Origin: Aureococcus anophagefferens
Taxonomy: Eukaryota; Sar; Pelagophyceae; Pelagomonadales; Pelagomonadaceae
Reading direction: 5' to 3'
DNA: 64,000 bases
NCBI RefSeq assembly: GCF_000186865.1
Contig: NW_008705571.1
Coordinates: forward strand, 1,250,465 to 1,314,464
Positions 1 through 64,000 of this stretch are shown here, piece after piece. Made by a program: the position numbers and the translations under genes. Numbering within the stretch: the first letter of the stretch is position 1; the number at the start of each line of letters is the position of its first letter. The notes under the pieces were generated by a model. The model worked only from the letters and a program-made list of their open reading frames with translations. It was not told where the DNA came from and did no database searches.

Positions 1-1383
1 GGCACGGGCTGCTCCCTCGCCGTGGCCGCGGGCCGCGTGTCCTTCGTCTTCGGCCTCGTCGGGCCGAGCCTGCCCGTCGACACGGCCTGCTCGGCGTCGC
101 TCGTGGCGCTCCACGTCGGCGCCGCGGCGCTCGGCGCGCGCGAATGCGCGCGCTGCGTCGTCGCGGGCGAGGGGCTCCTCGAGGCCGCCGTCTTCGAGGC
201 CTTCGCCGCCGCGGGCATGCTGTCGCCCCTCGGCCGCTGCCACGCCTTCGACGCGCGGGCCGACGGCTACTGCCGCGGCGAGGGCGGCGTCGCGGCGCGC
301 CTCGCGTTCGGGCCGGGAACGGTCGACGCGCGCGCCGCGGCGGTCCGGCAGGACGGCGCGAGCGCGAGCCTCACGGCGCCGAACGGCACGTCGCAGCGCC
401 GCCTGCTGCGCGTCGTCCTCGACCGCGCCGCCGTCGCGCCCGCGTCCCTCGAGGCCCACGGCACGGGCACCGCGCTCGGCGACCCCGTCGAGGTCGGCGC
501 CGCGGCCGCCGCGCTCGCGGGGGGGTCGGGTCGCCGCCTCGTCTCGTCCGTCAAGGCGAACTTGGGCCACGCGGAACCCGCCGCCGCCGCCTCGGGCTTC
601 GCGCTGCTCGTCGCGACGTCCCTTTTGAGCGCGCGCGCGGCGCCGAACGCGCGCCTCCGGCGGCTGAACACGCACCTCGTGCCCATCGCGGCGCCCGAGC
701 GGGCCGCGCTGGTCCTCGGGTCGGAGGAAGCGCCGCCGTCGGGCATCGCGCGAGCCACGTCCGGCAACCTGAGCTCCTTCGGATTTAGCGGCACGATCGC
801 GCACGCGAATTTCGGCGTCGACGGCGACGCGAGCCGCGGCCGCGGACGCGACTCGTTCGGAGCGTCGCTGTTCCGCGCGCAGCTGCCGCTGCAATCGCTC
901 CAGTTCCAGGGTGCGGTGCTGTCTTCGTGTGCGAGCACGCCCAACAGTCGTACGCTTCTGTCTCCTGACGATGACCGCGTTCGAACGCCGCTGTCCTGGC
1001 GGAGCATCGGCTCATGGCCGCTGTACGTGGGTACCGTCCTCGTTGAGTTGCAACAGCGTCTCATGACGCTCGACGTCGCGCTCCTGCATCCTCTGCGGCG
1101 CATCCCATCAGCGCGCGCCCCGACGACGCGACGCGAGAGGACGGCGCCTCGCGTCTTGTTCCTCCACGGCATGGACACCTACGGCGAGTTCCAGGCTCGT
1201 TTGCTGGACTGCCAGGGATGGTCGAGAGCCGCCGAGTGGGTCACGACGAGCGCTCCTCACCGAGGCGCTGACTTCTCCGGAGGAGCCGGCGGCGTCTCGC
1301 TGCGAGCTCGATTCGGATACGAGCCGGGACGGTCGCGGTCCTGGCGGCTCATCTCCGAGTACTCGGTGACAAGCAAGAGCTAG
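1..1383 (+). CDS. PKS segment: ketosynthase (partial) plus N-terminal half of FSH1 hydrolase domain, ends at in-frame TAG
   Basis: Translation starts at base 1 inside a KS domain, so the beginning of the gene is outside the window. All three KS catalytic elements are present: DTACSAS (nucleophile Cys), EAHGTGT (His) and the Lys/His in KANLGHAE. The domain ends at SSFGFSGTIAHA near base 815. A linker of lower GC follows, then the start of an alpha/beta hydrolase of the FSH1 type (VLFLHGMDTYGEF near 1155). The frame hits TAG at 1381-1383 and continues open in the same frame afterwards. The second copy of this sequence, near 20885, has CAG there. This may be the 3' part of a pseudogene exon rather than a true C-terminus. 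Confidence 0.7.
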   Translation, partial: GTGCSLAVAAGRVSFVFGLVGPSLPVDTACSASLVALHVGAAALGARECARCVVAGEGLLEAAVFEAFAAAGMLSPLGRCHAFDARADGYCRGEGGVAARLAFGPGTVDARAAAVRQDGASASLTAPNGTSQRRLLRVVLDRAAVAPASLEAHGTGTALGDPVEVGAAAAALAGGSGRRLVSSVKANLGHAEPAAAASGFALLVATSLLSARAAPNARLRRLNTHLVPIAAPERAALVLGSEEAPPSGIARATSGNLSSFGFSGTIAHANFGVDGDASRGRGRDSFGASLFRAQLPLQSLQFQGAVLSSCASTPNSRTLLSPDDDRVRTPLSWRSIGSWPLYVGTVLVELQQRLMTLDVALLHPLRRIPSARAPTTRRERTAPRVLFLHGMDTYGEFQARLLDCQGWSRAAEWVTTSAPHRGADFSGGAGGVSLRARFGYEPGRSRSWRLISEYSVTSKS

Positions 1384-2520
1384 GCGGAGATGTTCGCCCG
1401 AATTCGCCGCGCGACGGACGCGAGCGCCGACGAGTACGGGCTACTGGGCGACTGGGCCGCTTCAGTCGATCTCGTCGTTCGCGCCGCGACCGAGCAAGCT
1501 CCCCTGGACGGCATCGCCGGCATCAGCGAGGGCGGTACGGTGGGCGCGATCCTCTTCTCGCAGCATCTCCGCGGCGAGGTCTACCTCGGCAGCGGCTACC
1601 GGGGACGGCTGGTCCTGACGTTCTGCGCGCTGACGTCGCCCGCGCATTCTCGCATGTACGCGGACCCGATGCCGTGCCTCGCGAGCCTCCATCTGACGGG
1701 AGACACGGACACCGCGGACGTCTGGCACATGGGTGGACAGACGGCGGCGCTGTTTGGCCCGTGGTCGGGCGTGGGCCACTTTCGCGGCGGGCACAAGCTC
1801 CCGAGGCTGAGCGACGCGTTGAGTCGCACCGTGGACGAGCTGCGCGAGCAGAGCTTCGGGCTGAGCGTTCTTCGACGACGGCATCGCTTCGTTCCGTCTC
1901 GTTCGAGCAATGGAACGAGCATCCCGACATGTCGGGCTCGACCGTTGATCGAGGTTGCGGCGCCTGTCCGCGTCTCCGTGCGGGCGACGGCGACGACGGT
2001 GCGTGCGCATTGGCGAGGCAAGGGCGTGCTTCATGTGGAGGTCTCAGCACAGCTTGATGCCTTGGATGTTGTCCAGAAGCACGCTACGTGTCACGCAGTC
2101 GTCTTGGCATGCAGTTCGCGAGTCGCCGAGAATCCGGGCGCGATACGAGACTTCTCCGAGCCAGTCGTGTCCGTGCTCACGGGGCGCGCGGCTTCCATGG
2201 ACGTCGCACGAGCAGCCGACTGGCTGGTCGCGACGCGGGCTCACATTGGTCGTTGGTCGCTCGCGGAACGCGGCCCGAGCTCCGTCGGCTTCGACTCGGC
2301 AGACGCGGCTCGGCTGCTTGGCGAGTGCACGACGATGCTGGCCTCCGTCGGCGTCATCGGCGCTCGCAACACGCTCGTGTCGATGCGCGCTGAATGTCAG
2401 GAGAGCTTTCATCCGAACGACGTGGTCGCGCGACTAAAAGAGACGGTGACCGTTTGCGCGATGCGCGGCGCTCGCTTCTGCGCGAGCGGCGTCGTCTTCG
2501 GGCGCGGCAGTGCCGTGCTG
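1049..2520 (+). repeat. Long direct repeat, copy 1 (FSH1 hydrolase-crotonase block)
   Basis: About 1.47 kb aligns without gaps to 20553-22024 at a constant offset of 19504 bases; I estimate roughly 97% identity by eye. The differences I read are mostly transitions. The unit encodes the FSH1-like hydrolase and the first degenerate crotonase domain. It is a recent internal duplication, or a pair kept similar by gene conversion. Confidence 0.9.
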
Positions 2521-5500
2521 CCAATCGCATGGGCGTTTTCCGCTGTGACATGGCGTCGCGGCGGCATCGTCCGCGTTCAAAGCTCGCAACAACTCGTCCA
2601 AGGTCTCGCAACGTGGTCTCGCGCCGCGGCGATCGTCGTCGAGCTCGATGGGAGCGAAGAGATCTCAGCACGGCCATCTGTTCCTATGCTCGCCGTAGTC
2701 GGATTCGCTGCTCTTTGGCGTTGCGACTGCGTCGTCGGGGTCGGAAGAATTCACGGTGCCGACCGCAGGGCCATTTCTCAGTCCGCTGCGACTAGGGCAA
2801 TTCATGCCTACACGGAAGCACTTCTCACGACTCGTGACTCGACAGCGCTGGCCGCATCCGTTCGTCGTCTCGTGGAGCATACCAGCAAGCGATTCATTTC
2901 CAAGCCGGCCTTGAGCATGACCCTCCAAGACCACACGTTGCGCGTCAAAGCCGACGGAGACTCGGCCGCCTTGAGCGTCATCCTGATGATGAGCGATCGA
3001 GCTGGAATCAGGGCGTCTCTCGACAACCGCGATGCTCCACGCCCCCGCTACCAGCAGCCGGGCTCGTCGCTTTCTCTGACGTGTCGATACAGCACGCTCG
3101 CGTCGTCCCACGCGGGTCGCGCGGCTTGGGTCGCGCTGCTGCTTCGGCCGACGAGCGACTTGGGCATGCCCCGGCTCGTCGTGCACATGTCGTGCGACGA
3201 GCCTGGAATCGTGACGCTGGAGCTGAACGACCCTTCGACTTTGAACGCGATGACGCCGGAGCTGCTGCTGGGTCTGTCGTTCTCGGTTCGCGCGGCGCTC
3301 CTACACGAGAGCGCGCGCGGCCTCGTGCTCCAGGCCGCGGGTCCCCACTTCTGTACGGGCGGGCGGTACGATGCGGCGTCCCAGGGCAAGGTCCCGCAGT
3401 GGGTCCACGGGAGCGGGCTCGTGCTCGACCGGATTCGGACCGCGCCGCTGCGGTCGACGTCCGTGCTGCACGGAGCGTCCATCGGCGGGGGCCTCCTGCT
3501 CGGCCTCGCCGCGGACCGTCGCGTGTGTACTCCGAGAGCAGTGCTCCGGCTCGGCGTCGCTCCTCACGGCCTGAGCCCCATCGTCCGGGCGACGGACGCG
3601 GTCCCGCGGACGGTCGGCTACGGAGTCGCGGCCCAGATGTACCTCGCGGACCACGAGCTGGATGCACAGCAGGCGCTCGCGTCCGGCTGCGTCCACCGCA
3701 TCTCGTCGGACGCGGGGACGGCGAGGCGCTTCGCGCGTCGGGGCGCGTCGGCGAGCGGTCGGACCGTCGAAGCGACGGACACCCGTCTCATCCAGGAGAC
3801 GCTGCTCAACGGCGAGGCGAGCGGCGCCGTGAGCGAAGCGCTGTTCGTCATGCTGCTGCGCCGGGCGGCGCCGCGGAGGAGTTTGACGACTGTCACATCC
3901 CCCGAGGCGAGCGCGCCCGGCTCGCCGCCGTCGTCGCCCATCGTCGCGCCCCTCCTGTCGCCCGTCGTCCCCGCCCTGGGTCCGGCCGCGGACGAGCGCA
4001 TCGCCATGCTCGTCGAGAAGGTCGTCGGGTCGGCGGTGCACCGCGGGACGCCGCTCCTCGACGCCGGCGTCGATTCCCTCGCGGCCGCGGACCTCGCCCG
4101 GGCCCTGGGCGCGGAGTTCGGCGCGGCGCTCCCCGCGACGCTCCTCTTCGACCACCCGACCGTCGCGGCGTTGGCCGACGCCGTCGCCCCGCCCGCCGCC
4201 GACGCCGCGCCCCCGCGCGCGCGGACCGCGGCGCTCGCGCCGCGCGGCCGCCCGCTCGTCGCCGTCGCCGTCGGCCGCGGCGGCGTCCGGACGCTCGCCA
4301 TGGACCGGCCCGAGGCGCTCAACGGCGCCCGGGGCATGGAGGCCGCGCTGGCGGCGGCGCTGCGCGAGGCCTTCGCGGACCGGGGCTGCCGGAGCGCCGT
4401 CGTCACGGGCGCGGGCGACGTCTACTTCGTCGCGGACCATCGGAACAACGACGACTTCGGCCCGTCGACGCGGCGCCGCCACGCGACCCGCGGCTGCCTC
4501 GCGCCCTTCTTCGACGCCTTCCTCACGGCGCCGAAGCCCCTCGTCGCCGCGCTCAACGGGCGCGCCTACGGCGCCGGGGCCACGGCCGCGACGCTCTGCG
4601 ACGTCGTGCTCGGCGCGCCGCGCGCCGCGCTCGCGTTCCCCTTCCGCCGCTGGCGCGTCGTCCCCGAGGGCGCCGCGTCGGTCCACGTGGCGCGCCTCGT
4701 CGGCGCGGCGCGCGCGAGCGCGCTCCTCCGGGACGGCGGTGCCGCGCGCGACGGCCTCGTCGACGCGCGGCGCGTCGACGCCGCGGCCGCCGTCGCGCGC
4801 GGCCTCGCCGCGCGGCGCCTGCCCGTCGTCGGGGCCGCGCCCGAGGGGCTCGCGGACTACGGCGCGACCTGCGCCTGCGAGCTCGAGGCCCTGGGCCTCG
4901 CCTTCGCCGGCGGGCCCCACGCGGCCGCGTGCGTCGACTTCTTCGGAAATCGGCTCGCGACGAGCGACTGGCGGCTCCTCGCGCTCCGCGGGCCGCTCCA
5001 GGCGACGCTCCTGGACGTCCCGGGCGAGCCGGCGCTCGACGCCGAGGTGCGCCGCTGGGGCGTCGCGGCGTCGGCGCTGATATCTCCGCGGGACGCGCGC
5101 CGCGTCGCCGGCGCGCTCCGGGCGCCGCGGAGCGCCGAGCCCCGCCGCGCGCTCGGCGCGACGGGCGCGCCGCGGAGGGCGGCGGGCCACGCCGTCGCCG
5201 CGTCCTGCGTCGTGCTGCCCGGGGGCCTGGCGTCGCCGGCCTTCGTGGTCTCGCGCCTCTCGGCGCCCGCGGCGGTGCCGGCGGCGCGCTGGGCCGCGGC
5301 GCCGGGCGCCGCGGCCTACGGGAGCTTCGTCGTCCATCACGAGCTCGGCGCGGACGACGGCGCCATGCGCGTCGCCGAGGCGCGGGCCGCCGACGCCCAC
5401 CAGCGGCTCCTCGGCGCCGTCGGCGCCGCCGCGCTGCGGCGCGCGGCGCCCTTCCGCGGCGACGTCGCCGTCTACGTCGCCGCGTCGTCGCGGACCGCGG

Positions 5501-8500
5501 GGTCGCCGGGGGCGCGCCGCCCGGTCGACGCCTTCGCCGCGACGTCCGACTCGGCGGCCGTGCTCTGCGGCCGCCTCTCCTTCGCGCTGGGCCTCCGGGG
5601 CGCCTGCGCGGCCCTCGACACCGCGTGCTCGGGCTTCCTCGTCGCGCTCCACGTCGCGCTGGGCCTCCTCGGCGGCGCCGGCCGCGCCGCCGCCTGCGGC
5701 GTCTCCGTCCTCGAGGCGTCGGCGGGCGCCGCGACGGCGGCGGCGGGCATGCTCTCGCGGACGGGCCGGTGCCGGACCTTCGACGGCGCCGCGGACGGCT
5801 TCGCGAGGGCCGAGGGCGCCGCGGCGCACGTCCTCGACGGCGGCGGCGACGTTCCCACCTTCGCGACGGCCGTGCGCCAGGACGGCCGCAGCGCGAGCCT
5901 CACGGCGCCCAACGGGGCCGCGCAGCGCGACCTCCTCGCGGCGGTCTCCGCGGAGGCTTCGACCGCGCTCGAGGCCCACGGCACGGGCACGGCCCTCGGC
6001 GACCCCGTCGAGGTCGGCGCGGCGACGCGCGCCCTCGGCGGCGCGCGCTTCTCCGCCGTCAAGGCCACGCTCGGCCACCTCGAGGCCGCCGCCGCCGCCG
6101 CGGGCGTCGCCGCGGCGACGCGCGCGCTCCGAGCCACGCTCGACCAGGGGAACCGCGCGCTCCGCGCGGCCAACGCGCACCTGTCGTCCTTCGAGGCGGC
6201 GGCCTTCGCCGTCGACGCCGCGCCGAACGGCGGCGACCGCGGCCGCCTGAGCTCCTTCGGCTTCAGCGGCACCATCGCGCACGCGGTCCTTCGCCGGCGA
6301 AGCGCGCCGACCGCGGCGGCGGCGCCCGGGTCGCTCGTCCGCCGGCGCGTCGGCGCGGTCCTGGCGCCGCCCGCGGCCCCGACGGCGCTCGTCGCGGCGC
6401 GGCGCGCCCACGCCGCCCACGTCGTCGCCGGGACCGCGCTCTGGCCGGCCGTCGCCTACGTGGAATTGGCGCTCCGCGGCGCCGCGGCGCTCGTCTCCGT
6501 CGCGTTCCTCCGGCCGCTCGCGGCGTCGAAGCGCCTCGAGTGGCGCGGCGACGGCGCGTCCTTCGCGCTGGCCGAGGGCGACGCCATCGTCGCCGCGGGA
6601 ATGTTTTCCGGGACCCGTCGTGCGCGAGGCCGGGCCCGCGCGCCGCGGCGGACCTTCGGCGCGCCCGTTTGGCCCGCCGCCGCGACGCGGCGGCCCTTCG
6701 TCGCCGCGCGACTCGCAGCTCCCACGCACCGCCGATCTCCGAAGCCGCCGTCGCTGGCCCGGCGGGTCGCCGCGGCGTCGAAATTTTTCGAGGCCGCGCG
6801 GCGCGTCCGACCAACCGGCGCGTCCCCGCGAGACCTCGCCGACGCCGCGGCCCGGGCCAGCGGTCGACGGCTCCCGTCGCGCAAGATCGACGCCCTCGCG
6901 CCGCTGCCGCGCGCGCGGCTCGCCGCGGCCGCGCGGCCGAAGCCCGTCGTTCGCGCCTCGAAGAAGAAACTGCCGATTTCAACCCCGAAGACTCGGCGAA
7001 ACGCCCAGCGCCCAGACGCCGCCGTCCGGGCGGCCGCGGTGGACGTGCTCGGGACGAGCGTCTCCTGGGACGCGCCCATCTTCCAGCAGGGCCTCGACAG
7101 CGTGTCCGCGGCGGAGTTCTCGCGCGTCCTCGGCGACCGATTGGGCTCCGCGGTCCCCGCGACGCTCCTCTTCGACCACCCGACGGTCCGCGACGCGTCC
7201 CGCGCCGTCGCGGGCGCCGCGGCGCCGGAAAACGAATGTTCACAAGCACCGGTCCGCCCGGTGTCTTCGCCGGCGTCGAGCCGGACCGAGGTCGCGCGCG
7301 CGCGCCACCGCTGCGAACGCGACCACGGCGAGCTCGCGGCGCGATGCCTCGCCGCGGCCGGGCGCGTGCCCTCGGCGCGCTGGGACGTCGCCGCCGGCGG
7401 CGACGCGGCGACCTACGGGTCCTTCGTCCGACTCCGCGCGGACGCGGGCGGCCTCGTCGGTCGCCTCGAGGCGGCGGCGATGAGCCCGGCGGCCGCGGTC
7501 GCGCTCGGTCGCGCGGTCGAGCTCCGGCCGGCGGCGCCCTCGGTCGCCGTGTTCCTCGGCGCCGGGGCGACGCTCGGAGCGACGACCGGCGGGGCGAACA
7601 TGCCTCTCTCCGTCTTCTCCGGCACGTCGGCGGCGCTCTCCGTGGCCTCGGGCCGCGTGTCCCACGCGCTCGGCCTCGTCGGCCCCGCGGTGTCGCTCGA
7701 CACGGCCTGCTCGTCGTCGCTCGTCGCGGTGCACCTCGCGGCGGGGTGCCTGCGGCGGCGGGAGGCCGCGTCGGCCCTGGCCATGGGCGTCAGCGTCCTC
7801 GACGAGGCGGTGACGCTCGCCTTCTCCGCCGCGGGGATGCTGTCGCCGCGCGGGCGGTGCCACGCGTTCGACGGCCGCGCCGACGGCTACTGCCGCGGCG
7901 AGGGCTGCGGCGCGTTCGTGCTCGCGTTGGACGTTTCGGAGGTGACGCTCGGCGCGTCGGCGGTGCAGCAGGACGGCGCCAGCGCGAGCCTCACGGCGCC
8001 GAACGGGACGTCGCAGCGGCGGCTGCTGCTCGCGGTGGCCGGTCATGGAAAGACGCTCGAGGCCCACGGGACGGGGACGGCGCTCGGCGATCCGATCGAG
8101 GTCGGCGCCGCCGCGGCGGCCCTGGACGCGCCGGCCTGCGCGTCGATCAAGGGCAACGTGGGCCACCTCGAGGCGTCGGCGGCCGCGTCGGCGCTCGCGG
8201 CGCTCCTCGCGGTGCCGCTGCGACTGTCCCGCGCCGTCGGGAACGCCCCGCTCCGGCGCTTGAACGCGCACCTCGAGGCGACGATCGCGTCCCGAGCGCT
8301 GCACCTCGCCGTCGGGCTCGCGCCGCGCGCGGCCGAAGCCGGCCGCGCGAGCTCGTTCGGCTTCAGCGGCACCATCGCGCACGCCCGGCTGGTCGCGCCG
8401 CGGCCGGAGCGGCGCACGGCGACGGAATCCGCCTTTCGCGGCGCGCGCGCGGTCGTCGCCGCCGCGAGCGCGCCCGCGGGGCGCCTCGGCTCGCGCCGAG

Positions 8501-11097
8501 GGCTTCCGACCGCGGCGGTCGCGCACCACGTCGTCGGCGGGTTCGTGCTCCGCCCCGGCGTCGAATATGTGGAGCTCGCCCTCGCGGAAGCGACGACGCT
8601 CCGGGACGTGGCCGTCCTCCGCGCGAGCGACGGGCTTCTCCGCTGCACGTTCGACGGCGCGGGACGCTTCGCCGTCGCGGCGGCCGGCGCCCCGTGCGCG
8701 ACGGGACGGCTCGGACCGGCGCTCGCGCCGCCCGTCCGCCCATCGAAGCTTCGAGCGTGGCGCCGCGCCGCGCCTCCGCCACGTCGGGCGATCGTCGCGA
8801 GCACTCGCGAGCGTCGAGCGATCGAGCCGGCCGGCCCCCGTCGAACGTTCCGCGCACCGCGGCAGGCGCCGCGGCGAAAGAAGGGTATCGTGCCGCGGCG
8901 CGCGACGGCCGGGCATGCGCTCATCGCCATGGCCGCGCTCTCGGAGGTGGACCGGCGCCGGCGCGACGTCGGACCGGCGACCGGTTCCCCGCCGGCCCTG
9001 CGCCGCCCCCGTCGCGCGCGATCGCCGACGACGCGCCGCGCGTCTCGGGCGACGCGCCCGGCGAAGCCCGTCGGAGACGCGGCGCTCGCCCTGCGTCGAG
9101 CGCTCGGGACCGCGGCGGCCGCCGACGCGCCGCTCGTGGCCCAGGGCGTCGACTCCGTCGCGGCCGTGGAGGTCGCGCGCCTCCTCGGCGCGTCGCTCGG
9201 CACGTGCCTGCCGTCGACGCTCCTCTTCGACCACCCGACGGTCTCCGCGGTGGAATCGGCGATCGCGCGTCCGGCCGTCCCGTCCGACGCGCGCGAGCCC
9301 GCGTCGCGCGGCCCTCGCGCCCGGCCGAGCACATCCGCGCCGCGCCTCTCGCTCGTCGGGCGCGCCAGCGTGTGCCCGGGGATTGCCTGCGGGGACAAGC
9401 TGCGTGAGCTGCTCCTGCGGTCTCGGTCGGCCGCGACCTCGGCGCCCGTCGCGCGCGTCGGCCGCGGCGAATCCTACGGCGCGTTCCTCGGCGCGGCGCT
9501 CGCGCTGGATGCGTCGGCCTTCGGCATCCCGGCTCTCGAGGCCCGCGGGCTGGCGCCGCAGATGGGACTCGCCCTCGAAGTCGCGAACGCTCTGTCGAAG
9601 GACGCTCGCGCCGCGGCTAATGTCGCCGTGTTCCTCGGCGCCGGGGCGACGCTCGGAGCGACGACCGGCGGGGCGAACATGCCTCTCTCCGTCTTCTCCG
9701 GCACGTCGGCGGCGCTCTCCGTGGCCTCGGGCCGCGTGTCCTACGCGCTCGGCCTCGTCGGCCCCGCGGTGTCGCTCGACACGGCCTGCTCGTCGTCGCT
9801 CGTCGCGGTGCACCTCGCGGCGGGGTGCCTGCGGCGGCGGGAGGCGGCGTCGGCCCTGGCCATGGGCGTCAGCGTCCTCGACGAGGCGGTGACGCTCGCC
9901 TTCTCCGCCGCGGGGATGCTGTCGCCGCGCGGGCGGTGCCACGCGTTCGACGGCCGCGCCGACGGCTACTGCCGCGGCGAGGGCTGCGGCGCGTTCGTGC
10001 TCGCGTTGGACGTTTCGGAGGTGACGCTCGGCGCCTCGGCGGTGCAGCAGGACGGCGCCAGCGCGAGCCTCACGGCGCCGAACGGGACGTCGCAGCGGCG
10101 GCTGCTGCTCGCGGTGGCCGGTCATGGAAAGGCGCTCGAGGCCCACGGGACGGGGACGGCGCTCGGCGATCCGATCGAGGTCGGCGCCGCCGCGGCGGCC
10201 CTGGACGCGCCGGCCTGCGCGTCGATCAAGGGCAACGTGGGCCACCTCGAGGCGTCGGCGGCCGCGTCGGCGCTCGCCGCGCTTCTCGGCGTCGTCTTCG
10301 AGCGAGGAGTCCTGTGCGCCAACGCTCATCTACGGTCCATCAACGCGCATCTGGTCAACCTTCTGGGGTCGGTTTTTATCCCAGCTGCGTCTTGCGCGTG
10401 CTTTCGAGAAGAGCGAGCGTCGGGGGCACTGAGCTCCTTCGGATTTAGCGGCACGATCGCCCACGCCCGCTTTCGTTCCTCGGCGCAGTATCGGGAGCGC
10501 TTTCATTCACCCGCGTCGCTGTATCGCAATAAAGTGGCGACGGTGTCGTGCCGCTTGGGCGCGCGAATCCCGCGCCGCGCCGCGCCCGATCCGTCAACGC
10601 GCGCGGCTCTAGTCGCAGAGATCTTCGCTGCATCCCCGACCGCAACGCTACCTCCACGCTCTCGATCTCAGTGCATCTTGCGCACCGAGAAGGCTTTGGT
10701 GCCTTCAGCCTTCTCCTCGGCTACGTTCGACGATCGTCTCGCTTGGCCGGGCCCGTTTCTCGAGACGTTGTGCTCTCTCCTCGCCGGGGTATATGACTAC
10801 AAAAAAGTATTCAAAGGCACCTTCGCAAGTGATGGAAACGATTGGCCGCTCGACTCGTCCCGTTCGCGGAGCGGCGTTCGGGTTTTGCGCGAAGGCGTCG
10901 GAATAAATGGTATCGCGGAGAAGAAATCGACGCCGATGCCCTCACGGAGAAGCTGCGGCTTGGCCGCTTGCTGCATCCTGTCCTCGCTCTGCCGCGGCGC
11001 GCTCGAGATTATCAGCCTCTGGGGGTTCGCGCGCCTCGGTCCAGCCGATTGCTCCGTATGGAGCTCCGATGCCGCATTTGATCACTTCCAGACGTAA
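1384..11097 (+). CDS. PKS segment: hydrolase C-half, crotonases, ACP, KS-DH-ACP x2, KS
   Basis: A 9.7-kb open frame (first ATG at 1390) continues the frame of the preceding segment after TAG 1381. Order: rest of the FSH1 hydrolase (GISEGG nucleophile motif, Asp in TGDTDT, His in GGHKLP) to about 1880; two degenerate crotonase folds (about 1930-2520 and 2550-3060); a canonical crotonase (3180-3810; PHFCTGG oxyanion region, IGGGLLLGLAADRR); ACP (3980-4190, GVDSL); a second crotonase (4240-4960); KS-DH-ACP (5200-7215); KS-DH-ACP (7330-9270); KS (9350-10480). The last 600 bases (10500-11097) show no recognised domain. It ends at TAA 11095, yet an ACP follows in the same frame. About 3235 residues are uninterrupted, longer than a typical single PKS module. 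Confidence 0.75.
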   Translation, partial: AEMFARIRRATDASADEYGLLGDWAASVDLVVRAATEQAPLDGIAGISEGGTVGAILFSQHLRGEVYLGSGYRGRLVLTFCALTSPAHSRMYADPMPCLASLHLTGDTDTADVWHMGGQTAALFGPWSGVGHFRGGHKLPRLSDALSRTVDELREQSFGLSVLRRRHRFVPSRSSNGTSIPTCRARPLIEVAAPVRVSVRATATTVRAHWRGKGVLHVEVSAQLDALDVVQKHATCHAVVLACSSRVAENPGAIRDFSEPVVSVLTGRAASMDVARAADWLVATRAHIGRWSLAERGPSSVGFDSADAARLLGECTTMLASVGVIGARNTLVSMRAECQESFHPNDVVARLKETVTVCAMRGARFCASGVVFGRGSAVLPIAWAFSAVTWRRGGIVRVQSSQQLVQGLATWSRAAAIVVELDGSEEISARPSVPMLAVVGFAALWRCDCVVGVGRIHGADRRAISQSAATRAIHAYTEALLTTRDSTALAASVRRLVEHTSKRFISKPALSMTLQDHTLRVKADGDSAALSVILMMSDRAGIRASLDNRDAPRPRYQQPGSSLSLTCRYSTLASSHAGRAAWVALLLRPTSDLGMPRLVVHMSCDEPGIVTLELNDPSTLNAMTPELLLGLSFSVRAALLHESARGLVLQAAGPHFCTGGRYDAASQGKVPQWVHGSGLVLDRIRTAPLRSTSVLHGASIGGGLLLGLAADRRVCTPRAVLRLGVAPHGLSPIVRATDAVPRTVGYGVAAQMYLADHELDAQQALASGCVHRISSDAGTARRFARRGASASGRTVEATDTRLIQETLLNGEASGAVSEALFVMLLRRAAPRRSLTTVTSPEASAPGSPPSSPIVAPLLSPVVPALGPAADERIAMLVEKVVGSAVHRGTPLLDAGVDSLAAADLARALGAEFGAALPATLLFDHPTVAALADAVAPPAADAAPPRARTAALAPRGRPLVAVAVGRGGVRTLAMDRPEALNGARGMEAALAAALREAFADRGCRSAVVTGAGDVYFVADHRNNDDFGPSTRRRHATRGCLAPFFDAFLTAPKPLVAALNGRAYGAGATAATLCDVVLGAPRAALAFPFRRWRVVPEGAASVHVARLVGAARASALLRDGGAARDGLVDARRVDAAAAVARGLAARRLPVVGAAPEGLADYGATCACELEALGLAFAGGPHAAACVDFFGNRLATSDWRLLALRGPLQATLLDVPGEPALDAEVRRWGVAASALISPRDARRVAGALRAPRSAEPRRALGATGAPRRAAGHAVAASCVVLPGGLASPAFVVSRLSAPAAVPAARWAAAPGAAAYGSFVVHHELGADDGAMRVAEARAADAHQRLLGAVGAAALRRAAPFRGDVAVYVAASSRTAGSPGARRPVDAFAATSDSAAVLCGRLSFALGLRGACAALDTACSGFLVALHVALGLLGGAGRAAACGVSVLEASAGAATAAAGMLSRTGRCRTFDGAADGFARAEGAAAHVLDGGGDVPTFATAVRQDGRSASLTAPNGAAQRDLLAAVSAEASTALEAHGTGTALGDPVEVGAATRALGGARFSAVKATLGHLEAAAAAAGVAAATRALRATLDQGNRALRAANAHLSSFEAAAFAVDAAPNGGDRGRLSSFGFSGTIAHAVLRRRSAPTAAAAPGSLVRRRVGAVLAPPAAPTALVAARRAHAAHVVAGTALWPAVAYVELALRGAAALVSVAFLRPLAASKRLEWRGDGASFALAEGDAIVAAGMFSGTRRARGRARAPRRTFGAPVWPAAATRRPFVAARLAAPTHRRSPKPPSLARRVAAASKFFEAARRVRPTGASPRDLADAAARASGRRLPSRKIDALAPLPRARLAAAARPKPVVRASKKKLPISTPKTRRNAQRPDAAVRAAAVDVLGTSVSWDAPIFQQGLDSVSAAEFSRVLGDRLGSAVPATLLFDHPTVRDASRAVAGAAAPENECSQAPVRPVSSPASSRTEVARARHRCERDHGELAARCLAAAGRVPSARWDVAAGGDAATYGSFVRLRADAGGLVGRLEAAAMSPAAAVALGRAVELRPAAPSVAVFLGAGATLGATTGGANMPLSVFSGTSAALSVASGRVSHALGLVGPAVSLDTACSSSLVAVHLAAGCLRRREAASALAMGVSVLDEAVTLAFSAAGMLSPRGRCHAFDGRADGYCRGEGCGAFVLALDVSEVTLGASAVQQDGASASLTAPNGTSQRRLLLAVAGHGKTLEAHGTGTALGDPIEVGAAAAALDAPACASIKGNVGHLEASAAASALAALLAVPLRLSRAVGNAPLRRLNAHLEATIASRALHLAVGLAPRAAEAGRASSFGFSGTIAHARLVAPRPERRTATESAFRGARAVVAAASAPAGRLGSRRGLPTAAVAHHVVGGFVLRPGVEYVELALAEATTLRDVAVLRASDGLLRCTFDGAGRFAVAAAGAPCATGRLGPALAPPVRPSKLRAWRRAAPPPRRAIVASTRERRAIEPAGPRRTFRAPRQAPRRKKGIVPRRATAGHALIAMAALSEVDRRRRDVGPATGSPPALRRPRRARSPTTRRASRATRPAKPVGDAALALRRALGTAAAADAPLVAQGVDSVAAVEVARLLGASLGTCLPSTLLFDHPTVSAVESAIARPAVPSDAREPASRGPRARPSTSAPRLSLVGRASVCPGIACGDKLRELLLRSRSAATSAPVARVGRGESYGAFLGAALALDASAFGIPALEARGLAPQMGLALEVANALSKDARAAANVAVFLGAGATLGATTGGANMPLSVFSGTSAALSVASGRVSYALGLVGPAVSLDTACSSSLVAVHLAAGCLRRREAASALAMGVSVLDEAVTLAFSAAGMLSPRGRCHAFDGRADGYCRGEGCGAFVLALDVSEVTLGASAVQQDGASASLTAPNGTSQRRLLLAVAGHGKALEAHGTGTALGDPIEVGAAAAALDAPACASIKGNVGHLEASAAASALAALLGVVFERGVLCANAHLRSINAHLVNLLGSVFIPAASCACFREERASGALSSFGFSGTIAHARFRSSAQYRERFHSPASLYRNKVATVSCRLGARIPRRAAPDPSTRAALVAEIFAASPTATLPPRSRSQCILRTEKALVPSAFSSATFDDRLAWPGPFLETLCSLLAGVYDYKKVFKGTFASDGNDWPLDSSRSRSGVRVLREGVGINGIAEKKSTPMPSRRSCGLAACCILSSLCRGALEIISLWGFARLGPADCSVWSSDAAFDHFQT
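3180..3870 (+). other. Canonical crotonase (ECH2-like) domain in PKS
   Basis: The translation has the crotonase layout: an N-terminal strand with ELNDPSTLNAMTPELL, the first oxyanion segment AAGPHFCTGGRYD, and the second oxyanion segment HGASIGGGLLLGLAADRRV. The FCTGG form resembles the ECH2 (PksI-type) decarboxylases of beta-branching cassettes. An ACP follows directly (GVDSL at about 4070). The same type recurs at 18090-18700 and at 22900-23700, each time just before an ACP. The reaction is inferred from the family only. Confidence 0.7.
5200..7215 (+). other. PKS module KS-DH-ACP (first)
   Basis: KS at about 5200-6300 with DTACSGFL, EAHGTGTALGDP and KATLGHLE; the N-terminal part is shorter than in typical KS domains. 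A DH N-terminal hotdog follows at about 6330-6720 with HVVAGTALWP, which fits the PKS dehydratase motif HxxxGxxxxP; the C-terminal catalytic Asp segment is not obvious. A basic, low-complexity stretch leads to an ACP at 7020-7215 with the phosphopantetheine Ser in GLDSV and the LLFDHPTV signature. There is no AT between KS and DH and no KR before the ACP. Confidence 0.75.
7330..9270 (+). other. PKS module KS-DH-ACP (second)
   Basis: KS at about 7330-8400 with DTACSSSL, EAHGTGTALGDP and KGNVGHLE, ending SSFGFSGTIAHARL. The DH hotdog at about 8490-8730 carries HVVGGFVLRP (HxxxGxxxxP). After an Arg/Pro-rich linker comes an ACP at about 9060-9270 with GVDSV and LLFDHPTV. AT and KR are again absent. 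The central part of this KS is nearly identical at DNA level to that of the next KS. Confidence 0.75.
7543..8206 (+). repeat. KS-core direct repeat, copy 1
   Basis: About 664 bases are nearly identical (a handful of substitutions, no indels seen) to 9622-10285, offset 2079. The unit covers the KS active-site half, from upstream of the nucleophile Cys to just past the GHLE motif. Similarity drops abruptly at both ends, as in a gene-conversion tract or recent module duplication. Confidence 0.9.
9350..10480 (+). other. PKS ketosynthase without recognisable DH
   Basis: KS with DTACSSSL, EAHGTGTALGDP and KGNVGHLE, ending at SSFGFSGTIAHARF. The 5' two thirds are very GC-rich and nearly identical to the previous KS. 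From about 10290 the sequence turns to lower GC and different codon use while staying in frame, so the domain looks like a junction between two sequence types. The following 600 bases contain no DH motif that I can find; an ACP follows after TAA 11095. Confidence 0.7.
9622..10285 (+). repeat. KS-core direct repeat, copy 2
   Basis: Partner of 7543-8206. The end near 10285 coincides with the switch from very high to moderate GC, suggesting that the conversion or duplication boundary is also a boundary between sequence segments of different history. Confidence 0.9.
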
Positions 11098-12213
11098 AGA
11101 GCGGCTCCTCTAGTCGATGGCATTCAGCAAACGCCCGCGCATGGTACGATCGCATCGTGCGCGGCGGCCCTGCTGGGGACGGTCGTCCCTCCGAACGCGC
11201 CTCTCATGTCGGCCGGCATGGACTCGCTGACCGTCACTGCCTTCACGAACGCGATCGCGGCCCAGCTGAGCATCGAGGCGCCCGCGACTCTCGTGTTCGA
11301 CCATCCGACCCTGGACGCCATCGCGGCCCACTTGGAGGTCGCGGCGCCTCGAACGCAACGGCCGGCGACGGCCGTTGTCGAGCGAAAGTCTACCTCCGGG
11401 CCGAAGCCGTCGATCCTGCGCGGGCGAGTGCGACTGACGGGCACTGCGGGAACGCTGACGCGACTACGAGGGCTCATCTGCAGCTCGACGGTGGCTCCGT
11501 CGAGCATCCCCGCCGCGCGGTGGGAAGACGAAGCCGACTCGACGCCGCCGTCCGCCAGCTACGGGTCGTTCGTCGGGCAGGAGTGCTTCGACGCGGCCGC
11601 ATTCGGTGTTGGGCTGCCCGAGGGCCGCGTGCTACAGCTACAGCAGGTGCTCCTGCTCAACGTCGGCCTGGCCACCGTGTTTGCGGAGCGCGGACTCGCG
11701 AGGACGGACGTCAGCGTGTTTGTGGGCGTCGAGCCGAGCGACGCGGAGACCGCGACGCTCAGCGTGTTCTCGGCGACGGGTTCCGCGGTGTCGGTCGTCT
11801 CGGGTCGGGTGTCGTACGTCCTCGGCTTGGTCGGCCCGAGCATCTCGGTGGACACCGCGTGTTCTTCGGCCCTCGTCGCGGCTCATCAAGCAGCAGCAGC
11901 GTTGGATCGTGCGGAGTGCAGCAAAGCTATCACCGCAGCGACCAAGGCTCTCGGCCAACGCTCGAATCGAGCGACGGCTGTCGGTGGAATGACTTCGGCG
12001 CGAGGTCGCTGTCACTCTTTCGACGACCGCGCGGACGGATACTGCCGCGGCGAAGGATGCGTGGCTCTGCTCTTGAGCAGTGCGTCGACGGCGAGCAGGC
12101 CGCGGCTCCTCGCTACCGCAGTACAGCACGACGGCCCGAGCGCAAGCTTAACGGCTCCGAATGGCCAGTCGCAGGCTCGCCTCCTGAGGACCGTAGAAGG
12201 CGCGAAGCGCGAG
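11098..12213 (+). CDS. PKS segment: ACP and N-terminal part of KS, same frame after TAA
   Basis: After TAA 11095-11097 the same frame stays open. It encodes an ACP (about 11135-11340; Ser in SAGMDSL, then LVFDHPTL) and a KS (from about 11430) with DTACSSALV and the GRCHSFDDRADGYCRGEG block. Where most KS domains have LDPQQ this one has the sequence VLQLQQVLL. The frame is lost at about 12211-12214, where one extra G appears to be present. The KS continues in the next frame with SHGTGTALGDPVEIG. The longest ATG-started open frame here is 11206-12288. Confidence 0.65.
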
Positions 12214-14908
12214 GACGCTGGAGTCTCACGGCACGGGCACGGCTCTCGGCGATCCAGTAGAGATTGGCGCTGCTCTCGTCGTGCTTGATGCCGGCATTCT
12301 GTGCTCGTCCGTCAAGGCCAGCATGGGACATCTCGAGGCCTGCGCCGCGGCCGCCGGATTGGCGTCCGTGCTTTCGATCGGAGCGTCGCTCGTCGCCGCC
12401 AATGTCCAGCTTCTTCGCCTGAACGCGCACCTCCGGGCTCTTGGACTCGATGATCGACTTGTTCTGCCGGCGGGAATTGTGTCGTGCGATTCATTCGATC
12501 ACCGGCTCAGCTCGTTTGGTTTCAGCGGCACCATCGCGCACGGGGTTCTCGCGTCGCCGCGAGCCGCCGCGAGCAGCGTCTTTGCCGAGGAGTTCGCGTC
12601 GATCTCTCGATCAGAGACGCTACGCGCGGCGACAATGAGCACACCCCTGCGTCTACAGCTCGAGCCTTCAGCAACGAAAGTGGCAGAGCTCGCGCCGGCT
12701 GTACGCGTGATGACCTCGTCGCACGTCATCGGTGACAAGGCACTCTTTCCGGGAGTCGGCTTTGTCGAGATGGCCCTCGCCAACGCGCAGACGCGCTCGG
12801 CGTCTTTGGCGAGCATCGCGTTCACGCGTCCGTTTGTTCTGGGATCGTCGCGAGGTACGATGCGCTACGCGCGCACGAGCCGCGGGGAGTACACGATTTC
12901 CAGTGAGACGCACGTCCATGCGATGGGAACTGAAGCTGAGCTCCCCATCAAGTCCCTGTCGAGCCCGCGGAGTCTTGGAAAGAGCCCGACGGTGGTTCGG
13001 CTCGTCGCGGCAGCCTTGGTCGCCGTGTCCGACCATCGAATCCACGCGCCTGCTTCCACTTGCGCACCCAAACACGAGACGTCGCGGTGCTTGACCGCCC
13101 GAAGCACGTCGACGTCGGGGCGGCACTTGTGTCTCGCGTCTCGCGTCGGAAGACGCTCCGAGAATCTCAAGCCAGCGCCTCAATGCGTCAAGCTACGGTG
13201 GCTCCTGCTGGCGAAGCTGACCCAGCACGATCTCACTCGTGTTCTGGCGCGCGTGCGCGTTGAGCTTCCTTCGATACCTACGACACTCACGCTCTCGTTC
13301 CGAGGACGAGCGTCGACCGAGACAAAGGCGATTCGATCTCGGCAAACGAGGATGGCTCGAGGCCGAGTATCGGAGACCGAGACGATCCAGACGGCCGTAC
13401 TGGAGCTCCTGGCCACGGAGGTCACAAAAGAAGCGCCGCTCATGGCCGGCAGCCTGGACTCGTTGGGAGCGACGGAGCTGGTGCGGGTCGTGCGCACTCG
13501 GTGCAGCGTCGAGCTCTCGCCGACGACGCTCTTCGACCACCCGACGGTCGAGAGTCTCGCGAAGCACGTCGCCTCGCTGCTCGCAGTGGACGCCACCGAC
13601 GATGACCAACAGCCCGAGAAGGACGTCGCGACGGAGACAGACTCGGAGCTGGTGCTCGAGATCACCTCGACGGCTGCGCTCCTGCCCGTGCGCGATCGGA
13701 GCTGCGCCGCGGGCGACCTGTGGGGCCTTTCGCAGGATGGATGCGTGACGTGCGGATCTGTGCCGCTCGCGAGATGGGACGCGGATCGAGTCGAGACGAG
13801 GCGATTCAGCTCCGACGTGGTCGCGCGCGCTGGCTACGGGTCGTTCCTATCGGCCGAGCTCTCCTGGTTCGATGGCGCCTTCTTCCGGATGAAGCCGGCC
13901 GAGGCGGTTCCGCTCGAGCCGCAACAGCGAATGCTGCTCGAGGTCGGCTACGAGGCCGTTCATCGCGGAGGAAGCCGCCGGGCTTCGCTCGGTGAATCGA
14001 ACGTCGGCAGCTTCACGGGCATGATGAACATGGACGCCGCGTCCCAGCTCCCAGCTGAGCCGGGTCCATACGACCTGACGGGCGTGGGATATTCCGCGGC
14101 CGGAGCTCGGCTGTCGTACGCGTTTGCGATGCGAGGGCCGTGCGTTGTCGTGGACACCGCATGCTCTTCGAGCCTGATCGCCGTCCACCTGGCCCGGCGT
14201 AGCTTGCAGCATGGCGAGTGCTCGGGCGCGGTGGTCGCCGGGCCGAACGCCATCCTCGCGCCTGCCGCGCACGTGGGTCCCGCGCTGGCGGGCATGACCT
14301 CCGCGCGAGGCCGATGCCACACGATGGACTCGCGCGCCGATGGCTACGCTCGCGGCGAGGGCTGCGGCGCGATCAGTATGAAACCAGGCGGTCGCGACTC
14401 GACGATTCGATTCCGCGGGTCCTCGGCTCGGCACAACGGTCGAAGCGCGAGCTTCACGGCCCTGAATGGAGCTTCACAGCAGCTCCTGCTCCGACGCGCC
14501 TCGAGCGATGCCTCGTGCAAAGCAGAGAGTACCGGCGTCGTCGAGGCGCACGGGACGGGCACCGCTCTCGGCGATCCGATCGAGATGAGCGCGATAGCGG
14601 CGGTCGCGTCGAGCAAGAAGTCCGCTCTTTCTGTTGTCGCTGTGAAAGCGAACGTGGGCCACATGGAATCGACGGCGGGCGTCGCCGGGGTCCTCCGAAT
14701 CGTCGAGCTCATCACTCGAACGGCGTGGGTCGCAAACGCGCAGCTGCGCAGGCTCAACGGCCAAGTCGGCTCGGTCCGCAGGAAAGACGTCGTGTTCGTG
14801 GGCACCGACGCGGCGGGTACAGTGGGCGTGGAGCGTCTGGGGGGCGTGAGCTCCTTCGGCTGGAGCGGCATCATCGCGCACGGAGTTTGTTTCTCGTCGC
14901 TCGAGTGA
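12214..14908 (+). CDS. PKS segment: KS C-terminal part, DH, ACP, complete KS
   Basis: This continues the KS after the one-base frameshift (SHGTGTALGDP, KASMGHLE, SSFGFSGTIAHG). A DH hotdog follows (about 12640-12960) with HVIGDKALFPG; Asp replaces the Gly of HxxxGxxxxP. Then an ACP (13370-13590, SLDSL, LFDHPTV) and a full KS (13640-14890) with LEPQQRMLLEV, DTACSSSLIAVH, EAHGTGTALGDP, KANVGHME and SSFGWSGIIAHG. This last KS looks the most canonical of the window and precedes the HMGS cassette. The frame stops at TGA 14906. Confidence 0.7.
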
Positions 14909-15490
14909 ATTGTGGCGATGAACTTACATACGAGCCTTTTTTGACGTCAATTTGACTTGGGTAAGAAGCTCACGCGTGGACCAACGAGACTTGGCAAGAA
15001 GACTATCTGCGAACGAGACTCCACTTTCTTGACGCTGGCCTAGAGCAAGTCGGAAAGTATGCTTCCGCCTTTCGAGCGGCGCTCATTCGGCGCGCCGGTC
15101 GAGGGGCGCGTCGTCGTCGGCGACCTCGATGTCGCGTCTCTGCTCTTCGACCGCTCCGGTGCCTTGCTGGGCCGTCTGCGAATGTCGCTTCCGCTCGAGA
15201 CCGCCTTCACCGTTGCCCTGCGCACAACGGCGGCCCTCGAGACGGGCGTCCTGGACAGAAGCGCAGCCGACGTCCTGGCGATCGACGCGATCGAGTCGCG
15301 CCCCGCGAATGCGGTCTGGATCGACGTTTGACGGGTCCAGGACTCGTCGCACTTCCATGTTACCAACGTGACGCTACTCGATGCCCAAGGCGCCGTCGCG
15401 CTCCGCGCACTCGGCGTACACGCGCGACGCGCCGGCGCCTCGTCGCTCCCGCCGGTCGCCCGAGACGCCCGGAGACGGCGCCGCGCGGAC
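14909..15490 (+). other. PKS interdomain segment with four in-frame stops
   Basis: Frame 2 continues between the KS and the HMGS domain but carries TGA 14942, TAG 15041 and TGA 15329 besides TGA 14906. The open stretch 15059-15331 encodes 90 residues rich in Leu, Ala and Val with no family I recognise. Nothing in it matches an ACP or a DH motif. It may be a decayed docking or linker region. Confidence 0.4.
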
Positions 15491-16690
15491 GAGGCGGGCA
15501 TCGTCGCCCTGGACTACCACGCACCGAGTCTCTGCGTCCGTGCGACGGACGTGGAGCGCTTCCACGGCAGCCCCGGGCGCTACACTGTGGGCCGAGGCCA
15601 GGAGCTCGTCACTTTCGCGAGCGACGACGAGGACGCGGTTTCGATGGCGCTGTCGGCGCTTTGTCGGCTGCTCGCTCGAAGCGAGCTTGCTTTCGAGGAC
15701 GTCGGCCGACTCGAGTGTGGTACGGAGAGCAGCGTCGACCGTGGTAAGTCCACAAAGTCCTTCCTCATGTCTTTGTTCGAGGCGACCGGCGACCTCGACG
15801 TCCAGGGCGCGGACACCGTGAACGCCTGTTACGGCGGTACGAACGCGCTCTTGAGCACCAGGAACTGGATTCACGGCCCGGGATGGACTGGGAGGTACGG
15901 CGCCGTCGTCTGCTCTGACCCGGCCGTGCACCCGGACCCGGCTCAATTGGCCGGCGTCGGCGCGTCGGCGGTGTCCTTGCTCGCGGGACCGCGCGCTTCT
16001 CTGGCCATGGAGACGCGGTGCACGACCTTCGTCAAGCATGCCTGGGACTTTTACCGGCCCGTCGGATGGTCGTCCAACGACGCCCTCGTAGACGTCGCCG
16101 TGGCTACCACCTAGTATGAAGAGGCCATGCTCTGGTGCCAGGGCCGCTTCGATCGTCGCGACCTTCTCCTCGTCTACGATCGCGTCGCCTACCACTGCAA
16201 CGCTCCGTACCACGCCAAGCGGAACTTCCGAGTCATGTGCGAGGCCATGCACGCCCTGTCGAAAGGCGATCACGAGCGGCTCTACGACAGGCACGTCCTG
16301 CTCGGCACGGCGATCAGCGCTCAGAACGCGACGACGTACACGTGCCCTCTGTACGCGTGTCTTCTTTCGCTCGTTATCTGAGGAACTGACGGACGCGTCT
16401 TGTGCTTTTCCTACGGCTCGGGCTGCGCCGCGAGCATGTTCGCCTTTGAGTCCGACGGCCTCCCCGTCCATCCTTTGGACGCGCTCGAACGTCTGGCGCG
16501 TCGAAAGCCGAAGACGATTCCCGACGCGCTGGCTCTGATTACCGCTTTTGAAAGCACACATGGTCGCTTCGGCTTCGAGCCATCGTGGTCCTCGGATCGT
16601 CAGGATGGCGCGTTTTACCTCTGCGGAGTGACCGCGGTCGGCGTGCGGGAATACGCGCGGCACGAGTCTCGAGGCGCTTCGCTTCGCGTG
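15368..16690 (+). CDS. HMG-CoA synthase-like (HMGS, beta-branching) domain of the PKS
   Basis: HMGS family domain in frame 2. Diagnostic parts: DYHAPS near the start, GRLECGTESSVDRGKS holding the conserved acidic residue (about 15700), TVNACYGGTNAL holding the nucleophile Cys (about 15820), and YHCNAPYHAK for the His region (about 16195). The C-terminal core has CFSYGSGCAASMF. In bacterial trans-AT PKSs a free-standing HMGS adds acetate to a beta-keto-ACP intermediate; here it is fused in cis between KS and crotonases. TAG 16112 and TGA 16379 interrupt it, the first at a site where many HMGS proteins have Gln before Tyr. It could be a true HMG-CoA synthase relic, but its location argues for the PKS role. 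Confidence 0.75.
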
Positions 16691-16697
16691 CGCCGGG

Positions 16698-17281
16698 ACG
16701 ACGCCGCCACACGCATCGAGATGGTGCGGCCGCTACTTGATGAGAGTTTCTTGGCCGATTTCATGCGCGCGCTGGACGCGAACCGCCTTCACATATTTGT
16801 GCCTTGCGAGTCGTCGGACGCGGAGCCGGAATCGTCGCTCGAGCTCGATCTCATCCGGAAGGTGCTCGTCAATGATGTTCGGATCGCGACGATCTGCGCC
16901 GGCGCTACGCTGGGCAGAGCCATGCTGTTTCTGGCGCTTTCGGACGTTGTTATTGGGACGGCGGAGTCGCGATTCGGGTTTCCCGGGGCTGTTCCCGGAG
17001 CCGCGTCCGCCGCGCTCGGTCGGCGCGTTTCCTCGCAGCTCGTGAGGCGCTGGGTGCTGATGCGTGAGATCTTCGACGCCCGCACGGCCATGCTGAGCTC
17101 GCTCATTGACGGCATCGCTATGCAAAGGAGCGACGCCGAGCTCGAGCTGAGCTTACAGCTGGGACGCTCGAGTCCCCGAACAGAACTCTCGCCAGCGAGC
17201 CCTCCTCGCGCTCGCGACGAGCCGACTGCCTCGTGGGCGCGCGCTGGAGTCCTTCAGCTCGCATTATGGCCGCTTCCATAG
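16698..17281 (+). CDS. Crotonase (ECH1-like) domain following HMGS
   Basis: This is the C-terminal part of the open frame 16400-17281. After the HMGS end, the translation has a crotonase-like core: LHIFVPCESS, then RIATICAGATLGRAMLF, SDVVIGTAESRFGFPG and later SQLVRRWVLM. This matches the second oxyanion segment and trimerisation region of ECH1-type dehydratases. The first oxyanion segment (FxxGxD) is not clear. TAG 17279 ends the frame; the next open stretch is in the same frame. The inferred role is dehydration of the HMG-like intermediate after HMGS. Confidence 0.55.
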
Positions 17282-18060
17282 ACGCTCGTGGCGCGAAGCG
17301 ACCTGCACGTGGCCATCGTTTACAATTTTTCCCCTTCGCCGCGTCTAGACGTGCTACGCAACCTGGACGCTCCTCTCCTCGAGGTCTCGTCCCGCGCGGT
17401 CACGAAGCTCGCCGACTGGACCGCGTGCGTCCTCGGCGCCGAGGCTTTCGGTCTCGCGGCGTCGACGCACGATACGGCGGCGACGGCGCAGCAGCACACG
17501 CTCACGCTGGCCTTCACCATCGCGTCGGCTCCGCAGACCGGGACGCGGAACACGACGCGGCTGCTTCGGTTGGACTCGACCCCCGCAAAGGAATGCCTTC
17601 GCCGGCCCATGTTGATCGATCAATCGAGCATCATGTTCGAAAACATGCTGAATGTAGCAGCCCAACCCTGAAATATGACGATCACAACGCCCGAGCCTGG
17701 CGTCGTCAGCTTCCGCTGCGACGGTCTTTCCGAAACGGAGCTCCGCGGCGCTATCGCTCAAATGCGACCGACGTCCTGCGTCCACGTATTCTGCGTCGGG
17801 CCGCACGGCGTCGACCGGCAGTGCATCTAGCAGCTGTGACAGGTCGCTTCGCGCTGCGAGCGACCCACGTTTGCGATAGTCTCGGGATGCCAGCCCCGCG
17901 AATTGCTGTCCGCGGTCGACGTCGTGCTCGCCCACAGTCACCAAGCGACCCAGGACGCGATCATATCTCTTGTTGCTCGTCTCGGTGATCTGGACGATGT
18001 GAGCGCTTACCTGCGGGCTACGACGCCGGAGGAAGCATTCCTGAGAGCGGCGACGCGGAC
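17282..18060 (+). CDS. Degenerate crotonase/linker region with several in-frame stops
   Basis: Frame 2 remains the coding-like frame. From 17288 to about 17670 the translation has no recognised family. From about 17675 it has a crotonase-like pattern (PEPGVVSFRC, VHVFCVGPHGVDRQ, CERPTFAIVSGC, LSAVDVVLAHS) without catalytic signatures. Stops lie at 17669 (TGA), 17828 (TAG) and 17837 (TGA). The same kind of weak crotonase precedes the canonical one in the two FSH1-containing cassettes. Confidence 0.4.
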
Positions 18061-18870
18061 CGTCCGTCGCGCGGCGCCCGCGGGTCGGAGGCGAGTGCGC
18101 CTGGACTTTGCAGATAAAGGCCTGATCCGCACGGAACTCAACGATCCCACGACGTTCAATGCGCAGACGCCACCTTTTATGGAGAGCTTGCTGTCCTGCG
18201 CGCAAGAGCTACGTCGGCTCTGCGCGTTCGCTGACTCGCCGGCTCACGTTCTCGAGGGTGTCGGCGCCCACTTCTGCACCGGAGGGCGACACGACGAGCA
18301 TCGGCGAACACAATCATTCTCCGCGGCGCTGGCGGACCTGAGCGCGCAGAGCTCCATCACCGCGGAGATTCGAGCGTCGCTCTTCGCGACCTCGGCCGCC
18401 GTCCACGGGAAACTGATCGGAGGCGGCGTCGCCCTCGCTCTGGCCGCGGACTGGCGCGTGTGCCCCGAAGCGACGACGTTCACCTTCGGGAATCTCCCGC
18501 GGGGCGTCAATCCGATCTTGATGTTCAGCCGGGCGCTGCCGCTGATGGTCGGACGGAGCCCGGCGTTCCAGATCTACGTCGAAGACGCCGAGCTCTCGAG
18601 CTGGGAGCTCCGTTCGCTCGGACTCGTGAACGAGGTCGTCGCAGACACCGAGGAGGCGAGGCGATGTGCAAAACACGTCGCCGTGGACCGTCCCCTCGCA
18701 CGAAGCAGCTCCGCGCGGATCTGTTCGACCGACGCAGCCCACGCCGCGCGAGAGGTGATCTACTTCGCCGAGTCCTCCGCGGCTCGTCCTCGACACGTCG
18801 AGACGCATCATGTGACACGTGCACGAGAACCTCCAAGACCCCGCGTGCAGCTGGCGATGCCAGCCGGCCT
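18061..18870 (+). CDS. Crotonase (ECH2-like) domain of the HMGS cassette
   Basis: This is a canonical crotonase within the open frame 17903-19375: ELNDPTTFNAQTPPFM, GVGAHFCTGGRHD (first oxyanion segment) and HGKLIGGGVALALAADWRV (second). The FCTGG motif resembles PksI-type decarboxylases that finish beta-branch formation. An ACP follows. It is close in design to the domains at 3180-3870 and at the 22.9-23.7 kb split domain, so the three cassettes share ancestry. Confidence 0.7.
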
Positions 18871-19375
18871 CGAAGACGCCGCCGTGATCGCGCGGGTCTT
18901 CGAAGTCCTGGGGACCCTCGCCTCTCGCGATGCTCCACTCATGGCCGCTGGCGTCGACTCCTTGGGCGCCACCGAGCTCCAGAAGGCGCTGAGCGCGGAC
19001 CTGAGTGTCGAATTGCCGGCGACGCTTCTGTTCGATCACCCGTCGGTGTCCGCGATAGTCGAGTTCGTGGCCAGCGCCAGCGAAACAGTCGAGGCGGCGA
19101 TGAGCCTCGCCCGTGTACAAGCGCCGACGGAAACTTTGAGCGCTCTGGGAGTGTCGAAGATGACGATGAAAATTTCCGGGGACGTCGCGGCGGCGCCTCG
19201 ACTTCGCGAGCTCGCTTCGGGAGCGAGCACGACGCCCTCGAGCGTACCCGCGACGCGGTGGCACGTCGTCGAGCCTACATCAGCGACGTATGGATCGCTC
19301 ATCGTCGACGGGCTGCGGGTCGACAGTCGGAGCTTCGGCATCCAACCGTTTGCGGCCGAGCAGCTCGATCCATAG
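18871..19375 (+). CDS. PKS ACP and start of KS, ends at in-frame TAG
   Basis: ACP at about 18880-19080 with the Ser in AAGVDSLGATE and LLFDHPSV. The start of a KS follows (PATRW, TYGSL, FAAEQLDP). TAG 19373-19375 stands directly after LDP, exactly where the KS family has Gln in LDPQ. The KS continues in the same frame. The ACP sits directly after the HMGS-ECH-ECH domains, the position expected for a beta-branching carrier. Confidence 0.7.
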
Positions 19376-20300
19376 TTCCTCGTGTTGTTGGAGGCCGCCG
19401 CTACGTCGTTGCACGAGCGTGCGTCCGCCGACGTCGGAGTCTACGTTGCGCTGCTTGGACAGCCCGTCGAACGAGCGGCGGCAAGCGAGCTCGATCCCAA
19501 GGGAGCGCAGCAGATATCGGGCGCGTCGGGGCAATTGTCCTTTTCGCTCGGCCTCACGGGTCCTTGCGTGACACTGGACACAGCCTGTTCGTCCTGGCTC
19601 GTCGCAGCGCACCTGGCCCGTGCCGCTGTGTTCCGAAGCGAGTGCTCTCTGGCGACGGCCGCCGGCGCCGGCATCCTCGGAGCCGCGTGCAGTCGCTCGT
19701 TTTCCCTCCAGGGCATGCTCTCGGAACGCGGTCGTTGCCACACCTACGACAGCCGGGCGGATGGATACTGCCGAGGTGAGGGGTGCGTTGTGGTCGTACT
19801 ATGATCGACTGGCGAGGCTCGAATCGTCGGGCTGGCGGTGCAAAGCGACGGACCGAGCGCGAGCCTCGCGGCTCCGAACGGGTCCGCGCAACGCCGACTC
19901 CTCGCGGGCGTGCGCTCTGATTCCTATTCATGCGCAGCAGCTCTCGAAGCACACGGAACGGGAACCGCTCTCGGAGATCCGATCGAGGTCGGCGCCGCGG
20001 CGCTCGCGCTGGAAGACGAGGTCGCGTCCGCGTCGCTCAAGGCCAACGTCGGCCATCTCGAAGCGGTCGCGGGTGGAGCTGGAACGGTGTCGCTGCTACT
20101 GATTCCATTGTTGGCGGCCCGGGTCTCGCCGAATGCGCAGCTACGGCGGCTCAATCCGCATCTCGACTCTCTCATCAGGGAGGGTGGTTTCCGGATGCCC
20201 GTAAAGGACGCGCTCCTTCGAGCCACTCACGACACCGACGGTCGAGTGAGCTCTTTCGGCGCTACTGGGACCATCGCGCACGGGTTATTTGTGGCACGAC
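19376..20300 (+). CDS. PKS ketosynthase, interrupted by TGA
   Basis: KS continuation in frame 2: DTACSSWLVAAHL (nucleophile Cys), GRCHTYDSRADGYCRGEG, then TGA 19802, then EAHGTGTALGDPIEVG, KANVGHLE and SSFGATGTIAHG. The TGA lies right after the GEGCVVVVL strand, where the family commonly has Lys or Arg. All catalytic residues are kept. Open pieces are 19382-19804 and 19838-23002. Confidence 0.7.
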
Positions 20301-22960
20301 GGCAATCGTGGAGCTTGGCTCCTCGAAGACAGCCTGCGTCGATGTTTCGTCATGAAAGTGGTGCTCCGTCGAAGGCTGTTGCCTCTTGGATCGCAATTCC
20401 CTGTGAAGAGATTATCAACGAGACGCTCGCTTCTTCGATTCGCGAGCAGAGGCAATCGCTTGGCCCATTCTCAATTCTCGCGATCTTGGTTCGAGCGTGC
20501 CGCGGCGACGTGTGCAGACCGCTCTCCGCCGTGGACCGCAGACTCGTGGAGATTCAACAGCGTCTCGTGATGCTCGACGTTGCGCTCCTGCATCCTCTGC
20601 GGCGCATCCCATCAGCGCGCGCCCTAACAACGCGACGCGAGAGGACGGCGCCTCGCGTCTTGTTCCTCCACGGCATGGACACCTACGGCGAGTTCCAAGC
20701 TCGGCTCCTGGACTGCCAGGGGTGGTCGAAGGCCGCCGAGTGGGTCACGACGAGCGCTCCGCACCGAGGCGCTGACTTCTCCGGAGGAGCCGGCGGCGTC
20801 TCGCTGCGAGCTCGATTCGGATACGAGCCGGGACGGTCGCGGTCCTGGCGGCTCATCTCCGAGTACTCGGTGACGAGCAAGAGCCAGGCGGAGATGTTCG
20901 CCCGGATCCGCCGCGCGACGGACGCGAGCGCCGACGAGTACGGGCTGCTGGGCGACTGGGCCGCGTCAGTCGACCTCGTCGTTCGCGCCGCGACCGAGCA
21001 AGCTCCCCTGGACGGCATCGCCGGCATCAGCGAGGGCGGTACGGTGGGCGCGATCCTCTTCTCGCAGCATCTCCGCGGCGAGGTCTACCTCGGCAGCGGC
21101 TACCGGGGACGGCTGGTCTTGACGTTCTGCGCGCTGACGTCGCCCGCGCATTCTCGCATGTACGCGGACCCGATGCCGTGCCTCGCGAGCCTCCATCTGA
21201 CGGGAGACACGGACACCGCGGACGTATGGCACATGGGTGGACAGACGGCGGCGCTGTTTGGCCCGTGGTCGGGCTTGGGCCACTTTCGCGGCGGGCACAA
21301 GCTCCCGAGGCTGAGCGACGCGTTGAGTCGCACCGTGGACGAGCTGCGCGAGCAGAGCTTCGGGCTGAGCGTTCTTCGACGATGGGATCGCTCCGTGCCG
21401 TCTCGTTCGAGCGGCGGAACGAGCATCCCGACACGCCGGGCTCGACCGTTGGTCGAGGCCGCGGCGCCTGTCCGCGTCTCGATTCGGGCGACGGCGACGA
21501 CGTTGCGTGCTCATTGGCGAGGCAAGGGCGTGCTTCATGTGGAGGTCTCAGCACAGCTTGATGCCTTGGATGTTGTCCAGAAGCACGCTACGTGTCACGC
21601 AGTCGTCTTGGCAAGCAGTTTGCGTGTCGCCGAGAATCCGGGCGCGATACGAGAATTCTCCGAGCCAGTCGTGTCCGTGCTAGCCGGGCGTGCGGCTTCC
21701 GTGGGCGTCGCACGAGCGGCCGACTGGCTGGTCGCGACGCGGGCTCACATTGGTCGTTGGTCGCTCGCGGAACGCGGCCCGAGCTCCGTCGGCTTCGACT
21801 CGGCAGACGCGGCTCGGCTGCTTGGCGAGTGCACGACGATGCTGGCCTCCGTCGGCGTCATCGGCGCTCGCAACACGCTCGTGTCGATGCGCGCTAAATG
21901 TCAGGAGAGCTTTCATCCGAACGACGTGGTCGCGCGACTAAAAGAGACGGTGACCGTTTGCGCGATGCGCGGCGCTCGCTTCTGCGCGAGCGGCGTCGTC
22001 TTCGGGCGCAGCAGTGCCGTTCTGCTGACAGCACGTGCGGGTCCCGCTCTCACCTGGCGTCGCGGCGGCATCGTCTGCGTCGAAAGCTCGCGACCGCTCG
22101 TCCAGGGCCGCGCGACGTGGTCTCGCGCCGTCGCCGTCGTCGTCGAGCTCGGCGCGCGCGGAGCGATGCCGACGCGGCCGGTCGTGCTTCCGCTCCTCAC
22201 GATCCTCGTCGGGCGAGCCCACGACGTCGGCCTCTTCGACGCCGTCGCGGCCTCGCCGGCGCTCGCCGCGCGGCTCGCGGGCGCGGCCGCCCGGAGCTCC
22301 GCCGCTCGGAGCCCCGCCGCGTCGTCGTCGCGGACGCGGCGGGCCGCGGCCCTCGCGGAGACGCGGCCGTCGCCCGTGGCGCTGCCCGCCGTCGTCGCGA
22401 CGTCCGCCGCCGTGCACGTCGCCGCGCGGACGCTCCGCGGCGCGGTCGCCGCGCTCGCGGCCGTCGGCGGCGGCGGGCCCGTCGTGCTCGCGGCGTCGTC
22501 GCCGCGGCCGGAGCGCCCGAGCGCGCGCCCCGCGGCGCCGCGGCGGGACCGCGTCGTCGTCGCCGCCTTCGCCGGCGGCGACGCGGCCGTCGCCGCGCTC
22601 GCGGACGTCGCCGTCGCGACGGTCGGGTCGCGGTTCCTCGCCTCCGACGGCCGCGACCGCGCGCGCCGGGGCGCGAAGCGGGGCCGCGTGCTCCGCGCCG
22701 GCGGCGCCGTCGACGCCGTCGAGTGTGGCTTCGACGCGCTCTGCCGGCCCGGGGCGCTCGCGGCCGCGGCCGCGCGGCTCGCCGTCGGAGCGACGCCCGC
22801 GGCGCTCGCCGCCGCGGCCGCGCGGCCGCCGACGCCGATGGCGTCGTCCGCGGCGTCGACGCTCCTCCGCGGCCTCGCCGCGGCGGGCGCGAGCCTCGTG
22901 GGCGTCGCCTGGCGCGGCCGCGGCGCGACGGTCACGCTCCGCGACGCCGCGACGCTGAAC
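20301..22960 (+). CDS. PKS segment: FSH1 hydrolase, degenerate crotonases, start of split ECH2
   Basis: Stop-free continuation of frame 2. The FSH1-like serine hydrolase lies at about 20640-21385 (LFLHGMDTYG, GISEGG, TGDTDT, GGHKLP), followed by a weak crotonase (about 21440-22020). From 22100 the base composition jumps to very high GC. A second Ala-rich, weak crotonase stretch runs to about 22700, then the N-terminal strand of a canonical crotonase (VTLRDAATLN) ends at 22960, where an introner splits the codon order. FSH1 enzymes are alpha/beta serine hydrolases; in a PKS one could remove or proofread acyl chains (inference). Confidence 0.65.
20553..22024 (+). repeat. Long direct repeat, copy 2 (FSH1 hydrolase-crotonase block)
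   Basis: Partner of 1049-2520 with no indels at a constant offset. It has CAG at the position where copy 1 has TAG (1381). Copy 2 is uninterrupted, so the hydrolase fold can be judged here best. Confidence 0.9.
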
Positions 22961-23168
22961 GCGCTCACCTGTGCCGAATTCCACTGGTTTGGGTGGTCCT
23001 GACCAAACTTGAGAATTCTCTAACTCGGTCAAATCGAAGTCGATTCGGCTGATTTTTGGACGAATCGATTGCTCTCGTCGAGTTCTCGAAGCACAGCCAA
23101 AAAGGTTGCGTCGAAACTGTCGCATACGCGCACATTGAAGTCGGGTTGAAGATTTGAAATCGGCACAG
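22961..23168 (+). mobile_element. Introner element forming a GC-AG intron in the PKS
   Basis: The 200-bp element 22969-23168 has terminal inverted repeats (starts CTGTGCCGA, ends TCGGCACAG) and an exact 8-bp target duplication GCGCTCAC (22961-22968 and 23169-23176). Splicing from GC of the first duplication to the AG at the element end removes 208 nt, leaves one copy of the target, and restores the frame and the crotonase sequence TLNALTPRLL. The element carries the acceptor and the target supplies the donor. It shares its core (GCTGATTTTTGGACGA) with the other introners here. Confidence 0.93.
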
Positions 23169-25424
23169 GCGCTCACGCCGCGGCTGCTCCGGGACCTCGC
23201 CGCCGCGCTCGCGGCCGTCCGCGCGGCCGCGGCCGCCGTCGTCGTCGCGGGCGCGGGCCCCCACTTCTGCACGGGCGGCCGCTACGGCGCCGGAGAGGCG
23301 CGGCTCCGGCCGGTAGTGCGAGCGCGGCTCGTCGCGGCGACGGGTTCGGTCGTCGCGGGGCTCCGCGGCTTCCCGGCGCCGTCCGCGGCGGCCTTCGCGG
23401 GCGCGACGGTCGGCGGGGGCGTCGTCCTCGGCCTCGCCGCGGACCTGCGATGGTGCACGCGCGGCGCGACGTTCCGGCTGGGCCTCGCGCCCCTGGGGGC
23501 GAGCCCCGTGGCCTCGGCGACGGATCTCCTGCCGGCGACGCTCGGGTACCCGCTCGCGGCCGAGGCCTACCTCCGCGACAAAACCTTCGACGCGGCCGCC
23601 GCCGTCGCCGCGGGCCTGGCGCACGTCGTCGGCGACGTCGCCGTCGCCGCCGGGTTCGCGAGCGCGTCGCCCGCGGACCGGCGCCGGCTGCTCCGGGAGG
23701 CGTTCCTCAGCGTCGAGGCGTCCGCGCGGGACCGCGGCCCGTCGGCGCCGGCGCGCCGCAGGGCACGGCCGCCTCTGCGCGCCGCGCGTCCCGCCGCGAC
23801 GACGGCGTCGACGGACCGCGGAGCCGCGGCGGAAGTCGTCGGGGCGCTCGTCGCCGCCGCGCTCGGCACGACCGTCGACGGCCGCGCGCCGCTCCTCGAC
23901 GCGGGCCTCGACTCCCTCGCGTCGGCCGAGCTCGTGCAGCGACTGAACGCGGCGCTGGACCTGCAGCTGCCGGCGACGACGCTCTTCGACCATCCCTCGC
24001 TCGCCGCGCTCGTCGGCCGCGCCGCGGCCGCCGCCGCTCCGGCGGTCGCCGCGCCGCCGGACGACGGCGGCGCGCCGCCGTCGCGGCGCTGCGACCTCGT
24101 CGCGCGGCCCGTCGTCGTCGCCTTCGGGGACGCCGTCGCGCGCCTCTTCTCGCCGTCGGCCTTCGCGGCCTCCGGCGACGACCTCCGGAACGGCGCGCGG
24201 GGCGCCTCCAAAGCCCGGGGCGCGGCGGCGGAGTGGGCCGCGCCGCGGACGCTCGTCGTCTTCGCCCACGGCGCGCGCCTCGCGTGCCTCCGGCCCCTGC
24301 TCGTCCACGTCGTCCGCCGGCCCGAGCGCGGCGGGGAAGCCGCGTGGGCGGACGCGCACGGGCCCCTCGTCGAGGCGAACCAGGTCGTCCTGCGCTACGA
24401 GGCGGACCGCAAGTACGGCTTCCATACCTGGGCCGACGTCGTCGAGGCCGCGCGGCGGCCGCCGGACGGCGCGCCGCTCCCGTTCGAGGCTTTCGCGCCG
24501 CGCGGCCGCGGCGTCGCGTGGCGCCTCGGCTACGCGGTACGGAAACGCGACGAGGCCTGGTCCCTCATCTACGACAGCGCCTCCGAGGCCGGCGTCCTCG
24601 AGCTGCGCAAGGGCGACCGGCGCCTGCCCGCGCTCGTGACGTTTCACGGCGGCCTGGGCACGCCCGCGGGGGCCCTGCTGCCGTCGTACCTCCGCGCCGA
24701 GGTCACGGTCGTGGCCCTGCAGGCCCCGGAGCTCCGGGACCCGACGGTCCCGAGCCCCGGGTCCGCGGCGGGCCGCGCGCGGGCCTACTGCGCCGCCGCC
24801 GCCGACCACCTCGGGCCCGGGAGCCGCGGCGTGACGCTCCTGGGCCACTCGCACGGCGCCTACGTCGCGTTCCTCGCGGCGCCGGCGCTCGAGGCCGTCC
24901 ACTTCTTCTGCCTCGGGCTCCACATGGTCGACCCGGAGGCCCTGTCGCCCCAGACCCACGGCTGGACGCCGCTCCAGCGGCGGGGGCAGGTCTACGACAT
25001 GCTCTTCGAACACGTGGCGCCGTCGGACTACCTCGCCGCGGTGTCGCGCGGCGACCTGGCGACGGAGGCCGCGCTCGAGGCCGAGGTCCGCGCGGCCTTC
25101 CCGGACCGGTGCGACGAGTACGCGCGCCTCGCGTCCTTCGCGGAGCTGTCGCGCGCGGAGACGGCGGCGTTCCACGAGCGTCCGCCGCCCGCGGCCTTCG
25201 CGGGGCCGGCCGTCGTCTTCGTCGCGGACCGGGGGCCCGACTTCTTCGCCTTCCTCCACTACCCGAGCTTCGCCCACGAAGACGGCGTCTACGGCTGGTC
25301 CCGGCTCCTCCGCCAGATCCGCGGGCCCGTCCGCCTCGCGTGCGGCCACCTCGACCCGCTCCTCCGCGAGGCCACGCTCCGGACCATCGCCGAGTCCCTC
25401 ACGGGGCCCGGCGCCGAGCAGTAA
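23169..25424 (+). CDS. PKS C-terminal exon: ECH2 (rest), ACP, thioesterase
   Basis: The exon after the introner continues the crotonase (AGPHFCTGGRYG, then FAGATVGGGVVLGLAADLRW). An ACP follows (about 23820-24030; LDAGLDSLASAE, LFDHPSL). A stretch of about 180 residues without a recognised family comes next (24090-24640). It ends in a thioesterase-type alpha/beta hydrolase with VTLLGHSHGAYVAF (nucleophile Ser) and a His in ACGHLDPLL, typical of chain-releasing domains. TAA 25422 is a real stop; the next gene converges 27 bp away. There are no internal stops and GC is very high, unlike the central part of the locus. Confidence 0.8.
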   Translation, partial: ALTPRLLRDLAAALAAVRAAAAAVVVAGAGPHFCTGGRYGAGEARLRPVVRARLVAATGSVVAGLRGFPAPSAAAFAGATVGGGVVLGLAADLRWCTRGATFRLGLAPLGASPVASATDLLPATLGYPLAAEAYLRDKTFDAAAAVAAGLAHVVGDVAVAAGFASASPADRRRLLREAFLSVEASARDRGPSAPARRRARPPLRAARPAATTASTDRGAAAEVVGALVAAALGTTVDGRAPLLDAGLDSLASAELVQRLNAALDLQLPATTLFDHPSLAALVGRAAAAAAPAVAAPPDDGGAPPSRRCDLVARPVVVAFGDAVARLFSPSAFAASGDDLRNGARGASKARGAAAEWAAPRTLVVFAHGARLACLRPLLVHVVRRPERGGEAAWADAHGPLVEANQVVLRYEADRKYGFHTWADVVEAARRPPDGAPLPFEAFAPRGRGVAWRLGYAVRKRDEAWSLIYDSASEAGVLELRKGDRRLPALVTFHGGLGTPAGALLPSYLRAEVTVVALQAPELRDPTVPSPGSAAGRARAYCAAAADHLGPGSRGVTLLGHSHGAYVAFLAAPALEAVHFFCLGLHMVDPEALSPQTHGWTPLQRRGQVYDMLFEHVAPSDYLAAVSRGDLATEAALEAEVRAAFPDRCDEYARLASFAELSRAETAAFHERPPPAAFAGPAVVFVADRGPDFFAFLHYPSFAHEDGVYGWSRLLRQIRGPVRLACGHLDPLLREATLRTIAESLTGPGAEQ

Positions 25425-25451
25425 GGTGGCAGGTTCCGGGTAGCTTTAATT

Positions 25452-26246
25452 CTAGCGGCCGCCGGACGGGGACCAGAAGGAGAGAATGGTGCAAATGACG
25501 TCCTCTGGGAGGGGCGGCTTCTTCAGGACCTTGATCTTCTTGTCGAGGAGCTCCCAGCAGTTCGGGACGTCGCGGCGGAACGGCGCGAGCCGCTCCTGCT
25601 CCGCGAGAAGCTCCTCGAGGTGATGAGCGTGCATCTGGTTGTCGCCGACGCAGCGGGCGATCACGCCGAGACACGCGCGGCGGTGGCGCGCGACGTGGGC
25701 TTCCCAGCCACCGGCGTCGCGGATCGCGATCAGGTACTCGTTGAGAGCCAGGATTTCGGGAGTGTCCGTGGAAAAATTGACGTTGGGCGCTCGGACCTGT
25801 ATTACTGAACCAGCTCGGAGCAGCGTCAGGACAGTCTGGCGGTGGCCGTTTGAGAGAGCTTGGAATAATGGGATGGTGCCCCTATCGTTCGCCGGATTAA
25901 TGTTCGCACCGCGCTTGATGAGAAGCTGCACGATTTGACAGTTTCCTTGGATACTGGCAGAATGTAAAGCGCTCAGTCCGCGATAGCCTCGGAGATTCGG
26001 ATCCGCTCCGAATTCTAGAAGCATCTGGCAAAGCCCTAATCGTTCCTGTCTCGCGGCATAAGACAGAATAGGAAAGCGCTGGCGCCCATGGGCACTTCCA
26101 TCAGTTGACTTTGTCCCAACTAAAACCATCCCGTTCGGATCGGCGCCGTTCGCGAGAGCGGAACGCAACGCGGCCGGATCGTCCTTATTGATCGCAGTGA
26201 TCATTGCTTTGATCAGCGGTGGGTTAGTCGATACAGGCGGGTTCAT
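25452..26246 (-). CDS. Ankyrin-repeat protein with C-terminal F-box-like tail
   Basis: 264 residues from ATG 26246 (MNPPVSTNPP). The open frame extends further 5' but that part is Arg-rich and unlikely. About four ankyrin repeats are seen: DPAALRSALANGADPN, RLGLCQMLLEFGADPN, GLSALHSASIQGNCQIVQLL with KRGANIN, and IPLFQALSNGHRQTVLTLL. After them comes a conserved-looking tail (EYLIAIRDAGGWEAHVARHR) and an end LPEDVICTILSFW that resembles an F-box helix, suggesting a ubiquitin-ligase adaptor (inference). GC is visibly lower than in its neighbours. It is tail-to-tail with the PKS. Confidence 0.75.
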   Translation of the reverse strand: MNPPVSTNPPLIKAMITAINKDDPAALRSALANGADPNGMVLVGTKSTDGSAHGRQRFPILSYAARQERLGLCQMLLEFGADPNLRGYRGLSALHSASIQGNCQIVQLLIKRGANINPANDRGTIPLFQALSNGHRQTVLTLLRAGSVIQVRAPNVNFSTDTPEILALNEYLIAIRDAGGWEAHVARHRRACLGVIARCVGDNQMHAHHLEELLAEQERLAPFRRDVPNCWELLDKKIKVLKKPPLPEDVICTILSFWSPSGGR

Positions 26247-26504
26247 CGGAGCCCGAACCGCTTGGCCGCGCGCGTCGCCGCGGCGTGGCGCTCGATGTCG
26301 TGGCGGGCGACGCCCTTGCCTTCTGCGACGATTTCTGCGGCGGCGGCGGGCCTGTGCGACTTCAAGCACCGTCGAGGTCGCGGGCCGTGCCCACGACGTC
26401 GGCGACAGGGGCGGCTTGCGCGTCTCCGGCGAGTGCGTTTGGCCGCCGCCGGTTTCAAGATGCGCGCCAAGCGAGACGGCCTAGACGCCTGAACCCAAAA
26501 GTGC

Positions 26505-27104
26505 CTACAGGCAGGTACATATAGAACGGTACTATACATAGAACGGTACCCTGGGGATTAAGAGTGCCCGGCGATGCTCCGATAGTCCCAGAACCTGCTG
26601 ATTTTGCGCACACGCCGAGGCCGAGACAGGATGCGGCCCCCGACAAAAGAACCGCGCAGTTTGGCGCCGAGCGTGTCGAGTACCAGAGCCTCTCCTAGAG
26701 GCTCTCAATATCCTAACTAGGATAGGTAGCGGGAGGCCCTAGAGCCACTGGGTGGCACTGATGCTCGACGCGATCGGTGCCGTTGGACGTGCTTCTTTTG
26801 GCGGGGGGCGCACCTTGCCCCCGCCTCGGCGTGTGCACAAAATCAGCAGGTTTTGGGGCCATCGGATCATCGCCGGGCGCTACATCCTCGAAAGTACCGT
26901 TCTATATATCCTACGTAGGACTATCAGGAGTCCCGCAGGGCTCGGATCTCGACGCCATCATGTCCGTTGGACGCGCTTTTTTCAGGAAAGACGCATCTCT
27001 GACTCGTCCCGGGGTATGCAAAAGGGCACGGCCGCTAGATGGGTGCGTCGCGGCCGTTAAAAAATACCCCCGGATGGTACCGTTCTATATGTACCTGCCT
27101 GTAG
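26505..27104. mobile_element. 600-bp foldback/MITE-like element with 28-bp perfect terminal inverted repeats
   Basis: The left end (from 26505, CTACAGGCAGGTACATATAG...) and the right end (to 27104) are perfect inverted repeats for about 28 bp. A second inverted pair lies inside: about 26556-26640 against 26795-26895, both holding the palindromic counterpart of CTGCTGATTTTG and CACGCCGAGG. The interior has no credible coding frame. No target-site duplication is obvious. It is a non-autonomous DNA element or a structured repeat, and fills most of the gap 26247-27209; the remainder shows nothing recognisable. Confidence 0.75.
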
Positions 27105-27209
27105 CGGCGGTCAGGAGGTGCCAGAGGTCGTTCGGTAGAAAAGCTCTGTTGGGAGCCCGAGCGCGCTGGGCGCTTTGACAACCCGCCGAAAAGCCCCAGC
27201 GAACCGCCG

Positions 27210-28871
27210 TTAGGACCGCTTCCGCTTCGCGCACGAGACCGCGAGCGCGACGGGTCCCAAGAACGCCGCGGCGGCCGCCGCGAGCCCGAGCGCGACGGTG
27301 CGGGCGAACTCGGCGACGGTGAAGGCGCCGCCGTTGAGGTGCATGGCCCACAGGCCCGCCTGCATCTGGAGCGTGTTCGCGCGCGTGAGCGGCGTCGACG
27401 ACGCGGGCTGCGAGATCGCCGCGTCCTGGAAGCACGCGATGGTCCAGTACGCGCTCCCGTCCGTGCCGTCGTCCGTGAGCAGGATCCAGTGGAGGTGGCC
27501 CGGGAGGTAGGCCGGAATAAAGTCGACGTGGGGCCCCGGCGGCGCGACCTGCCGCCGGTTGAAGCCGACGACCGTGAACTGGTCGCCCCTCCGCAACCGC
27601 CAGTCGTCGCAGAAGACCGCGGGCCGCCGGTCGTAGTCGTAGCCGCCGACGCGCTCGTGCGCCGTCCGCGAGCGGCAGACGAGCCGCGCGCCGCTCGCGG
27701 CCGCGGCGTCGACGACGCGCGCCTTCACGCGGTCGTTCGTCTCGAAGCGCGTCTCGGCCGCGCGGACGACGTCGAACGCGCGGCCTTTGGGCCGGAGGTC
27801 CTCGAGGCCGACGTCTTGAGGCGTGCCCAGGTACAAAAAGGACTCGTCGAAGACCGTGTTGTGCGCGTGCATCTTCGCGCGGAGGAGCGTCCCGGACGCC
27901 GGGAGCCTCGCCGTGTACCAGAGGAACGAGTCCTCGCCCGTCGGCGCGAGGAACGTGTTGACCATCGTCGACTGGTCGTTCCAGTTGAAGCGGCCCGGCG
28001 ACGCGACGTAGACCACGGACGCCGCCCGCGTCGCGGCGGCGGCCGCGGCGCCCTCGGGCGCCCAGCGCGCGGCGACCTCGTAGTACCACTCGAGCGCGCC
28101 GCTCCCCGGCGCGCGGACGTCGTTGAGCTCGCCGTTGATCGCCAGGGGCACGTCGACGCGCCGCGCGTAGCCGTCGAGGGGCGCCTCGAGGAGGCAGTCC
28201 GGCCCGCCGGCGTCGGCGGCGCACTCGTAGTCGCCGTGCTGCTCGAAGACGACGACGTAGGGGAACGTGCACTCGCGCGGGTCCAGGGCGCACCGCGCGA
28301 GGTTCATGCGGTAGAACGACTTGTGGCCGGGGGTCACGTGGACGTGGTGGATGTGGATGGGCGGGAAGCCCAGCGGCGCGCCGGTGACGCCGTCGACGGC
28401 GCCGGAGAACGTCTCCAAAATTCGCGCGGCGCCGTGCGCTTCGACGACGTCGCCGAAGCCGAAGACGTCGCCCCAGGAGAACTGCCACCAGTCGTAGCCG
28501 CCGAAGGACCGCAGCGGCCCGACGCGCGTCGCGGCCCAGATCGTCCCGTCTGGCTCGATCGTTTCGCACGTCGCGGCCGTCAGCTCGGCGCCGCGGCGCT
28601 TTGGCAGGTTCGCGTGGCGCCCGAACCAGGACGCGTGCGCGCCGCTGTCGACGAGGTGCTCGCCTTCGTAGGACGACCACGCCTCGATGGACGCGTAGTG
28701 CACGAGGTGCGGCTCCTCGAGGGCCTCGGCGAGGGGCGCCTCCCGCCAGTCGCAGCCCTGCGTCACGGCGGCGATGCCGCCCGGCGACGCGCGCACGCGG
28801 AGCCGCGGCGCGCCGTCGTTGGACGTGAAGGCATCCGCGAAGGCGGCGCTGGCAGCCGCGAGAACCCGCAT
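27210..28871 (-). CDS. Secreted/membrane-anchored protein with His-rich motifs, function unknown
   Basis: 553 residues. The N-terminus (MRVLAAASAAFADA) looks like a signal peptide, and a C-terminal hydrophobic segment (LGLAAAAAAFLGPVALAV) followed by CAKRKRS looks like a membrane anchor. Inside are two striking motifs, FPPIHIHHVHVTPGH (about residue 168) and KMHAHNTVFDES (about residue 340). They recall the His clusters of type-2 copper monooxygenases (PHM/DBH-like), but I cannot confirm the family. Several Cys suggest an extracellular fold. It is divergent from the VCBS gene at 29009. Confidence 0.6.
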   Translation of the reverse strand: MRVLAAASAAFADAFTSNDGAPRLRVRASPGGIAAVTQGCDWREAPLAEALEEPHLVHYASIEAWSSYEGEHLVDSGAHASWFGRHANLPKRRGAELTAATCETIEPDGTIWAATRVGPLRSFGGYDWWQFSWGDVFGFGDVVEAHGAARILETFSGAVDGVTGAPLGFPPIHIHHVHVTPGHKSFYRMNLARCALDPRECTFPYVVVFEQHGDYECAADAGGPDCLLEAPLDGYARRVDVPLAINGELNDVRAPGSGALEWYYEVAARWAPEGAAAAAATRAASVVYVASPGRFNWNDQSTMVNTFLAPTGEDSFLWYTARLPASGTLLRAKMHAHNTVFDESFLYLGTPQDVGLEDLRPKGRAFDVVRAAETRFETNDRVKARVVDAAAASGARLVCRSRTAHERVGGYDYDRRPAVFCDDWRLRRGDQFTVVGFNRRQVAPPGPHVDFIPAYLPGHLHWILLTDDGTDGSAYWTIACFQDAAISQPASSTPLTRANTLQMQAGLWAMHLNGGAFTVAEFARTVALGLAAAAAAFLGPVALAVSCAKRKRS

Positions 28872-29008
28872 CTCGGATCAACCCGATCAATGGCGCGTAC
28901 CTTTGCCCTGGATTGCAGGAAAACTTATTAGAGCTGCAGTGCACTTGCAGCGCACTCGCCCAAATTGAACCATGCTTCCATTGGCCACCATCGAAGCATG
29001 TGCTGCCC
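28872..29008. promoter_or_regulatory. Short divergent intergenic region
   Basis: 137 bp separate the start codons of the His-motif protein (-) and the VCBS protein (+), so their promoters must overlap. It is AT-richer than its flanks and includes AAATTGAACC just before the + gene. No TATA box is evident. Confidence 0.4.
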
Positions 29009-31214
29009 ATGATGTGGGGCAGCTTCTGGTTCCTAGCGGCGGCGGCCTTGCCGTCGGCCCTGGCGCAGTGCGCCATCGTCGAATTCACCGAGCGCGTCAT
29101 CACCGACTCAATGCTCTACACTCGCTCCGTGTTCGCCGTCGACGTCGACGGCGACGGCGACGTGGACGTCCTGTCGGCGCCCGGACCTGTCGCCCCGGGT
29201 GACGACACGGTCGTGTGGTTCGAGAACGACGACTCCCAGTCCTTCACCGAGCGCCCCATCACGAACTCGGCCGACTACACCTACTCCGTCTTCGCCATCG
29301 ACGTCGACGGCGACGGGCACGTCGACGCGCTCTCGGCGTCCTACGACGACAACACGGTCGCGTGGTACGAGAACGACGGCTCCCAGTCCTTCACGCGGCG
29401 CATCTTGACCGACTCGGCGGACTACGCCTCCTCCGTCTTCGCGATCGACCTCGACGGCGACGGCGACATCGACGCGCTCTCGGCGTCCTACGGCGACGAC
29501 ACGGCGTGGTACGAGAACGACGGGTCCGAGTCCTTCACGATGCACATCAGCACAGACTCGGCGAATGGCGTCTACTCCGTCTTCACGATCGACGTGGACG
29601 GCGACGGCGACGTCGACGTCCTCTCGGCGTCCAACCTCGAAGACACGGTCGCGTGGTACGAGAACGACGGGTCCCAGGGCTTCACGCAGCGCATCATCAC
29701 AACGCTCGCCGACTACGCCCTCTCCGTCTTCGCGATCGACGTCGACGGCGACGGCGACGTCGACGCGCTCTCCGCGTCCTGCGACGACGACACGGTCGCG
29801 TGGTACGACAACGACGGCTCTCAGTCCTTCTCCGAACGCATCATCACGACGCTCGCGGACGGCGGCCGCTCCGTCTTCGCGATCGACGTCGACGGCGACG
29901 GCGACGTCGACGCGCTGTCGGCGTCCCACGACGACGACACGGTCGCGTGGTACGACAACGACGGCTCTCAGTCCTTCTCCGAACGCATCATCACGACGCT
30001 CGCGGACGGCGCCTCCGCCGTCTTCGCGATCGACGTCGACGGCGACGGCGACGTCGACCTGCTCTCGGCGTCCACGTACGACGGCGTGCTGGCGTGGTAC
30101 GAGAACGACTGCGTGGCGTGGTACGACCACGCGCCCACGTCTCTCCCGACCCCCCGGCCGACAGCGTCTCTCCCGACCCCCCGGCCGACAGCGTCCTGCG
30201 CGAGCGTCGCGTTTTCCGAGCGCGTCCTCTCGACGCTGGCGGACGGAGCCTACTCCGTCTTCGCGATCGACGTCGACGGCGACGGCGACGTCGACGTCCT
30301 GTCGGCGTCCCAAAATGACAACACGGTCGCCTGGTACGAGAACGACGGCTCCCAGTCGTTCGTGGAGCGCGTCATCACCGACTCGGCGGTCGTAGTCCGC
30401 TCCGTCTACGCGATCGACGTCGACGGCGACGGCGACGTCGACGCGCTGTCCGCGTCCGTTTTTGAAAGCACCGTCGCCTGGTACGAGAACGACGGGTCCC
30501 AGTCCTTCACCGAGCACGTCATCACGACGCTGGCGCAGTCAGCCCACTCCGTCCATGCCACCGACGTGGACGGCGACGGCGACGTCGACGCTCTCGCGGC
30601 GTCGTACGGCGACGACGCCGTCGCGTGGTACGAGAACGACGGCTCCGAGTCCTTCGCGGAGCACATCATCACGACGCTCAGGGACGCCGCCTTCTCTGTC
30701 TACGCGATCGACCTGGACGGCGACGGCGACGCGGACGTCCTCTCGGCGTCCTTCGGCGACGACACGGTCGCGTGGTACGAGAACGACGGATCGCAGTCCT
30801 TCACCGAACGCCTCATCACAGAGGGGGCGGCGGAGGCCTGCTCCGTCTACGCGATCGACGTCGACGGCGACGGCGACATCGACGCGCTCTCGGCGTCCAT
30901 CCTCGACGACACGATCGCCTGGTACGAGAACGACGGCGGCGGAGCGTTCGTGCAAATCTACGGCCACTGCGACGACGTCGTGTCCTTCGAGCGCATCTGC
31001 CCCTCGAGCGACGCGACCTGCGGCGGCTGGACCGATTTCATCGTCGGCCAGGGCGGCGCGGGCGACAGCTTGGTCGCGTGTCAGGCGCGGTGCGTAGAGA
31101 CGGGCTGCGACGGTATCTACTTCGACGACGAGCACGGGTGCGGCAACTACGACGTGTGCGTCGACTCGGCCAACCAAGACAACGTGGGCACGACGTTCTA
31201 CGTCCGCTGGCACG
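29009..31214 (+). CDS. VCBS/FG-GAP-like repeat surface protein, signal peptide, 12 DxDGDGDxD repeats
   Basis: ATG 29009 starts MMWGSFWFLAAAALPSALAQ, a clear signal peptide. Twelve repeats of about 49 residues follow, each with a calcium-binding loop such as IDVDGDGDVDVLSAS and the strand DDTVAWYENDGSQSF; neighbouring repeats are nearly identical at DNA level (for example 29.82-30.03 kb). A Pro/Thr linker made of two tandem SLPTPRPTA units (about 30140-30195) splits the array. After the repeats a Cys-rich segment (about 30950-31205; CQARCVETGCDGIYF) resembles a PAN/apple-type module. The frame then turns Arg-rich; a coding-like frame resumes one base off, so the protein probably continues into 31215-32280. 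Confidence 0.8.
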
Positions 31215-32280
31215 CTCTGCGCCTGGAACGGCGTCTACGCCGTCGCGGCGGCCGCGTCGACGGCCGCGCTCGTCGCGCTCGCGGGCTCGCGCGGCGACGC
31301 GCTCCGCGCCGTCGGCCGCGCGATGCTCGTCTACCTCGCCGCGGCCCACGGGCTCCAGGGGCTCGGCTACGTCGCCATCGGGCGGAGATTCCTCGCGCGG
31401 CTCGAGGTGAGCGCCAAGGGCAGCGAGCGGGTCCGCGCGCTGCGGGACCGCGTCCGCGCGCAGCTCGTCGTCACGGGCGCGGGGTCCCTCGCGAACGCGG
31501 CGCTGCTCCTCGCCGTCGTCGCCGAGGCGGCGCCGACGCCGCGGCGCGCCTTCCTCTGCGTCGCGCTCGGCCAGCGGGCCGTCGAGCTCGCGCTCGCGGC
31601 GACGGCCGCGTTCCTGGCTGTGTGGAAATCAACCACTGGTTTGGGGGGTCCCCACCAAACTTCAGAACTCTCTATCTCGGTCAAATCGAAGTCGATTCCG
31701 CTGATTTTTGGACGAATCGATTGCTTTCGTCGAGTTCTCGAAGCACGGCAGAAAGCCTCGCGTCGAAACCGTCGAATACGCGCACATTGAAGTCGGGTTG
31801 AAGATTTGATTTCCACACAGGTTCCTGGGCCTGAAGGTCGAGTCGGACGTCGCGCACGCGGTCTACGTGGCCGCGGGGAACGTGAGCGCGGCCGTGCGGC
31901 GGCGCATGTCGTCCGCGGCGCCGGCGCTGCGGCGCCTCTCCGTCGCCATCGGCGCCCGGCGGCCGTCCAAGCCGCCGCCGCCCTCGGTCGTCGAGTTCAA
32001 CGCCATCTTCGGGCGGAGCGCCTCGTCGACGCGCGACTTCGACCACGCGTCGCCCATCTCGCCCGCGACGAGGGACTGCGGCGCGCCCGCGACGTGGGAC
32101 TCGCCCCTCCCGGACGGCTGGGAGGCCGTCTACGACCCGGACTCGAAGTGCTACTACTACCGGAACGGGACCGCGTCCCAGTGGGAGCGGCCGAGCCCCG
32201 CGCGCCGCGCGTCGACGAACGACGCCGCGCCGCCCGCGCCCGGGGAGGCCGAGAAGCCGCGAAGCCGCACGTGCGTGTGA
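31215..32280 (+). CDS. Four-helix membrane part plus WW domain, split by introner; likely C-terminus of the VCBS protein
   Basis: Coding frame 0 from about 31215 gives hydrophobic helices (GVYAVAAAASTAALVALAG; AMLVYLAAAHGLQGLGYVAI; LVVTGAGSLANAALLLAVVA; AVELALAATAAF). After removal of the introner (31610-31820) it gives GLKVESDVAHAVYV and a cytosolic tail. The tail holds a WW domain (LPDGWEAVYDPDSKCYYY...QWERP, about 32108-32190), a module binding Pro-rich peptides. No start codon of its own is convincing and no splice acceptor lies between 31190 and 31230. A one-base frameshift joining it to the VCBS ectodomain is the simplest reading. A separate gene starting at 31323 is the alternative. 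Confidence 0.6.
31610..31820 (+). mobile_element. Introner element forming a GT-AG intron
   Basis: Element 31618-31820 (203 bp) with inverted ends CTGTGTGGAAATC / GATTTCCACACAG and an exact 8-bp duplication GTTCCTGG (31610-31617 and 31821-31828). The duplicated target supplies the GT donor and the element supplies the AG. Splicing leaves the reading frame intact (AAF|LGLKV). It has the same orientation and family as the element in the PKS. Confidence 0.93.
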
Positions 32281-32404
32281 GTCTCTCTTTAACGTTCGCC
32301 GACACACTGTTTGATTGACAAACTCAAACAAGGGTCAAACAAGAGTGTTGACAACTTCAATCGACAGTTCGCGATCGGCGGCGGTTTGAAGGCGGAGGGC
32401 AGCC
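32281..32404. promoter_or_regulatory. Intergenic region upstream of F-box-like gene
   Basis: 124 bp between the WW protein stop and the next ATG. It contains a repeated ACAAACTCAAACAAGGGTCAA-like stretch and GTTGACAACTTCAATC about 50 bp before the ATG. The TTCAA core recurs in other short intergenic spaces of this window. Confidence 0.3.
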
Positions 32405-33778
32405 ATGGCGGCCGTCGCGATGCGCACGCGGTCGCGGCAACCGCAACCGGCGAAGGCGGTCGTCGTCGATCCGGTCCTGGAGCTTCGCAAGGCGCAGGAG
32501 CGCCGCGCGCTCGAGAAGCGGCGACAGCGCGCGGAGGTCGAGCGGCGCATCTACCGCGTCTGCGTCGCCCCGCGGGCGGCCGCGGCGGCCGAGGCCGACG
32601 AGGGGTGCAGCGACGACGGCGACGCCTACAGCGTCCACGCGGCGGAGGCCGACGCGCTGTCGTGCCTGCTGCCGTCGCCGCAGCGGCCGCGCGTCAAGGG
32701 CGCGCGTTTGGTCGTCTTCGACCGGCCCGACGTCAAGTGGTTACGGCGCTGCTTCGCGTGGCTGTCGCCCATCCGCCTCGCGCTCTGCCGCGCCGTGTCG
32801 CGCGACTGGGACGAGTGCTGCAGTAGCGACGACTTCTGGCGGGGCTTCTGCGAGCTCCACTTCCCGCCGGGGACGGCCGCGCTCCGCGAGGAGCTCTACG
32901 ACTCCGACCACGTCGACACCGAGGGCCTCGACGCGTCCTACATGATGCTCTACCGCCTGCGGTCGAAGCTGCTGCCCCTGACCGTGCCGTCGCCGCCGCC
33001 CGTCGAGCGCCACAATTTCGCCATTTGGAATCGCCCGTCGGCGCGGCGGACGACGCTCGCGGGCTACCGGGCGCTCGTCGAGCTCGAGGTGCTGCGCGCC
33101 GCGCCGGCGCCGTCGACGGTCGTCGTCGCGGGCGCCTTCCCCCTGGAGGTGCGGCCCTTCCGGCCCGTGGGGCCCTTCCGCCGGGAAAACGTCGCGGCGA
33201 AGCGCGAGACGGCGTCGAGCGACCGGAGGCCCGCGCGGCTCGTCGTCGACCTCGAGGGCGTCGACATCCCCGCGATCTCCCAGGCGGACTTCGACGAGAT
33301 CCGCCTGTCCGTGACGCTCCTCCGCGACCACGCGAACGCGCGCGACGGCATCGTCTCGAGCCACACCGCGCTGGCCGTCTTCCGCGACGCGGCCATGTGC
33401 TCTTTTGATGTTTGCGACCACGCGCCGAGGTTCGTGAGCGACGTGCGCGGTGAGTCGACGCTCGCGCTCCTCGGCGCGCGCCACGTCGCCGAATTCGACT
33501 GCTGCACGTGGTCGTCCTACGACGATCCCGCGGTCCAACGGCGCCACCACGGGCGGGACGGCGCCGGCATCTCGGGCCCGCGCTCCGACGACGCGGCCAT
33601 CGTCAACCTCGGCGAGCTCTCCTACACGTTCTTCCCGTCCGCGGCCCACGCCGACTCCGTGGACGTGGACGCTGTCTGGCACGAGACGCTCCCCAACCTC
33701 GCCCAGCTTCTCTCCAAGCTCGACTGGCACCACACCGCCCAGTCCAGCGCGCCACTGCAGTGGGACAATTTTAACTGA
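32405..33778 (+). CDS. F-box-like protein, function unknown
   Basis: 457 residues from ATG 32405. The N-terminal 50 residues are basic and helical (ELRKAQERRALEKRRQRAEVERR). Near residues 118-155 is an F-box-like segment, WLSPIRLALCRAVSRDWDEC followed by DDFWRGFCELHFP, the usual pattern of the second and third F-box helices. The remaining 300 residues have no repeats (no LRR, WD or kelch) that I recognise; LVVDLEGVDIPAISQADFDE may be a structured core. The stop overlaps the end of a convergent coding piece. A role as substrate adaptor of a ubiquitin ligase is inferred only from the F-box. Confidence 0.65.
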   Translation: MAAVAMRTRSRQPQPAKAVVVDPVLELRKAQERRALEKRRQRAEVERRIYRVCVAPRAAAAAEADEGCSDDGDAYSVHAAEADALSCLLPSPQRPRVKGARLVVFDRPDVKWLRRCFAWLSPIRLALCRAVSRDWDECCSSDDFWRGFCELHFPPGTAALREELYDSDHVDTEGLDASYMMLYRLRSKLLPLTVPSPPPVERHNFAIWNRPSARRTTLAGYRALVELEVLRAAPAPSTVVVAGAFPLEVRPFRPVGPFRRENVAAKRETASSDRRPARLVVDLEGVDIPAISQADFDEIRLSVTLLRDHANARDGIVSSHTALAVFRDAAMCSFDVCDHAPRFVSDVRGESTLALLGARHVAEFDCCTWSSYDDPAVQRRHHGRDGAGISGPRSDDAAIVNLGELSYTFFPSAAHADSVDVDAVWHETLPNLAQLLSKLDWHHTAQSSAPLQWDNFN

Positions 33779-33915
33779 AGTACTTCTCGGGCTTTTTCTG
33801 CGGCGCCGCGGGCGGCGCGGAGCCGTGCTCCTTCTCGTACGCCGCCGCCTGCGCGACCCGGTGGCGGTAGATGTGCTGCGCGCCGTCGACGCAGGTGAAG
33901 ATGCCGTAGAACCTG
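33771..33915 (-). CDS. Last exon of a small uncharacterised gene
   Basis: The open frame (33771-34295) is convincing only in its last 45 residues (FYGIFTCVDGAQHIYRHR, VAQAAAYEKEHG, then a Pro/Lys-rich end EKYFS). An acceptor-like CGCCAG precedes FYG. The upstream part of the frame is Arg/Ser-rich and may be intron or shadow. I do not recognise the family. The stop codon (TTA on +, 33771-33773) lies inside the 3' end of the convergent F-box gene. Confidence 0.35.
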
Positions 33916-34847
33916 GCGTGGTTTCTGGCGTTGGGAGCGGCGGCGTCACAGAATCGCCGCGGCGGCGGAGCGCGCGCGCGTCTCTCGGAGGAGCGCGCGT
34001 CGAATTTCTCGGAGAGGCAGCGCACACGGTCGCTCGCGAAGCGCGCGCGCTGCGTCGCGGGACGCGGGATGGCGCACGTCAACGAGAGGAGCGACGCCAC
34101 GCCTGCGGACGAGGCAAAGTCAATCAGGCCATGTTTTTTGGGGTGCGCGACCACGCACCAACTTTGTGGACGAGATCCAGGGCCTTCGTCATCGTAGAGT
34201 CGCTGGAGGGACCGCGAACGGTTGCGGGCGAGGCTGGAGGGCGCCGCGAACAGGCGACAAAAGCTGCGGTGGCAGGCCTCGATCTGCAGAGGCACCGTCG
34301 GCTCGCCTGCACTTTGCCTCTCCCACCTTCGCTGTCTCGGCAGCGACGGGCATGGCTGGAGTGGCCGCTTAGGGCGTCGGTTTTACCGTCGTCTTGGGAA
34401 ATTCCTCGCACAACTACCCCGCGAGGGGCTCCCAGCAATGGGTGACTCGGTGGTGCTGCCGCGCACTACGGCGAAGAAGGCCGGTTTACCGGTCCGAGCC
34501 GCGTGAGCAGGACGTCGAGTATGTGATAGCAAAGTTATGCGGCTCTTAATACAGAACGAGGATTACTCCGGCCATTCCCATGGTCACCCTCACAAAGAAG
34601 AACACTCCGCGGTTTTTACCGCTTGGGGGCCCGCCGCGGCGCGGGCGCTCGAGACGCGCGCGCACGGGCTCGGAGCGCGCGCGCGCCGGGGGCGGGGGCC
34701 CGGCGGCCGGGGCTGGGGCGTCGTCGGTTGTCGGTCGTCGGTCGCGCGCGCGGCGCGCGCGCAGGTGCGCGCGCAGGCGCCGCCCGAGGTCGACGCGCGA
34801 CGCGCCGCGCGCCTCTTTTTAAAAAGCGGTTCCGCTGGAAGTAAAGA
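33916..34847. other. Non-coding or unassigned region
   Basis: No convincing gene in about 930 bp. Part of it may hold 5' exons of the small minus-strand gene at 33771. From about 34620 to 34810 it becomes extremely GC-rich, with alternating GCGCGC runs and CGGGGGCGGGGGCCC, followed by CTTTTTAAAAAGC. No tRNA or rRNA signature was seen. Confidence 0.4.
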
Positions 34848-37409
34848 TCACCACCCCTCGGGCTGGTCGTCCTCGAGGTCGTCGGTGGCGTCGAAGGCGA
34901 CGACGAGGTCGCAGGCGCGGTTCGGCGCGAAGACGACGGGCTCGTCGCCGCGGCGGCTCGTCGCGTGGACGACGGCCTCGAGGACCTCCTCCGCGGCGAC
35001 GACGGCGACGTCCGTCTCGGGCCTCGCGCGCACGAAGCAGAGGAGCGCGTAGGCGTGGCGGCCGCGCGCGCGCGCGTCGAGCGCGCGGTCGTCGCCCGGC
35101 CCGCCGCCCTCGTCGTCGCAGGGCGAGAAGTCGACGGCGTCGCCGTACTCGAGGCGCAGCTCCCGCGTCGCGTGGGTCGCCGCGCGCCGCGCGGCGTCGT
35201 GGGCGACGAAGTGGGGCCCGTCGGCGCCGCCCCGGAACGCGAGGAGCGCCGCCTGCACCGCCGCGCGCTCGGGCGCGACGACGACGAGCTCCGGGCCGCC
35301 CGCGGCCGCGCGCACCTCGAGCGCGAGGCGCCGCCCCCGCGGGCTCAGGCCGTCCAGCGCCGGCGCCGAATTCGACGCCTCGGGCCCGCCGTCGCGCGCG
35401 GCCCGGAGGTCCGCGGCGCCGCGCCGCGACCGCGCCGCGAGCAGGATCGACCGGCACACGAGGCGGCTCACGCGGCCGTCGAGCGCCTCGAAGAGCTCCT
35501 CGGCCGTGCCGATGGCCAGCGCCGTGCCGTCGACGCCCGCCGCCTGGGCCTGCGCGGCCGCGAAGGCCTGGCCCCGGGACCGGAGCCACGCGGCGACCGC
35601 CGCCACGGACGCCGCGCCGAGGTCCCGGTCCGCGCGGTCGCCGTCGCGGTCGTCGTCGTCGGCCTCGCTCGCCTCGTCGTCGCTCCTCGCGACGAGCCCG
35701 CGGCCGGCGATCGTGGGGCCGTAGCAGAGGAGCCGCGCGCGCTTCCGGGGCCCGTCGCCGCGCGGCGCGTCGCGCTCCGAGAACGCCGCGCGGATCTCCG
35801 AAACGCCCAGCGGCGGCAGCGGCGGCGGCGCCTCGTAGGAGTACTCCTCGGGGAGGAAGGTGCGCGGCGAGCCCACGGCGACGGCCTCGGCGACGACCGG
35901 CGGCGGCGACCCCTTCGGCGGCGCGCGCTTCCGCCGGCGCAAGCCGTCCCGCCCGAGCTTCTCGCGCTCCGGCGACGGCGGCGCCGACACCTCCACCACC
36001 TCGTCCTCCTCGTCGTCGCCCGGCTCGTCGTCGCACTCGACGGCGATGACCAGCGCGTTCGCGACGGACGTCGCCGCGGAGACGAAGAGCGGCAGCGACA
36101 CGGAGAGCGACGTCACGTAGGCGCCGAGCCAGGACCCGAAGACCTGCGTCGCCCCCTTGAGGGACTGCTGGAGCCCGACGAGCGACCCCGTCTTGTGGCC
36201 GTCGGCCTCGAGGTCCCGCGCGCGCTGGAAGATGAGCGACCGCGACGCCGGGTCGTAGACCGCCGCGCACGCGGCCCGCGCGAAGACCGTGCAGTAGAGC
36301 ACGGCCATGGACGGCGCCGCGGCGATGGCCAGCCACCCGAAGGCGATGGCCACGGACGTGACGACCGCCGTGCCGACCTCGCCGAAGCGGTCGAAGAGCA
36401 TGCGCGGGAACGGCGTCAACGAGACGACGCCGACGGCGACGGCCTCGAGCGCCTTGAGCACGCCCACGGCCTCGGGCCCCTCGCCGAAGCGCGTCCAGAC
36501 GAAGGACGCGGCGTCGACGCGCGGCGTGACCATGGACGTGAGGAACAACGAGTAGGCCAGGCGCTCGCTGAGCACGGACTTGGCGAGCGATCGGAACGAC
36601 ACGCGCGTGCCGCCGGGCGTCGTCGGCAGCGCGGCGGGCTTCCGGCCCGCGCGCTTCTTCCTGCGGACCCTGGACGGCGTCGTCGCCCCGTCCGCGGTCC
36701 GGTCGTAGAAGGCCAGCGCCGCGATGGCCGCGGCGACCAATTCGCACAAGCACGCCAAGCAGCACGCGGTCCGCATGCCCAGGTGCGCGAGCCGCACCAT
36801 GGCCGCGGCGACGACGCGCGCGACGGCCCAGGACGTCGTGAAGAGGGCGAAGAGGCGCGTGCGCTGCGCGTGCGTCGTCGCGACGTCCGTCGCGCGCGCG
36901 GTCAGCAGGCCGCCGTTCGCGACGCACCCGGTGAGCAGCCGGACGACGAGCACCGTCGCGAAGCGCTCCGCGCGGCCGCAGAGGAGCAGGGCCAGGCCCG
37001 TGCAGACCAGCGTCGCCACGAGGACCCGCCGCCGCCCGAAGCGGTCGCTGAGGTCGCCGACGTACGGCGACGACACGGCCTTGGCGAACGCGTACGCGGA
37101 CACGAGGATCGCGTACGCGTACGCGGACACGTAGGCGTCGTCGCCCGGCCCCAGCAGGCTCGTCAGGGCGCTCCCGCTCCACCAATCTAACAACCCCGTC
37201 GTCGACGCCTTGGCCTGCTGGCTCTGGAAGATGTCGTAGAGCGACTGGCCGAGCGCGTAGCAGAAGCTCACCGCCGCGTACGCGACGACCTCCCACTCCA
37301 CGTCGTCCCAGTAGCCCGCGGCCGGCTTGCCGCCCTCGCTCGACACGTCGCTGTCGCAGCGCGTCAGGTCCTGCCGGCTCACGGCCGTGGGCACGCGCGC
37401 CGCGAGCAT
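34848..37409 (-). CDS. Major facilitator superfamily transporter with long cytosolic tail
   Basis: 853 residues. The first 450 or so carry many hydrophobic helices and the MFS motif A between helices 2 and 3, GDLSDRFGRRRVLV, which is diagnostic. A soluble loop rich in Lys/Arg (RVRRKKRAGRKP) sits between the two halves, as in MFS proteins. After the last helices (SLSVSLPLFVSAATSVANAL) comes an acidic cytosolic tail of nearly 400 residues (DEPGDDEEDEVVEV onwards) with no family I recognise. That is unusual, since MFS proteins are usually 400-600 residues. The substrate cannot be told from sequence. Confidence 0.8.
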   Translation of the reverse strand: MLAARVPTAVSRQDLTRCDSDVSSEGGKPAAGYWDDVEWEVVAYAAVSFCYALGQSLYDIFQSQQAKASTTGLLDWWSGSALTSLLGPGDDAYVSAYAYAILVSAYAFAKAVSSPYVGDLSDRFGRRRVLVATLVCTGLALLLCGRAERFATVLVVRLLTGCVANGGLLTARATDVATTHAQRTRLFALFTTSWAVARVVAAAMVRLAHLGMRTACCLACLCELVAAAIAALAFYDRTADGATTPSRVRRKKRAGRKPAALPTTPGGTRVSFRSLAKSVLSERLAYSLFLTSMVTPRVDAASFVWTRFGEGPEAVGVLKALEAVAVGVVSLTPFPRMLFDRFGEVGTAVVTSVAIAFGWLAIAAAPSMAVLYCTVFARAACAAVYDPASRSLIFQRARDLEADGHKTGSLVGLQQSLKGATQVFGSWLGAYVTSLSVSLPLFVSAATSVANALVIAVECDDEPGDDEEDEVVEVSAPPSPEREKLGRDGLRRRKRAPPKGSPPPVVAEAVAVGSPRTFLPEEYSYEAPPPLPPLGVSEIRAAFSERDAPRGDGPRKRARLLCYGPTIAGRGLVARSDDEASEADDDDRDGDRADRDLGAASVAAVAAWLRSRGQAFAAAQAQAAGVDGTALAIGTAEELFEALDGRVSRLVCRSILLAARSRRGAADLRAARDGGPEASNSAPALDGLSPRGRRLALEVRAAAGGPELVVVAPERAAVQAALLAFRGGADGPHFVAHDAARRAATHATRELRLEYGDAVDFSPCDDEGGGPGDDRALDARARGRHAYALLCFVRARPETDVAVVAAEEVLEAVVHATSRRGDEPVVFAPNRACDLVVAFDATDDLEDDQPEGW

Positions 37410-37726
37410 CGTTCAGGGGTCGAGGAGGTTCTCAAGTTTCGGTGCGCGCGCCCCGGCGCGTGAGCGTGCGAGCGTTGATGTGGTGCGTATGGCGGCGCGC
37501 TGCGCGCCCCGCGGCGCGGAGCGGCCGGCCGGCGGCGAGGCGACGGGCAGGCCGCGGCTCTTGAGCTTGATGCTCGACAGCGGCCCCAAGCTCTGCGCGT
37601 CATCTCCGGCTCTGCGCGTCATCATTGGCTTCAGCGTATCCACCCTACAACGACTTTGTGCGGGCTGCTCCCGTCTGAACGCGTTGGTGACACCGGGCGC
37701 CGTCGTCGGAGCCAGCGGTCGCCAGC
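37410..37726. promoter_or_regulatory. Divergent intergenic region between MFS and EF-hand genes
   Basis: 317 bp between the two start codons. Nothing in it matches a known element; GGTTCTCAAGTTTCGG near 37430 is the only AT-richer patch close to the MFS side. Confidence 0.3.
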
Positions 37727-38253
37727 ATGGTGCTCTCCCAGGACGAGATCGACGGCGGGGCCCGGCGTCTTTGCCTGAATCGCGCCGCCCCCAGCCCCCC
37801 GAAACCGCCGCGCCCCACGAGTTGCCACCCGTAGGCTGCCGCGACGCGTTCCTGGCCTTCGACAAGGACCGGTCCGGGACCATCGATGTCTGGGAGCTGC
37901 GCCAGGTCCTCGAGGCCATGGGCCAGAAGCCCACGGAGGAGGAGCTCTTCCAGATGATCAGCGAAGTCGACGAGAACATGTCCGGGTCCATCGACTTCGC
38001 CGAGTTCCTCAAGGTCATCGAGAACCAGAAGGACCGCGCGGAGAACTTCGACGACGAGAACGACATGATCGACGCCTTCGTCGCCTGCGGCGGCCGGCCG
38101 GACAAGCACGGCCACGTGCGACGCGAGACGCTCGTGAAGATCATCAAGCACGACTTCGGCCTCACCATCGACATCGAGGAGCTCATCAACAAGATCGACA
38201 CGGACCTGTCCGGCGAGATCGAGTTCGAGGAGTTCAAGGCCCTCCTCTCCTAG
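37727..38253 (+). CDS. Calmodulin-like EF-hand protein
   Basis: Two exons. ATG 37727 starts MVLSQDEIDGGARR. A 68-nt GT-AG intron (37767-37834) joins it to RDAFLAFDKDRSG. The spliced product has 152 residues, the size of calmodulin. EF loops: DKDRSGTIDVWE (intact), DENMSGSIDFAE (intact), a degenerate third one (PDKHGHVRRE) and DTDLSGEIEFEE (intact). The loss of site 3 separates it from true calmodulin and is common in flagellar and centrin-like relatives. The partner is unknown. The alternative is the unspliced open frame from 37327, which lacks a credible N-terminus. Confidence 0.85.
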
Positions 38254-38509
38254 GCGAGGCGACGCCGCGCCGTAAAGACGACCCTTCTGGAGCTGCCATC
38301 CGGCCGCGGACGGCGCCGCGCGTCCGCGGGTCGCGTTCGAGGCGCTCAAGGCCCCCGCACGAGCGTCCACAAGGCCCCCGCACGAGCGTCCGCAGGTCGC
38401 GTTCGAAGACCGGGCGTCGCCGCGCGTGAGCAGCGAGGTCGCGTCCGCAGGTCGCGTTCGAGGCGAGACCCCCCACGAAACGACGCCCAACGACACCGAG
38501 CACAACAGC

Positions 38510-39406
38510 TCAGCTCTTATTGGCCTCGTCGCTCTCCCCCGCGGGCCGCTCGAAGTAGAACGTCTGCCGCCTCGACGAGAACCAGCTGCCGCGCGTCCGC
38601 GCCTCGCCGTTGGCGAGCCAGACGGGCAGCTTCCAGTCCCAGGCGACCGCGGCGACGCGGAGCACGAGCGCGACGGCGAACGCGACGTACGACCCCACGG
38701 GCACGGCCGACGCCGGCGCGACGCCGTCCCAGACCGCGTAGATCGTCGACGCGAGGAGCGCCGGCGCCGCGTAGAGGCTCTCGCCGGCCCGGAGCAGGCG
38801 GACGGTCCGGCCGCAGAGCGGGTCCGCGATCAGGCTCGCGAACGTCGACGTGCACAGGCCCATGAGCACGGCCACGAGCACGCCGCTCCGCTCCGGGCAG
38901 CAGTGGAGCGCGATCCAGGCGCCGTAGACGGAGTAGAAGGCCATGCCCGTCGCGTCCGGCAGCTCCAACAGCAGCTGCACCGCCGTCCGCTTCGTCCCGC
39001 CGAAGCCCGCCTTGTGCGCGATCCAGGGGTAGAGCGCGAAGGTCAGCAGGCTCGTCACCCCCAGCGTCGCCAGGTAGCTCGGGTCCGCGACCCAGAAGAC
39101 GCGGCGCGACAGCATGAGGTCGCGCATCGTCGAGCCGCCGAGCGTACCCAAGAACGCGATCACGAGGCAGCCGACGCAGTCCATCTGCGCGCGGCCCGCG
39201 GCGATGGTCGACCCGAAGGACCAGAATCCGACGGCGACGTGGCCGGCGAGCTCGATGGGCTCGAGGGCGCCGCCGCGCGGGACCGCGATGGGCGAGACGT
39301 GGGCCTTGCGGCGCGGCGAGGGCTGGCGCAGCGCGCGCGACCGCAGCGGTCGCAGCGCGCCGGTTGCGACGCCGGCGAGCACGACGACGGCTTGCAAGCA
39401 GCGCAT
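38510..39406 (-). CDS. UPF0126/TRIC-type small-molecule or ion channel membrane protein, likely organellar
   Basis: 298 residues. The N-terminal 45 residues are Arg/Ser-rich without acidic residues and include a hydrophobic stretch, as in plastid-targeted proteins. The body has seven or so hydrophobic helices and the duplicated UPF0126 core: FSSTIA-like FGSTIAAGRAQMDCVG, then GTLGGSTMRDLMLSRRVFW and ADPSYL, matching the family signature with GGGTxRD and a following W.xDP. Bacterial members have been linked to glycine transport and the fold is shared with TRIC cation channels. The substrate here is open. Confidence 0.8.
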   Translation of the reverse strand: MRCLQAVVVLAGVATGALRPLRSRALRQPSPRRKAHVSPIAVPRGGALEPIELAGHVAVGFWSFGSTIAAGRAQMDCVGCLVIAFLGTLGGSTMRDLMLSRRVFWVADPSYLATLGVTSLLTFALYPWIAHKAGFGGTKRTAVQLLLELPDATGMAFYSVYGAWIALHCCPERSGVLVAVLMGLCTSTFASLIADPLCGRTVRLLRAGESLYAAPALLASTIYAVWDGVAPASAVPVGSYVAFAVALVLRVAAVAWDWKLPVWLANGEARTRGSWFSSRRQTFYFERPAGESDEANKS

Positions 39407-40360
39407 GGCTGCGTGGTTGTCGTCAGTGGATGTGCAACCGCGCTGACGCCGCAGATCGCCGCGGCCTCGGTCTGGGCGCTCTGGCTCGTGAGCTCAATCT
39501 TCAAAGCTGACAAAGGCGTCTTCAAGGTTGCTTCAACATGCAGCTCGGACGACTTTTTGGACCGACGCGCGGGCCCCACGCCCCGACTGCACGCCTCTTG
39601 GCCTTGGAGAGTGGGGGCTTTAGCAGTGTGTGCAAAAGTGACGCGCGTGCGGACGCGTGGCGCGGCGCGCGAGCCGCGTTTCGCGCTCCGAGTCTTGCAG
39701 ATCTGGACACCTCAAGTGGATTCGTACTCGTGGCTCGACGTGTACCAAGCGTTAAATGGCTAATGCCCCGATAGTGGCGTCGATCGGAGAAGTAGACGAG
39801 GACACGAGGACGCGTCAGTGAAGTGATCAAAACTCATGTTCTATTGGCCTGGATTTAAAAGTCAACATTTTTGTTGAACTTCAGCATGTTTGTTGAAGTT
39901 AAATCTTGCGATTTCCGGACCCGAACCCACAACCGCGCGTGGAAAGTCACTGCAAACGTGCAATTGACGCGTGCGCTCACTTTGATACGACCATAGACGA
40001 ATTTTGGCCGCGATTTCACCGCGCGATCGACGCGCGCACGGTCGACGCGCGCGCGGTCGATGCACAGCCTCTATGGACGACTAATGAATCTCGCTGCGCC
40101 GGGCCGAAATGTATTATTAATTAATTATTAATTATTCCTACGGGCCGGCCTAGATGTACGTTGATCACCACACTGGGACGCGTACGAGGCGACGCTTCGG
40201 ACAGAAGAGCGATCGTTTTGAAAAGTTGGAGAGATTGGGCGCCTTCCGGAGCCTTGACGTCATAAGCTCGGGGATCGTCCATTCCCACGCGCCGGCACTG
40301 TCCGCCGGCATCCCACACCCCTACAACCCCTACGACCTCCCCCCCCCTGACAAGACCATC
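39407..40360. other. AT-richer intergenic region without recognised gene
   Basis: About 950 bp. It holds three close TTCAA motifs at 39497-39540, an imperfect inverted repeat around AACTTCAGCATG/TTGAAGTT near 39878-39900, and an AT-only patch of repeated TTAATTA at about 40110-40135. Short open frames here are compositionally random. Confidence 0.4.
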
Positions 40361-40801
40361 ATGCTCGTCGAGACGACCCCCACGCCGACTCTGCGCTCCA
40401 TCGACGCTCCTCCGCCCCCCCTAGCTCTCGACGCCTCCGACGGCCAAGTCACGCCGGCGGCCTCGGACATGCGTCGCGACGAGATGCGCGCGACGCTCGA
40501 GTCCTCGCCGGCCCTCGGGAACCTGCTCGAGTCCTGCAACCTCGAGGTCGACGACCTGCTCTGGCGCGCGAAGCCAACGAACGGCAAGAAGCCTCCGGCG
40601 CCGCCGCTCCGGCGGCCGCGGCGCGCCTCCCACGACGACGACTCGTCGGACGACGAGATCTTCGTCAAGCCCGCGGCGAAGAAGTCCTGCAAGATCGAGG
40701 CCGTGACGGCCTTCCCGTCGCCGCAGGAGGCGCGGATCAGCAACCGCGTCTCCGACAACGGGTCGCCGCTCCCGCCGTTCCCGTCCTTCGACTCGCAGTG
40801 A
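40361..40801 (+). CDS. Small disordered protein, function unknown
   Basis: 146 residues from ATG 40361 (MLVETTPTPTLRS); the open frame extends upstream to 40154 but that part has lower GC. It is Pro/Ser/Asp-rich with an acidic patch (DDDSSDDEIF) next to a basic patch (KKSCKIE), typical of intrinsically disordered regulators. A short helical segment, PALGNLLESCNLEVDDLLW, may be a binding motif. No family is recognised. Confidence 0.5.
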   Translation: MLVETTPTPTLRSIDAPPPPLALDASDGQVTPAASDMRRDEMRATLESSPALGNLLESCNLEVDDLLWRAKPTNGKKPPAPPLRRPRRASHDDDSSDDEIFVKPAAKKSCKIEAVTAFPSPQEARISNRVSDNGSPLPPFPSFDSQ

Positions 40802-41002
40802 GCGGAGGAAGTGCGCGTCCCCCCCTCGCCGTAGCGGAGGAGGAGCGACGCCATCGACGGACGATCAGCAATCGCGTCCCGTACCGGGAGCCCGGACGCG
40901 ACGCGCCCGCCCTTTCGCGGGCCGGAGCGCGTCCACCTGTGCCACCCCTGTCGGAGACACAACATTTCTTCTAATTAACATGTAAACATAACCGTTTAAA
41001 AG

Positions 41003-44000
41003 TTACCCGAACCCGCGGACCGTCTCCTCGAGCCGCGCCTCGGCCGCGCGGAGCGAGATCTCGAGCTTCTGCTCCATCTCGAGCGTCGAGGGCAGGTAGC
41101 GCGTCGTCGCCTGGCGGTTCGGCTTGAGGCCGTTGGCCTTCCACTTGGGCGCGTGGACGGGGAAGATGGTCGGGTCCGCGGCGGGCGCGACGGCGAAGGA
41201 CGGCGGCCGCGGCGGCTTCGGCGCGGCGCGGACGCCGAGGTCGAGCGGCGGAGCGACGTCCGCGGCGACGGAGTGGCCCGACGCGTTGTAGAGCTCGTTG
41301 CGCGGCGGCGGCGACCGGGGCATGGGCGGCAACACGCCGTTGTTGACGTTGCCGACCGTGAGCTGCGCCGTGCCCGATAAAACCGTCGCGACGTCCGCGC
41401 GTCTGTCGTCGTGGCGCGCCGCGTACCACCGCTTCTTCACCACTTGCCGCCGCGGCCGGAGGCCGTTGGTCGACGTGGACTGGTAGGACGAGTTGTCGTG
41501 GCTCAGGCCCGACACGTTGGAGGCGTAGGACGCGTCGTCGTCGAAGGAGCCGCGGCGCTCGGAGCCGCGCTCCGTGCTCCACGAGTACGCGCCACTCGGC
41601 GGCGGCGCCTGCTGCAGGTTCGTCACGGAGAAGGCGAAGGCCGGGCCGTTCGTGCCCCGCGCGACGCCGCGCCGCGCGACGTCGCGGTGCGGCCGGTACT
41701 CGTCGGCCGTCTCCGGGTGGGGCCCGTAGACGTCGTGGGGCCTGGGCAGCAAAAGGGTGATTCAACGTCGCTTCAACGTGAGTGTTCCGCGCGCGCGCGT
41801 TCCGGGAAAAGCATCCACGCTTCGAGACCGTTCCGAGAGATGATCGCTCGTCCAAAAATCAGCCGAAACGAGTGGAAAACTGCCGAGATATGAGCCTTTG
41901 AAGTTGGGAATTTCGCTCTCTTTTGCTGCCCTGCGTGGGGCTTCTTCTCGCGCGCGTCCGCGTGGCAGTAGGCCAGGAGCGGGTCGCCGGCGTCGCCGAG
42001 GAGGTCCACGGTCATCTCGAGCGTGTTGCGCCGCAATTTCTGCTCCGCGGGCTCCATCGTGCCCCGGCGCTTGCGGCCGCCGACGGACGCGACCTCGACG
42101 GCCTCCGCGGAGACCGCGCCGACGGCGCCCGGCGGCGGCGCGTCCGCGGGCGAGAGGTCCGGCGTCGCGACCTTGGGCTGGTTCGAGATGGGCGGCAACA
42201 GGTCGAGGATGGGCCCCCGCAGGCTCAGCGGCACGATGGCCATGCCGCGGCTCGGCCCCCGGAGCGACTCGCGCTGTTTTTCGGTGGCGACCTGGCGCTG
42301 CCGCTCCTTGGCCCAGGAGAGGATGGACCCGTAGGGCCGCCCGTTGAAGACGACCTGGGGCACGTGGTGGCCCCAGGACTGGGCCTGCATGATCTTGACG
42401 GCGATGACCTCCTTCTGGCCGTCGATCTCGCCGATGCGCTTGAGGATGCGCCGCAGCCGCTTGCTCAGCGTGCGCTGCTGCATCTGGAGGGCCTTGCGCA
42501 TCTGGAGCTCCCCCGCGCGGCCCGCGGCCTCCTTCTTCTTCTTCCTCTTGGGGTTGAAGGCCGCGGCCATCTTGCCCATCGCGCGGATCTTGTTCTTCTG
42601 CTCGCGGAAGGACTTGGCGCGGTCGTGGTGCGCGCGCTCGCCGGACGTCATGGCGTCGACGCGCCGGTTCGCCGCGGCGCCGGACGCGGCCATGATCGCC
42701 GCCTGCTGCTCGCTCTGGCCGCGCTGCGACGCGGACATGGCGAGGAAGGAGCCGCGCCGCTCCGAGCCGCCGGCCATCGTCACGCGGCCGCGCGCGGCGG
42801 CCCGCGTCGCGTCGGCGTGGGCCTCGGCGGCGGCGGACGCGTCCTGGGGCGCGACGGCGAAGCGCCGGTGGCGCCGCTCCTCCGAGGACGCGCCCGGCGT
42901 CACCGCGGCCTCGTAGCCCGCGACGATGTCCGCGCCCGAGTTGACCTGGGCAGCAAAAGAAAGATTCAACGTCGCTTCAACGTGAGTGTTCCGTGCGCGC
43001 GCGTTCCGGGAAAAGCATCCACGCTTCGAGACCGTTCCGAGAGATGATCGCTCGTCCAAAAATCAGCCGAAACGAGTGGAAAACGGCCGAGATAGGAGCC
43101 TTTGAAGTTGGGAATTTCGCTCTCTTTTGCTGCCCTGGAGTTGACGGACGCGTCGTCGTCCCGCGGGGACGGGAAGGCGCCCTCGTCGTCGAAGACGGGG
43201 CTCCGGCCCCGGGTCGACCCGCCGGACTCCAGGCTCCGGCCCATGGGGCTCGTCGTGCCGCTGCCCGCGGGCGGCGTGGGCACGGACACGGACACGGCGT
43301 TCGGCGACGCGCCCCTATGGTTCCGCTCCGTCGCCGTCGCCGCGCGCTCCTCGGCCGCGGCGCGCCGCTCGGCGACGAAGCCGTCGTCGTCGTCGTCGCT
43401 GCCGGAGTCGCTGTCGGAGGAGCTCGCGGAGCTCGCGGACGGCGGCTCGTCGTCGTCGGTCTCGTCGGCCTTCGTGTCGAGCTTCGTGTTCACGTTCTTG
43501 AGGGCCGCGACCTCGCGGAACTTGTCGAACATGAGGCCCGCGCGCTCCTCGTTGAGCTCGCGCGCCTGGGACAGCAGGGCCTGCATGCGCCGCTGGAGCC
43601 GCACGGCCGCCTCGTCCTTCTCCTGGATCATGATCTTCGCCTTCTTCAGCTCCGCCTGGTAGGCGGCGTTCTGGCTCGAGACCTTTTGCACCGAGGCTTC
43701 GAGCGTGCCGATCTTGGCCTCGTGGTGCTTGATCGTGCCCTCGTGGTGCGCGATGGCCTCCTCGGCGTCGCTGATGAGCGCCTTGTGGCGGTCGCGCTCG
43801 CCCTCGAGCTCCTCGATGATGCCCTGGTTGAGCAGGATCACCTCGCGCTGCTCCTCGAGCATGGCCGCCTTCGACGCCCGGTCGTCGTCGTCGTCGTCGC
43901 TGTCCGTGGCGACGCCGCCGTCGGGCGACGCCGCGCGCGCCTCGGGCGACCCCGGCGCGGCCGCGCCGCCGTCGCCGAGGGACCGCGACGCCCCCGCCGG

Positions 44001-47000
44001 CGACGCGGACGCCGAGCCCGGGGCGCCCGCGGGCGCGCCCGTCGCGGCGTCCGTGCCGTCGGCGTTGTGCTTCTCGCCGTCGAAGCTGATCGTCTCGAGC
44101 TGGAGCACGTGGATCTCGACGCACCGCGCCGCGGCCGCGGCGAAGTCCAAGAGGCGGTCCAGCGCCGGGGGCGCGTCCGCCGCGTCCTCGACGACGACGG
44201 CCTCGGCGACGGACGCGTGGCGGAAGGCCGTGGCCAGCGCCATGGCGCTGTCCTGGCCGTGGCGCGCCTGCGAGAAGTCGCGGCCGGACTGGGCCTGCTT
44301 CTGTAGTAAACCCTGGGCGACGTGGGCCTCGTTGACCTTGTGCACGACGGCGCTGTGGAGGCTCTTGAGGGCGTCCGTGATGCCCTCGACGGCGCCCGCG
44401 GTGGCGCGCGAGAGCGACGCGGAGAGGACGGCCGCGTCCGCGTCGCGGCGGTCCTCGACGCGCGCGACCTCGACTTCAAGATTCGCCACCTCGGCGGACA
44501 TGTCGACGGCGAAGCCCTTGGGCGTCGACGGCTTGCCGTCGAGGTCGGGCACGACGACCTGCTGCACGACGACCTGCGGCGGTGGCCTCTCGAGCGCGGA
44601 GAGCGCCTCCTGGGCGAGCGCGGCGACGACGGCGGCCTCGACGGCGTCGCGCATGTCGGCCTTGACCCGGCGGATCTGCTTCTTCGCGTCCTTGGCGCCC
44701 GCGTTCGCCTCGTCGACGAGGACGTGGAGGTGCTCGATGACCATGCCCTGCATGCGGCTCCGGTCCTCGACGGGCCACAGGTCGAGATCCACGTCCAAAT
44801 CCGGCACGCCCCGCTCGTCGACGATGGCCGCCGCCCAGCCGCCGCCGCCGTCGAGCGCGCCGCGGAGCGCGTGGTACTCGCGCACGAGGCACCGGTGCCT
44901 TTCCGCGAGGTCGACCTTGGACAGCCGCGTCGTGTCGAGGCGGCCGCCCAGAGCCACGAGCTCGCCGTGGACCGTCGCCGCCGCCGCGGCGAGCTCGCCC
45001 AGGGGCGCGGCGCCGACGGCGTCGTAGAGGAAGAGCTCGCGCGTGCCGTCGGGCCGCGCCGGCGGCGCGCGCGGCTGCCAGACCATGCGCTCGTCGCCGC
45101 GGCTCAGGCGCGCGTCGTCGAGGGAGCTCTGTAATTCCGCCTCCCATTCGGCCAACGTCGCCTTGGCCGCCCAGCGCGCGTCGCGCAGCAGCGCGAGTGC
45201 CAAAGACAGCTCGCGGACGCCGTTCTGCTCGAGCGCGTCCCGCAAACTCAGGCACCGGTCGTCGTCCTGGGCCTTGGTGGCCTCGACGAAGGCGTCGAGG
45301 ATCGCGGCGACCTGGGGCGCGTCGTCCTCGACCTTCTCCAGGGCCTGGGGCCAGGCGTCCTTGGCCTTGGCGTGCGCCTGGCGCACCTCGGGCGCGGGGC
45401 CCTGTCGCGTGCGCCGCGCGAGCTTCGCGGCGCCCTTGGCCGCGAACAGGGTGCCGTCGGCGCTCGACGACTTGGGCCGCGTCGCGCCCTCGACGGGCAT
45501 GGCCGGCGCGGCGGCGGGCGGCTCCGGCGGCGCGGGCTCCGGCGGCGCGGCCTCGGCCGCGGCGGCCGCGGGCGCCGCGGCCGCGGCGTCCGTCGCCGCG
45601 CGGGTTTCCTGCGTGGCCTGCGCCACCGCCGCCTCCAGGACGCCCATTTCCAAGTCCACCTTGGCCCGGGCGGCGTCGGCCCTCGCCTTGTGCTTCGCGT
45701 TGTTCGTGGCCAGAGCGTCCTTGACGGCCGCGTTCACGGCCTGGAGCTTCTCCTTCTCAAAGACCTCCCGCGCCTCCTCGAGGGCCGCGGACACGGCCTG
45801 GGCTTTCTCCGCCTCCGCGGCCTCGACGGCGACCGAGGGCTCCGCGGGCAAAGATCGCTCCGGCGGCTCGGGCGACGCGAGCTTTGCGAGCGCGTCGGCG
45901 CCCGCGTCCGCGCGGTTCCGCGCGTCCTCCTCGCGCTCCTCGGCGGTCTTCTCCGGCTCGACGACCTTCTTCCGGTCGTCGTCGCTGTCGTCGGGGTCGT
46001 CGTTGGCGCCGACCGTGCCGATCTGGCCCGCCATCTTCTGGAGCATCTCCGCGGCTTCCAGGCCCTTCGACGCCATCTCGCGCGCGCGCTCCTCCTCCGT
46101 CTTCGGCCGGCTCGCGGGCTGGGATGGTTCCGTGCTCCCCGGCCGCGTCGGCGCCGCGGGCGACGCCGGCTCCGCCTTCTGGAGCTCCGCCGCGGCGGCC
46201 GCCGCGGCGCCGCGCGGGCTGCCCTCGACGGGCGTGCCGGGCTCCTCGGGCGTCCAGTTGATCGACGACGCGCGCGAGCTGTGGAGGCCGTCGGCGCCGA
46301 GCACGCCGCCGGCGTTGGGCGTCTCGTGGACGGCCATGCGGAGCCACTTGGGCTCCGGGCCCGCGACGGTCTGGCCCTTGCGGTACGTCGACACGCGCTT
46401 GCCGTCCTCGTCGACCGCCGCCTCCTCCTCCTCGTCGTCGCCGTCCTCGTCGGCCTCGGCCGGCGGCGCGGGCCGCGGCGCGTTCGCCGGCGGCGTCTTC
46501 GCGGCCAACGCCGCGGCGACGTCCGCCGGCGGCGACACGGCGCGCGACGCGACGGGCGTCGGGTAGCCGCCCTCGTCCTCGAGCTCGCGCTCGCGCGTCA
46601 GCCGCTTCGCGTAGGCGAGGATGGCCTTGCGGATGCGCCGGCCCTTGGCCCTGTCCTCCGCCTCGAAGTCGCCGCCCTCGTCCTCCTCGTTGAGCGATTT
46701 CCTGCCGAACATGCCCCCGAGGCGGCTCATCAGACGCTCGCTCTGCGTCTGCTTCCGGTGGAAGGCCGACTGCATCAAATTCGCCTTGCGCTTCGCCGCG
46801 CGCAGCAAGTTGCGCTCCGCGCGCTCCGCGCGCTTGTCGCCCTCGACGCCGGAGTCGCGGTCCATGTCTTCGAGGAATTTCGCGACGGCCTTGTGGTCGA
46901 CGTTGTCCTCCGCGACGTCCTCGAGGAGCTTCACGGCGCGCTTCTGATTCTTCTTGATGCGCGCGACCTCCTTCTTGAAGCTCTCCGAGGCCTCGGCCGC

Positions 47001-49643
47001 CGCCGTCGTCTCCCGGAGCGCGGCGCGGTTCGCGAATTCCAGCTCCTCGAGCTGCGCCGCGTGCTCCTTGAGGATCGCCTCCTCGCGCAGGCCGTTGCGC
47101 TTCAATTCCTTTTCGAACTGGAGCCGCGCGTCCTCGAGCTCCCGCTTGTGGAGCTCCTTGAGCTCCTCGATCTTGCTGTGGAGCCGGAAGTTCTCCTCGG
47201 ACATGTGGTCGAACTTCTCCTGCATCGCCCGGCTCTTCTCCTTCATCATCTTCGACCCCCGCGTGCGCCGGTCGTAGGACCCGAAGCTCAGCGCCACGTC
47301 CGGCTCCGCCTCGCCGCCGTCGCCGTCGTCGTCGTCGTCGTCGTAGAACTCCACGGGGTCCGTCATGCAGCCCGCGTCCTCGTACTCCGTGTCCGCGCGC
47401 TCGGTCTCCCTGGCCGTCTGCGCGCGGAGCTTCTCCTCGGCGCTGACGGCGCGGTGCTGCTCGTGGCCCGCCTTGTCCGTCATCTCGACGAGGCTCTGCT
47501 CGTCCCGCTCCTCCTCGACCTGGTAGAACGCCGCGAGCGCCGCGGACTCGGCCGCGGACCGCTCGAAGCGCGCCGCGGCCGCGAGCGCGGCGTCGTACTC
47601 GTCCCGCTCCTTGGCGTTGCGCGCGGCGACGAGCTTGTGCTCCGCGAGGCGGTCCTCGACGGCGGCGTGCGCGCGCTTCGCGAGCTTGGCGAGCTCGCGC
47701 GCGCGGCGGACGCCGTCGCGCGCGGCGCCGTAGGCCGCGGCCGCGGACACGAACGCGCGGTCGCCCGCGCGGCGCCGCTTCTCCGCCTCCTGGTCCGCGG
47801 CCCGGCGCTCGCTCCGCCGCGCCTTCTCGTCCTTGAGGACGCGCGCCTCCTCGGCGTGCTTGAGCTCGCTCTCGGACGTCTTCGACTCCAGCGTCTTCAG
47901 CTGCGCGGCCATCTTGCCGCGGTTCCGCTCGAGGTCCTTGATCTTCGACTGGAGCTCCGAGTTCTCGTTGCGCTCGCTCCGGAGCGCGACCTGCATCATC
48001 TCGTCCGCGCGCGCCTGCTGCTCCCGGAGGCCCTTCTGGAGCGCCTCGTCGGCGTCCTTCTTCGCGTCCGCGGCCGTCGCCTCCGCCTCCTTGAGCTGCT
48101 TCGCGAGGCCGTCGGCGCGGCGCCGCTCGCGCTCCTGCGCGCGCGCGAGGCCCGCGGCGGCGCCCGAGCCCTTGCCGTCCGTGAGGACGTTGTTGAGCTC
48201 GTTCCGCAGCTTCGAGATCGTGATGTCGCGGCCGGAGATCTCCTCCTTGAGGTTCGCGATCTTCTCCTGGAGCTTGTCGAAGTTGTTGCCGCCCTTGTCG
48301 TCGTCGTCCTGCGTCAGCGCCGAGAGGTGCACGTCGAGGTCGCGCTCGCGCAGCGACTGCTCCTGCATGCGGAGCTTGCACCCCAGGTCGACGATCTCCG
48401 TCTCCAGGCGCGTGATCGTGTCCTCGTACTCGTCGACGACGGCGATCCACTCCTCGCGCTTGTGCGCCTCGCGCAGCTCCAGCGCCTTCTTCTCGCCCGT
48501 CGACTCCGTCGCGAGCGCCGCGGACGCGTCGGCCTGCGCGCGGAGCCGCTCGCCCGCGTGCTTCGCGTTCTTCAGCGCGCGCTCCTGCTTGAAGCACTTC
48601 TCCGTGGCGTCCAGCAGGCGCCGCTTGAGGTCCTTCGTGTAGGTCTGGGCCGCGAGCTCCTCCTTGGCTTTCCCGGCGCTCGCGAGGAGCCGCTCCCGGG
48701 CGACGGTGATCGCGCGCTTCGACTGGACGTAGACCTCGCGCGCGTTCGGCGGCGGCGGCTCGACGGGCCGCGCCTCCCAGAGCTCCTCCTCCGCCGACTT
48801 CTTCGCCGACGACCGCAGGGAGCTCCCGCGGCGCGTCGACGCCGCCGTCTTGCGTTTGGTTTTGCGCCGCTCGCGGTCGTCCGCGGCGACGGCGCCGAAC
48901 CGAGCGTCCGCCTCGTCCTCCTCGACCTCCTCCGCGGGCTCCTCCTCGTCGGGCCGCGGCGACTCGTAGTTGGCGAACCACTCGGACGTCTCGGAGGCCT
49001 GGGCCGTCGCGACGTTGACGTAGTGCTCCGTCGCCGTGACTCTGTCGTTGTCGACGGCCTCCGACGCGATGGTCAGCAGCCGGTTGAACTCGCCCTGGGC
49101 CCGCTCCGTCTGCCGCAAACACGTCTCCGTCTCCATGGCCTGCTCGAAGATGGCCGCGTGCGACATGTCGACGACGCCGCTGTCCTTGTCCTGCTCCCGG
49201 TCGATGGCCGCGACGGTGGACGCGATGCGCGCCATGATGACCTTCTGCTCCTGCTGGATCTCGAGCTTCTGCTCGGCCTCCGTCTTGTCGCCGCCGAGCG
49301 CCGCGTGCGACCGCGCGGGCTTCTTGGGGCCCTTGCGGCTCCGGCCGCGCGGCGCGTCGTCGCCGTCGCCGCCGCGCGCGCCCGCGCGGCTCGCGGTTTT
49401 GCGCGGCCGGAGCGCGCGGCCGCCGGCCTTCTTCTTCGGCTGCAGGGCCTGCGTCACCACCGTGTCGGCCTCGCCCTTGGGCGCGCGCGGCCGGCCCTTG
49501 CTCTGGGGCCGCCGGCGCTGCCTCGGCTCGGGCTCGAGGCTCGGGTCGCCCTCCATGAAGCGCTTCGCCACGGGCACCTTCGGCTGCGCCTTGTCCTTCT
49601 TCTCCACAGCCGACAGCTGCCGCGCGCTGCGCGACGTGATCAT
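41003..49643 (-). CDS. Giant coiled-coil protein (about 2746 aa) split by two introners
   Basis: Starts at 49643 (MITSRSARQLSAVEKKDK); the upstream extension of the open frame overlaps another gene and is Arg-rich. Two introners (42946-43145 and 41742-41941) are removed, and the spliced length is an exact multiple of three. The N-terminal part is basic (KKAGGRALRPRK). Long heptad-rich stretches rich in Glu, Lys, Ala and Leu follow (for example KIEELKELHKRELEDARLQF and EEQREVILLNQGIIEELEGE), broken by acidic runs of consecutive Asp (about 43.4, 43.9 and 47.3 kb). The C-terminal exons are Ser/Arg-rich and end with LEMEQKLEISLRAAEARLEE. It is probably a cytoskeletal or basal-body scaffold (inference); no motor or ATPase motif is seen. 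Confidence 0.8.
41742..41941 (-). mobile_element. Introner element forming a GC-AG intron
   Basis: Element 41742-41933 (192 bp) with inverted ends C(T/A)GGGCAGCAAAAG and the exact 8-bp duplication CGTGGGGC (41734-41741 and 41934-41941). On the minus strand the donor is GC from the duplicated GCCCCACG and the acceptor AG is the element end. Splicing joins EKK to PHDVYGPH in frame. Nearly the same sequence as 42946-43137 in the same gene. Confidence 0.93.
42946..43145 (-). mobile_element. Introner element forming a GT-AG intron
   Basis: Element 42946-43137 (192 bp), the same subfamily as 41742-41933, with the 8-bp duplication GAGTTGAC (42938-42945 and 43138-43145). On the minus strand GTCAACTC gives the GT donor. 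Splicing joins DDDAS to VNSGADIVAG in frame. The high similarity of the two copies points to recent insertion. Confidence 0.93.
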
Positions 49644-49818
49644 GGCTGCGCAATGCGGCGCGACGCCGCGGCCAGACCGCCGCCGCGGTCGGCAGGGCTG
49701 CGCTGCGGTTTGGGAATGATCGTTGACTTCAACATGCTCCAGCAAAGACTCGTCTCTCTCAGCCGATGTGCATCTGAACGCTCTGCGAGCTGTGCACCTG
49801 AACGCTCTGCGAGCTGTG
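49644..49818. promoter_or_regulatory. Divergent promoter between coiled-coil and fructosamine kinase genes
   Basis: 175 bp between the two start codons, so both promoters lie here. It contains GTTGACTTCAACATG and a tandem repeat of CTGAACGCTCTGCGAGCTGTG-like units just before the + strand ATG (about 49776-49818). Confidence 0.45.
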
Positions 49819-50805
49819 ATGCGCGCCGTCGCGCTCGTCCTCGTTGCCAGCGTCGCCTCTGGCCTGCGCGCCGCGCCGCGCATCGCCGCGCGTGCGCGCG
49901 TCACCATGGGCGGCGCCGGCGACGTGAAGCGCTGGTTCGTCGACGCGGGCCTCGGCGAGGCGAAGCCGTCCGGCGGGTCCCTGGGCGGCTCGGGCTGGTC
50001 GCAGACGGGCAAGTGGGTCACGGACGACGCGTCCTACTTCGTCAAGCAGTCGAGCCGGTCGTGCGCGTCCATGTTCGCCGGCGAGGCCGCGGGCCTCACG
50101 GCGATGCGCGACGCCGCCGGCGACGCGGGCGGCCTGCGCATCCCGGAGGTCTTCGTCGCGAAGGACTACGAGGACGGCAAGGGCTCCTTCATCGTCATGG
50201 AGTTCCTGAACATGGGCAGCCGGGGCGACATGCACGCCTTCGGCCGCGCGATGGCGCAGATGCACCTGTCGTCGCCCGCGGTCCCCGAGGCCGCGGCGGG
50301 CCAGTTCGGCTTCCCCGTGGACAACACGATCGGCGCGACGCCGCAGCCCAACGGCTGGACCGACGACTGGGTGGCGTTCTACCGCGACAAGCGCCTCGCG
50401 CACCAGGTGAACCTGGCGGGCGACGCGTCCATCGACAATTTGTGGCGGAAGCTGAAACCGCGGCTCGGCGAGTTCTTCGACGCCGACGAGGCCATCGAAC
50501 CCGTCATCCTCCACGGCGACCTGTGGAGCGGCAACATCGGCACGGCCGAGGGCGCGCCGTCGATCTTCGACCCGGCGTGCTACTTCGGCCACCACGAGGC
50601 GGAGTGGGGCATGAGCTGGTGCGCGTCCCTCGGGCCCCAGTTCTGGCAGGGCTACCGCGAGCTCATCCCCGAGGCGCCGAAATTCGCCCAGCGGCGGCCG
50701 CTCTACGAGGCCTACCACCAGCTCAACCACTACAACCTGTTCGGCGGCGGCTACCGCGGCGCGGCCTGCCAGTGCCTCGAGCAGTGCCTCAGGTCCCTCG
50801 ACTAA
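49819..50805 (+). CDS. Fructosamine-3-kinase family protein, probably plastid-targeted
   Basis: 328 residues from ATG 49819. The first 20 residues are a hydrophobic signal (MRAVALVLVASVASGLRA) followed by a basic presequence (RIAARARVTM), as in secondary plastids. The kinase part matches fructosamine kinases: a glycine-rich SLGGSGWSQTGKW start, FVKQ as the ATP-binding Lys, EAAGLTAMRD, VMEFL hinge, the catalytic loop HGDLWSGN and the DPACYFGHHEAEWGMS metal motif. Family members phosphorylate ketoamines on glycated proteins, leading to deglycation. The stop codon overlaps that of the convergent SET-like gene. Confidence 0.9.
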   Translation: MRAVALVLVASVASGLRAAPRIAARARVTMGGAGDVKRWFVDAGLGEAKPSGGSLGGSGWSQTGKWVTDDASYFVKQSSRSCASMFAGEAAGLTAMRDAAGDAGGLRIPEVFVAKDYEDGKGSFIVMEFLNMGSRGDMHAFGRAMAQMHLSSPAVPEAAAGQFGFPVDNTIGATPQPNGWTDDWVAFYRDKRLAHQVNLAGDASIDNLWRKLKPRLGEFFDADEAIEPVILHGDLWSGNIGTAEGAPSIFDPACYFGHHEAEWGMSWCASLGPQFWQGYRELIPEAPKFAQRRPLYEAYHQLNHYNLFGGGYRGAACQCLEQCLRSLD

Positions 50806-51320
50806 GCATCATACGCCACGAGGAGCTCCTCGCCGGGTTCGACGTCCCGCAGGAGCACCCACGCGAGCGCGGGCCGGCCGAGCGCGACGACGCGCCACTC
50901 GACGTTCGGCGTTTCTTCGCCGCGCGCCTCGTTGAGGTAGAACGTCGGCGCCGCGCGGTCGTCGTCGCGGACGCGGAAGTAGCAGTCGTCGGCCTCCGTC
51001 TCCGCGACGACGACGCGGCCGCGCCGAGCGTCGGCGGCCGCGGGCGCGCCGCCGCGCGCGACCGCGCAGGGGTCCACGAAGCACTCGCCGCGCGCGACGC
51101 GGCGCCGGGCGATCGTGCCGTACCCGTGCGCGACGCCGGCGCGCGTCACCTCCACGGCCTCCGCGAGGCGCCGCATCTTGCGGCCGTGGACGCGCGCGAA
51201 GCCGGAGTCGCCGGCGACGATGTCGCCGGCGGCGTAGAACGGGAGCCGCGGCGCCGGCGCGGGCGGCGATTCCTCCTGGGCAGCGCTCGGCGCGGCGGTC
51301 GATGTGCCGCCGCGCGTCAT
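50802..51320 (-). CDS. SET-domain-like protein
   Basis: 172 residues. The C-terminal third reads FYLNEARGEETPNVEWRVVA, then RDVEPGEELLVAYDA, the pattern of a SET domain end (N-H-S/pNv strand, then GEELxxDY). Here Asn-Glu replaces Asn-His, and the N-terminal SET half is not obvious, so catalytic activity is doubtful. The N-terminal 30 residues are Ala/Pro/Ser-rich. It begins 4 bp downstream of another possible coding piece on the same strand. SET proteins methylate lysines; the substrate is unknown. Confidence 0.6.
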   Translation of the reverse strand: MTRGGTSTAAPSAAQEESPPAPAPRLPFYAAGDIVAGDSGFARVHGRKMRRLAEAVEVTRAGVAHGYGTIARRRVARGECFVDPCAVARGGAPAAADARRGRVVVAETEADDCYFRVRDDDRAAPTFYLNEARGEETPNVEWRVVALGRPALAWVLLRDVEPGEELLVAYDA

Positions 51321-51323
51321 CCG

Positions 51324-51545
51324 CTAGCCGCGAAGGAGGTACCAGGCCGCGCCGACGAGCAGCGGCGCGCCGCAGAAAATTGCAGAGATGATCGGCAGCG
51401 CGAAGGTCTCCTCGCTCGTCGCGTATCAGCGAATCTCGCGCCAGACGACGGCGCTCACGGACTCGTCGACGAGGAGCGGCGCCCGCACCGGCTGCTTGAC
51501 GTCGAGCACCGGCTGCTCGACGTCGAGGGAGAGGGCGATTGTGCG
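51324..51545 (-). other. Possible small membrane-protein gene with an internal in-frame TGA
   Basis: On the minus strand one frame reads VEQPVLDVKQPVRAPLLVDE, then SVSAVVWREIR, a TGA, and on through YATSEETFALPIISAIFCG and a hydrophobic segment ending YLLRG at TAG 51324. The composition is protein-like on both sides of the TGA. Explanations are a short intron removing the TGA, a pseudogene, or recoding. No start ATG is seen. Low confidence. Confidence 0.3.
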
Positions 51546-51674
51546 CAAAGTGTTCAAAGCAGCAAGTTGAAGGGCACAGATTACAGTTGCACTTCGCGAG
51601 GGAGACGACGCGGACGGGGGGAGGGCGGGCGCGGGGCAAAATCGGTGCGGCGCGCATACAAAGCCCCACTCTTT

Positions 51675-53034
51675 TCAGGCGCAGAGGACGAAGTTGGGCG
51701 CCTCGCCGCGGCGCTCGAGCGTCTTGACGAAGTTTCCGGCGCCGTCGAGGTGGAGCACCGCGCGGTGGTTCGGGTCCGTGGCGACGTAGAGGGCGTCGCC
51801 GCCGGCGGCGAAGGTGAGGGACCAGGGGTTGACGAGGTCCGCGGGCAGGCCGCACCGCTCGGGCTCCGACAGGAGCGCGCCGAGGTCGACGTACGTCGAC
51901 GGCGAGAACGCGCCGGCCGGGCCGTCGCGGGAGAAGCGGACGACGCGGCCCGCGCCGCCGACGCCGTACTCCGTGACGAAGAGGTCGCCGGCGTGGGCGT
52001 GGGCGCGCGGCGCGAAGGCCATGCCCCCGGGCCGCGTGAGCGCCGTCGCGACGACGCGGACGCCGTGGGAGACCTTGCGCCGGCCGTCGGCCCCGCGCTT
52101 GTCGAGGAGCGTCTCGTCGACCTCGAGGATCTCGCCGTGGCGGGCGACGTGGGCGGCGTCGCCGGGCAGGTCCGCCTGGAAGTCGTAGGGCGGCGACGCG
52201 GACACGAGGAGCCGGTCGGTCTCCGGGTCCACCGCCAAACCCCAGCACCACTCGGTCGTCCGCAGGTGCACCGTGCGCGCCGCGTCGACCCGGCCGGACC
52301 GCGTCACGGCGACGACGGCGCTGTGGTAGGACGCGCAGACGCGGAGCCGGCCCTTCCAGAACGCGACGCCCTCGGGGTGGCGGAGCCGCGCGTCGGCGCA
52401 GAGGACTTTCACGAAGCGGAGGTCGTTGTCGAGGCCCAGGGCGTACTCGAGGATGGCGTCGCCCTCCCAGTTGGCGACGTAGACGGCGCGCGAAGTGTGG
52501 CCCGCGTCCCAGGGCCCAAGGCAGAGCGAGCTGCACCAGTGCCGCGGCTTCCGCCGCGCGCGGAACGCGGCCCGGCCCAGCGGCGCGACGCTCCGGTGGC
52601 TCGCGAGCTCCTCGGCGGCCGACGCGGCCCAGGTCTGGAGCAGGCTCACGCGGCTCGGCGTCGCGACGAGCAGCCGGCTCGCGCACCGGCTCCGCGACGC
52701 CGCCCACGCGGTCCACTCGCGCGACGCCGCGCCCGCGACCTCGACCTCGTCGTGGCGCAGCCAACCTGCGCGCGGCGGGTATGTGTGCGCGCGCGTCGCG
52801 TGCGCGCGGGGTGGACGCACCGAGCACGTGCGCCACGAGCTCGGGGCAGCGCACGACGGCCGCCGTCGCGAAACCGAACGCGACGGACGCGTTCGGCTTC
52901 GCGCCGCGCCGCGGCGGCTTCTCGACGAGGCCGCCGAGCTTGGAATAGGTCAGCAGCGCCCGCGGCGGCACGCGCCGCCGCCGCGGCGGCGCGACGGTCT
53001 GCACCATCGCTGTCGATGTTCGGACCAGGGTCAT
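51675..53034 (-). CDS. Beta-propeller (NHL/SMP-30-like) protein with F-box-like N-terminus
   Basis: Two exons. ATG 53034 (MTLVRTSTAMVQTV) runs to VRCPELVAHVLG. A 55-nt GT-AG intron (52766-52820) is followed by WLRHDEVEVAGAAS. The spliced length is 434 residues, in frame. The N-terminal third, with the alternation CPELVAHVLGWL and LLQTWAASAAEELA, resembles an F-box-type helical region. The rest has six-bladed propeller features: AVYVANWEGDAILEYAL, RHPEGVAFWKGRLRVCA, WGLAVDPETDRLLVSA, PGGMAFAPR and NPWSLTFAAGGDALYVATD. A function as a binding platform is inferred. The unspliced frame alone gives a poor N-terminus. Confidence 0.75.
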
Positions 53035-53126
53035 TGCGGTTCGCGTCGACGGCTTCCAGATTTCGGCAGCAGCGTGGGCTGCTCCACCGACTTCAGCACC
53101 CGTGTCGGCTTGACGTTCTCGACGAG
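53035..53126. promoter_or_regulatory. Very short divergent promoter
   Basis: Only 92 bp separate the start of the propeller gene (-) from the first ATG of the STI1-domain gene (+). It contains CCGACTTCAGCACC and GCTTGACGTTC. Both genes must start transcription within or beyond each other's leader. Confidence 0.4.
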
Positions 53127-53684
53127 ATGCTCGCCATGCTCAAGCTCTTAGGCCTTCTCGCGCTCTCGGCGCAGGCGCTCTCGCCGCGGTGCGTGTCCAC
53201 CGTCGCGCGGCTCCGCGGCGGCGGCGACGACGACTCGCTCTTCGGCGGCGACGACGCCGCGCCCGCGGGCGCGTCGACGTCCATGGCGGACATGATGAAC
53301 AGCATGGGCGGCATGCCGCCGGGCTTCAACGGCGCGTGCCTCCCGCGTCTTTCCCACCGCGCGCGCCGCCCTCGACCGCCGCGACCGTCCGCAGGCGACC
53401 CGGCGGAGTACGAGGCGGCCATGGAGCAGTTCCTCGACTCGCCGATGATGCAGGAGTTCCTCAACGACCCCGAGAAGATGGAGCAGTCGCGGCAGGCGCT
53501 GCTCAACAACCCCATGGCCATGCAGATGATGCAGCAGATGCCCGGCTTCGAGGAGATCATCAACGACAAGGACAAGTTCCAGGAGCGCATGCTCGCGTCG
53601 AAGGCGCAGTTCGACGCCATGCGCAAGGAGGCGGGCAAGAGCAGCGCCGCCGAGCAGGCCGCGGCCTCCGAGTTCGACGACTAG
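53127..53684 (+). CDS. STI1-domain (Hip/Hop-like) co-chaperone-type protein with plastid signal
   Basis: From ATG 53127 or 53136 (MLKLLGLLALSAQALS) a signal peptide leads into SPRCVSTVARLRGG, a typical presequence of secondary plastids. A 63-nt GC-AG intron (53332-53394) is likely, since it has a pyrimidine tract and GCAG; the frame also stays open without splicing. Spliced, the protein has 164 residues. The C-terminal half is an STI1 motif: MEQFLDSPMMQEFLNDPEKM, RQALLNNPMAMQMMQQMPGF, followed by a helix KDKFQERMLASKAQFDAMRK. The domain occurs in Hip, Hop and Tic40 and binds Hsp70/Hsp93 partners; a role in plastid protein import or folding is inferred. Confidence 0.75.
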   Translation: MLAMLKLLGLLALSAQALSPRCVSTVARLRGGGDDDSLFGGDDAAPAGASTSMADMMNSMGGMPPGFNGACLPRLSHRARRPRPPRPSAGDPAEYEAAMEQFLDSPMMQEFLNDPEKMEQSRQALLNNPMAMQMMQQMPGFEEIINDKDKFQERMLASKAQFDAMRKEAGKSSAAEQAAASEFDD

Positions 53685-53726
53685 CGCCGCGCCGCCCCCG
53701 GTATAAAAGCGCGTCGCCCCGCCCCC

Positions 53727-54701
53727 TTAGCCCACGCCGCCCGCCGCGAGGCACGCGAACGTCGCGCAGTAGCCAAAGTAGGCGAAGTCGTCGGCGTAGG
53801 TCGCCGCGACGACGGCCGCCGTCTCCGCCGTGTAGAACTCGAGGAGCCGCCCCGTCGCGTTCGTCGGGTGGACGTTGTCCGTCACGACGGGCGCGGGGAG
53901 ATAGAATCCCGACTGCCCCGCGAAGCCGCGCCACGCGTCGCCGAAGAGGCCGGCTCGGTCGACGCCGGCGTCGTCGACGAAGCCGTCGAACCACGTCGCC
54001 ATGGTCTCGAGCTTGAGCACGCGCGGCGGCGCCTCGAGGCACCGCGGGCCGCAGATGCTCGTCTGGGGGCAGAGGTGGTGGTTCGAGAGGCACGCGCGCG
54101 CGGCGCCCGCCGCCAGCGTCGACTGCATGTACCTAGAGGAGGGGGGGGGGCGCTCGCGGCCGCCCGGCGCGCGGCGGGCCTCGCCTGCGGAAGCGCCCGG
54201 GCGTCGGCTCCTCCTTCCGGCCGCCGACGCGGCAGTTCTTGTGCTCGCCGCCGACGCAGCCGTTCGACTGGTGGTACCTGCGTTTTTTTTCGGAGCGTCG
54301 CGCGCGGCGGCACGCGACCGACGGCGCCGGCGGCCGCGCAGGTAGAAGGAGAGCGCGCGCGCGAACGGGTTCCGAGCGACGATGAAGACCTCGCCGCCGT
54401 CCGCGTAGTTTTCGCGCGACCGCTCGCCGAGGTGGCCCCGCGCCTCCTTCTCCGAGGCCGGCGGTCGGCCCTTGGACGCGTAGAACGTGAAGGCGGCCCA
54501 GTTGCGGTTGCCGTTCTTCTGGGGCACGCAGAGCGTACCGTTGGCGGGGAGCGCGTAGAGGTGCGGCTCGACGCCGGGCAGGCTGCAGTTGCTGAACGGC
54601 CGGTCGTGGTGCCGCAGGCGGCGCGCGTCGCGAAGCGGCGCGCCGCGGCCGGCGACGAGCAGCGACCACACGAGCGGTCCGACATATTTTTTTTTGACCA
54701 T
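53727..54701 (-). CDS. Sulfotransferase (type II membrane), three exons with GC-AG introns
   Basis: ATG 54701 (MVKKKYVGPLVWSLLVAG) gives a signal anchor as in Golgi sulfotransferases. Two introns with GC donors, 54278-54339 (62 nt) and 54133-54196 (64 nt), yield 282 residues in frame. The middle exon reads YHQSNGCVGGEHKNCRVGG. The PAPS 3'-phosphate motif is VARNPFARALSFYL. The 5'-phosphosulfate motif of classic members (PKxGTT) is not clear; NGTLCVPQKNGNRNW is in its place. A C-terminal helix region contains RVLKLETMATWFDGF (compare VLKYE in the family). Acceptor sugars are unknown. Without splicing, the frame contains an Arg/Ser-rich insert. Confidence 0.75.
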   Translation of the reverse strand: MVKKKYVGPLVWSLLVAGRGAPLRDARRLRHHDRPFSNCSLPGVEPHLYALPANGTLCVPQKNGNRNWAAFTFYASKGRPPASEKEARGHLGERSRENYADGGEVFIVARNPFARALSFYLRGRRRRRSRAAARDAPKKNAGTTSRTAASAASTRTAASAAGRRSRRPGASAGEARRAPGGRERPPPSSRYMQSTLAAGAARACLSNHHLCPQTSICGPRCLEAPPRVLKLETMATWFDGFVDDAGVDRAGLFGDAWRGFAGQSGFYLPAPVVTDNVHPTNATGRLLEFYTAETAAVVAATYADDFAYFGYCATFACLAAGGVG

Positions 54702-54739
54702 CGATGGCTGCCCTTGACGCGGGGCCAAGTTGATGCTCA

Positions 54740-55646
54740 ACCCAATCTGTTACATGAATGATAACGCCGAAGCTTATGGGGCGGCTTTCGGAGGGTGCGC
54801 GGGGGTGGTTTCGCGCAGCGGCCGGTGGTGGGGCTCGCCGCGTCGGCTCCGGGGGGCGCTCGGGGAGGAGCACCCCGCTGCGCGCGTCGATTGGGCGGCG
54901 GGGCGCCGAGCGCGAGAGCTTGCAGTGCTTGGCCGTCGGCGCGACGTCGCCCACGGGCCCGGGGGGCTGCCGCGCGCGCTCGCTTCGTTCGGATGCCTTC
55001 GGCGTGAGTCTTGGGGGGAGCTGGTGGGGTCGGCGCCCTCGATGGCTTCGGTGTGCGGGCTTCGATGTGCCCGTGTCCATTCGTTTCTCTGCATTCTGCA
55101 GCGTCTCTTCGTAGCGTGGCGCTGTGTGCGGCTCCGTCGACGTCGGCGTCTTCGCTCTCTTCGTCGGCGTCTTTGCTCTCTTCGGTCCCGCTGACCACGG
55201 GTGTCCTCTTCGGCGGTGCCCTCGGCTAGCCACTTGTGGTCCTGAGGTTGAATCGGCCTAGTCGAGCCGGACGTCCTGCCCGTCGGGTGCGGGTGCCTTC
55301 GTTCTCAACCTCCCCCGGTCCACGGAGAGTCCGTTGAGTGTCGTCTGAATGAGGCGACTCAGGATGCTACTGCCTTGCGCCAGTCCCGGCGTGCTCTCGG
55401 CGTGGCGGTGGTACCAGGCGTGGCGCGAGTGTACCGCCGCCTCCGTCCCGAGTGCGCGCACGATCTTCAGGGTGGAGGAGGGGGCCGGTGTGGTTCGCCA
55501 GATCCCCGGCTAGGCCTCCGCCCGCGCCTTCCCCGGCGGGATCTTCGGGTGTGCTCCCCCTTCAATAACTTGGTCAACGTTGGCGGCACTACTAAGCTGA
55601 TGGGCTGCTTCGGATCCCCCTCACATGTGACAGCCTTCCTCGGCTG
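54740..55646. other. Unassigned region
   Basis: About 900 bp with lower GC and no convincing gene. One minus-strand frame (55258-55461) has mixed composition (LSRLIQTTLNGLSVDRGRLR) but no family. Short tandem similarity occurs at about 55138-55190 (GTCGGCGTCTTYGCTCTCTTCG twice). It may be a degenerate mobile element or long leader sequences. Confidence 0.35.
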
Positions 55647-56336
55647 ATGGGCGCGGCCTGCTTCGCCTGCTCCTACATGGCGCACGGCACCGACGTGACG
55701 CGCCTGCGCCGCAAGCTCTGGAGCAGCGCCCCCGTGGCCTGCGAGCTCTGGGACAAGCCCGCGGTGGCGTCCTGGATGGACGGCTGGCACGGCTGGGGCG
55801 CCGGCAGCTACGGGGCGCTGCTAAACGTGCCCGCCGTGCGGGACTTGCTCGAGAAGAAACGACCGGTCGTCTGCGACTTTGGCTGCGGGCCGGGGCTCCT
55901 CGTCGAGCGGCTCCAGCCCCGCTGCGGCCGCGTCGTCGGCTTGGACGTCGCGAAGAGCATGGTCGACGTCGTCGAGGGCAAGCGCCGCGCGCGGGGCTGG
56001 TCCAACGTCGAGGCCCGCTGCGTCGACGTCGCGCGCTGCGACGTCGAGGAGCTCCGGGCGCTCGGGCCCTTCGACCTCGTCGTCTCCGTGACGGTCCTGT
56101 CCTTCGTCGCGAGGAGGGGTGGCGCAGCCGCCGCGGCCGTCGACGCGCTGCGCCGGTGCATGGCGCCGGGCGGGCTCTTCGTCCACTTCGACTGGCCCGA
56201 CGGGGACTGCGGGAGCCGGGCCGGCGCGAACAGACTCTACGCGGCCGCGGGGCTCGAGCCCGTCCACGCGGGCCACGCGACCATCGACGGCGGCGGCGTC
56301 TTCGTCGGCGTCGCCCGGAATAGCGGCGCGGGCTGA
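55647..56336 (+). CDS. SAM-dependent methyltransferase (class I)
   Basis: 229 residues. Motif I is VVCDFGCGPGLLVERL; the acidic residue closing strand 2 is in VVGLDVAKSMVDVV; motif II/III region is GPFDLVVSVTVLSFV; post-motif is CMAPGGLFVHFDWP. These define a Rossmann-type methyltransferase of the Methyltransf_11 type. The N-terminal 70 residues are a cap that may choose the substrate. The C-terminal part is short. The substrate cannot be told. A run of 16 or more T follows the gene at about 56355. Confidence 0.8.
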   Translation: MGAACFACSYMAHGTDVTRLRRKLWSSAPVACELWDKPAVASWMDGWHGWGAGSYGALLNVPAVRDLLEKKRPVVCDFGCGPGLLVERLQPRCGRVVGLDVAKSMVDVVEGKRRARGWSNVEARCVDVARCDVEELRALGPFDLVVSVTVLSFVARRGGAAAAAVDALRRCMAPGGLFVHFDWPDGDCGSRAGANRLYAAAGLEPVHAGHATIDGGGVFVGVARNSGAG

Positions 56337-56497
56337 GCCTCCTCGGGGAGCGTGTTTTTTTTTTTTTTTTTGGGGGGTCGGTAGAGCTTCGGTAGAGGTT
56401 AATTCGAGGGCAACGACAGGGGCAACGAAACCTGCATCACCAAGTTGCAGTGCGCAAAACGAAAAAATTATGATGGAGCCCATATAAATTATAAGCG

Positions 56498-57656
56498 ATG
56501 CGCAGGGCCGCCCGGTGCTGCCTGGCATGGGCCGCGATCGCCGCCGGCGGCTCCCTGCGCGGCGCGACGCGCCGCCGCCTCGGGAGCCGGCGCGAGTCCT
56601 ACGCCGTGCTGCTCTACGGCCACCACGGCCACACGGCCGGCGCCATGGTCCTGGGCGCGGTCCTGCGGCGCGCGGACCCGGGCCGGGCGCGGACGGCGCT
56701 CGTGGCGAACATCAGCGACGCCGCGCGGGCGTCGCTCGGCGGCGGCGGCCTCTGGGACCTCGTCGAGAGCGACAGCTTCCGCCGCTACGGAGTCGACACG
56801 GAGGCGACGGACTACGCGTCGGTCTGGCCCGGGCGCAAGCTCGACCTCTGGGCGCTGCCCTACGACACGGTCGTCTACATGGACCTGGACATCATGCTCC
56901 TCGAGTCGGCGACCCTGAGGGCGCACCTCGACGGCCTCTTCCGGTCGCCGCTCGCCGCGCCCGGCGGCGGCGGCCCGGGGAGCGTCGTCGCGCTCAAGTC
57001 GCGCGGCGACTGCCTGAACAGCGGCACCATGGTGCTGCGGCCCCACGCCGCCACCTTCGAGGCCCTCGAGGCGACGCTCAACGACGCGGGCCGGTGGAAG
57101 GCGTCCTGCCCGGGCCACGACCAGAAGGTGCTCAACGCGGTCTTCGACGGCCGCTGGGCGCCGCTGGAGCGCTGGAACTACGTCAAGGTCACGGAGCACA
57201 GCTGCGGCCGCATCCCCGAGACCCCCGACGCGCTCCACTTCTTCGCGGACTCCGCGCCCTGGACCTCGGAGTGCCAAGCTGCGTGCGAATCACATCTTCA
57301 ACCCGACTTCAATGTGCGCCTATTCGACGGTTGCGACACGAGCACTTCAACTGCGCTTCGAGAACTGGACGAGAGCAATCGATTTGTCCAAAAAACAAGC
57401 CGAATCGATTTGACCGAGCTCGAGATTTCTGACCCCGACGTCCCAGCTCACTCGTCGATTTCCACACAGGTGCCGCGCGTGCGCCGCCGCGGGCAAGCTC
57501 TGCAGCCGCCGCCGCCACGTCGACGCGAGCCACGAGGGCATCAGCGACTGCATGCTGCCGCGCATGCGAAACGCGCAGCGGGCCTGGTGGGCCGAGTGCG
57601 CCGCGCTCGACGGGTGCGGCGCGGGCGTCGTCCGCGCGCCCGGCGCGGTCTGCTAG
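56498..57656 (+). CDS. GT8 (glycogenin-like) glycosyltransferase, split by introner
   Basis: Signal peptide at the start (MRRAARCCLAWAAIAAGGS). The core has YAVLLYGHHGHTAGAMVLG, KLDLWALPYDTVVYMDLDIM with the DxD metal motif, a central NSGTMVLRPHAATFEALE, and HDQKVLNAVF with WNYVKV, all in GT8 order. After removal of the introner (57271-57469) the protein has 319 residues and ends in a Cys-rich tail (CRACAAAGKLCSRRR). The tail is absent without splicing. It is likely a secretory-pathway sugar transferase; donor and acceptor are unknown. Confidence 0.85.
57271..57469 (+). mobile_element. Introner element in inverted orientation forming a GT-AG intron
   Basis: Element 57279-57469 (191 bp); the flanks GTGCCAAG (57271-57278) and GTGCCGCG (57470-57477) match at 6 of 8 positions. 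The 3' end TTTCCACACAG matches the family. The interior is the reverse complement of the core seen in the elements at 22.97 and 31.62 kb, while the splice polarity still follows the host gene. The weaker ends and duplication suggest an older insertion. Confidence 0.85.
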
Positions 57657-57704
57657 GTCTTTGCGGTCTGCGTTACGGAAGAGAGGGGGAGAAGGGGGGG
57701 GCGC

Positions 57705-58739
57705 CTACTCGGCGGACCCGGGCTCGTCCTCGGGGACGGGGTCGCCCATGTCGACGTAGTCCGCGTCGAAGTGGTGGAGGCGGATGTAGCCGTCCTCCGC
57801 GCCGGAGCAGAAGCTCTTGCCGTCGGGCGCGATGGCGAGGGCGTTGATGGGGCCGAAGTGGCCCTTGACGCGGCCGAACTCCTCCTCGTAGGCGAGGTGG
57901 AAGAACTGGGTCTCGAACTTGCCCTGGCGCCCGGACGTCGTCGTCACGGACATGGCGTCCTGCCCGCCGCCGACGAGCACGTGCTCCTTCGTCGGGCTGA
58001 AGACGCAGGCGTTGAGGGGCCGGTCGCTGCGGAACATCTTGAGCTCCGTCCAGTCGTGGAGGTCCCACATCTTGCACGTCTGGTCCGCGGACGCCGTCAG
58101 GAGCATCGTCTGCGTGAGGTTGAACGACACGCACTGGATCTTCGAGTCGTGCGCGGGCACGCACTTGATCTCCTCGAAGCTCAGGGAATCGTGGATTTTG
58201 ATCTGGCCGTCCTCGAAGGCGCAGAGGATGGCCTTGCCCAGCGGCATCCACCGGACGATCTGGCACTTGACCTCGCCGGCTTCCGGGTGCGGCAGCCGGA
58301 ACTGCGCGGCCCGCCGCCAGGAGCTCGGGTCGCCGAACATGGGGCTGTTCTCGTAGATGTTCACGAGGGGCGGCCGGTTCACGTCGAGGCCGCCGAAGGC
58401 GTCGCACATCGTCAGCGCGCGGCGGCCGCTCTCGTCGAAAGAACACGACCGCACGGGGCCGCTGTGCTCGAAGGACGCGAGCTCGGCGCCCGTCTCGACG
58501 TCCCAGACCTTGGCGTGCATGTCCGCCGACCCGGACACGAGCAGCTTCGAGTCCCAGGACACGTCCAGGTGCCAGACGGCGCCGTTGTGCAGCTCGTAGG
58601 TCCCCACGCGCTCGCCGCTCTCGCTGAGCCAGAGCGTCGGCCGCCCGTCCTTCGCCGACGTGAAGATGAGGTCGCCGTCGCGGTTGTAGATCACGCACGT
58701 GATCGAGCGCTCGTGGCCCTTGAGCAGGATGGGGCGCAT
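57705..58739 (-). CDS. EIF3I: Translation initiation factor eIF3 subunit I (WD40)
   Basis: 344 residues from ATG 58739 (MRPILLKGHERSITCVIYNR), which matches the conserved start of eIF3i; the longer frame upstream is not conserved. WD40 repeats include GDLIFTSAKDGRPTLWLSES, NGAVWHLDVSWDSKLLVSGS, HDSKIQCVSFNLTQTMLLTA and GHFGPINALAIAPDGKSFCS with YIRLHHFD at the end. The seven-bladed propeller is a subunit of the eIF3 complex that binds the 40S ribosome. No introns. Length fits the family (about 325-350). Confidence 0.93.
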   Translation of the reverse strand: MRPILLKGHERSITCVIYNRDGDLIFTSAKDGRPTLWLSESGERVGTYELHNGAVWHLDVSWDSKLLVSGSADMHAKVWDVETGAELASFEHSGPVRSCSFDESGRRALTMCDAFGGLDVNRPPLVNIYENSPMFGDPSSWRRAAQFRLPHPEAGEVKCQIVRWMPLGKAILCAFEDGQIKIHDSLSFEEIKCVPAHDSKIQCVSFNLTQTMLLTASADQTCKMWDLHDWTELKMFRSDRPLNACVFSPTKEHVLVGGGQDAMSVTTTSGRQGKFETQFFHLAYEEEFGRVKGHFGPINALAIAPDGKSFCSGAEDGYIRLHHFDADYVDMGDPVPEDEPGSAE

Positions 58740-58940
58740 GATGGGCGAGCTTTTGGGCGCCCAGATGCTGGTCGCCTCGCCGACAGCTCGAATCGGCCGG
58801 GGGTCGAGGCCTGGGTCGACCTCGCGACACTGAGTAGGCCTCTGATTCCGCGGACGCGTCACTTGACATCTCTTGACGCGTCGCGAGGCCTGTCGCGGCT
58901 CGCGACCCAGCGACGGCGGCCCGGACGAGACCTCGGACGC

Positions 58941-59074
58941 GTGCCACGGTGCGTTACGAGTGGCGCCGCCGCGATGCCGTTACCCCGCCCACCGCTCAGG
59001 GGGTCGGCGGCGGCAGTGCCACAGTGCGTTACGAGTGGCGCCGATGCGATGCGGGACCCCGCCCGCCGCTCAGG
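58941..59074. repeat. Tandem duplication of about 60 bp, 75-bp period, at the 3' end of the M3 peptidase gene
   Basis: 58941-59000 and 59016-59074 share GTGCGTTACGAGTGGCGCC and CACCGCTCAGG-type ends at about 85-90%. The second copy includes the stop codon of the peptidase gene (59070-59072), so the gene's end was copied into its 3' flank or the reverse. Confidence 0.75.
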
Positions 59075-60989
59075 CCGCGCGGCTCGCGACCCAGGCCTCG
59101 AACTTGGCGCAGGCGGCCTCGAAGGAGCCGAGGGCCTCGGAGTCGGCGACGAGCTCGTCGCCGTCGACGACGAGGATCTTCATGTCGAGGTCCACGGGGC
59201 CGTTCGCCTTGGCCCCGCCGACGAAGGCGTCGTAGTCCGCCCGCTCCGCCGCGACGTGGTCCTCGAGGGGCACGGCGAGGGCCGCGAGCCAGGGGTCGCC
59301 GCTGAGGGGCTTTCCCGTGAGCTTCTCGACGAGGTCCAGGAACGGCACGGAGTTGCCCGGGCGCCAGTAGACGTCCGCGAGGGCCGTGCCCACAGCCGGG
59401 TTGTCGACGATCTTCGCCGCGCCCCCGAAGTGGTCGCGCGTCTGGTGCACGGACATCTCCGCGAGCACGTAGCCGTGGTAGTAGCAGCTCGCCTCGTCGG
59501 AGAGGATGTGCGGCACCGAGAGGAGCGGCCGGCTCGCGAGGCCGCCCTGGAGCTCGCGCTCGACGTCGTCCGCGAGCGCGGCGACGTTGGCCGGCGTCAC
59601 GTCGGCGTCGGCGAGCTCGTAGAGCGCCTTCTCGAAGTAGGGCACCGCGAGCATGCCCCGGAGCCCGAAGACGGCGTAGTCGTGCGTCGCGCGGAGCTCG
59701 GCCTCGTGGAGCGAAAAGGGCAGCGGCTTCCCCGCGCGGTCGCGGCAGTAGGCCGCGCGCCAGGCCGCGTCGCCGCAGAGGCTGTCCAGGAACATGGACT
59801 GGTTCTCCGCGTAGGCGACGGACGTCGGCGCGCGCTCCTGCGAGAAGAGCGGGCTCGGCTGGTCGATGTTCGAGAAGTGCGCCGCGTGGCCCGCCTCGTG
59901 CATTAAAGTGGTCAGCGCGGTCTTGCCGCTGCCGACGGCCTTGGGGTCCGCCAGGGACGTGAAGTTCGTCACGGACGGCTGCCAGGACCCGTCGGGCTTG
60001 CGCCACGCGGGCTGCGGCCAGTGGCAGAAGCCGTTGCTGTACTTGTGCTTCCGGTCCAGGAGGTCGAGGGACATGGTCGCGCCCTTGTAGGAGATGCCCA
60101 AAGCGCCGAAGCATCTGCCCCAGACCTCGACGGACTTCTCGAAGGGGAAGTAGGGGTCGAGCGCCTTCTCCGTCTCGCCGGCGAGCGCGTAGGACGTGTT
60201 CCACGGCTCCGCGGCGCCCTCGCCCTTGGCGGCGCACAGCTTGTCGCGCGCGGCGGCGAGCAAACCGTCGGAGCCCGCGCGCAGCTTGTCCAGCTTCTCA
60301 AAGAGCGCGGCCTTGCCGAAGCCCTCGGCGTTCGTGACCTTGTAGTCGTAGAAGTCCTCGAAGCCGAGCGCCTTCGCCAACGCGTTGCGCTGCTTGACTA
60401 GATCGCAGAAGCCGCCCTCGAGGACGAAGGGCCCGATGGACCGCAGGCCCTCCCAGGCGGCCCGGCGCGTCGCCTCGTCGTCGGCCGTGCGCATCGTCGT
60501 CCGCAGGCCGACGGAGCTCTTCTCGACGAACGCGCCCGTTTCGGGGTCCGCGAAGCCGAGGCCCAGCTTGTTGCGCTTGTCGCTGAGGGCGTCCTCGGCC
60601 GCCGTCGCCGCGGACCGGAGCTTCCGCGCGGCGTCGGAGGACATCTGGTAGCACGCGAACGTGCGAGCGAAGCAGTCGAGCACCGTCCGCTGCTCCGCCG
60701 TCGCCGCGGCCGCGTACCGCGTCGCCTTGGCCAGGTTCTCCTCGTCGCCCAGGAAGGACTCCATGGCCTCCTTCGTCGCACTCAGGAGCGCCGTGCTGTA
60801 GGTGCCCGCCTGGAGCGCCATCTTCGTGCCCCAGAACTGCTCCTCGAAGAGGACGTGGACGCGCTCGTACTCGGCGTTCGTCTCGTCGATGAACTTTTGG
60901 ATCTCCTGGGTCGTCGCATCGAGCTTCTGCTTCTTGGTCGTCGTGCCATCTTTGTTTGTCATAGCCGCCATGCTGCGATTTTCAGACAC
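59070..60989 (-). CDS. M3 family metallo-oligopeptidase (thimet/mitochondrial intermediate peptidase-like)
   Basis: 639 residues, a normal M3 length. The zinc site is LTTLMHEAGHAAHF (HExxH), with the third ligand Glu in SVAYAENQSMFLDSL about 25 residues on, as in the family. RPLLSVPHILSDEASCYYHGYV and a C-terminal FLDLVEKLTGKPLSGDPW also match M3 enzymes. There is no presequence, so it is probably cytosolic. The enzyme cuts short peptides. It shares its strand with NHP2 upstream (240 bp apart). Confidence 0.88.
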   Translation of the reverse strand: MSENRSMAAMTNKDGTTTKKQKLDATTQEIQKFIDETNAEYERVHVLFEEQFWGTKMALQAGTYSTALLSATKEAMESFLGDEENLAKATRYAAAATAEQRTVLDCFARTFACYQMSSDAARKLRSAATAAEDALSDKRNKLGLGFADPETGAFVEKSSVGLRTTMRTADDEATRRAAWEGLRSIGPFVLEGGFCDLVKQRNALAKALGFEDFYDYKVTNAEGFGKAALFEKLDKLRAGSDGLLAAARDKLCAAKGEGAAEPWNTSYALAGETEKALDPYFPFEKSVEVWGRCFGALGISYKGATMSLDLLDRKHKYSNGFCHWPQPAWRKPDGSWQPSVTNFTSLADPKAVGSGKTALTTLMHEAGHAAHFSNIDQPSPLFSQERAPTSVAYAENQSMFLDSLCGDAAWRAAYCRDRAGKPLPFSLHEAELRATHDYAVFGLRGMLAVPYFEKALYELADADVTPANVAALADDVERELQGGLASRPLLSVPHILSDEASCYYHGYVLAEMSVHQTRDHFGGAAKIVDNPAVGTALADVYWRPGNSVPFLDLVEKLTGKPLSGDPWLAALAVPLEDHVAAERADYDAFVGGAKANGPVDLDMKILVVDGDELVADSEALGSFEAACAKFEAWVASRAA

Positions 60990-61228
60990 TCAACCCCAGA
61001 CTGTGCCTCGGCGAGCGGCAAGTTGCGTTCAACGTGCACCCGAGGGGGCCGATTATCTTAGAGGCGGCGTGTCGCGTCGTCTCGCTTGTCGAGACGACGG
61101 CGGCCCGCACTTGGTCGCGAGCCGCGGCGCGGCGCGCTTTACGCGAGCGCGGCGAGGCCGGCGGCGAGGCCGGCGGCGATCGCGAGAAGCCCCCGCAAAT
61201 CCGACGCGAACCTTACTCAAACAGCCCC
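60990..61228. promoter_or_regulatory. Intergenic region upstream of the M3 peptidase
   Basis: 239 bp between NHP2 stop and peptidase start. It contains CAAGTTGCGTTCAACGTGC about 35 bp upstream of the peptidase start, again with a TTCAA core. No other element is recognised. Confidence 0.3.
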
Positions 61229-61735
61229 CTAGTCCGAGTCCTTGCCGACGAGGGAGATGGCCTTGTCGAGCAGGTCCTGGTGCTCGAAGGTCGCGCCGGC
61301 CTTGGGCGAGACCATGACGCAGGACGTCGGCCGCTTCGTGAGCGCCGCGAAGCCGAGGTCCTGCTTCGAGGGCACGTAGATGTAGGGCACGGACTTCTCC
61401 TCGCAGAAGATGGGCAGGTGGCAGATGACGTCGATGGGGCTGATGTCGCCGGCGATGATGCACAAGCCCGTCGCGCCCTTGCGGATCGCCTTGACGACCT
61501 CCTTGACGCCGCGGCGGAGCGCCTTGGCGCTCGAGGCCTTCTTGACGAGCTTGTGGAGCTTCTTCGTGAGCTTCTCGTCGGCGAGGGGCGTCGAGATGGG
61601 GCTCAACGCCGCGAGGCGCTCCTCGTAGGTCTTCACGCCCGGCGGCGCGGCCTCGTCGTCGTCGTCGCCGCCCTTCTTCTCCTTCTTCGAGCTCTTCGGC
61701 GCGTCGCCCTCGGCCTCGCTCTTGCGCTTGCCCAT
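61229..61735 (-). CDS. NHP2: H/ACA snoRNP protein NHP2 (L7Ae family)
   Basis: 168 residues. A Lys-rich acidic N-terminus (MGKRKSEAEGDAPKSSKKEK) precedes the L7Ae fold: KLHKLVKKASSAKALRRGVK, EVVKAIRKGATGLCIIAGDI, SPIDVICHLPIFCEE, VPYIYVPSKQDLG. RRGVKEVVKAIRKG is the signature that separates NHP2 from other L7Ae proteins. It binds kink-turn or H/ACA RNA for rRNA pseudouridylation in the nucleolus. It is divergent from PCYT2. Confidence 0.93.
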   Translation of the reverse strand: MGKRKSEAEGDAPKSSKKEKKGGDDDDEAAPPGVKTYEERLAALSPISTPLADEKLTKKLHKLVKKASSAKALRRGVKEVVKAIRKGATGLCIIAGDISPIDVICHLPIFCEEKSVPYIYVPSKQDLGFAALTKRPTSCVMVSPKAGATFEHQDLLDKAISLVGKDSD

Positions 61736-61906
61736 GGGACTCGGCGCGGCGCGGGAGGCGCGGCGGCGGCGGCGCGGCGGTTCTGGTCCGCTGTCGCTGG
61801 CGGCCGCGGCGCAGGCGACGACGTTGAAGCCGTGCTGAAGCTCTCCGGAGCGCGACGCTCTCCCAGCACACTGCTGCACCACGCAGGAGTCGCAGCACCA
61901 AGGCCC
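61736..61906. promoter_or_regulatory. Divergent promoter between NHP2 and PCYT2 genes
   Basis: 171 bp between start codons. It holds GACGTTGAAGCCGTGCTGAAG in the middle, an inverted form of the TTCAA motif seen in other short intergenic spaces, and few other features. Confidence 0.45.
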
Positions 61907-63223
61907 ATGCCGGACCCGCCCCTGCCGCCGTCTCCCGGCGAGCCCTCGAGCTTGACGGAGCTCAAGCACCTGTCGTCGACGCTCCAGGCCACGGCGGAGG
62001 CCCTCTGCCGGTCGTCGCGCGCCAGCGAGGCGACCGCCGCCCACGGCGCCGCGTCGGCCAAGGTCCGCGCGGCCCTCGCCGAGGCGGAGGTGGCCCTGCG
62101 GCTCCTCGCCGCGGACGCGGCCGTCGCGCCCGTCGTGCCGCGCGCGGAGGTCCGCGTGTGGATGGACGGCGCCTTCGACATGATGCACTTTGGCCACGCG
62201 AACGCGTTCCGCCAGGGCAAGGCGTTGGGCACGCACCTCATCGTCGGCGTCAACAGCGACGCGTCGATCACGGAGGCCAAGGGCGCGCCCATCATGAACG
62301 ACGCGGAGCGCACGCGCATGGTCCGGAGCTGCAAGTTCGTCAACGAGGTCGTCGAGAACGTGCCCTACGTCATGGACGCGGACTACGTGCGCCACGTCCT
62401 GCAGAAGCACCGCGTGGACCTCATCGTCCACGGCGACGACCCCTGCATCGTCGACGGCCGGGACGTCTACGAGGCGGCCAAGGCCGCGGGCCGCTACCGG
62501 ACGATCCCGCGGACGGAAGGCGTGTCGACGACGGACCTCGTCGGGCGCATGCTCCTGCTGGCGCGGAAACCGTCCTTGGAAGAGCCGGCGACGCCGACGC
62601 GCTGCTCGGAGCTCGGCGAGTCCGAGCACCGCGGCAAGCTGCTGCGCCGGAGCCGCGCGTTCCTTTCGACGAGTCGCATGAACTCGTGCTTCGCGCGAGG
62701 CACGCGCGCGCCCGCGCCCGGCGCGGCCGTCGTCTACGTGGCCGGCGCCTTCGACCTCTTCCACGCGGGCCACGTCGCCTTCCTCGAGGCGGCGCGGGGC
62801 CTGGGGGACTACCTGGTGGTCGGCGTGCACGGCGACGCGGTCGTGGCCAAGAAACGCGGCGACGCGTTCCCGGTCATGAACATGCAGGAGCGCGCGCTCT
62901 CCGTGCTGGGCTGCCGCTTCGTGGACGACTGCCTCTTCGACGCGCCCCTGCACGTGTCGGAGACCATGGTCCAGTCCTTCAAGATCACCGTGGTCGCCGT
63001 CGCGGCGCGCGGGCCCGACGCGGCCCGCCCCGACGGGGACCGCGACGACCCCTTCGCCGTGCCCAAAAAGCTCGGCCTCTTCACGACCGTCGACTCGGGC
63101 AGCGACCTGTCCTCGACGAAGATCGCCGACCGCATCCGCGACCGCCACGAGGCCCTCCTCGCGCGCTACCACAAGAAGGCCGCGAAGGAGGAGGCGTACT
63201 ACGACCAGCGCCACGCCGCCTAA
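61907..63223 (+). CDS. PCYT2: Ethanolamine-phosphate cytidylyltransferase
   Basis: 438 residues from ATG 61907. Two cytidylyltransferase domains, as in ECT/PCYT2: first VWMDGAFDMMHFGHANAFRQ (HFGH) with the loop RTEGVSTTDLVGRM; second VVYVAGAFDLFHAGHVAFLE (HAGH) with SSTKIADRI at its end. VGVNSDASITEAKG and GDYLVVGVHGDAVVAKKRG flank them. It makes CDP-ethanolamine for phosphatidylethanolamine synthesis. The N-terminal 80 residues are a helical extension. The stop codon overlaps that of the convergent sulfotransferase gene. Confidence 0.93.
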   Translation: MPDPPLPPSPGEPSSLTELKHLSSTLQATAEALCRSSRASEATAAHGAASAKVRAALAEAEVALRLLAADAAVAPVVPRAEVRVWMDGAFDMMHFGHANAFRQGKALGTHLIVGVNSDASITEAKGAPIMNDAERTRMVRSCKFVNEVVENVPYVMDADYVRHVLQKHRVDLIVHGDDPCIVDGRDVYEAAKAAGRYRTIPRTEGVSTTDLVGRMLLLARKPSLEEPATPTRCSELGESEHRGKLLRRSRAFLSTSRMNSCFARGTRAPAPGAAVVYVAGAFDLFHAGHVAFLEAARGLGDYLVVGVHGDAVVAKKRGDAFPVMNMQERALSVLGCRFVDDCLFDAPLHVSETMVQSFKITVVAVAARGPDAARPDGDRDDPFAVPKKLGLFTTVDSGSDLSSTKIADRIRDRHEALLARYHKKAAKEEAYYDQRHAA

Positions 63224-64000
63224 CGTCGCTTCCTATTCAGCCGCGACGCCGCCTTCCGGTTCGTCAGGTCGTCGAGGACCCAGTCGGGCGCGGGGATGCC
63301 GAAGAGGAGGTAGTCGTTGACGTAGTGGTCCACGAGCACGCGCGTCGCGCGGCCCGTGGCGTCCGCGGCGAACCACTCGCGCGTCGACGACGCGGCGTTC
63401 GTGTTGTGCTTGAAGGCCGCCGCGACGGCGGGGAAGAGGTCGTCGAAGAGGGGCACGTCGGCGTGGGACACGTTGACCTTGGCGAGGAGCGCGATGACCT
63501 TGTCGCGCGACGTCGCGCGGTCGAGCTGCTCGACGGTGTCGTAGTAGCGCAGCGAGTGGCCCAGCCCGCCGCAGAACTGGGACTGGCGCCGGAAGTGGAC
63601 GTCCTCGTTGACGCGCTGCAGCGCCGCGTCCGTCGCGTTGTCCTCGCGCGCGATGTGGTCGACGGCCTGCGCGAACCTGGCGGAAAAGCGCGCGACGTGC
63701 CCAACTTTGGAGGCGCCTCTCTCGGTCTTCGTTTCGGCTCATGTTTGGACGGGCGATGATCTCTCGGAGCGCCCTCGACGCGTGGATCCGTTCTCCGGAA
63801 CGATCGACGTTGAAGCGACCTCGAATCACCCGTGTCCCGCCCCGCGCGCGAACGTCGCGGTCTCCGTCCCGAACTCGCCCCGGCAGTGGTCCTTGCCGTC
63901 GCCGTCGACCTTGGCGCCGCCGAGCTCGCACTTGGACTGGAGGGCGGAGACGAAGCGCTCCAGGGGATCGCGGTAGAAGACGGCCTTGTGCCACGCGGGG
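63220..64000 (-). CDS. Sulfotransferase family 2-like, 5' part outside the window
   Basis: Exon from the window end to 63854, then an introner (63677-63853), then the last exon to TAG at 63220-63222. The upstream exon reads KAVFYRDPLERFVSALQSKC, the PAPS 3'-phosphate motif of carbohydrate sulfotransferases (RDPLERxxSAxxxKC). The next exon continues AQAVDHIAREDNATDAALQR, FRRQSQFCGGL and LRYYDTVEQLD, typical of the family's C-terminal part. Secretory-pathway sugar sulfation is likely. The end of the protein is basic (NRKAASRLNRKRR). Confidence 0.75.
63677..63853 (-). mobile_element. Introner element (shorter subfamily) forming a GT-AG intron
   Basis: Element 63677-63845 (169 bp) with exact 8-bp duplication GCGCGAAC (63669-63676 and 63846-63853). 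On the minus strand GTTCGCGC gives the donor GT, and the element end gives the AG. Splicing joins ETAT to FAQAVD in frame. Terminal inverted repeats are weak, but the interior shares the CGGCTCATGTTTGGACG-type core with the two elements in the coiled-coil gene. Confidence 0.88.

What the first reader, a model, noticed from the sequence alone, without database searches (positions are those of the whole stretch)
15368..19090. HMGS-crotonase-crotonase-ACP beta-branching cassette fused in cis inside a eukaryotic PKS
In the sequence, an HMG-CoA-synthase-like domain with its Cys (NACYGGT), acidic (GTESSVD) and His regions intact is followed in frame by crotonases and an ACP, and preceded by a canonical KS. 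In bacteria such as the bacillaene or pederin systems, HMGS, ECH1 and ECH2 are separate proteins acting in trans. A single polypeptide carrying all of them in an alga would be a new architecture and predicts a beta-alkylated polyketide.
Basis: partly seen in the sequence, partly recalled or inferred. Interest (0 to 1): 0.92.

Follow-up and report, generated by a model that had tools for sequence, protein, structure and literature searches.

The report
Algal polyketide synthase with built-in HMGS
A brown-tide alga carries, inside its giant polyketide-making genes, its own eukaryote-type version of a carbon-branching tool known from bacteria, and many of these genes contain in-frame stop signals that seem to evolve like ordinary arginine and glutamine codons.

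Summary
Partly confirmed. Window 15.3-19.1 kb encodes, in one frame, an HMG-CoA-synthase domain, a weak crotonase-like stretch, a clear crotonase and an ACP, inside a multimodular PKS in which no AT was found. The alga is Aureococcus anophagefferens or a very close strain. But this copy has nine in-frame stops, as has a 97% copy 25 kb upstream. A stop-free paralogue on contig C12 (KS-HMGS-crotonase-ACP-reductase-KS, one intron inside HMGS) shows that the cis fusion is real. The HMGS groups neither with bacterial PKS HMGS (p-AU 1e-4) nor with pelagophyte mevalonate HMGS (p-AU 5e-111). It sits in a separate eukaryote-type clade also found in a cryptophyte and in environmental sequences, so the cassette looks like an independent eukaryotic answer to beta-branching. 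Stranger: the ~51% GC PKS arrays of this genome that I could read hold 668 in-frame stops in 29,343 codons, yet are under purifying selection. TGA exchanges with Arg codons, and TAG and less clearly TAA with Gln codons, near the synonymous rate, while kinases and a few other genes examined use the standard code. How these stops are read, if at all, is unknown; no suppressor tRNA was found, and there are no transcript or product data.

The parts
13391..13570 (+). ACP (PP-binding) of the module before the cassette
   Evidence: Pfam PF00550 E 1.9e-9, aa 399-458 of window:12197-14905
13661..14740 (+). ketosynthase upstream of the HMGS
   Evidence: Pfam PF00109 E 8.4e-48 (aa 489-729) and PF02801 (aa 740-848) in window:12197-14905
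14906..15043 (+). probable intron (introner-like) between KS and the HMGS-containing exon; exact borders not determined
   Evidence: frame interrupted by stops and resumed in the same frame; sequence printed; inference
15044..15478 (+). dehydratase-like linker before HMGS (no Pfam match in the piece 15044-15328)
   Evidence: no family; relatives P0124 and P0162 have PS-DH at this place; inference
15488..15997 (+). HMG-CoA synthase, N-terminal part, with the GTES and NACYGGT motifs
   Evidence: Pfam PF01154 E 1.2e-48; eukaryotic-type model TIGR01833 202.8 bits, cut-off 286.2 for the whole protein
15998..16663 (+). HMG-CoA synthase, remaining part, interrupted by in-frame stops at 16112 and 16379
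   Evidence: PF08540 at C11:1266741-1267127 with one TGA inside and in window:16382-17278; stops
16664..17668 (+). crotonase-like but degenerate stretch
   Evidence: NCBIfam NF007239 E 1.3e-4 in window:16382-17278; low-confidence fold whose best PDB matches are enoyl-CoA hydratases, E 1.8e-3; no Pfam match in 17282-17668
18116..18700 (+). crotonase (ECH_1) with FCTGG and HGxxxGGG motifs
   Evidence: Pfam PF00378 E 7.2e-17, aa 93-287 of window:17840-19372; motifs seen
18890..19069 (+). ACP of the cassette (GVDSL motif)
   Evidence: Pfam PF00550 E 5e-11, aa 351-410 of window:17840-19372
19400..20101 (+). ketosynthase after the cassette, with an in-frame stop at 19802 (and one just before it at 19373)
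   Evidence: PF00109 E 1.9e-25 and PF02801 E 9e-15
20648..21322 (+). FSH1-type serine hydrolase domain
   Evidence: Pfam PF03959 E 5.2e-11, aa 282-506 of window:19805-22999
22960..23138 (+). probable introner-like intron
   Evidence: sequence; looks like the C12 intron; inference
23160..25421 (+). crotonase, ACP and a C-terminal part without a Pfam match; no in-frame stop
   Evidence: Pfam PF00378 and PF00550 in window:23139-25421
15073..22151 (+). ~66% GC segment, 97% identical to C11:1240498-1247576, 0 indels, nine in-frame stops in each copy, seven shared

Best explanation
The window holds part of a large modular type I PKS of Aureococcus anophagefferens in which no AT domain was found. It carries a fused beta-branching unit: KS - (DH-like) - HMGS - crotonase-like - crotonase - ACP. 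Shown: the domains, their common frame, a stop-free paralogue on C12, the eukaryote-type clade of the HMGS, and purifying selection. Inferred: while a beta-ketoacyl chain sits on the module's ACP, the HMGS domain adds acetyl to the beta-carbon and the crotonase(s) dehydrate and decarboxylate, leaving a beta-methyl or exomethylene branch. In bacteria separate trans proteins do this. The HMGS was recruited from a second eukaryotic HMGS subfamily, independently of bacterial trans cassettes. The in-frame stops of this copy and of the low-GC arrays are most simply sense-like codons (UGA read as Arg, UAA/UAG as Gln): suggested by codon evolution, not shown by protein. One untested mechanism covers all three: ordinary Arg and Gln tRNAs pairing G36 with U at the first codon position.
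For: Domains and frame. Stop-free paralogue: exon 1 KS_C-HMGS_N, exon 2 an 1861-aa stretch with HMGS_N/C, ECH_1, PP-binding, zinc reductase and KS, part of a 4,648-codon open frame. HMGS clade: 18 algal/PKS rows 100/99, inside 35 eukaryotic rows 100/100 apart from bacterial ones; repeated with 47 rows, clade of 22 rows 100/94; AU tests. Relatives: P0123 (HMGS plus following region, open), P0125 Rhodomonas salina, P0124/P0162 DH-HMGS, P0175 HMGS-ACP-KS, P0140 KS-HMGS. Selection: window copy against upstream copy 218 substitutions, 0 indels in 7,079 bases, pN/pS 0.35; low-GC pairs dN/dS 0.14-0.44 in 13 of 14 computable pairs. Stops as sense: conserved KS columns; exchange rates. No AT match in the window pieces scanned, nor on C11 or C12 among nine genome matches.
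Against: No RNA, peptide or product data. Only one crotonase is clear, and the acceptor ACP lacks the Trp recalled as typical of bacterial beta-branching ACPs. In the window segment the stops are rarer than synonymous equilibrium would give (TGA:CGA 5:46 against TTG:CTG 33:77), so they may be damage there; the stop at 16379 does not face an Arg in the relative P0123. One KS in the window changes frame near 12.2-12.3 kb. The Gln reading of TAA is weak: before AA, C/T exchange is no higher at codon position 1 (0.109) than at position 2 (0.093). A ~80% GC stretch upstream also shows 3 TGA in 2,333 codons. No suppressor tRNA and no tRNA-Gln was seen, and eRF1 motifs look canonical.
Confidence: 0.62

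Rival explanations
1. The window copy and the low-GC arrays are pseudogenes: the cis cassette is real and used only at C12 (and possibly other high-GC loci), and the rest are decaying copies that have picked up C-to-T nonsense changes.
For: Nine in-frame stops in the window copy, nine in its twin; a KS frame change near 12.2 kb; several low-GC KS change frame at one common place, which I read as a short intron without proof; GC falls from ~80% to ~66% and ~51% in copies with stops; 125 of 132 kinase matches are stop-free.
Against: dN/dS 0.14-0.44 in 13 of 14 computable low-GC pairs, one short pair 1.33, and pN/pS 0.35 in the window pair with 0 indels in 7,079 bases; same-frame intervals run up to 2,225 codons with 59 stops (matches under 30 codons apart were merged); in conserved KS columns no stop at W (10 cells), Y (35), E (99), S (220) or K (11); H/Y, P/S and R/C changes are not relaxed while R- and Q-to-stop are.
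Confidence: 0.25
2. The low-GC PKS arrays evolved in another organism that reads UGA as Arg and UAR as Gln, and reached this genome by horizontal transfer or as mis-scaffolded contamination. Here they are unreadable, and the 66% GC segments of C11 are fused remnants.
For: Sharp GC steps at the segment borders; scaffolds C34, C37 and others hold long N stretches, so joins may be wrong; among the genes examined the code behaviour is seen only in PKS genes.
Against: The 66% segments lie inside continuous frames of C11, whose twin copies are still under selection. A stop-free 591-aa frame, without Pfam match, lies ~1.9 kb, without N, from a PKS AT match with stops (C34:218001-224700). A Pfam-recognised SURNod19 gene at 49% GC lies on the same scaffold, though N stretches lie between. 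KS clusters with failed gene models were reported in the earlier Aureococcus assembly (PMC4661987, passages read); I could not tell whether they are these arrays.
Confidence: 0.2
3. Transcripts are edited U-to-C, which turns UGA, UAA and UAG into Arg and Gln codons before translation.
For: Exactly the three stop-to-Arg/Gln changes that such editing would give.
Against: General editing would also relax His/Tyr, Pro/Ser and Arg/Cys positions; these change far less often (60 of 1,285 sites against 46 of 271 for stops). Not known for nuclear mRNA of such algae (recalled).
Confidence: 0.06

Closest known systems
Bacterial trans HMGS (HCS) beta-branching cassettes (bacillaene PksG-type, curacin CurD-type, recalled; here Streptomyces xanthii L117 and Sandaracinus L114)
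   Same: HMGS with Cys, Glu and His motifs next to crotonase and ACP in a PKS setting; inferred same chemistry
   Different: Bacterial members are separate proteins (ACP-KS-HMGS-ECH-ECH in L117; for L114); the algal form is fused, with eukaryote-type HMGS and only one clear crotonase; common clade rejected
Eukaryotic mevalonate HMG-CoA synthase (HMGCS)
   Same: Best NCBIfam and PDB matches are eukaryotic HMGCS; same side of the tree
   Different: Embedded in PKS, separate clade; grouping with pelagophyte HMGCS rejected; pieces score below the equivalog cut-off
Algal multimodular type I PKS without AT (PMC4661987, abstract and passages read)
   Same: Giant modular PKS without AT; Aureococcus KS clusters on two scaffolds noted there
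   Different: 'HMG' and 'ECH' do not occur in that main text, nor do 'stop codon' or 'pseudogene'; the authors found re-annotation of the Aureococcus clusters difficult
Nuclear codes with all three stops reassigned (Condylostoma, recalled; Amoebophrya, PMC6394959, and Blastocrithidia, PMC10874023, both seen only in the search listing with start of abstract)
   Same: UAA, UAG and UGA all behave as sense; UAR as Gln is known (recalled)
   Different: UGA behaves as Arg rather than Trp (recalled for the others), seen only in PKS genes here, and in an organism with canonical eRF1 motifs and stop-free kinases

Membership tests
Bacterial trans HMGS beta-branching cassette | HMGS with catalytic Glu, Cys, His | tested here: met
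   GTES, NACYGGT and NAPYH motifs in the window, C12 and relatives; residue roles recalled
Bacterial trans HMGS beta-branching cassette | HMGS domain in the bacterial PKS-HMGS clade | tested here: not met
   AU test p 1.3e-4 against; trees; only three bacterial PKS-type rows, long branches
Bacterial trans HMGS beta-branching cassette | HMGS and ECH as separate proteins | tested here: not met
   fused in one open frame on C12
Bacterial trans HMGS beta-branching cassette | two crotonases, ECH1 and ECH2 | tested here: inconclusive
   one ECH_1 over the cut-off; the other stretch weak
Bacterial trans HMGS beta-branching cassette | acceptor ACP with conserved Trp after the Ser (recalled) | tested here: not met
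   window ACP reads GVDSLGATELQ, no Trp near
Bacterial trans HMGS beta-branching cassette | decarboxylating KS and donor ACP | not tested
   not searched for specifically
Bacterial trans HMGS beta-branching cassette | HMG-ACP formation and beta-methyl product | not testable with these tools
   needs biochemistry
Eukaryotic mevalonate HMGCS | in the clade of the organism's own HMGCS | tested here: not met
   AU test p 5e-111 with five pelagophyte-type HMGCS rows
Eukaryotic mevalonate HMGCS | NCBIfam equivalog cut-off TIGR01833 (286.2 bits) | tested here: inconclusive
   202.8 bits for the N-terminal piece alone; pieces only
Reassigned stop codons | stops stand at conserved sense columns and exchange with one amino acid's codons near the synonymous rate | tested here: met
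   for the ~51% GC PKS arrays; clear for TGA/Arg and TAG/Gln, weaker for TAA/Gln
Reassigned stop codons | organism-wide use | tested here: not met
   125 of 132 kinase matches stop-free, the other 7 with TAG/TAA only, the best 125 of 358 candidates scored; five other low-GC frames, ~39 expected, none internal
Reassigned stop codons | cognate suppressor tRNAs | tested here: inconclusive
   30 of 37 tRNA matches got an anticodon, none CTA, TTA or TCA; of 11 CTA/TCA pattern matches fetched, ARAGORN called one, a tRNA-Ser(cga); four of five TTA matches not fetched, the fifth is tRNA-Lys; the tRNA list is a lower bound
Reassigned stop codons | altered eRF1 | tested here: not met
   TASNIKS and YLCDNKF present in two frames of L124; motif roles recalled

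The most novel reading that the evidence does not exclude
Aureococcus has a gene-family-restricted genetic code: its PKS arrays are translated with UGA as arginine and UAA/UAG as glutamine, while the rest of the genome uses these codons as stops. Production of a polyketide is thereby tied to a switchable decoding state. Within it sits an independently evolved, fully cis beta-branching cassette built on a eukaryotic HMGS.
Probability: 0.35. Interest if true: 0.97.

Novelty: new variant of a known kind. Interest (0 to 1): 0.85.

Why it matters
A 2019 review (PMC6835853, passages read) says that every dinoflagellate polyether studied has a beta-alkylation site, that there was still no molecular or genetic evidence for the enzyme, and that HMGS genes should be sought. 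This report gives a concrete eukaryotic PKS-HMGS family, with a stop-free gene to express and a sequence profile to search with. It also suggests that the branching machinery arose separately in eukaryotes. The stop-codon pattern would, if the stops are read, be a code change confined to one gene family; even if they are not read, it could account for the poor gene models of Aureococcus PKS clusters reported in 2015 (PMC4661987, passages read).

Tried and rejected
Rejected: in-frame stops as introns inside the HMGS (relatives are nearly collinear there with no room for an intron). Rejected: a general C-to-T decay or trinucleotide-context artefact for TGA and TAG (codon position 2 in the same trinucleotides stays low; W columns untouched); for TAA the context control does not separate (0.109 against 0.093). 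Considered and not supported: repeat-induced mutation as the cause of the GC drop, because the duplicates are 97% alike, so the drop should predate the duplication (inference).

Led nowhere: search of bacterial/archaeal genomes with the C12 HMGS piece (34 pattern matches, none confirmed); rRNA search (machine error, not repeated); fold of the crotonase-like piece is of low confidence. Literature: eight searches of the held library brought up no paper describing HMGS inside an algal PKS or recoded PKS in Aureococcus; I looked into passages of five papers (PMC10366177, PMC4661987, PMC10756674, PMC12194139, PMC6835853). The library lacks most subscription papers, so this is weak evidence of absence.

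Limits: codon statistics rest on the low-GC stretches that I could fetch (parts of C34, C37, C52, C77; 44 intervals, all of which hold stops); PKS stretches of C41, C45 and C55 were not read. The intervals were found by similarity to PKS proteins with stops read as X, so badly broken pieces are under-represented. In the all-pairs table stops also face other residues: TGA 140 Arg, 17 Gln, 16 Gly, 11 Ala; TAG 122 Gln, 38 Glu, 26 Leu, 20 Ser, 18 Arg; TAA 52 Gln, 17 Lys, 10 Ser, 10 Arg (pairs not independent). In the looser table most stops face columns without a majority residue. Tree rows were hand-picked from listings, not all hits; of six low-GC loci tried four gave a row, one of them partly N; the second tree dropped six rows of the first and added eleven. 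The AU groups were set after the first tree was seen. The five low-GC control frames were chosen for being long and open, and the one stop counted in L084 is its own terminal stop.

Full report
What the window is. The window is C11:1250465-1314464 of a 49.05-Mb, 86-contig genome. A 268-aa piece of the genome's ordinary HMG-CoA synthase on C1 is 100% identical over 84% of its length to an entry named Aureococcus anophagefferens (P0003), and 99% to an unnamed environmental one (P0001). So this is that pelagophyte alga or a very close strain.

Checking the observation. Between 15.0 and 22.2 kb one + frame carries, in order, a linker, HMGS_N, HMGS_C, a crotonase-like stretch, ECH_1, an ACP, a KS and a serine hydrolase domain. 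A KS with ACP lies just before, at 13.4-14.7 kb. The frame has nine in-frame stops (15329, 16112, 16379, 17279, 17669, 17828, 17837, 19373, 19802). The whole 7,079-base block is repeated at C11:1240498-1247576 at 97% identity, with nine stops, of which seven are shared. No AT domain was found in the window pieces scanned, and none of nine AT matches in the genome lies on C11 or C12. This agrees with the AT-less multimodular algal PKS described in PMC4661987 (abstract and passages read).

Is the fusion real? Yes, on C12. There the first exon holds KS_C and HMGS_N. After one intron, an 1861-aa stretch without stops holds HMGS_N/C, ECH_1, PP-binding, a zinc-type reductase and KS; it is part of an open frame of 4,648 codons. 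The N-terminal KS part lies further upstream in another frame, so a second intron is likely. The HMGS intron is flanked by the 8-base repeat GGCGCGGA, like the introner elements known in this alga (recalled). Related proteins show the same kind of embedding: DH-HMGS (P0124, P0162), HMGS-ACP-KS (P0175), KS-HMGS (P0140), HMGS with a reductase (P0166, P0176), and a Rhodomonas salina protein with HMGS followed by a crotonase-like start (P0125; seen by eye, Pfam finds only HMGS). P0123, from an unnamed organism, is the nearest relative of the window domain outside this genome (76% identity) and is open through it.

Where the HMGS comes from. The best solved relatives of the C12 piece are mitochondrial and cytoplasmic HMGCS. 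In trees of 42 and 47 rows the embedded HMGS form one supported clade on the eukaryotic side (18 rows 100/99; 22 rows 100/94, which also takes in a Blastocystis protein not known to be embedded and one very long row, P0168). They lie away from bacterial PKS HMGS with their cassettes (L114, L117, L119) and away from pelagophyte HMGCS. Holding them with the bacterial PKS HMGS is rejected (p-AU 1.3e-4), and so is holding them with pelagophyte HMGCS (p-AU 5e-111). Long branches between bacteria and eukaryotes make the first test weaker than the second, and the order of branches among eukaryotic groups is not resolved.

How it most likely works. By analogy with bacterial HMGS cassettes (recalled), the HMGS would condense acetyl on an ACP with the beta-keto group of the chain, and crotonases would dehydrate and decarboxylate. 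Here HMGS and crotonase are tied to the same chain as the ACP, so the branch would be made in cis. Shown are the domains, the motifs and the fusion; the reaction and the product are inferred. Only one crotonase is clear. The stretch before it looks like a degenerate crotonase (NCBIfam E 1.3e-4). The low-confidence model (pLDDT 52.7) has enoyl-CoA hydratases as its best matches, with LnmF among the first twenty (E 0.047); LnmF belongs to leinamycin beta-alkylation (recalled).

The stops: where they are. Composition splits PKS genes of this genome into ~80% GC, ~66% GC (window block and twin) and ~51% GC arrays on C34, C37, C52 and C77. The ~80% window parts have no in-frame stop in 3,104 codons; a ~80% stretch upstream, its frame chosen for fewest stops, has 3 TGA in 2,333. 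Other ~66% window parts have 0 in 868 and 2 in 1,632 codons. In the fetched ~51% arrays, 44 coding intervals (29,343 codons) hold 668 in-frame stops, up to 59 in one same-frame interval of 2,225 codons. In 18 of their KS domains the active-site Cys motif and the EAHGTGT-type motif can be read in all (one as EAHSTGS); some end before the third motif. Several change frame at one common place, which I read as a short intron.

The stops: what they face. At KS columns at least 60% conserved, TGA stands at Arg in 15 of 18 cases, TAG at Gln in 6 of 11 (Arg 3, Cys 1, Leu 1), TAA at Gln in 4 of 5; most stops face less conserved columns. Codon counts are TGA 295 against CGA 305, TAG 239 against CAG 417, TAA 134 against CAA 495. 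In 15 non-overlapping paralogue pairs (8,554 aligned columns, gaps included), first-position C/T differences between stop and Arg/Gln codons occur at 46 of 271 sites. The figure is 61 of 274 for synonymous leucine codons (p 0.13) and 60 of 1,285 for non-synonymous first-position changes (p 7e-11). By codon, CGA/TGA changes at 18 of 82 sites and CAR/TAR at 28 of 189; for TAA alone the sequence-context control does not separate. Of these pairs 13 of 14 computable give dN/dS 0.14-0.44; one short pair gives 1.33. So these stops have evolved as sense codons, clearly for TGA and TAG, less clearly for TAA.

Against an organism-wide code: 125 of 132 kinase matches are stop-free and the other seven hold TAG or TAA only (the best 125 of 358 candidates were scored). 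Five other frames on the same low-GC scaffolds, chosen for being long, hold no internal stop where ~39 would be expected. eRF1 keeps TASNIKS and YLCDNKF. No suppressor tRNA emerged from 37 listed tRNAs (30 with an anticodon called) and three patterns.

For the window copy the case is weaker. Stops are rarer there than synonymous equilibrium would give (TGA:CGA 5:46, TTG:CTG 33:77), but the twin copies differ by 218 substitutions with no indel and pN/pS 0.35. A simple idea, untested, is that ordinary tRNA-Arg(UCG) and tRNA-Gln read the stops by a G36-U1 pair, which predicts exactly UGA=Arg and UAR=Gln. A tRNA-Arg with TCG can be read by eye in L055 (sequence in the fetched locus, not called by ARAGORN); no tRNA-Gln was among the 30 called. 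High efficiency would be needed. Horizontal transfer from a recoded donor, decay and editing are weighed under the rivals.

What is known. The 2015 survey noted more than 50 KS genes in Aureococcus, many in co-directional clusters in which only the KS parts were thought to be annotated, and found re-annotation not straightforward (PMC4661987, passages). 'HMG', 'ECH', 'stop codon' and 'pseudogene' do not occur in its main text. The genome paper of the pelagophyte Chrysophaeum taylorii has no occurrence of 'HMG' or 'stop codon' either (PMC10366177, term search and passages). A 2023 study reports induction of polyketide-related transcripts by a grazer (PMC10756674, passages). A 2019 review says that genetic evidence for the beta-alkylating enzyme of dinoflagellates was lacking (PMC6835853, passages).

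Verdict. Its predicted bacterial kinship is not borne out, its crotonase count is uncertain, and its copy is interrupted. The intact paralogue and the separate eukaryotic clade make the cis cassette a new variant of a known kind. The stop-codon behaviour is the most surprising lead and stays unexplained.

Noticed in passing
window 11098-12285 and 12197-14905: One KS domain changes reading frame near 12.2-12.3 kb (indel or assembly error).
   Followed up: no
window 1039-3964, 15073-22151 and C11:1240498-1248892: Mosaic segmental duplications of ~66% GC PKS segments (95-97% identical) with sharp borders to ~80% GC PKS sequence in continuous frame.
   Followed up: partly
window 7543-8209 and 9622-10288: Near-identical KS segments (99.1%, six differences) in two successive modules, suggesting recent gene conversion or duplication.
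   Followed up: no
window 29084-30938: Array of imperfect tandem repeats, period about 147 bases by the offsets of the self-comparison.
   Followed up: no
scaffolds C34, C37, C41, C45, C52, C55, C77: Large low-GC PKS arrays; their 13 HMGS matches and most of their KS matches (by hand count about 70 of 80) carry in-frame TGA/TAG/TAA; under purifying selection where tested.
   Followed up: yes
C34:223278-224063 and C52:90356-91141: Two AT domains with in-frame stops inside the low-GC arrays (3 and 10 stops), so these arrays, unlike the window gene, may have AT in cis.
   Followed up: no
P0159-P0161, P0163: Sabethine mosquitoes (tribe recalled) encode ~940-aa proteins; the one scanned (P0159) holds two HMG-CoA synthase units in tandem.
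   Followed up: no
P0166, P0176: HMGS fused to a thioester-reductase-like domain, one with a TubC docking domain: another cis-HMGS architecture, organism unnamed.
   Followed up: no
P0121, P0122: Environmental HMGS proteins (120 and 20 member sequences) both end at or near the place where Aureococcus low-GC copies carry paired in-frame stops, hinting that the same stops exist in other populations.
   Followed up: no
L102 (C77:13001-14500): A 28% GC frame of 203 aa without Pfam match lies about 2.8 kb from a low-GC KS, without N between.
   Followed up: no
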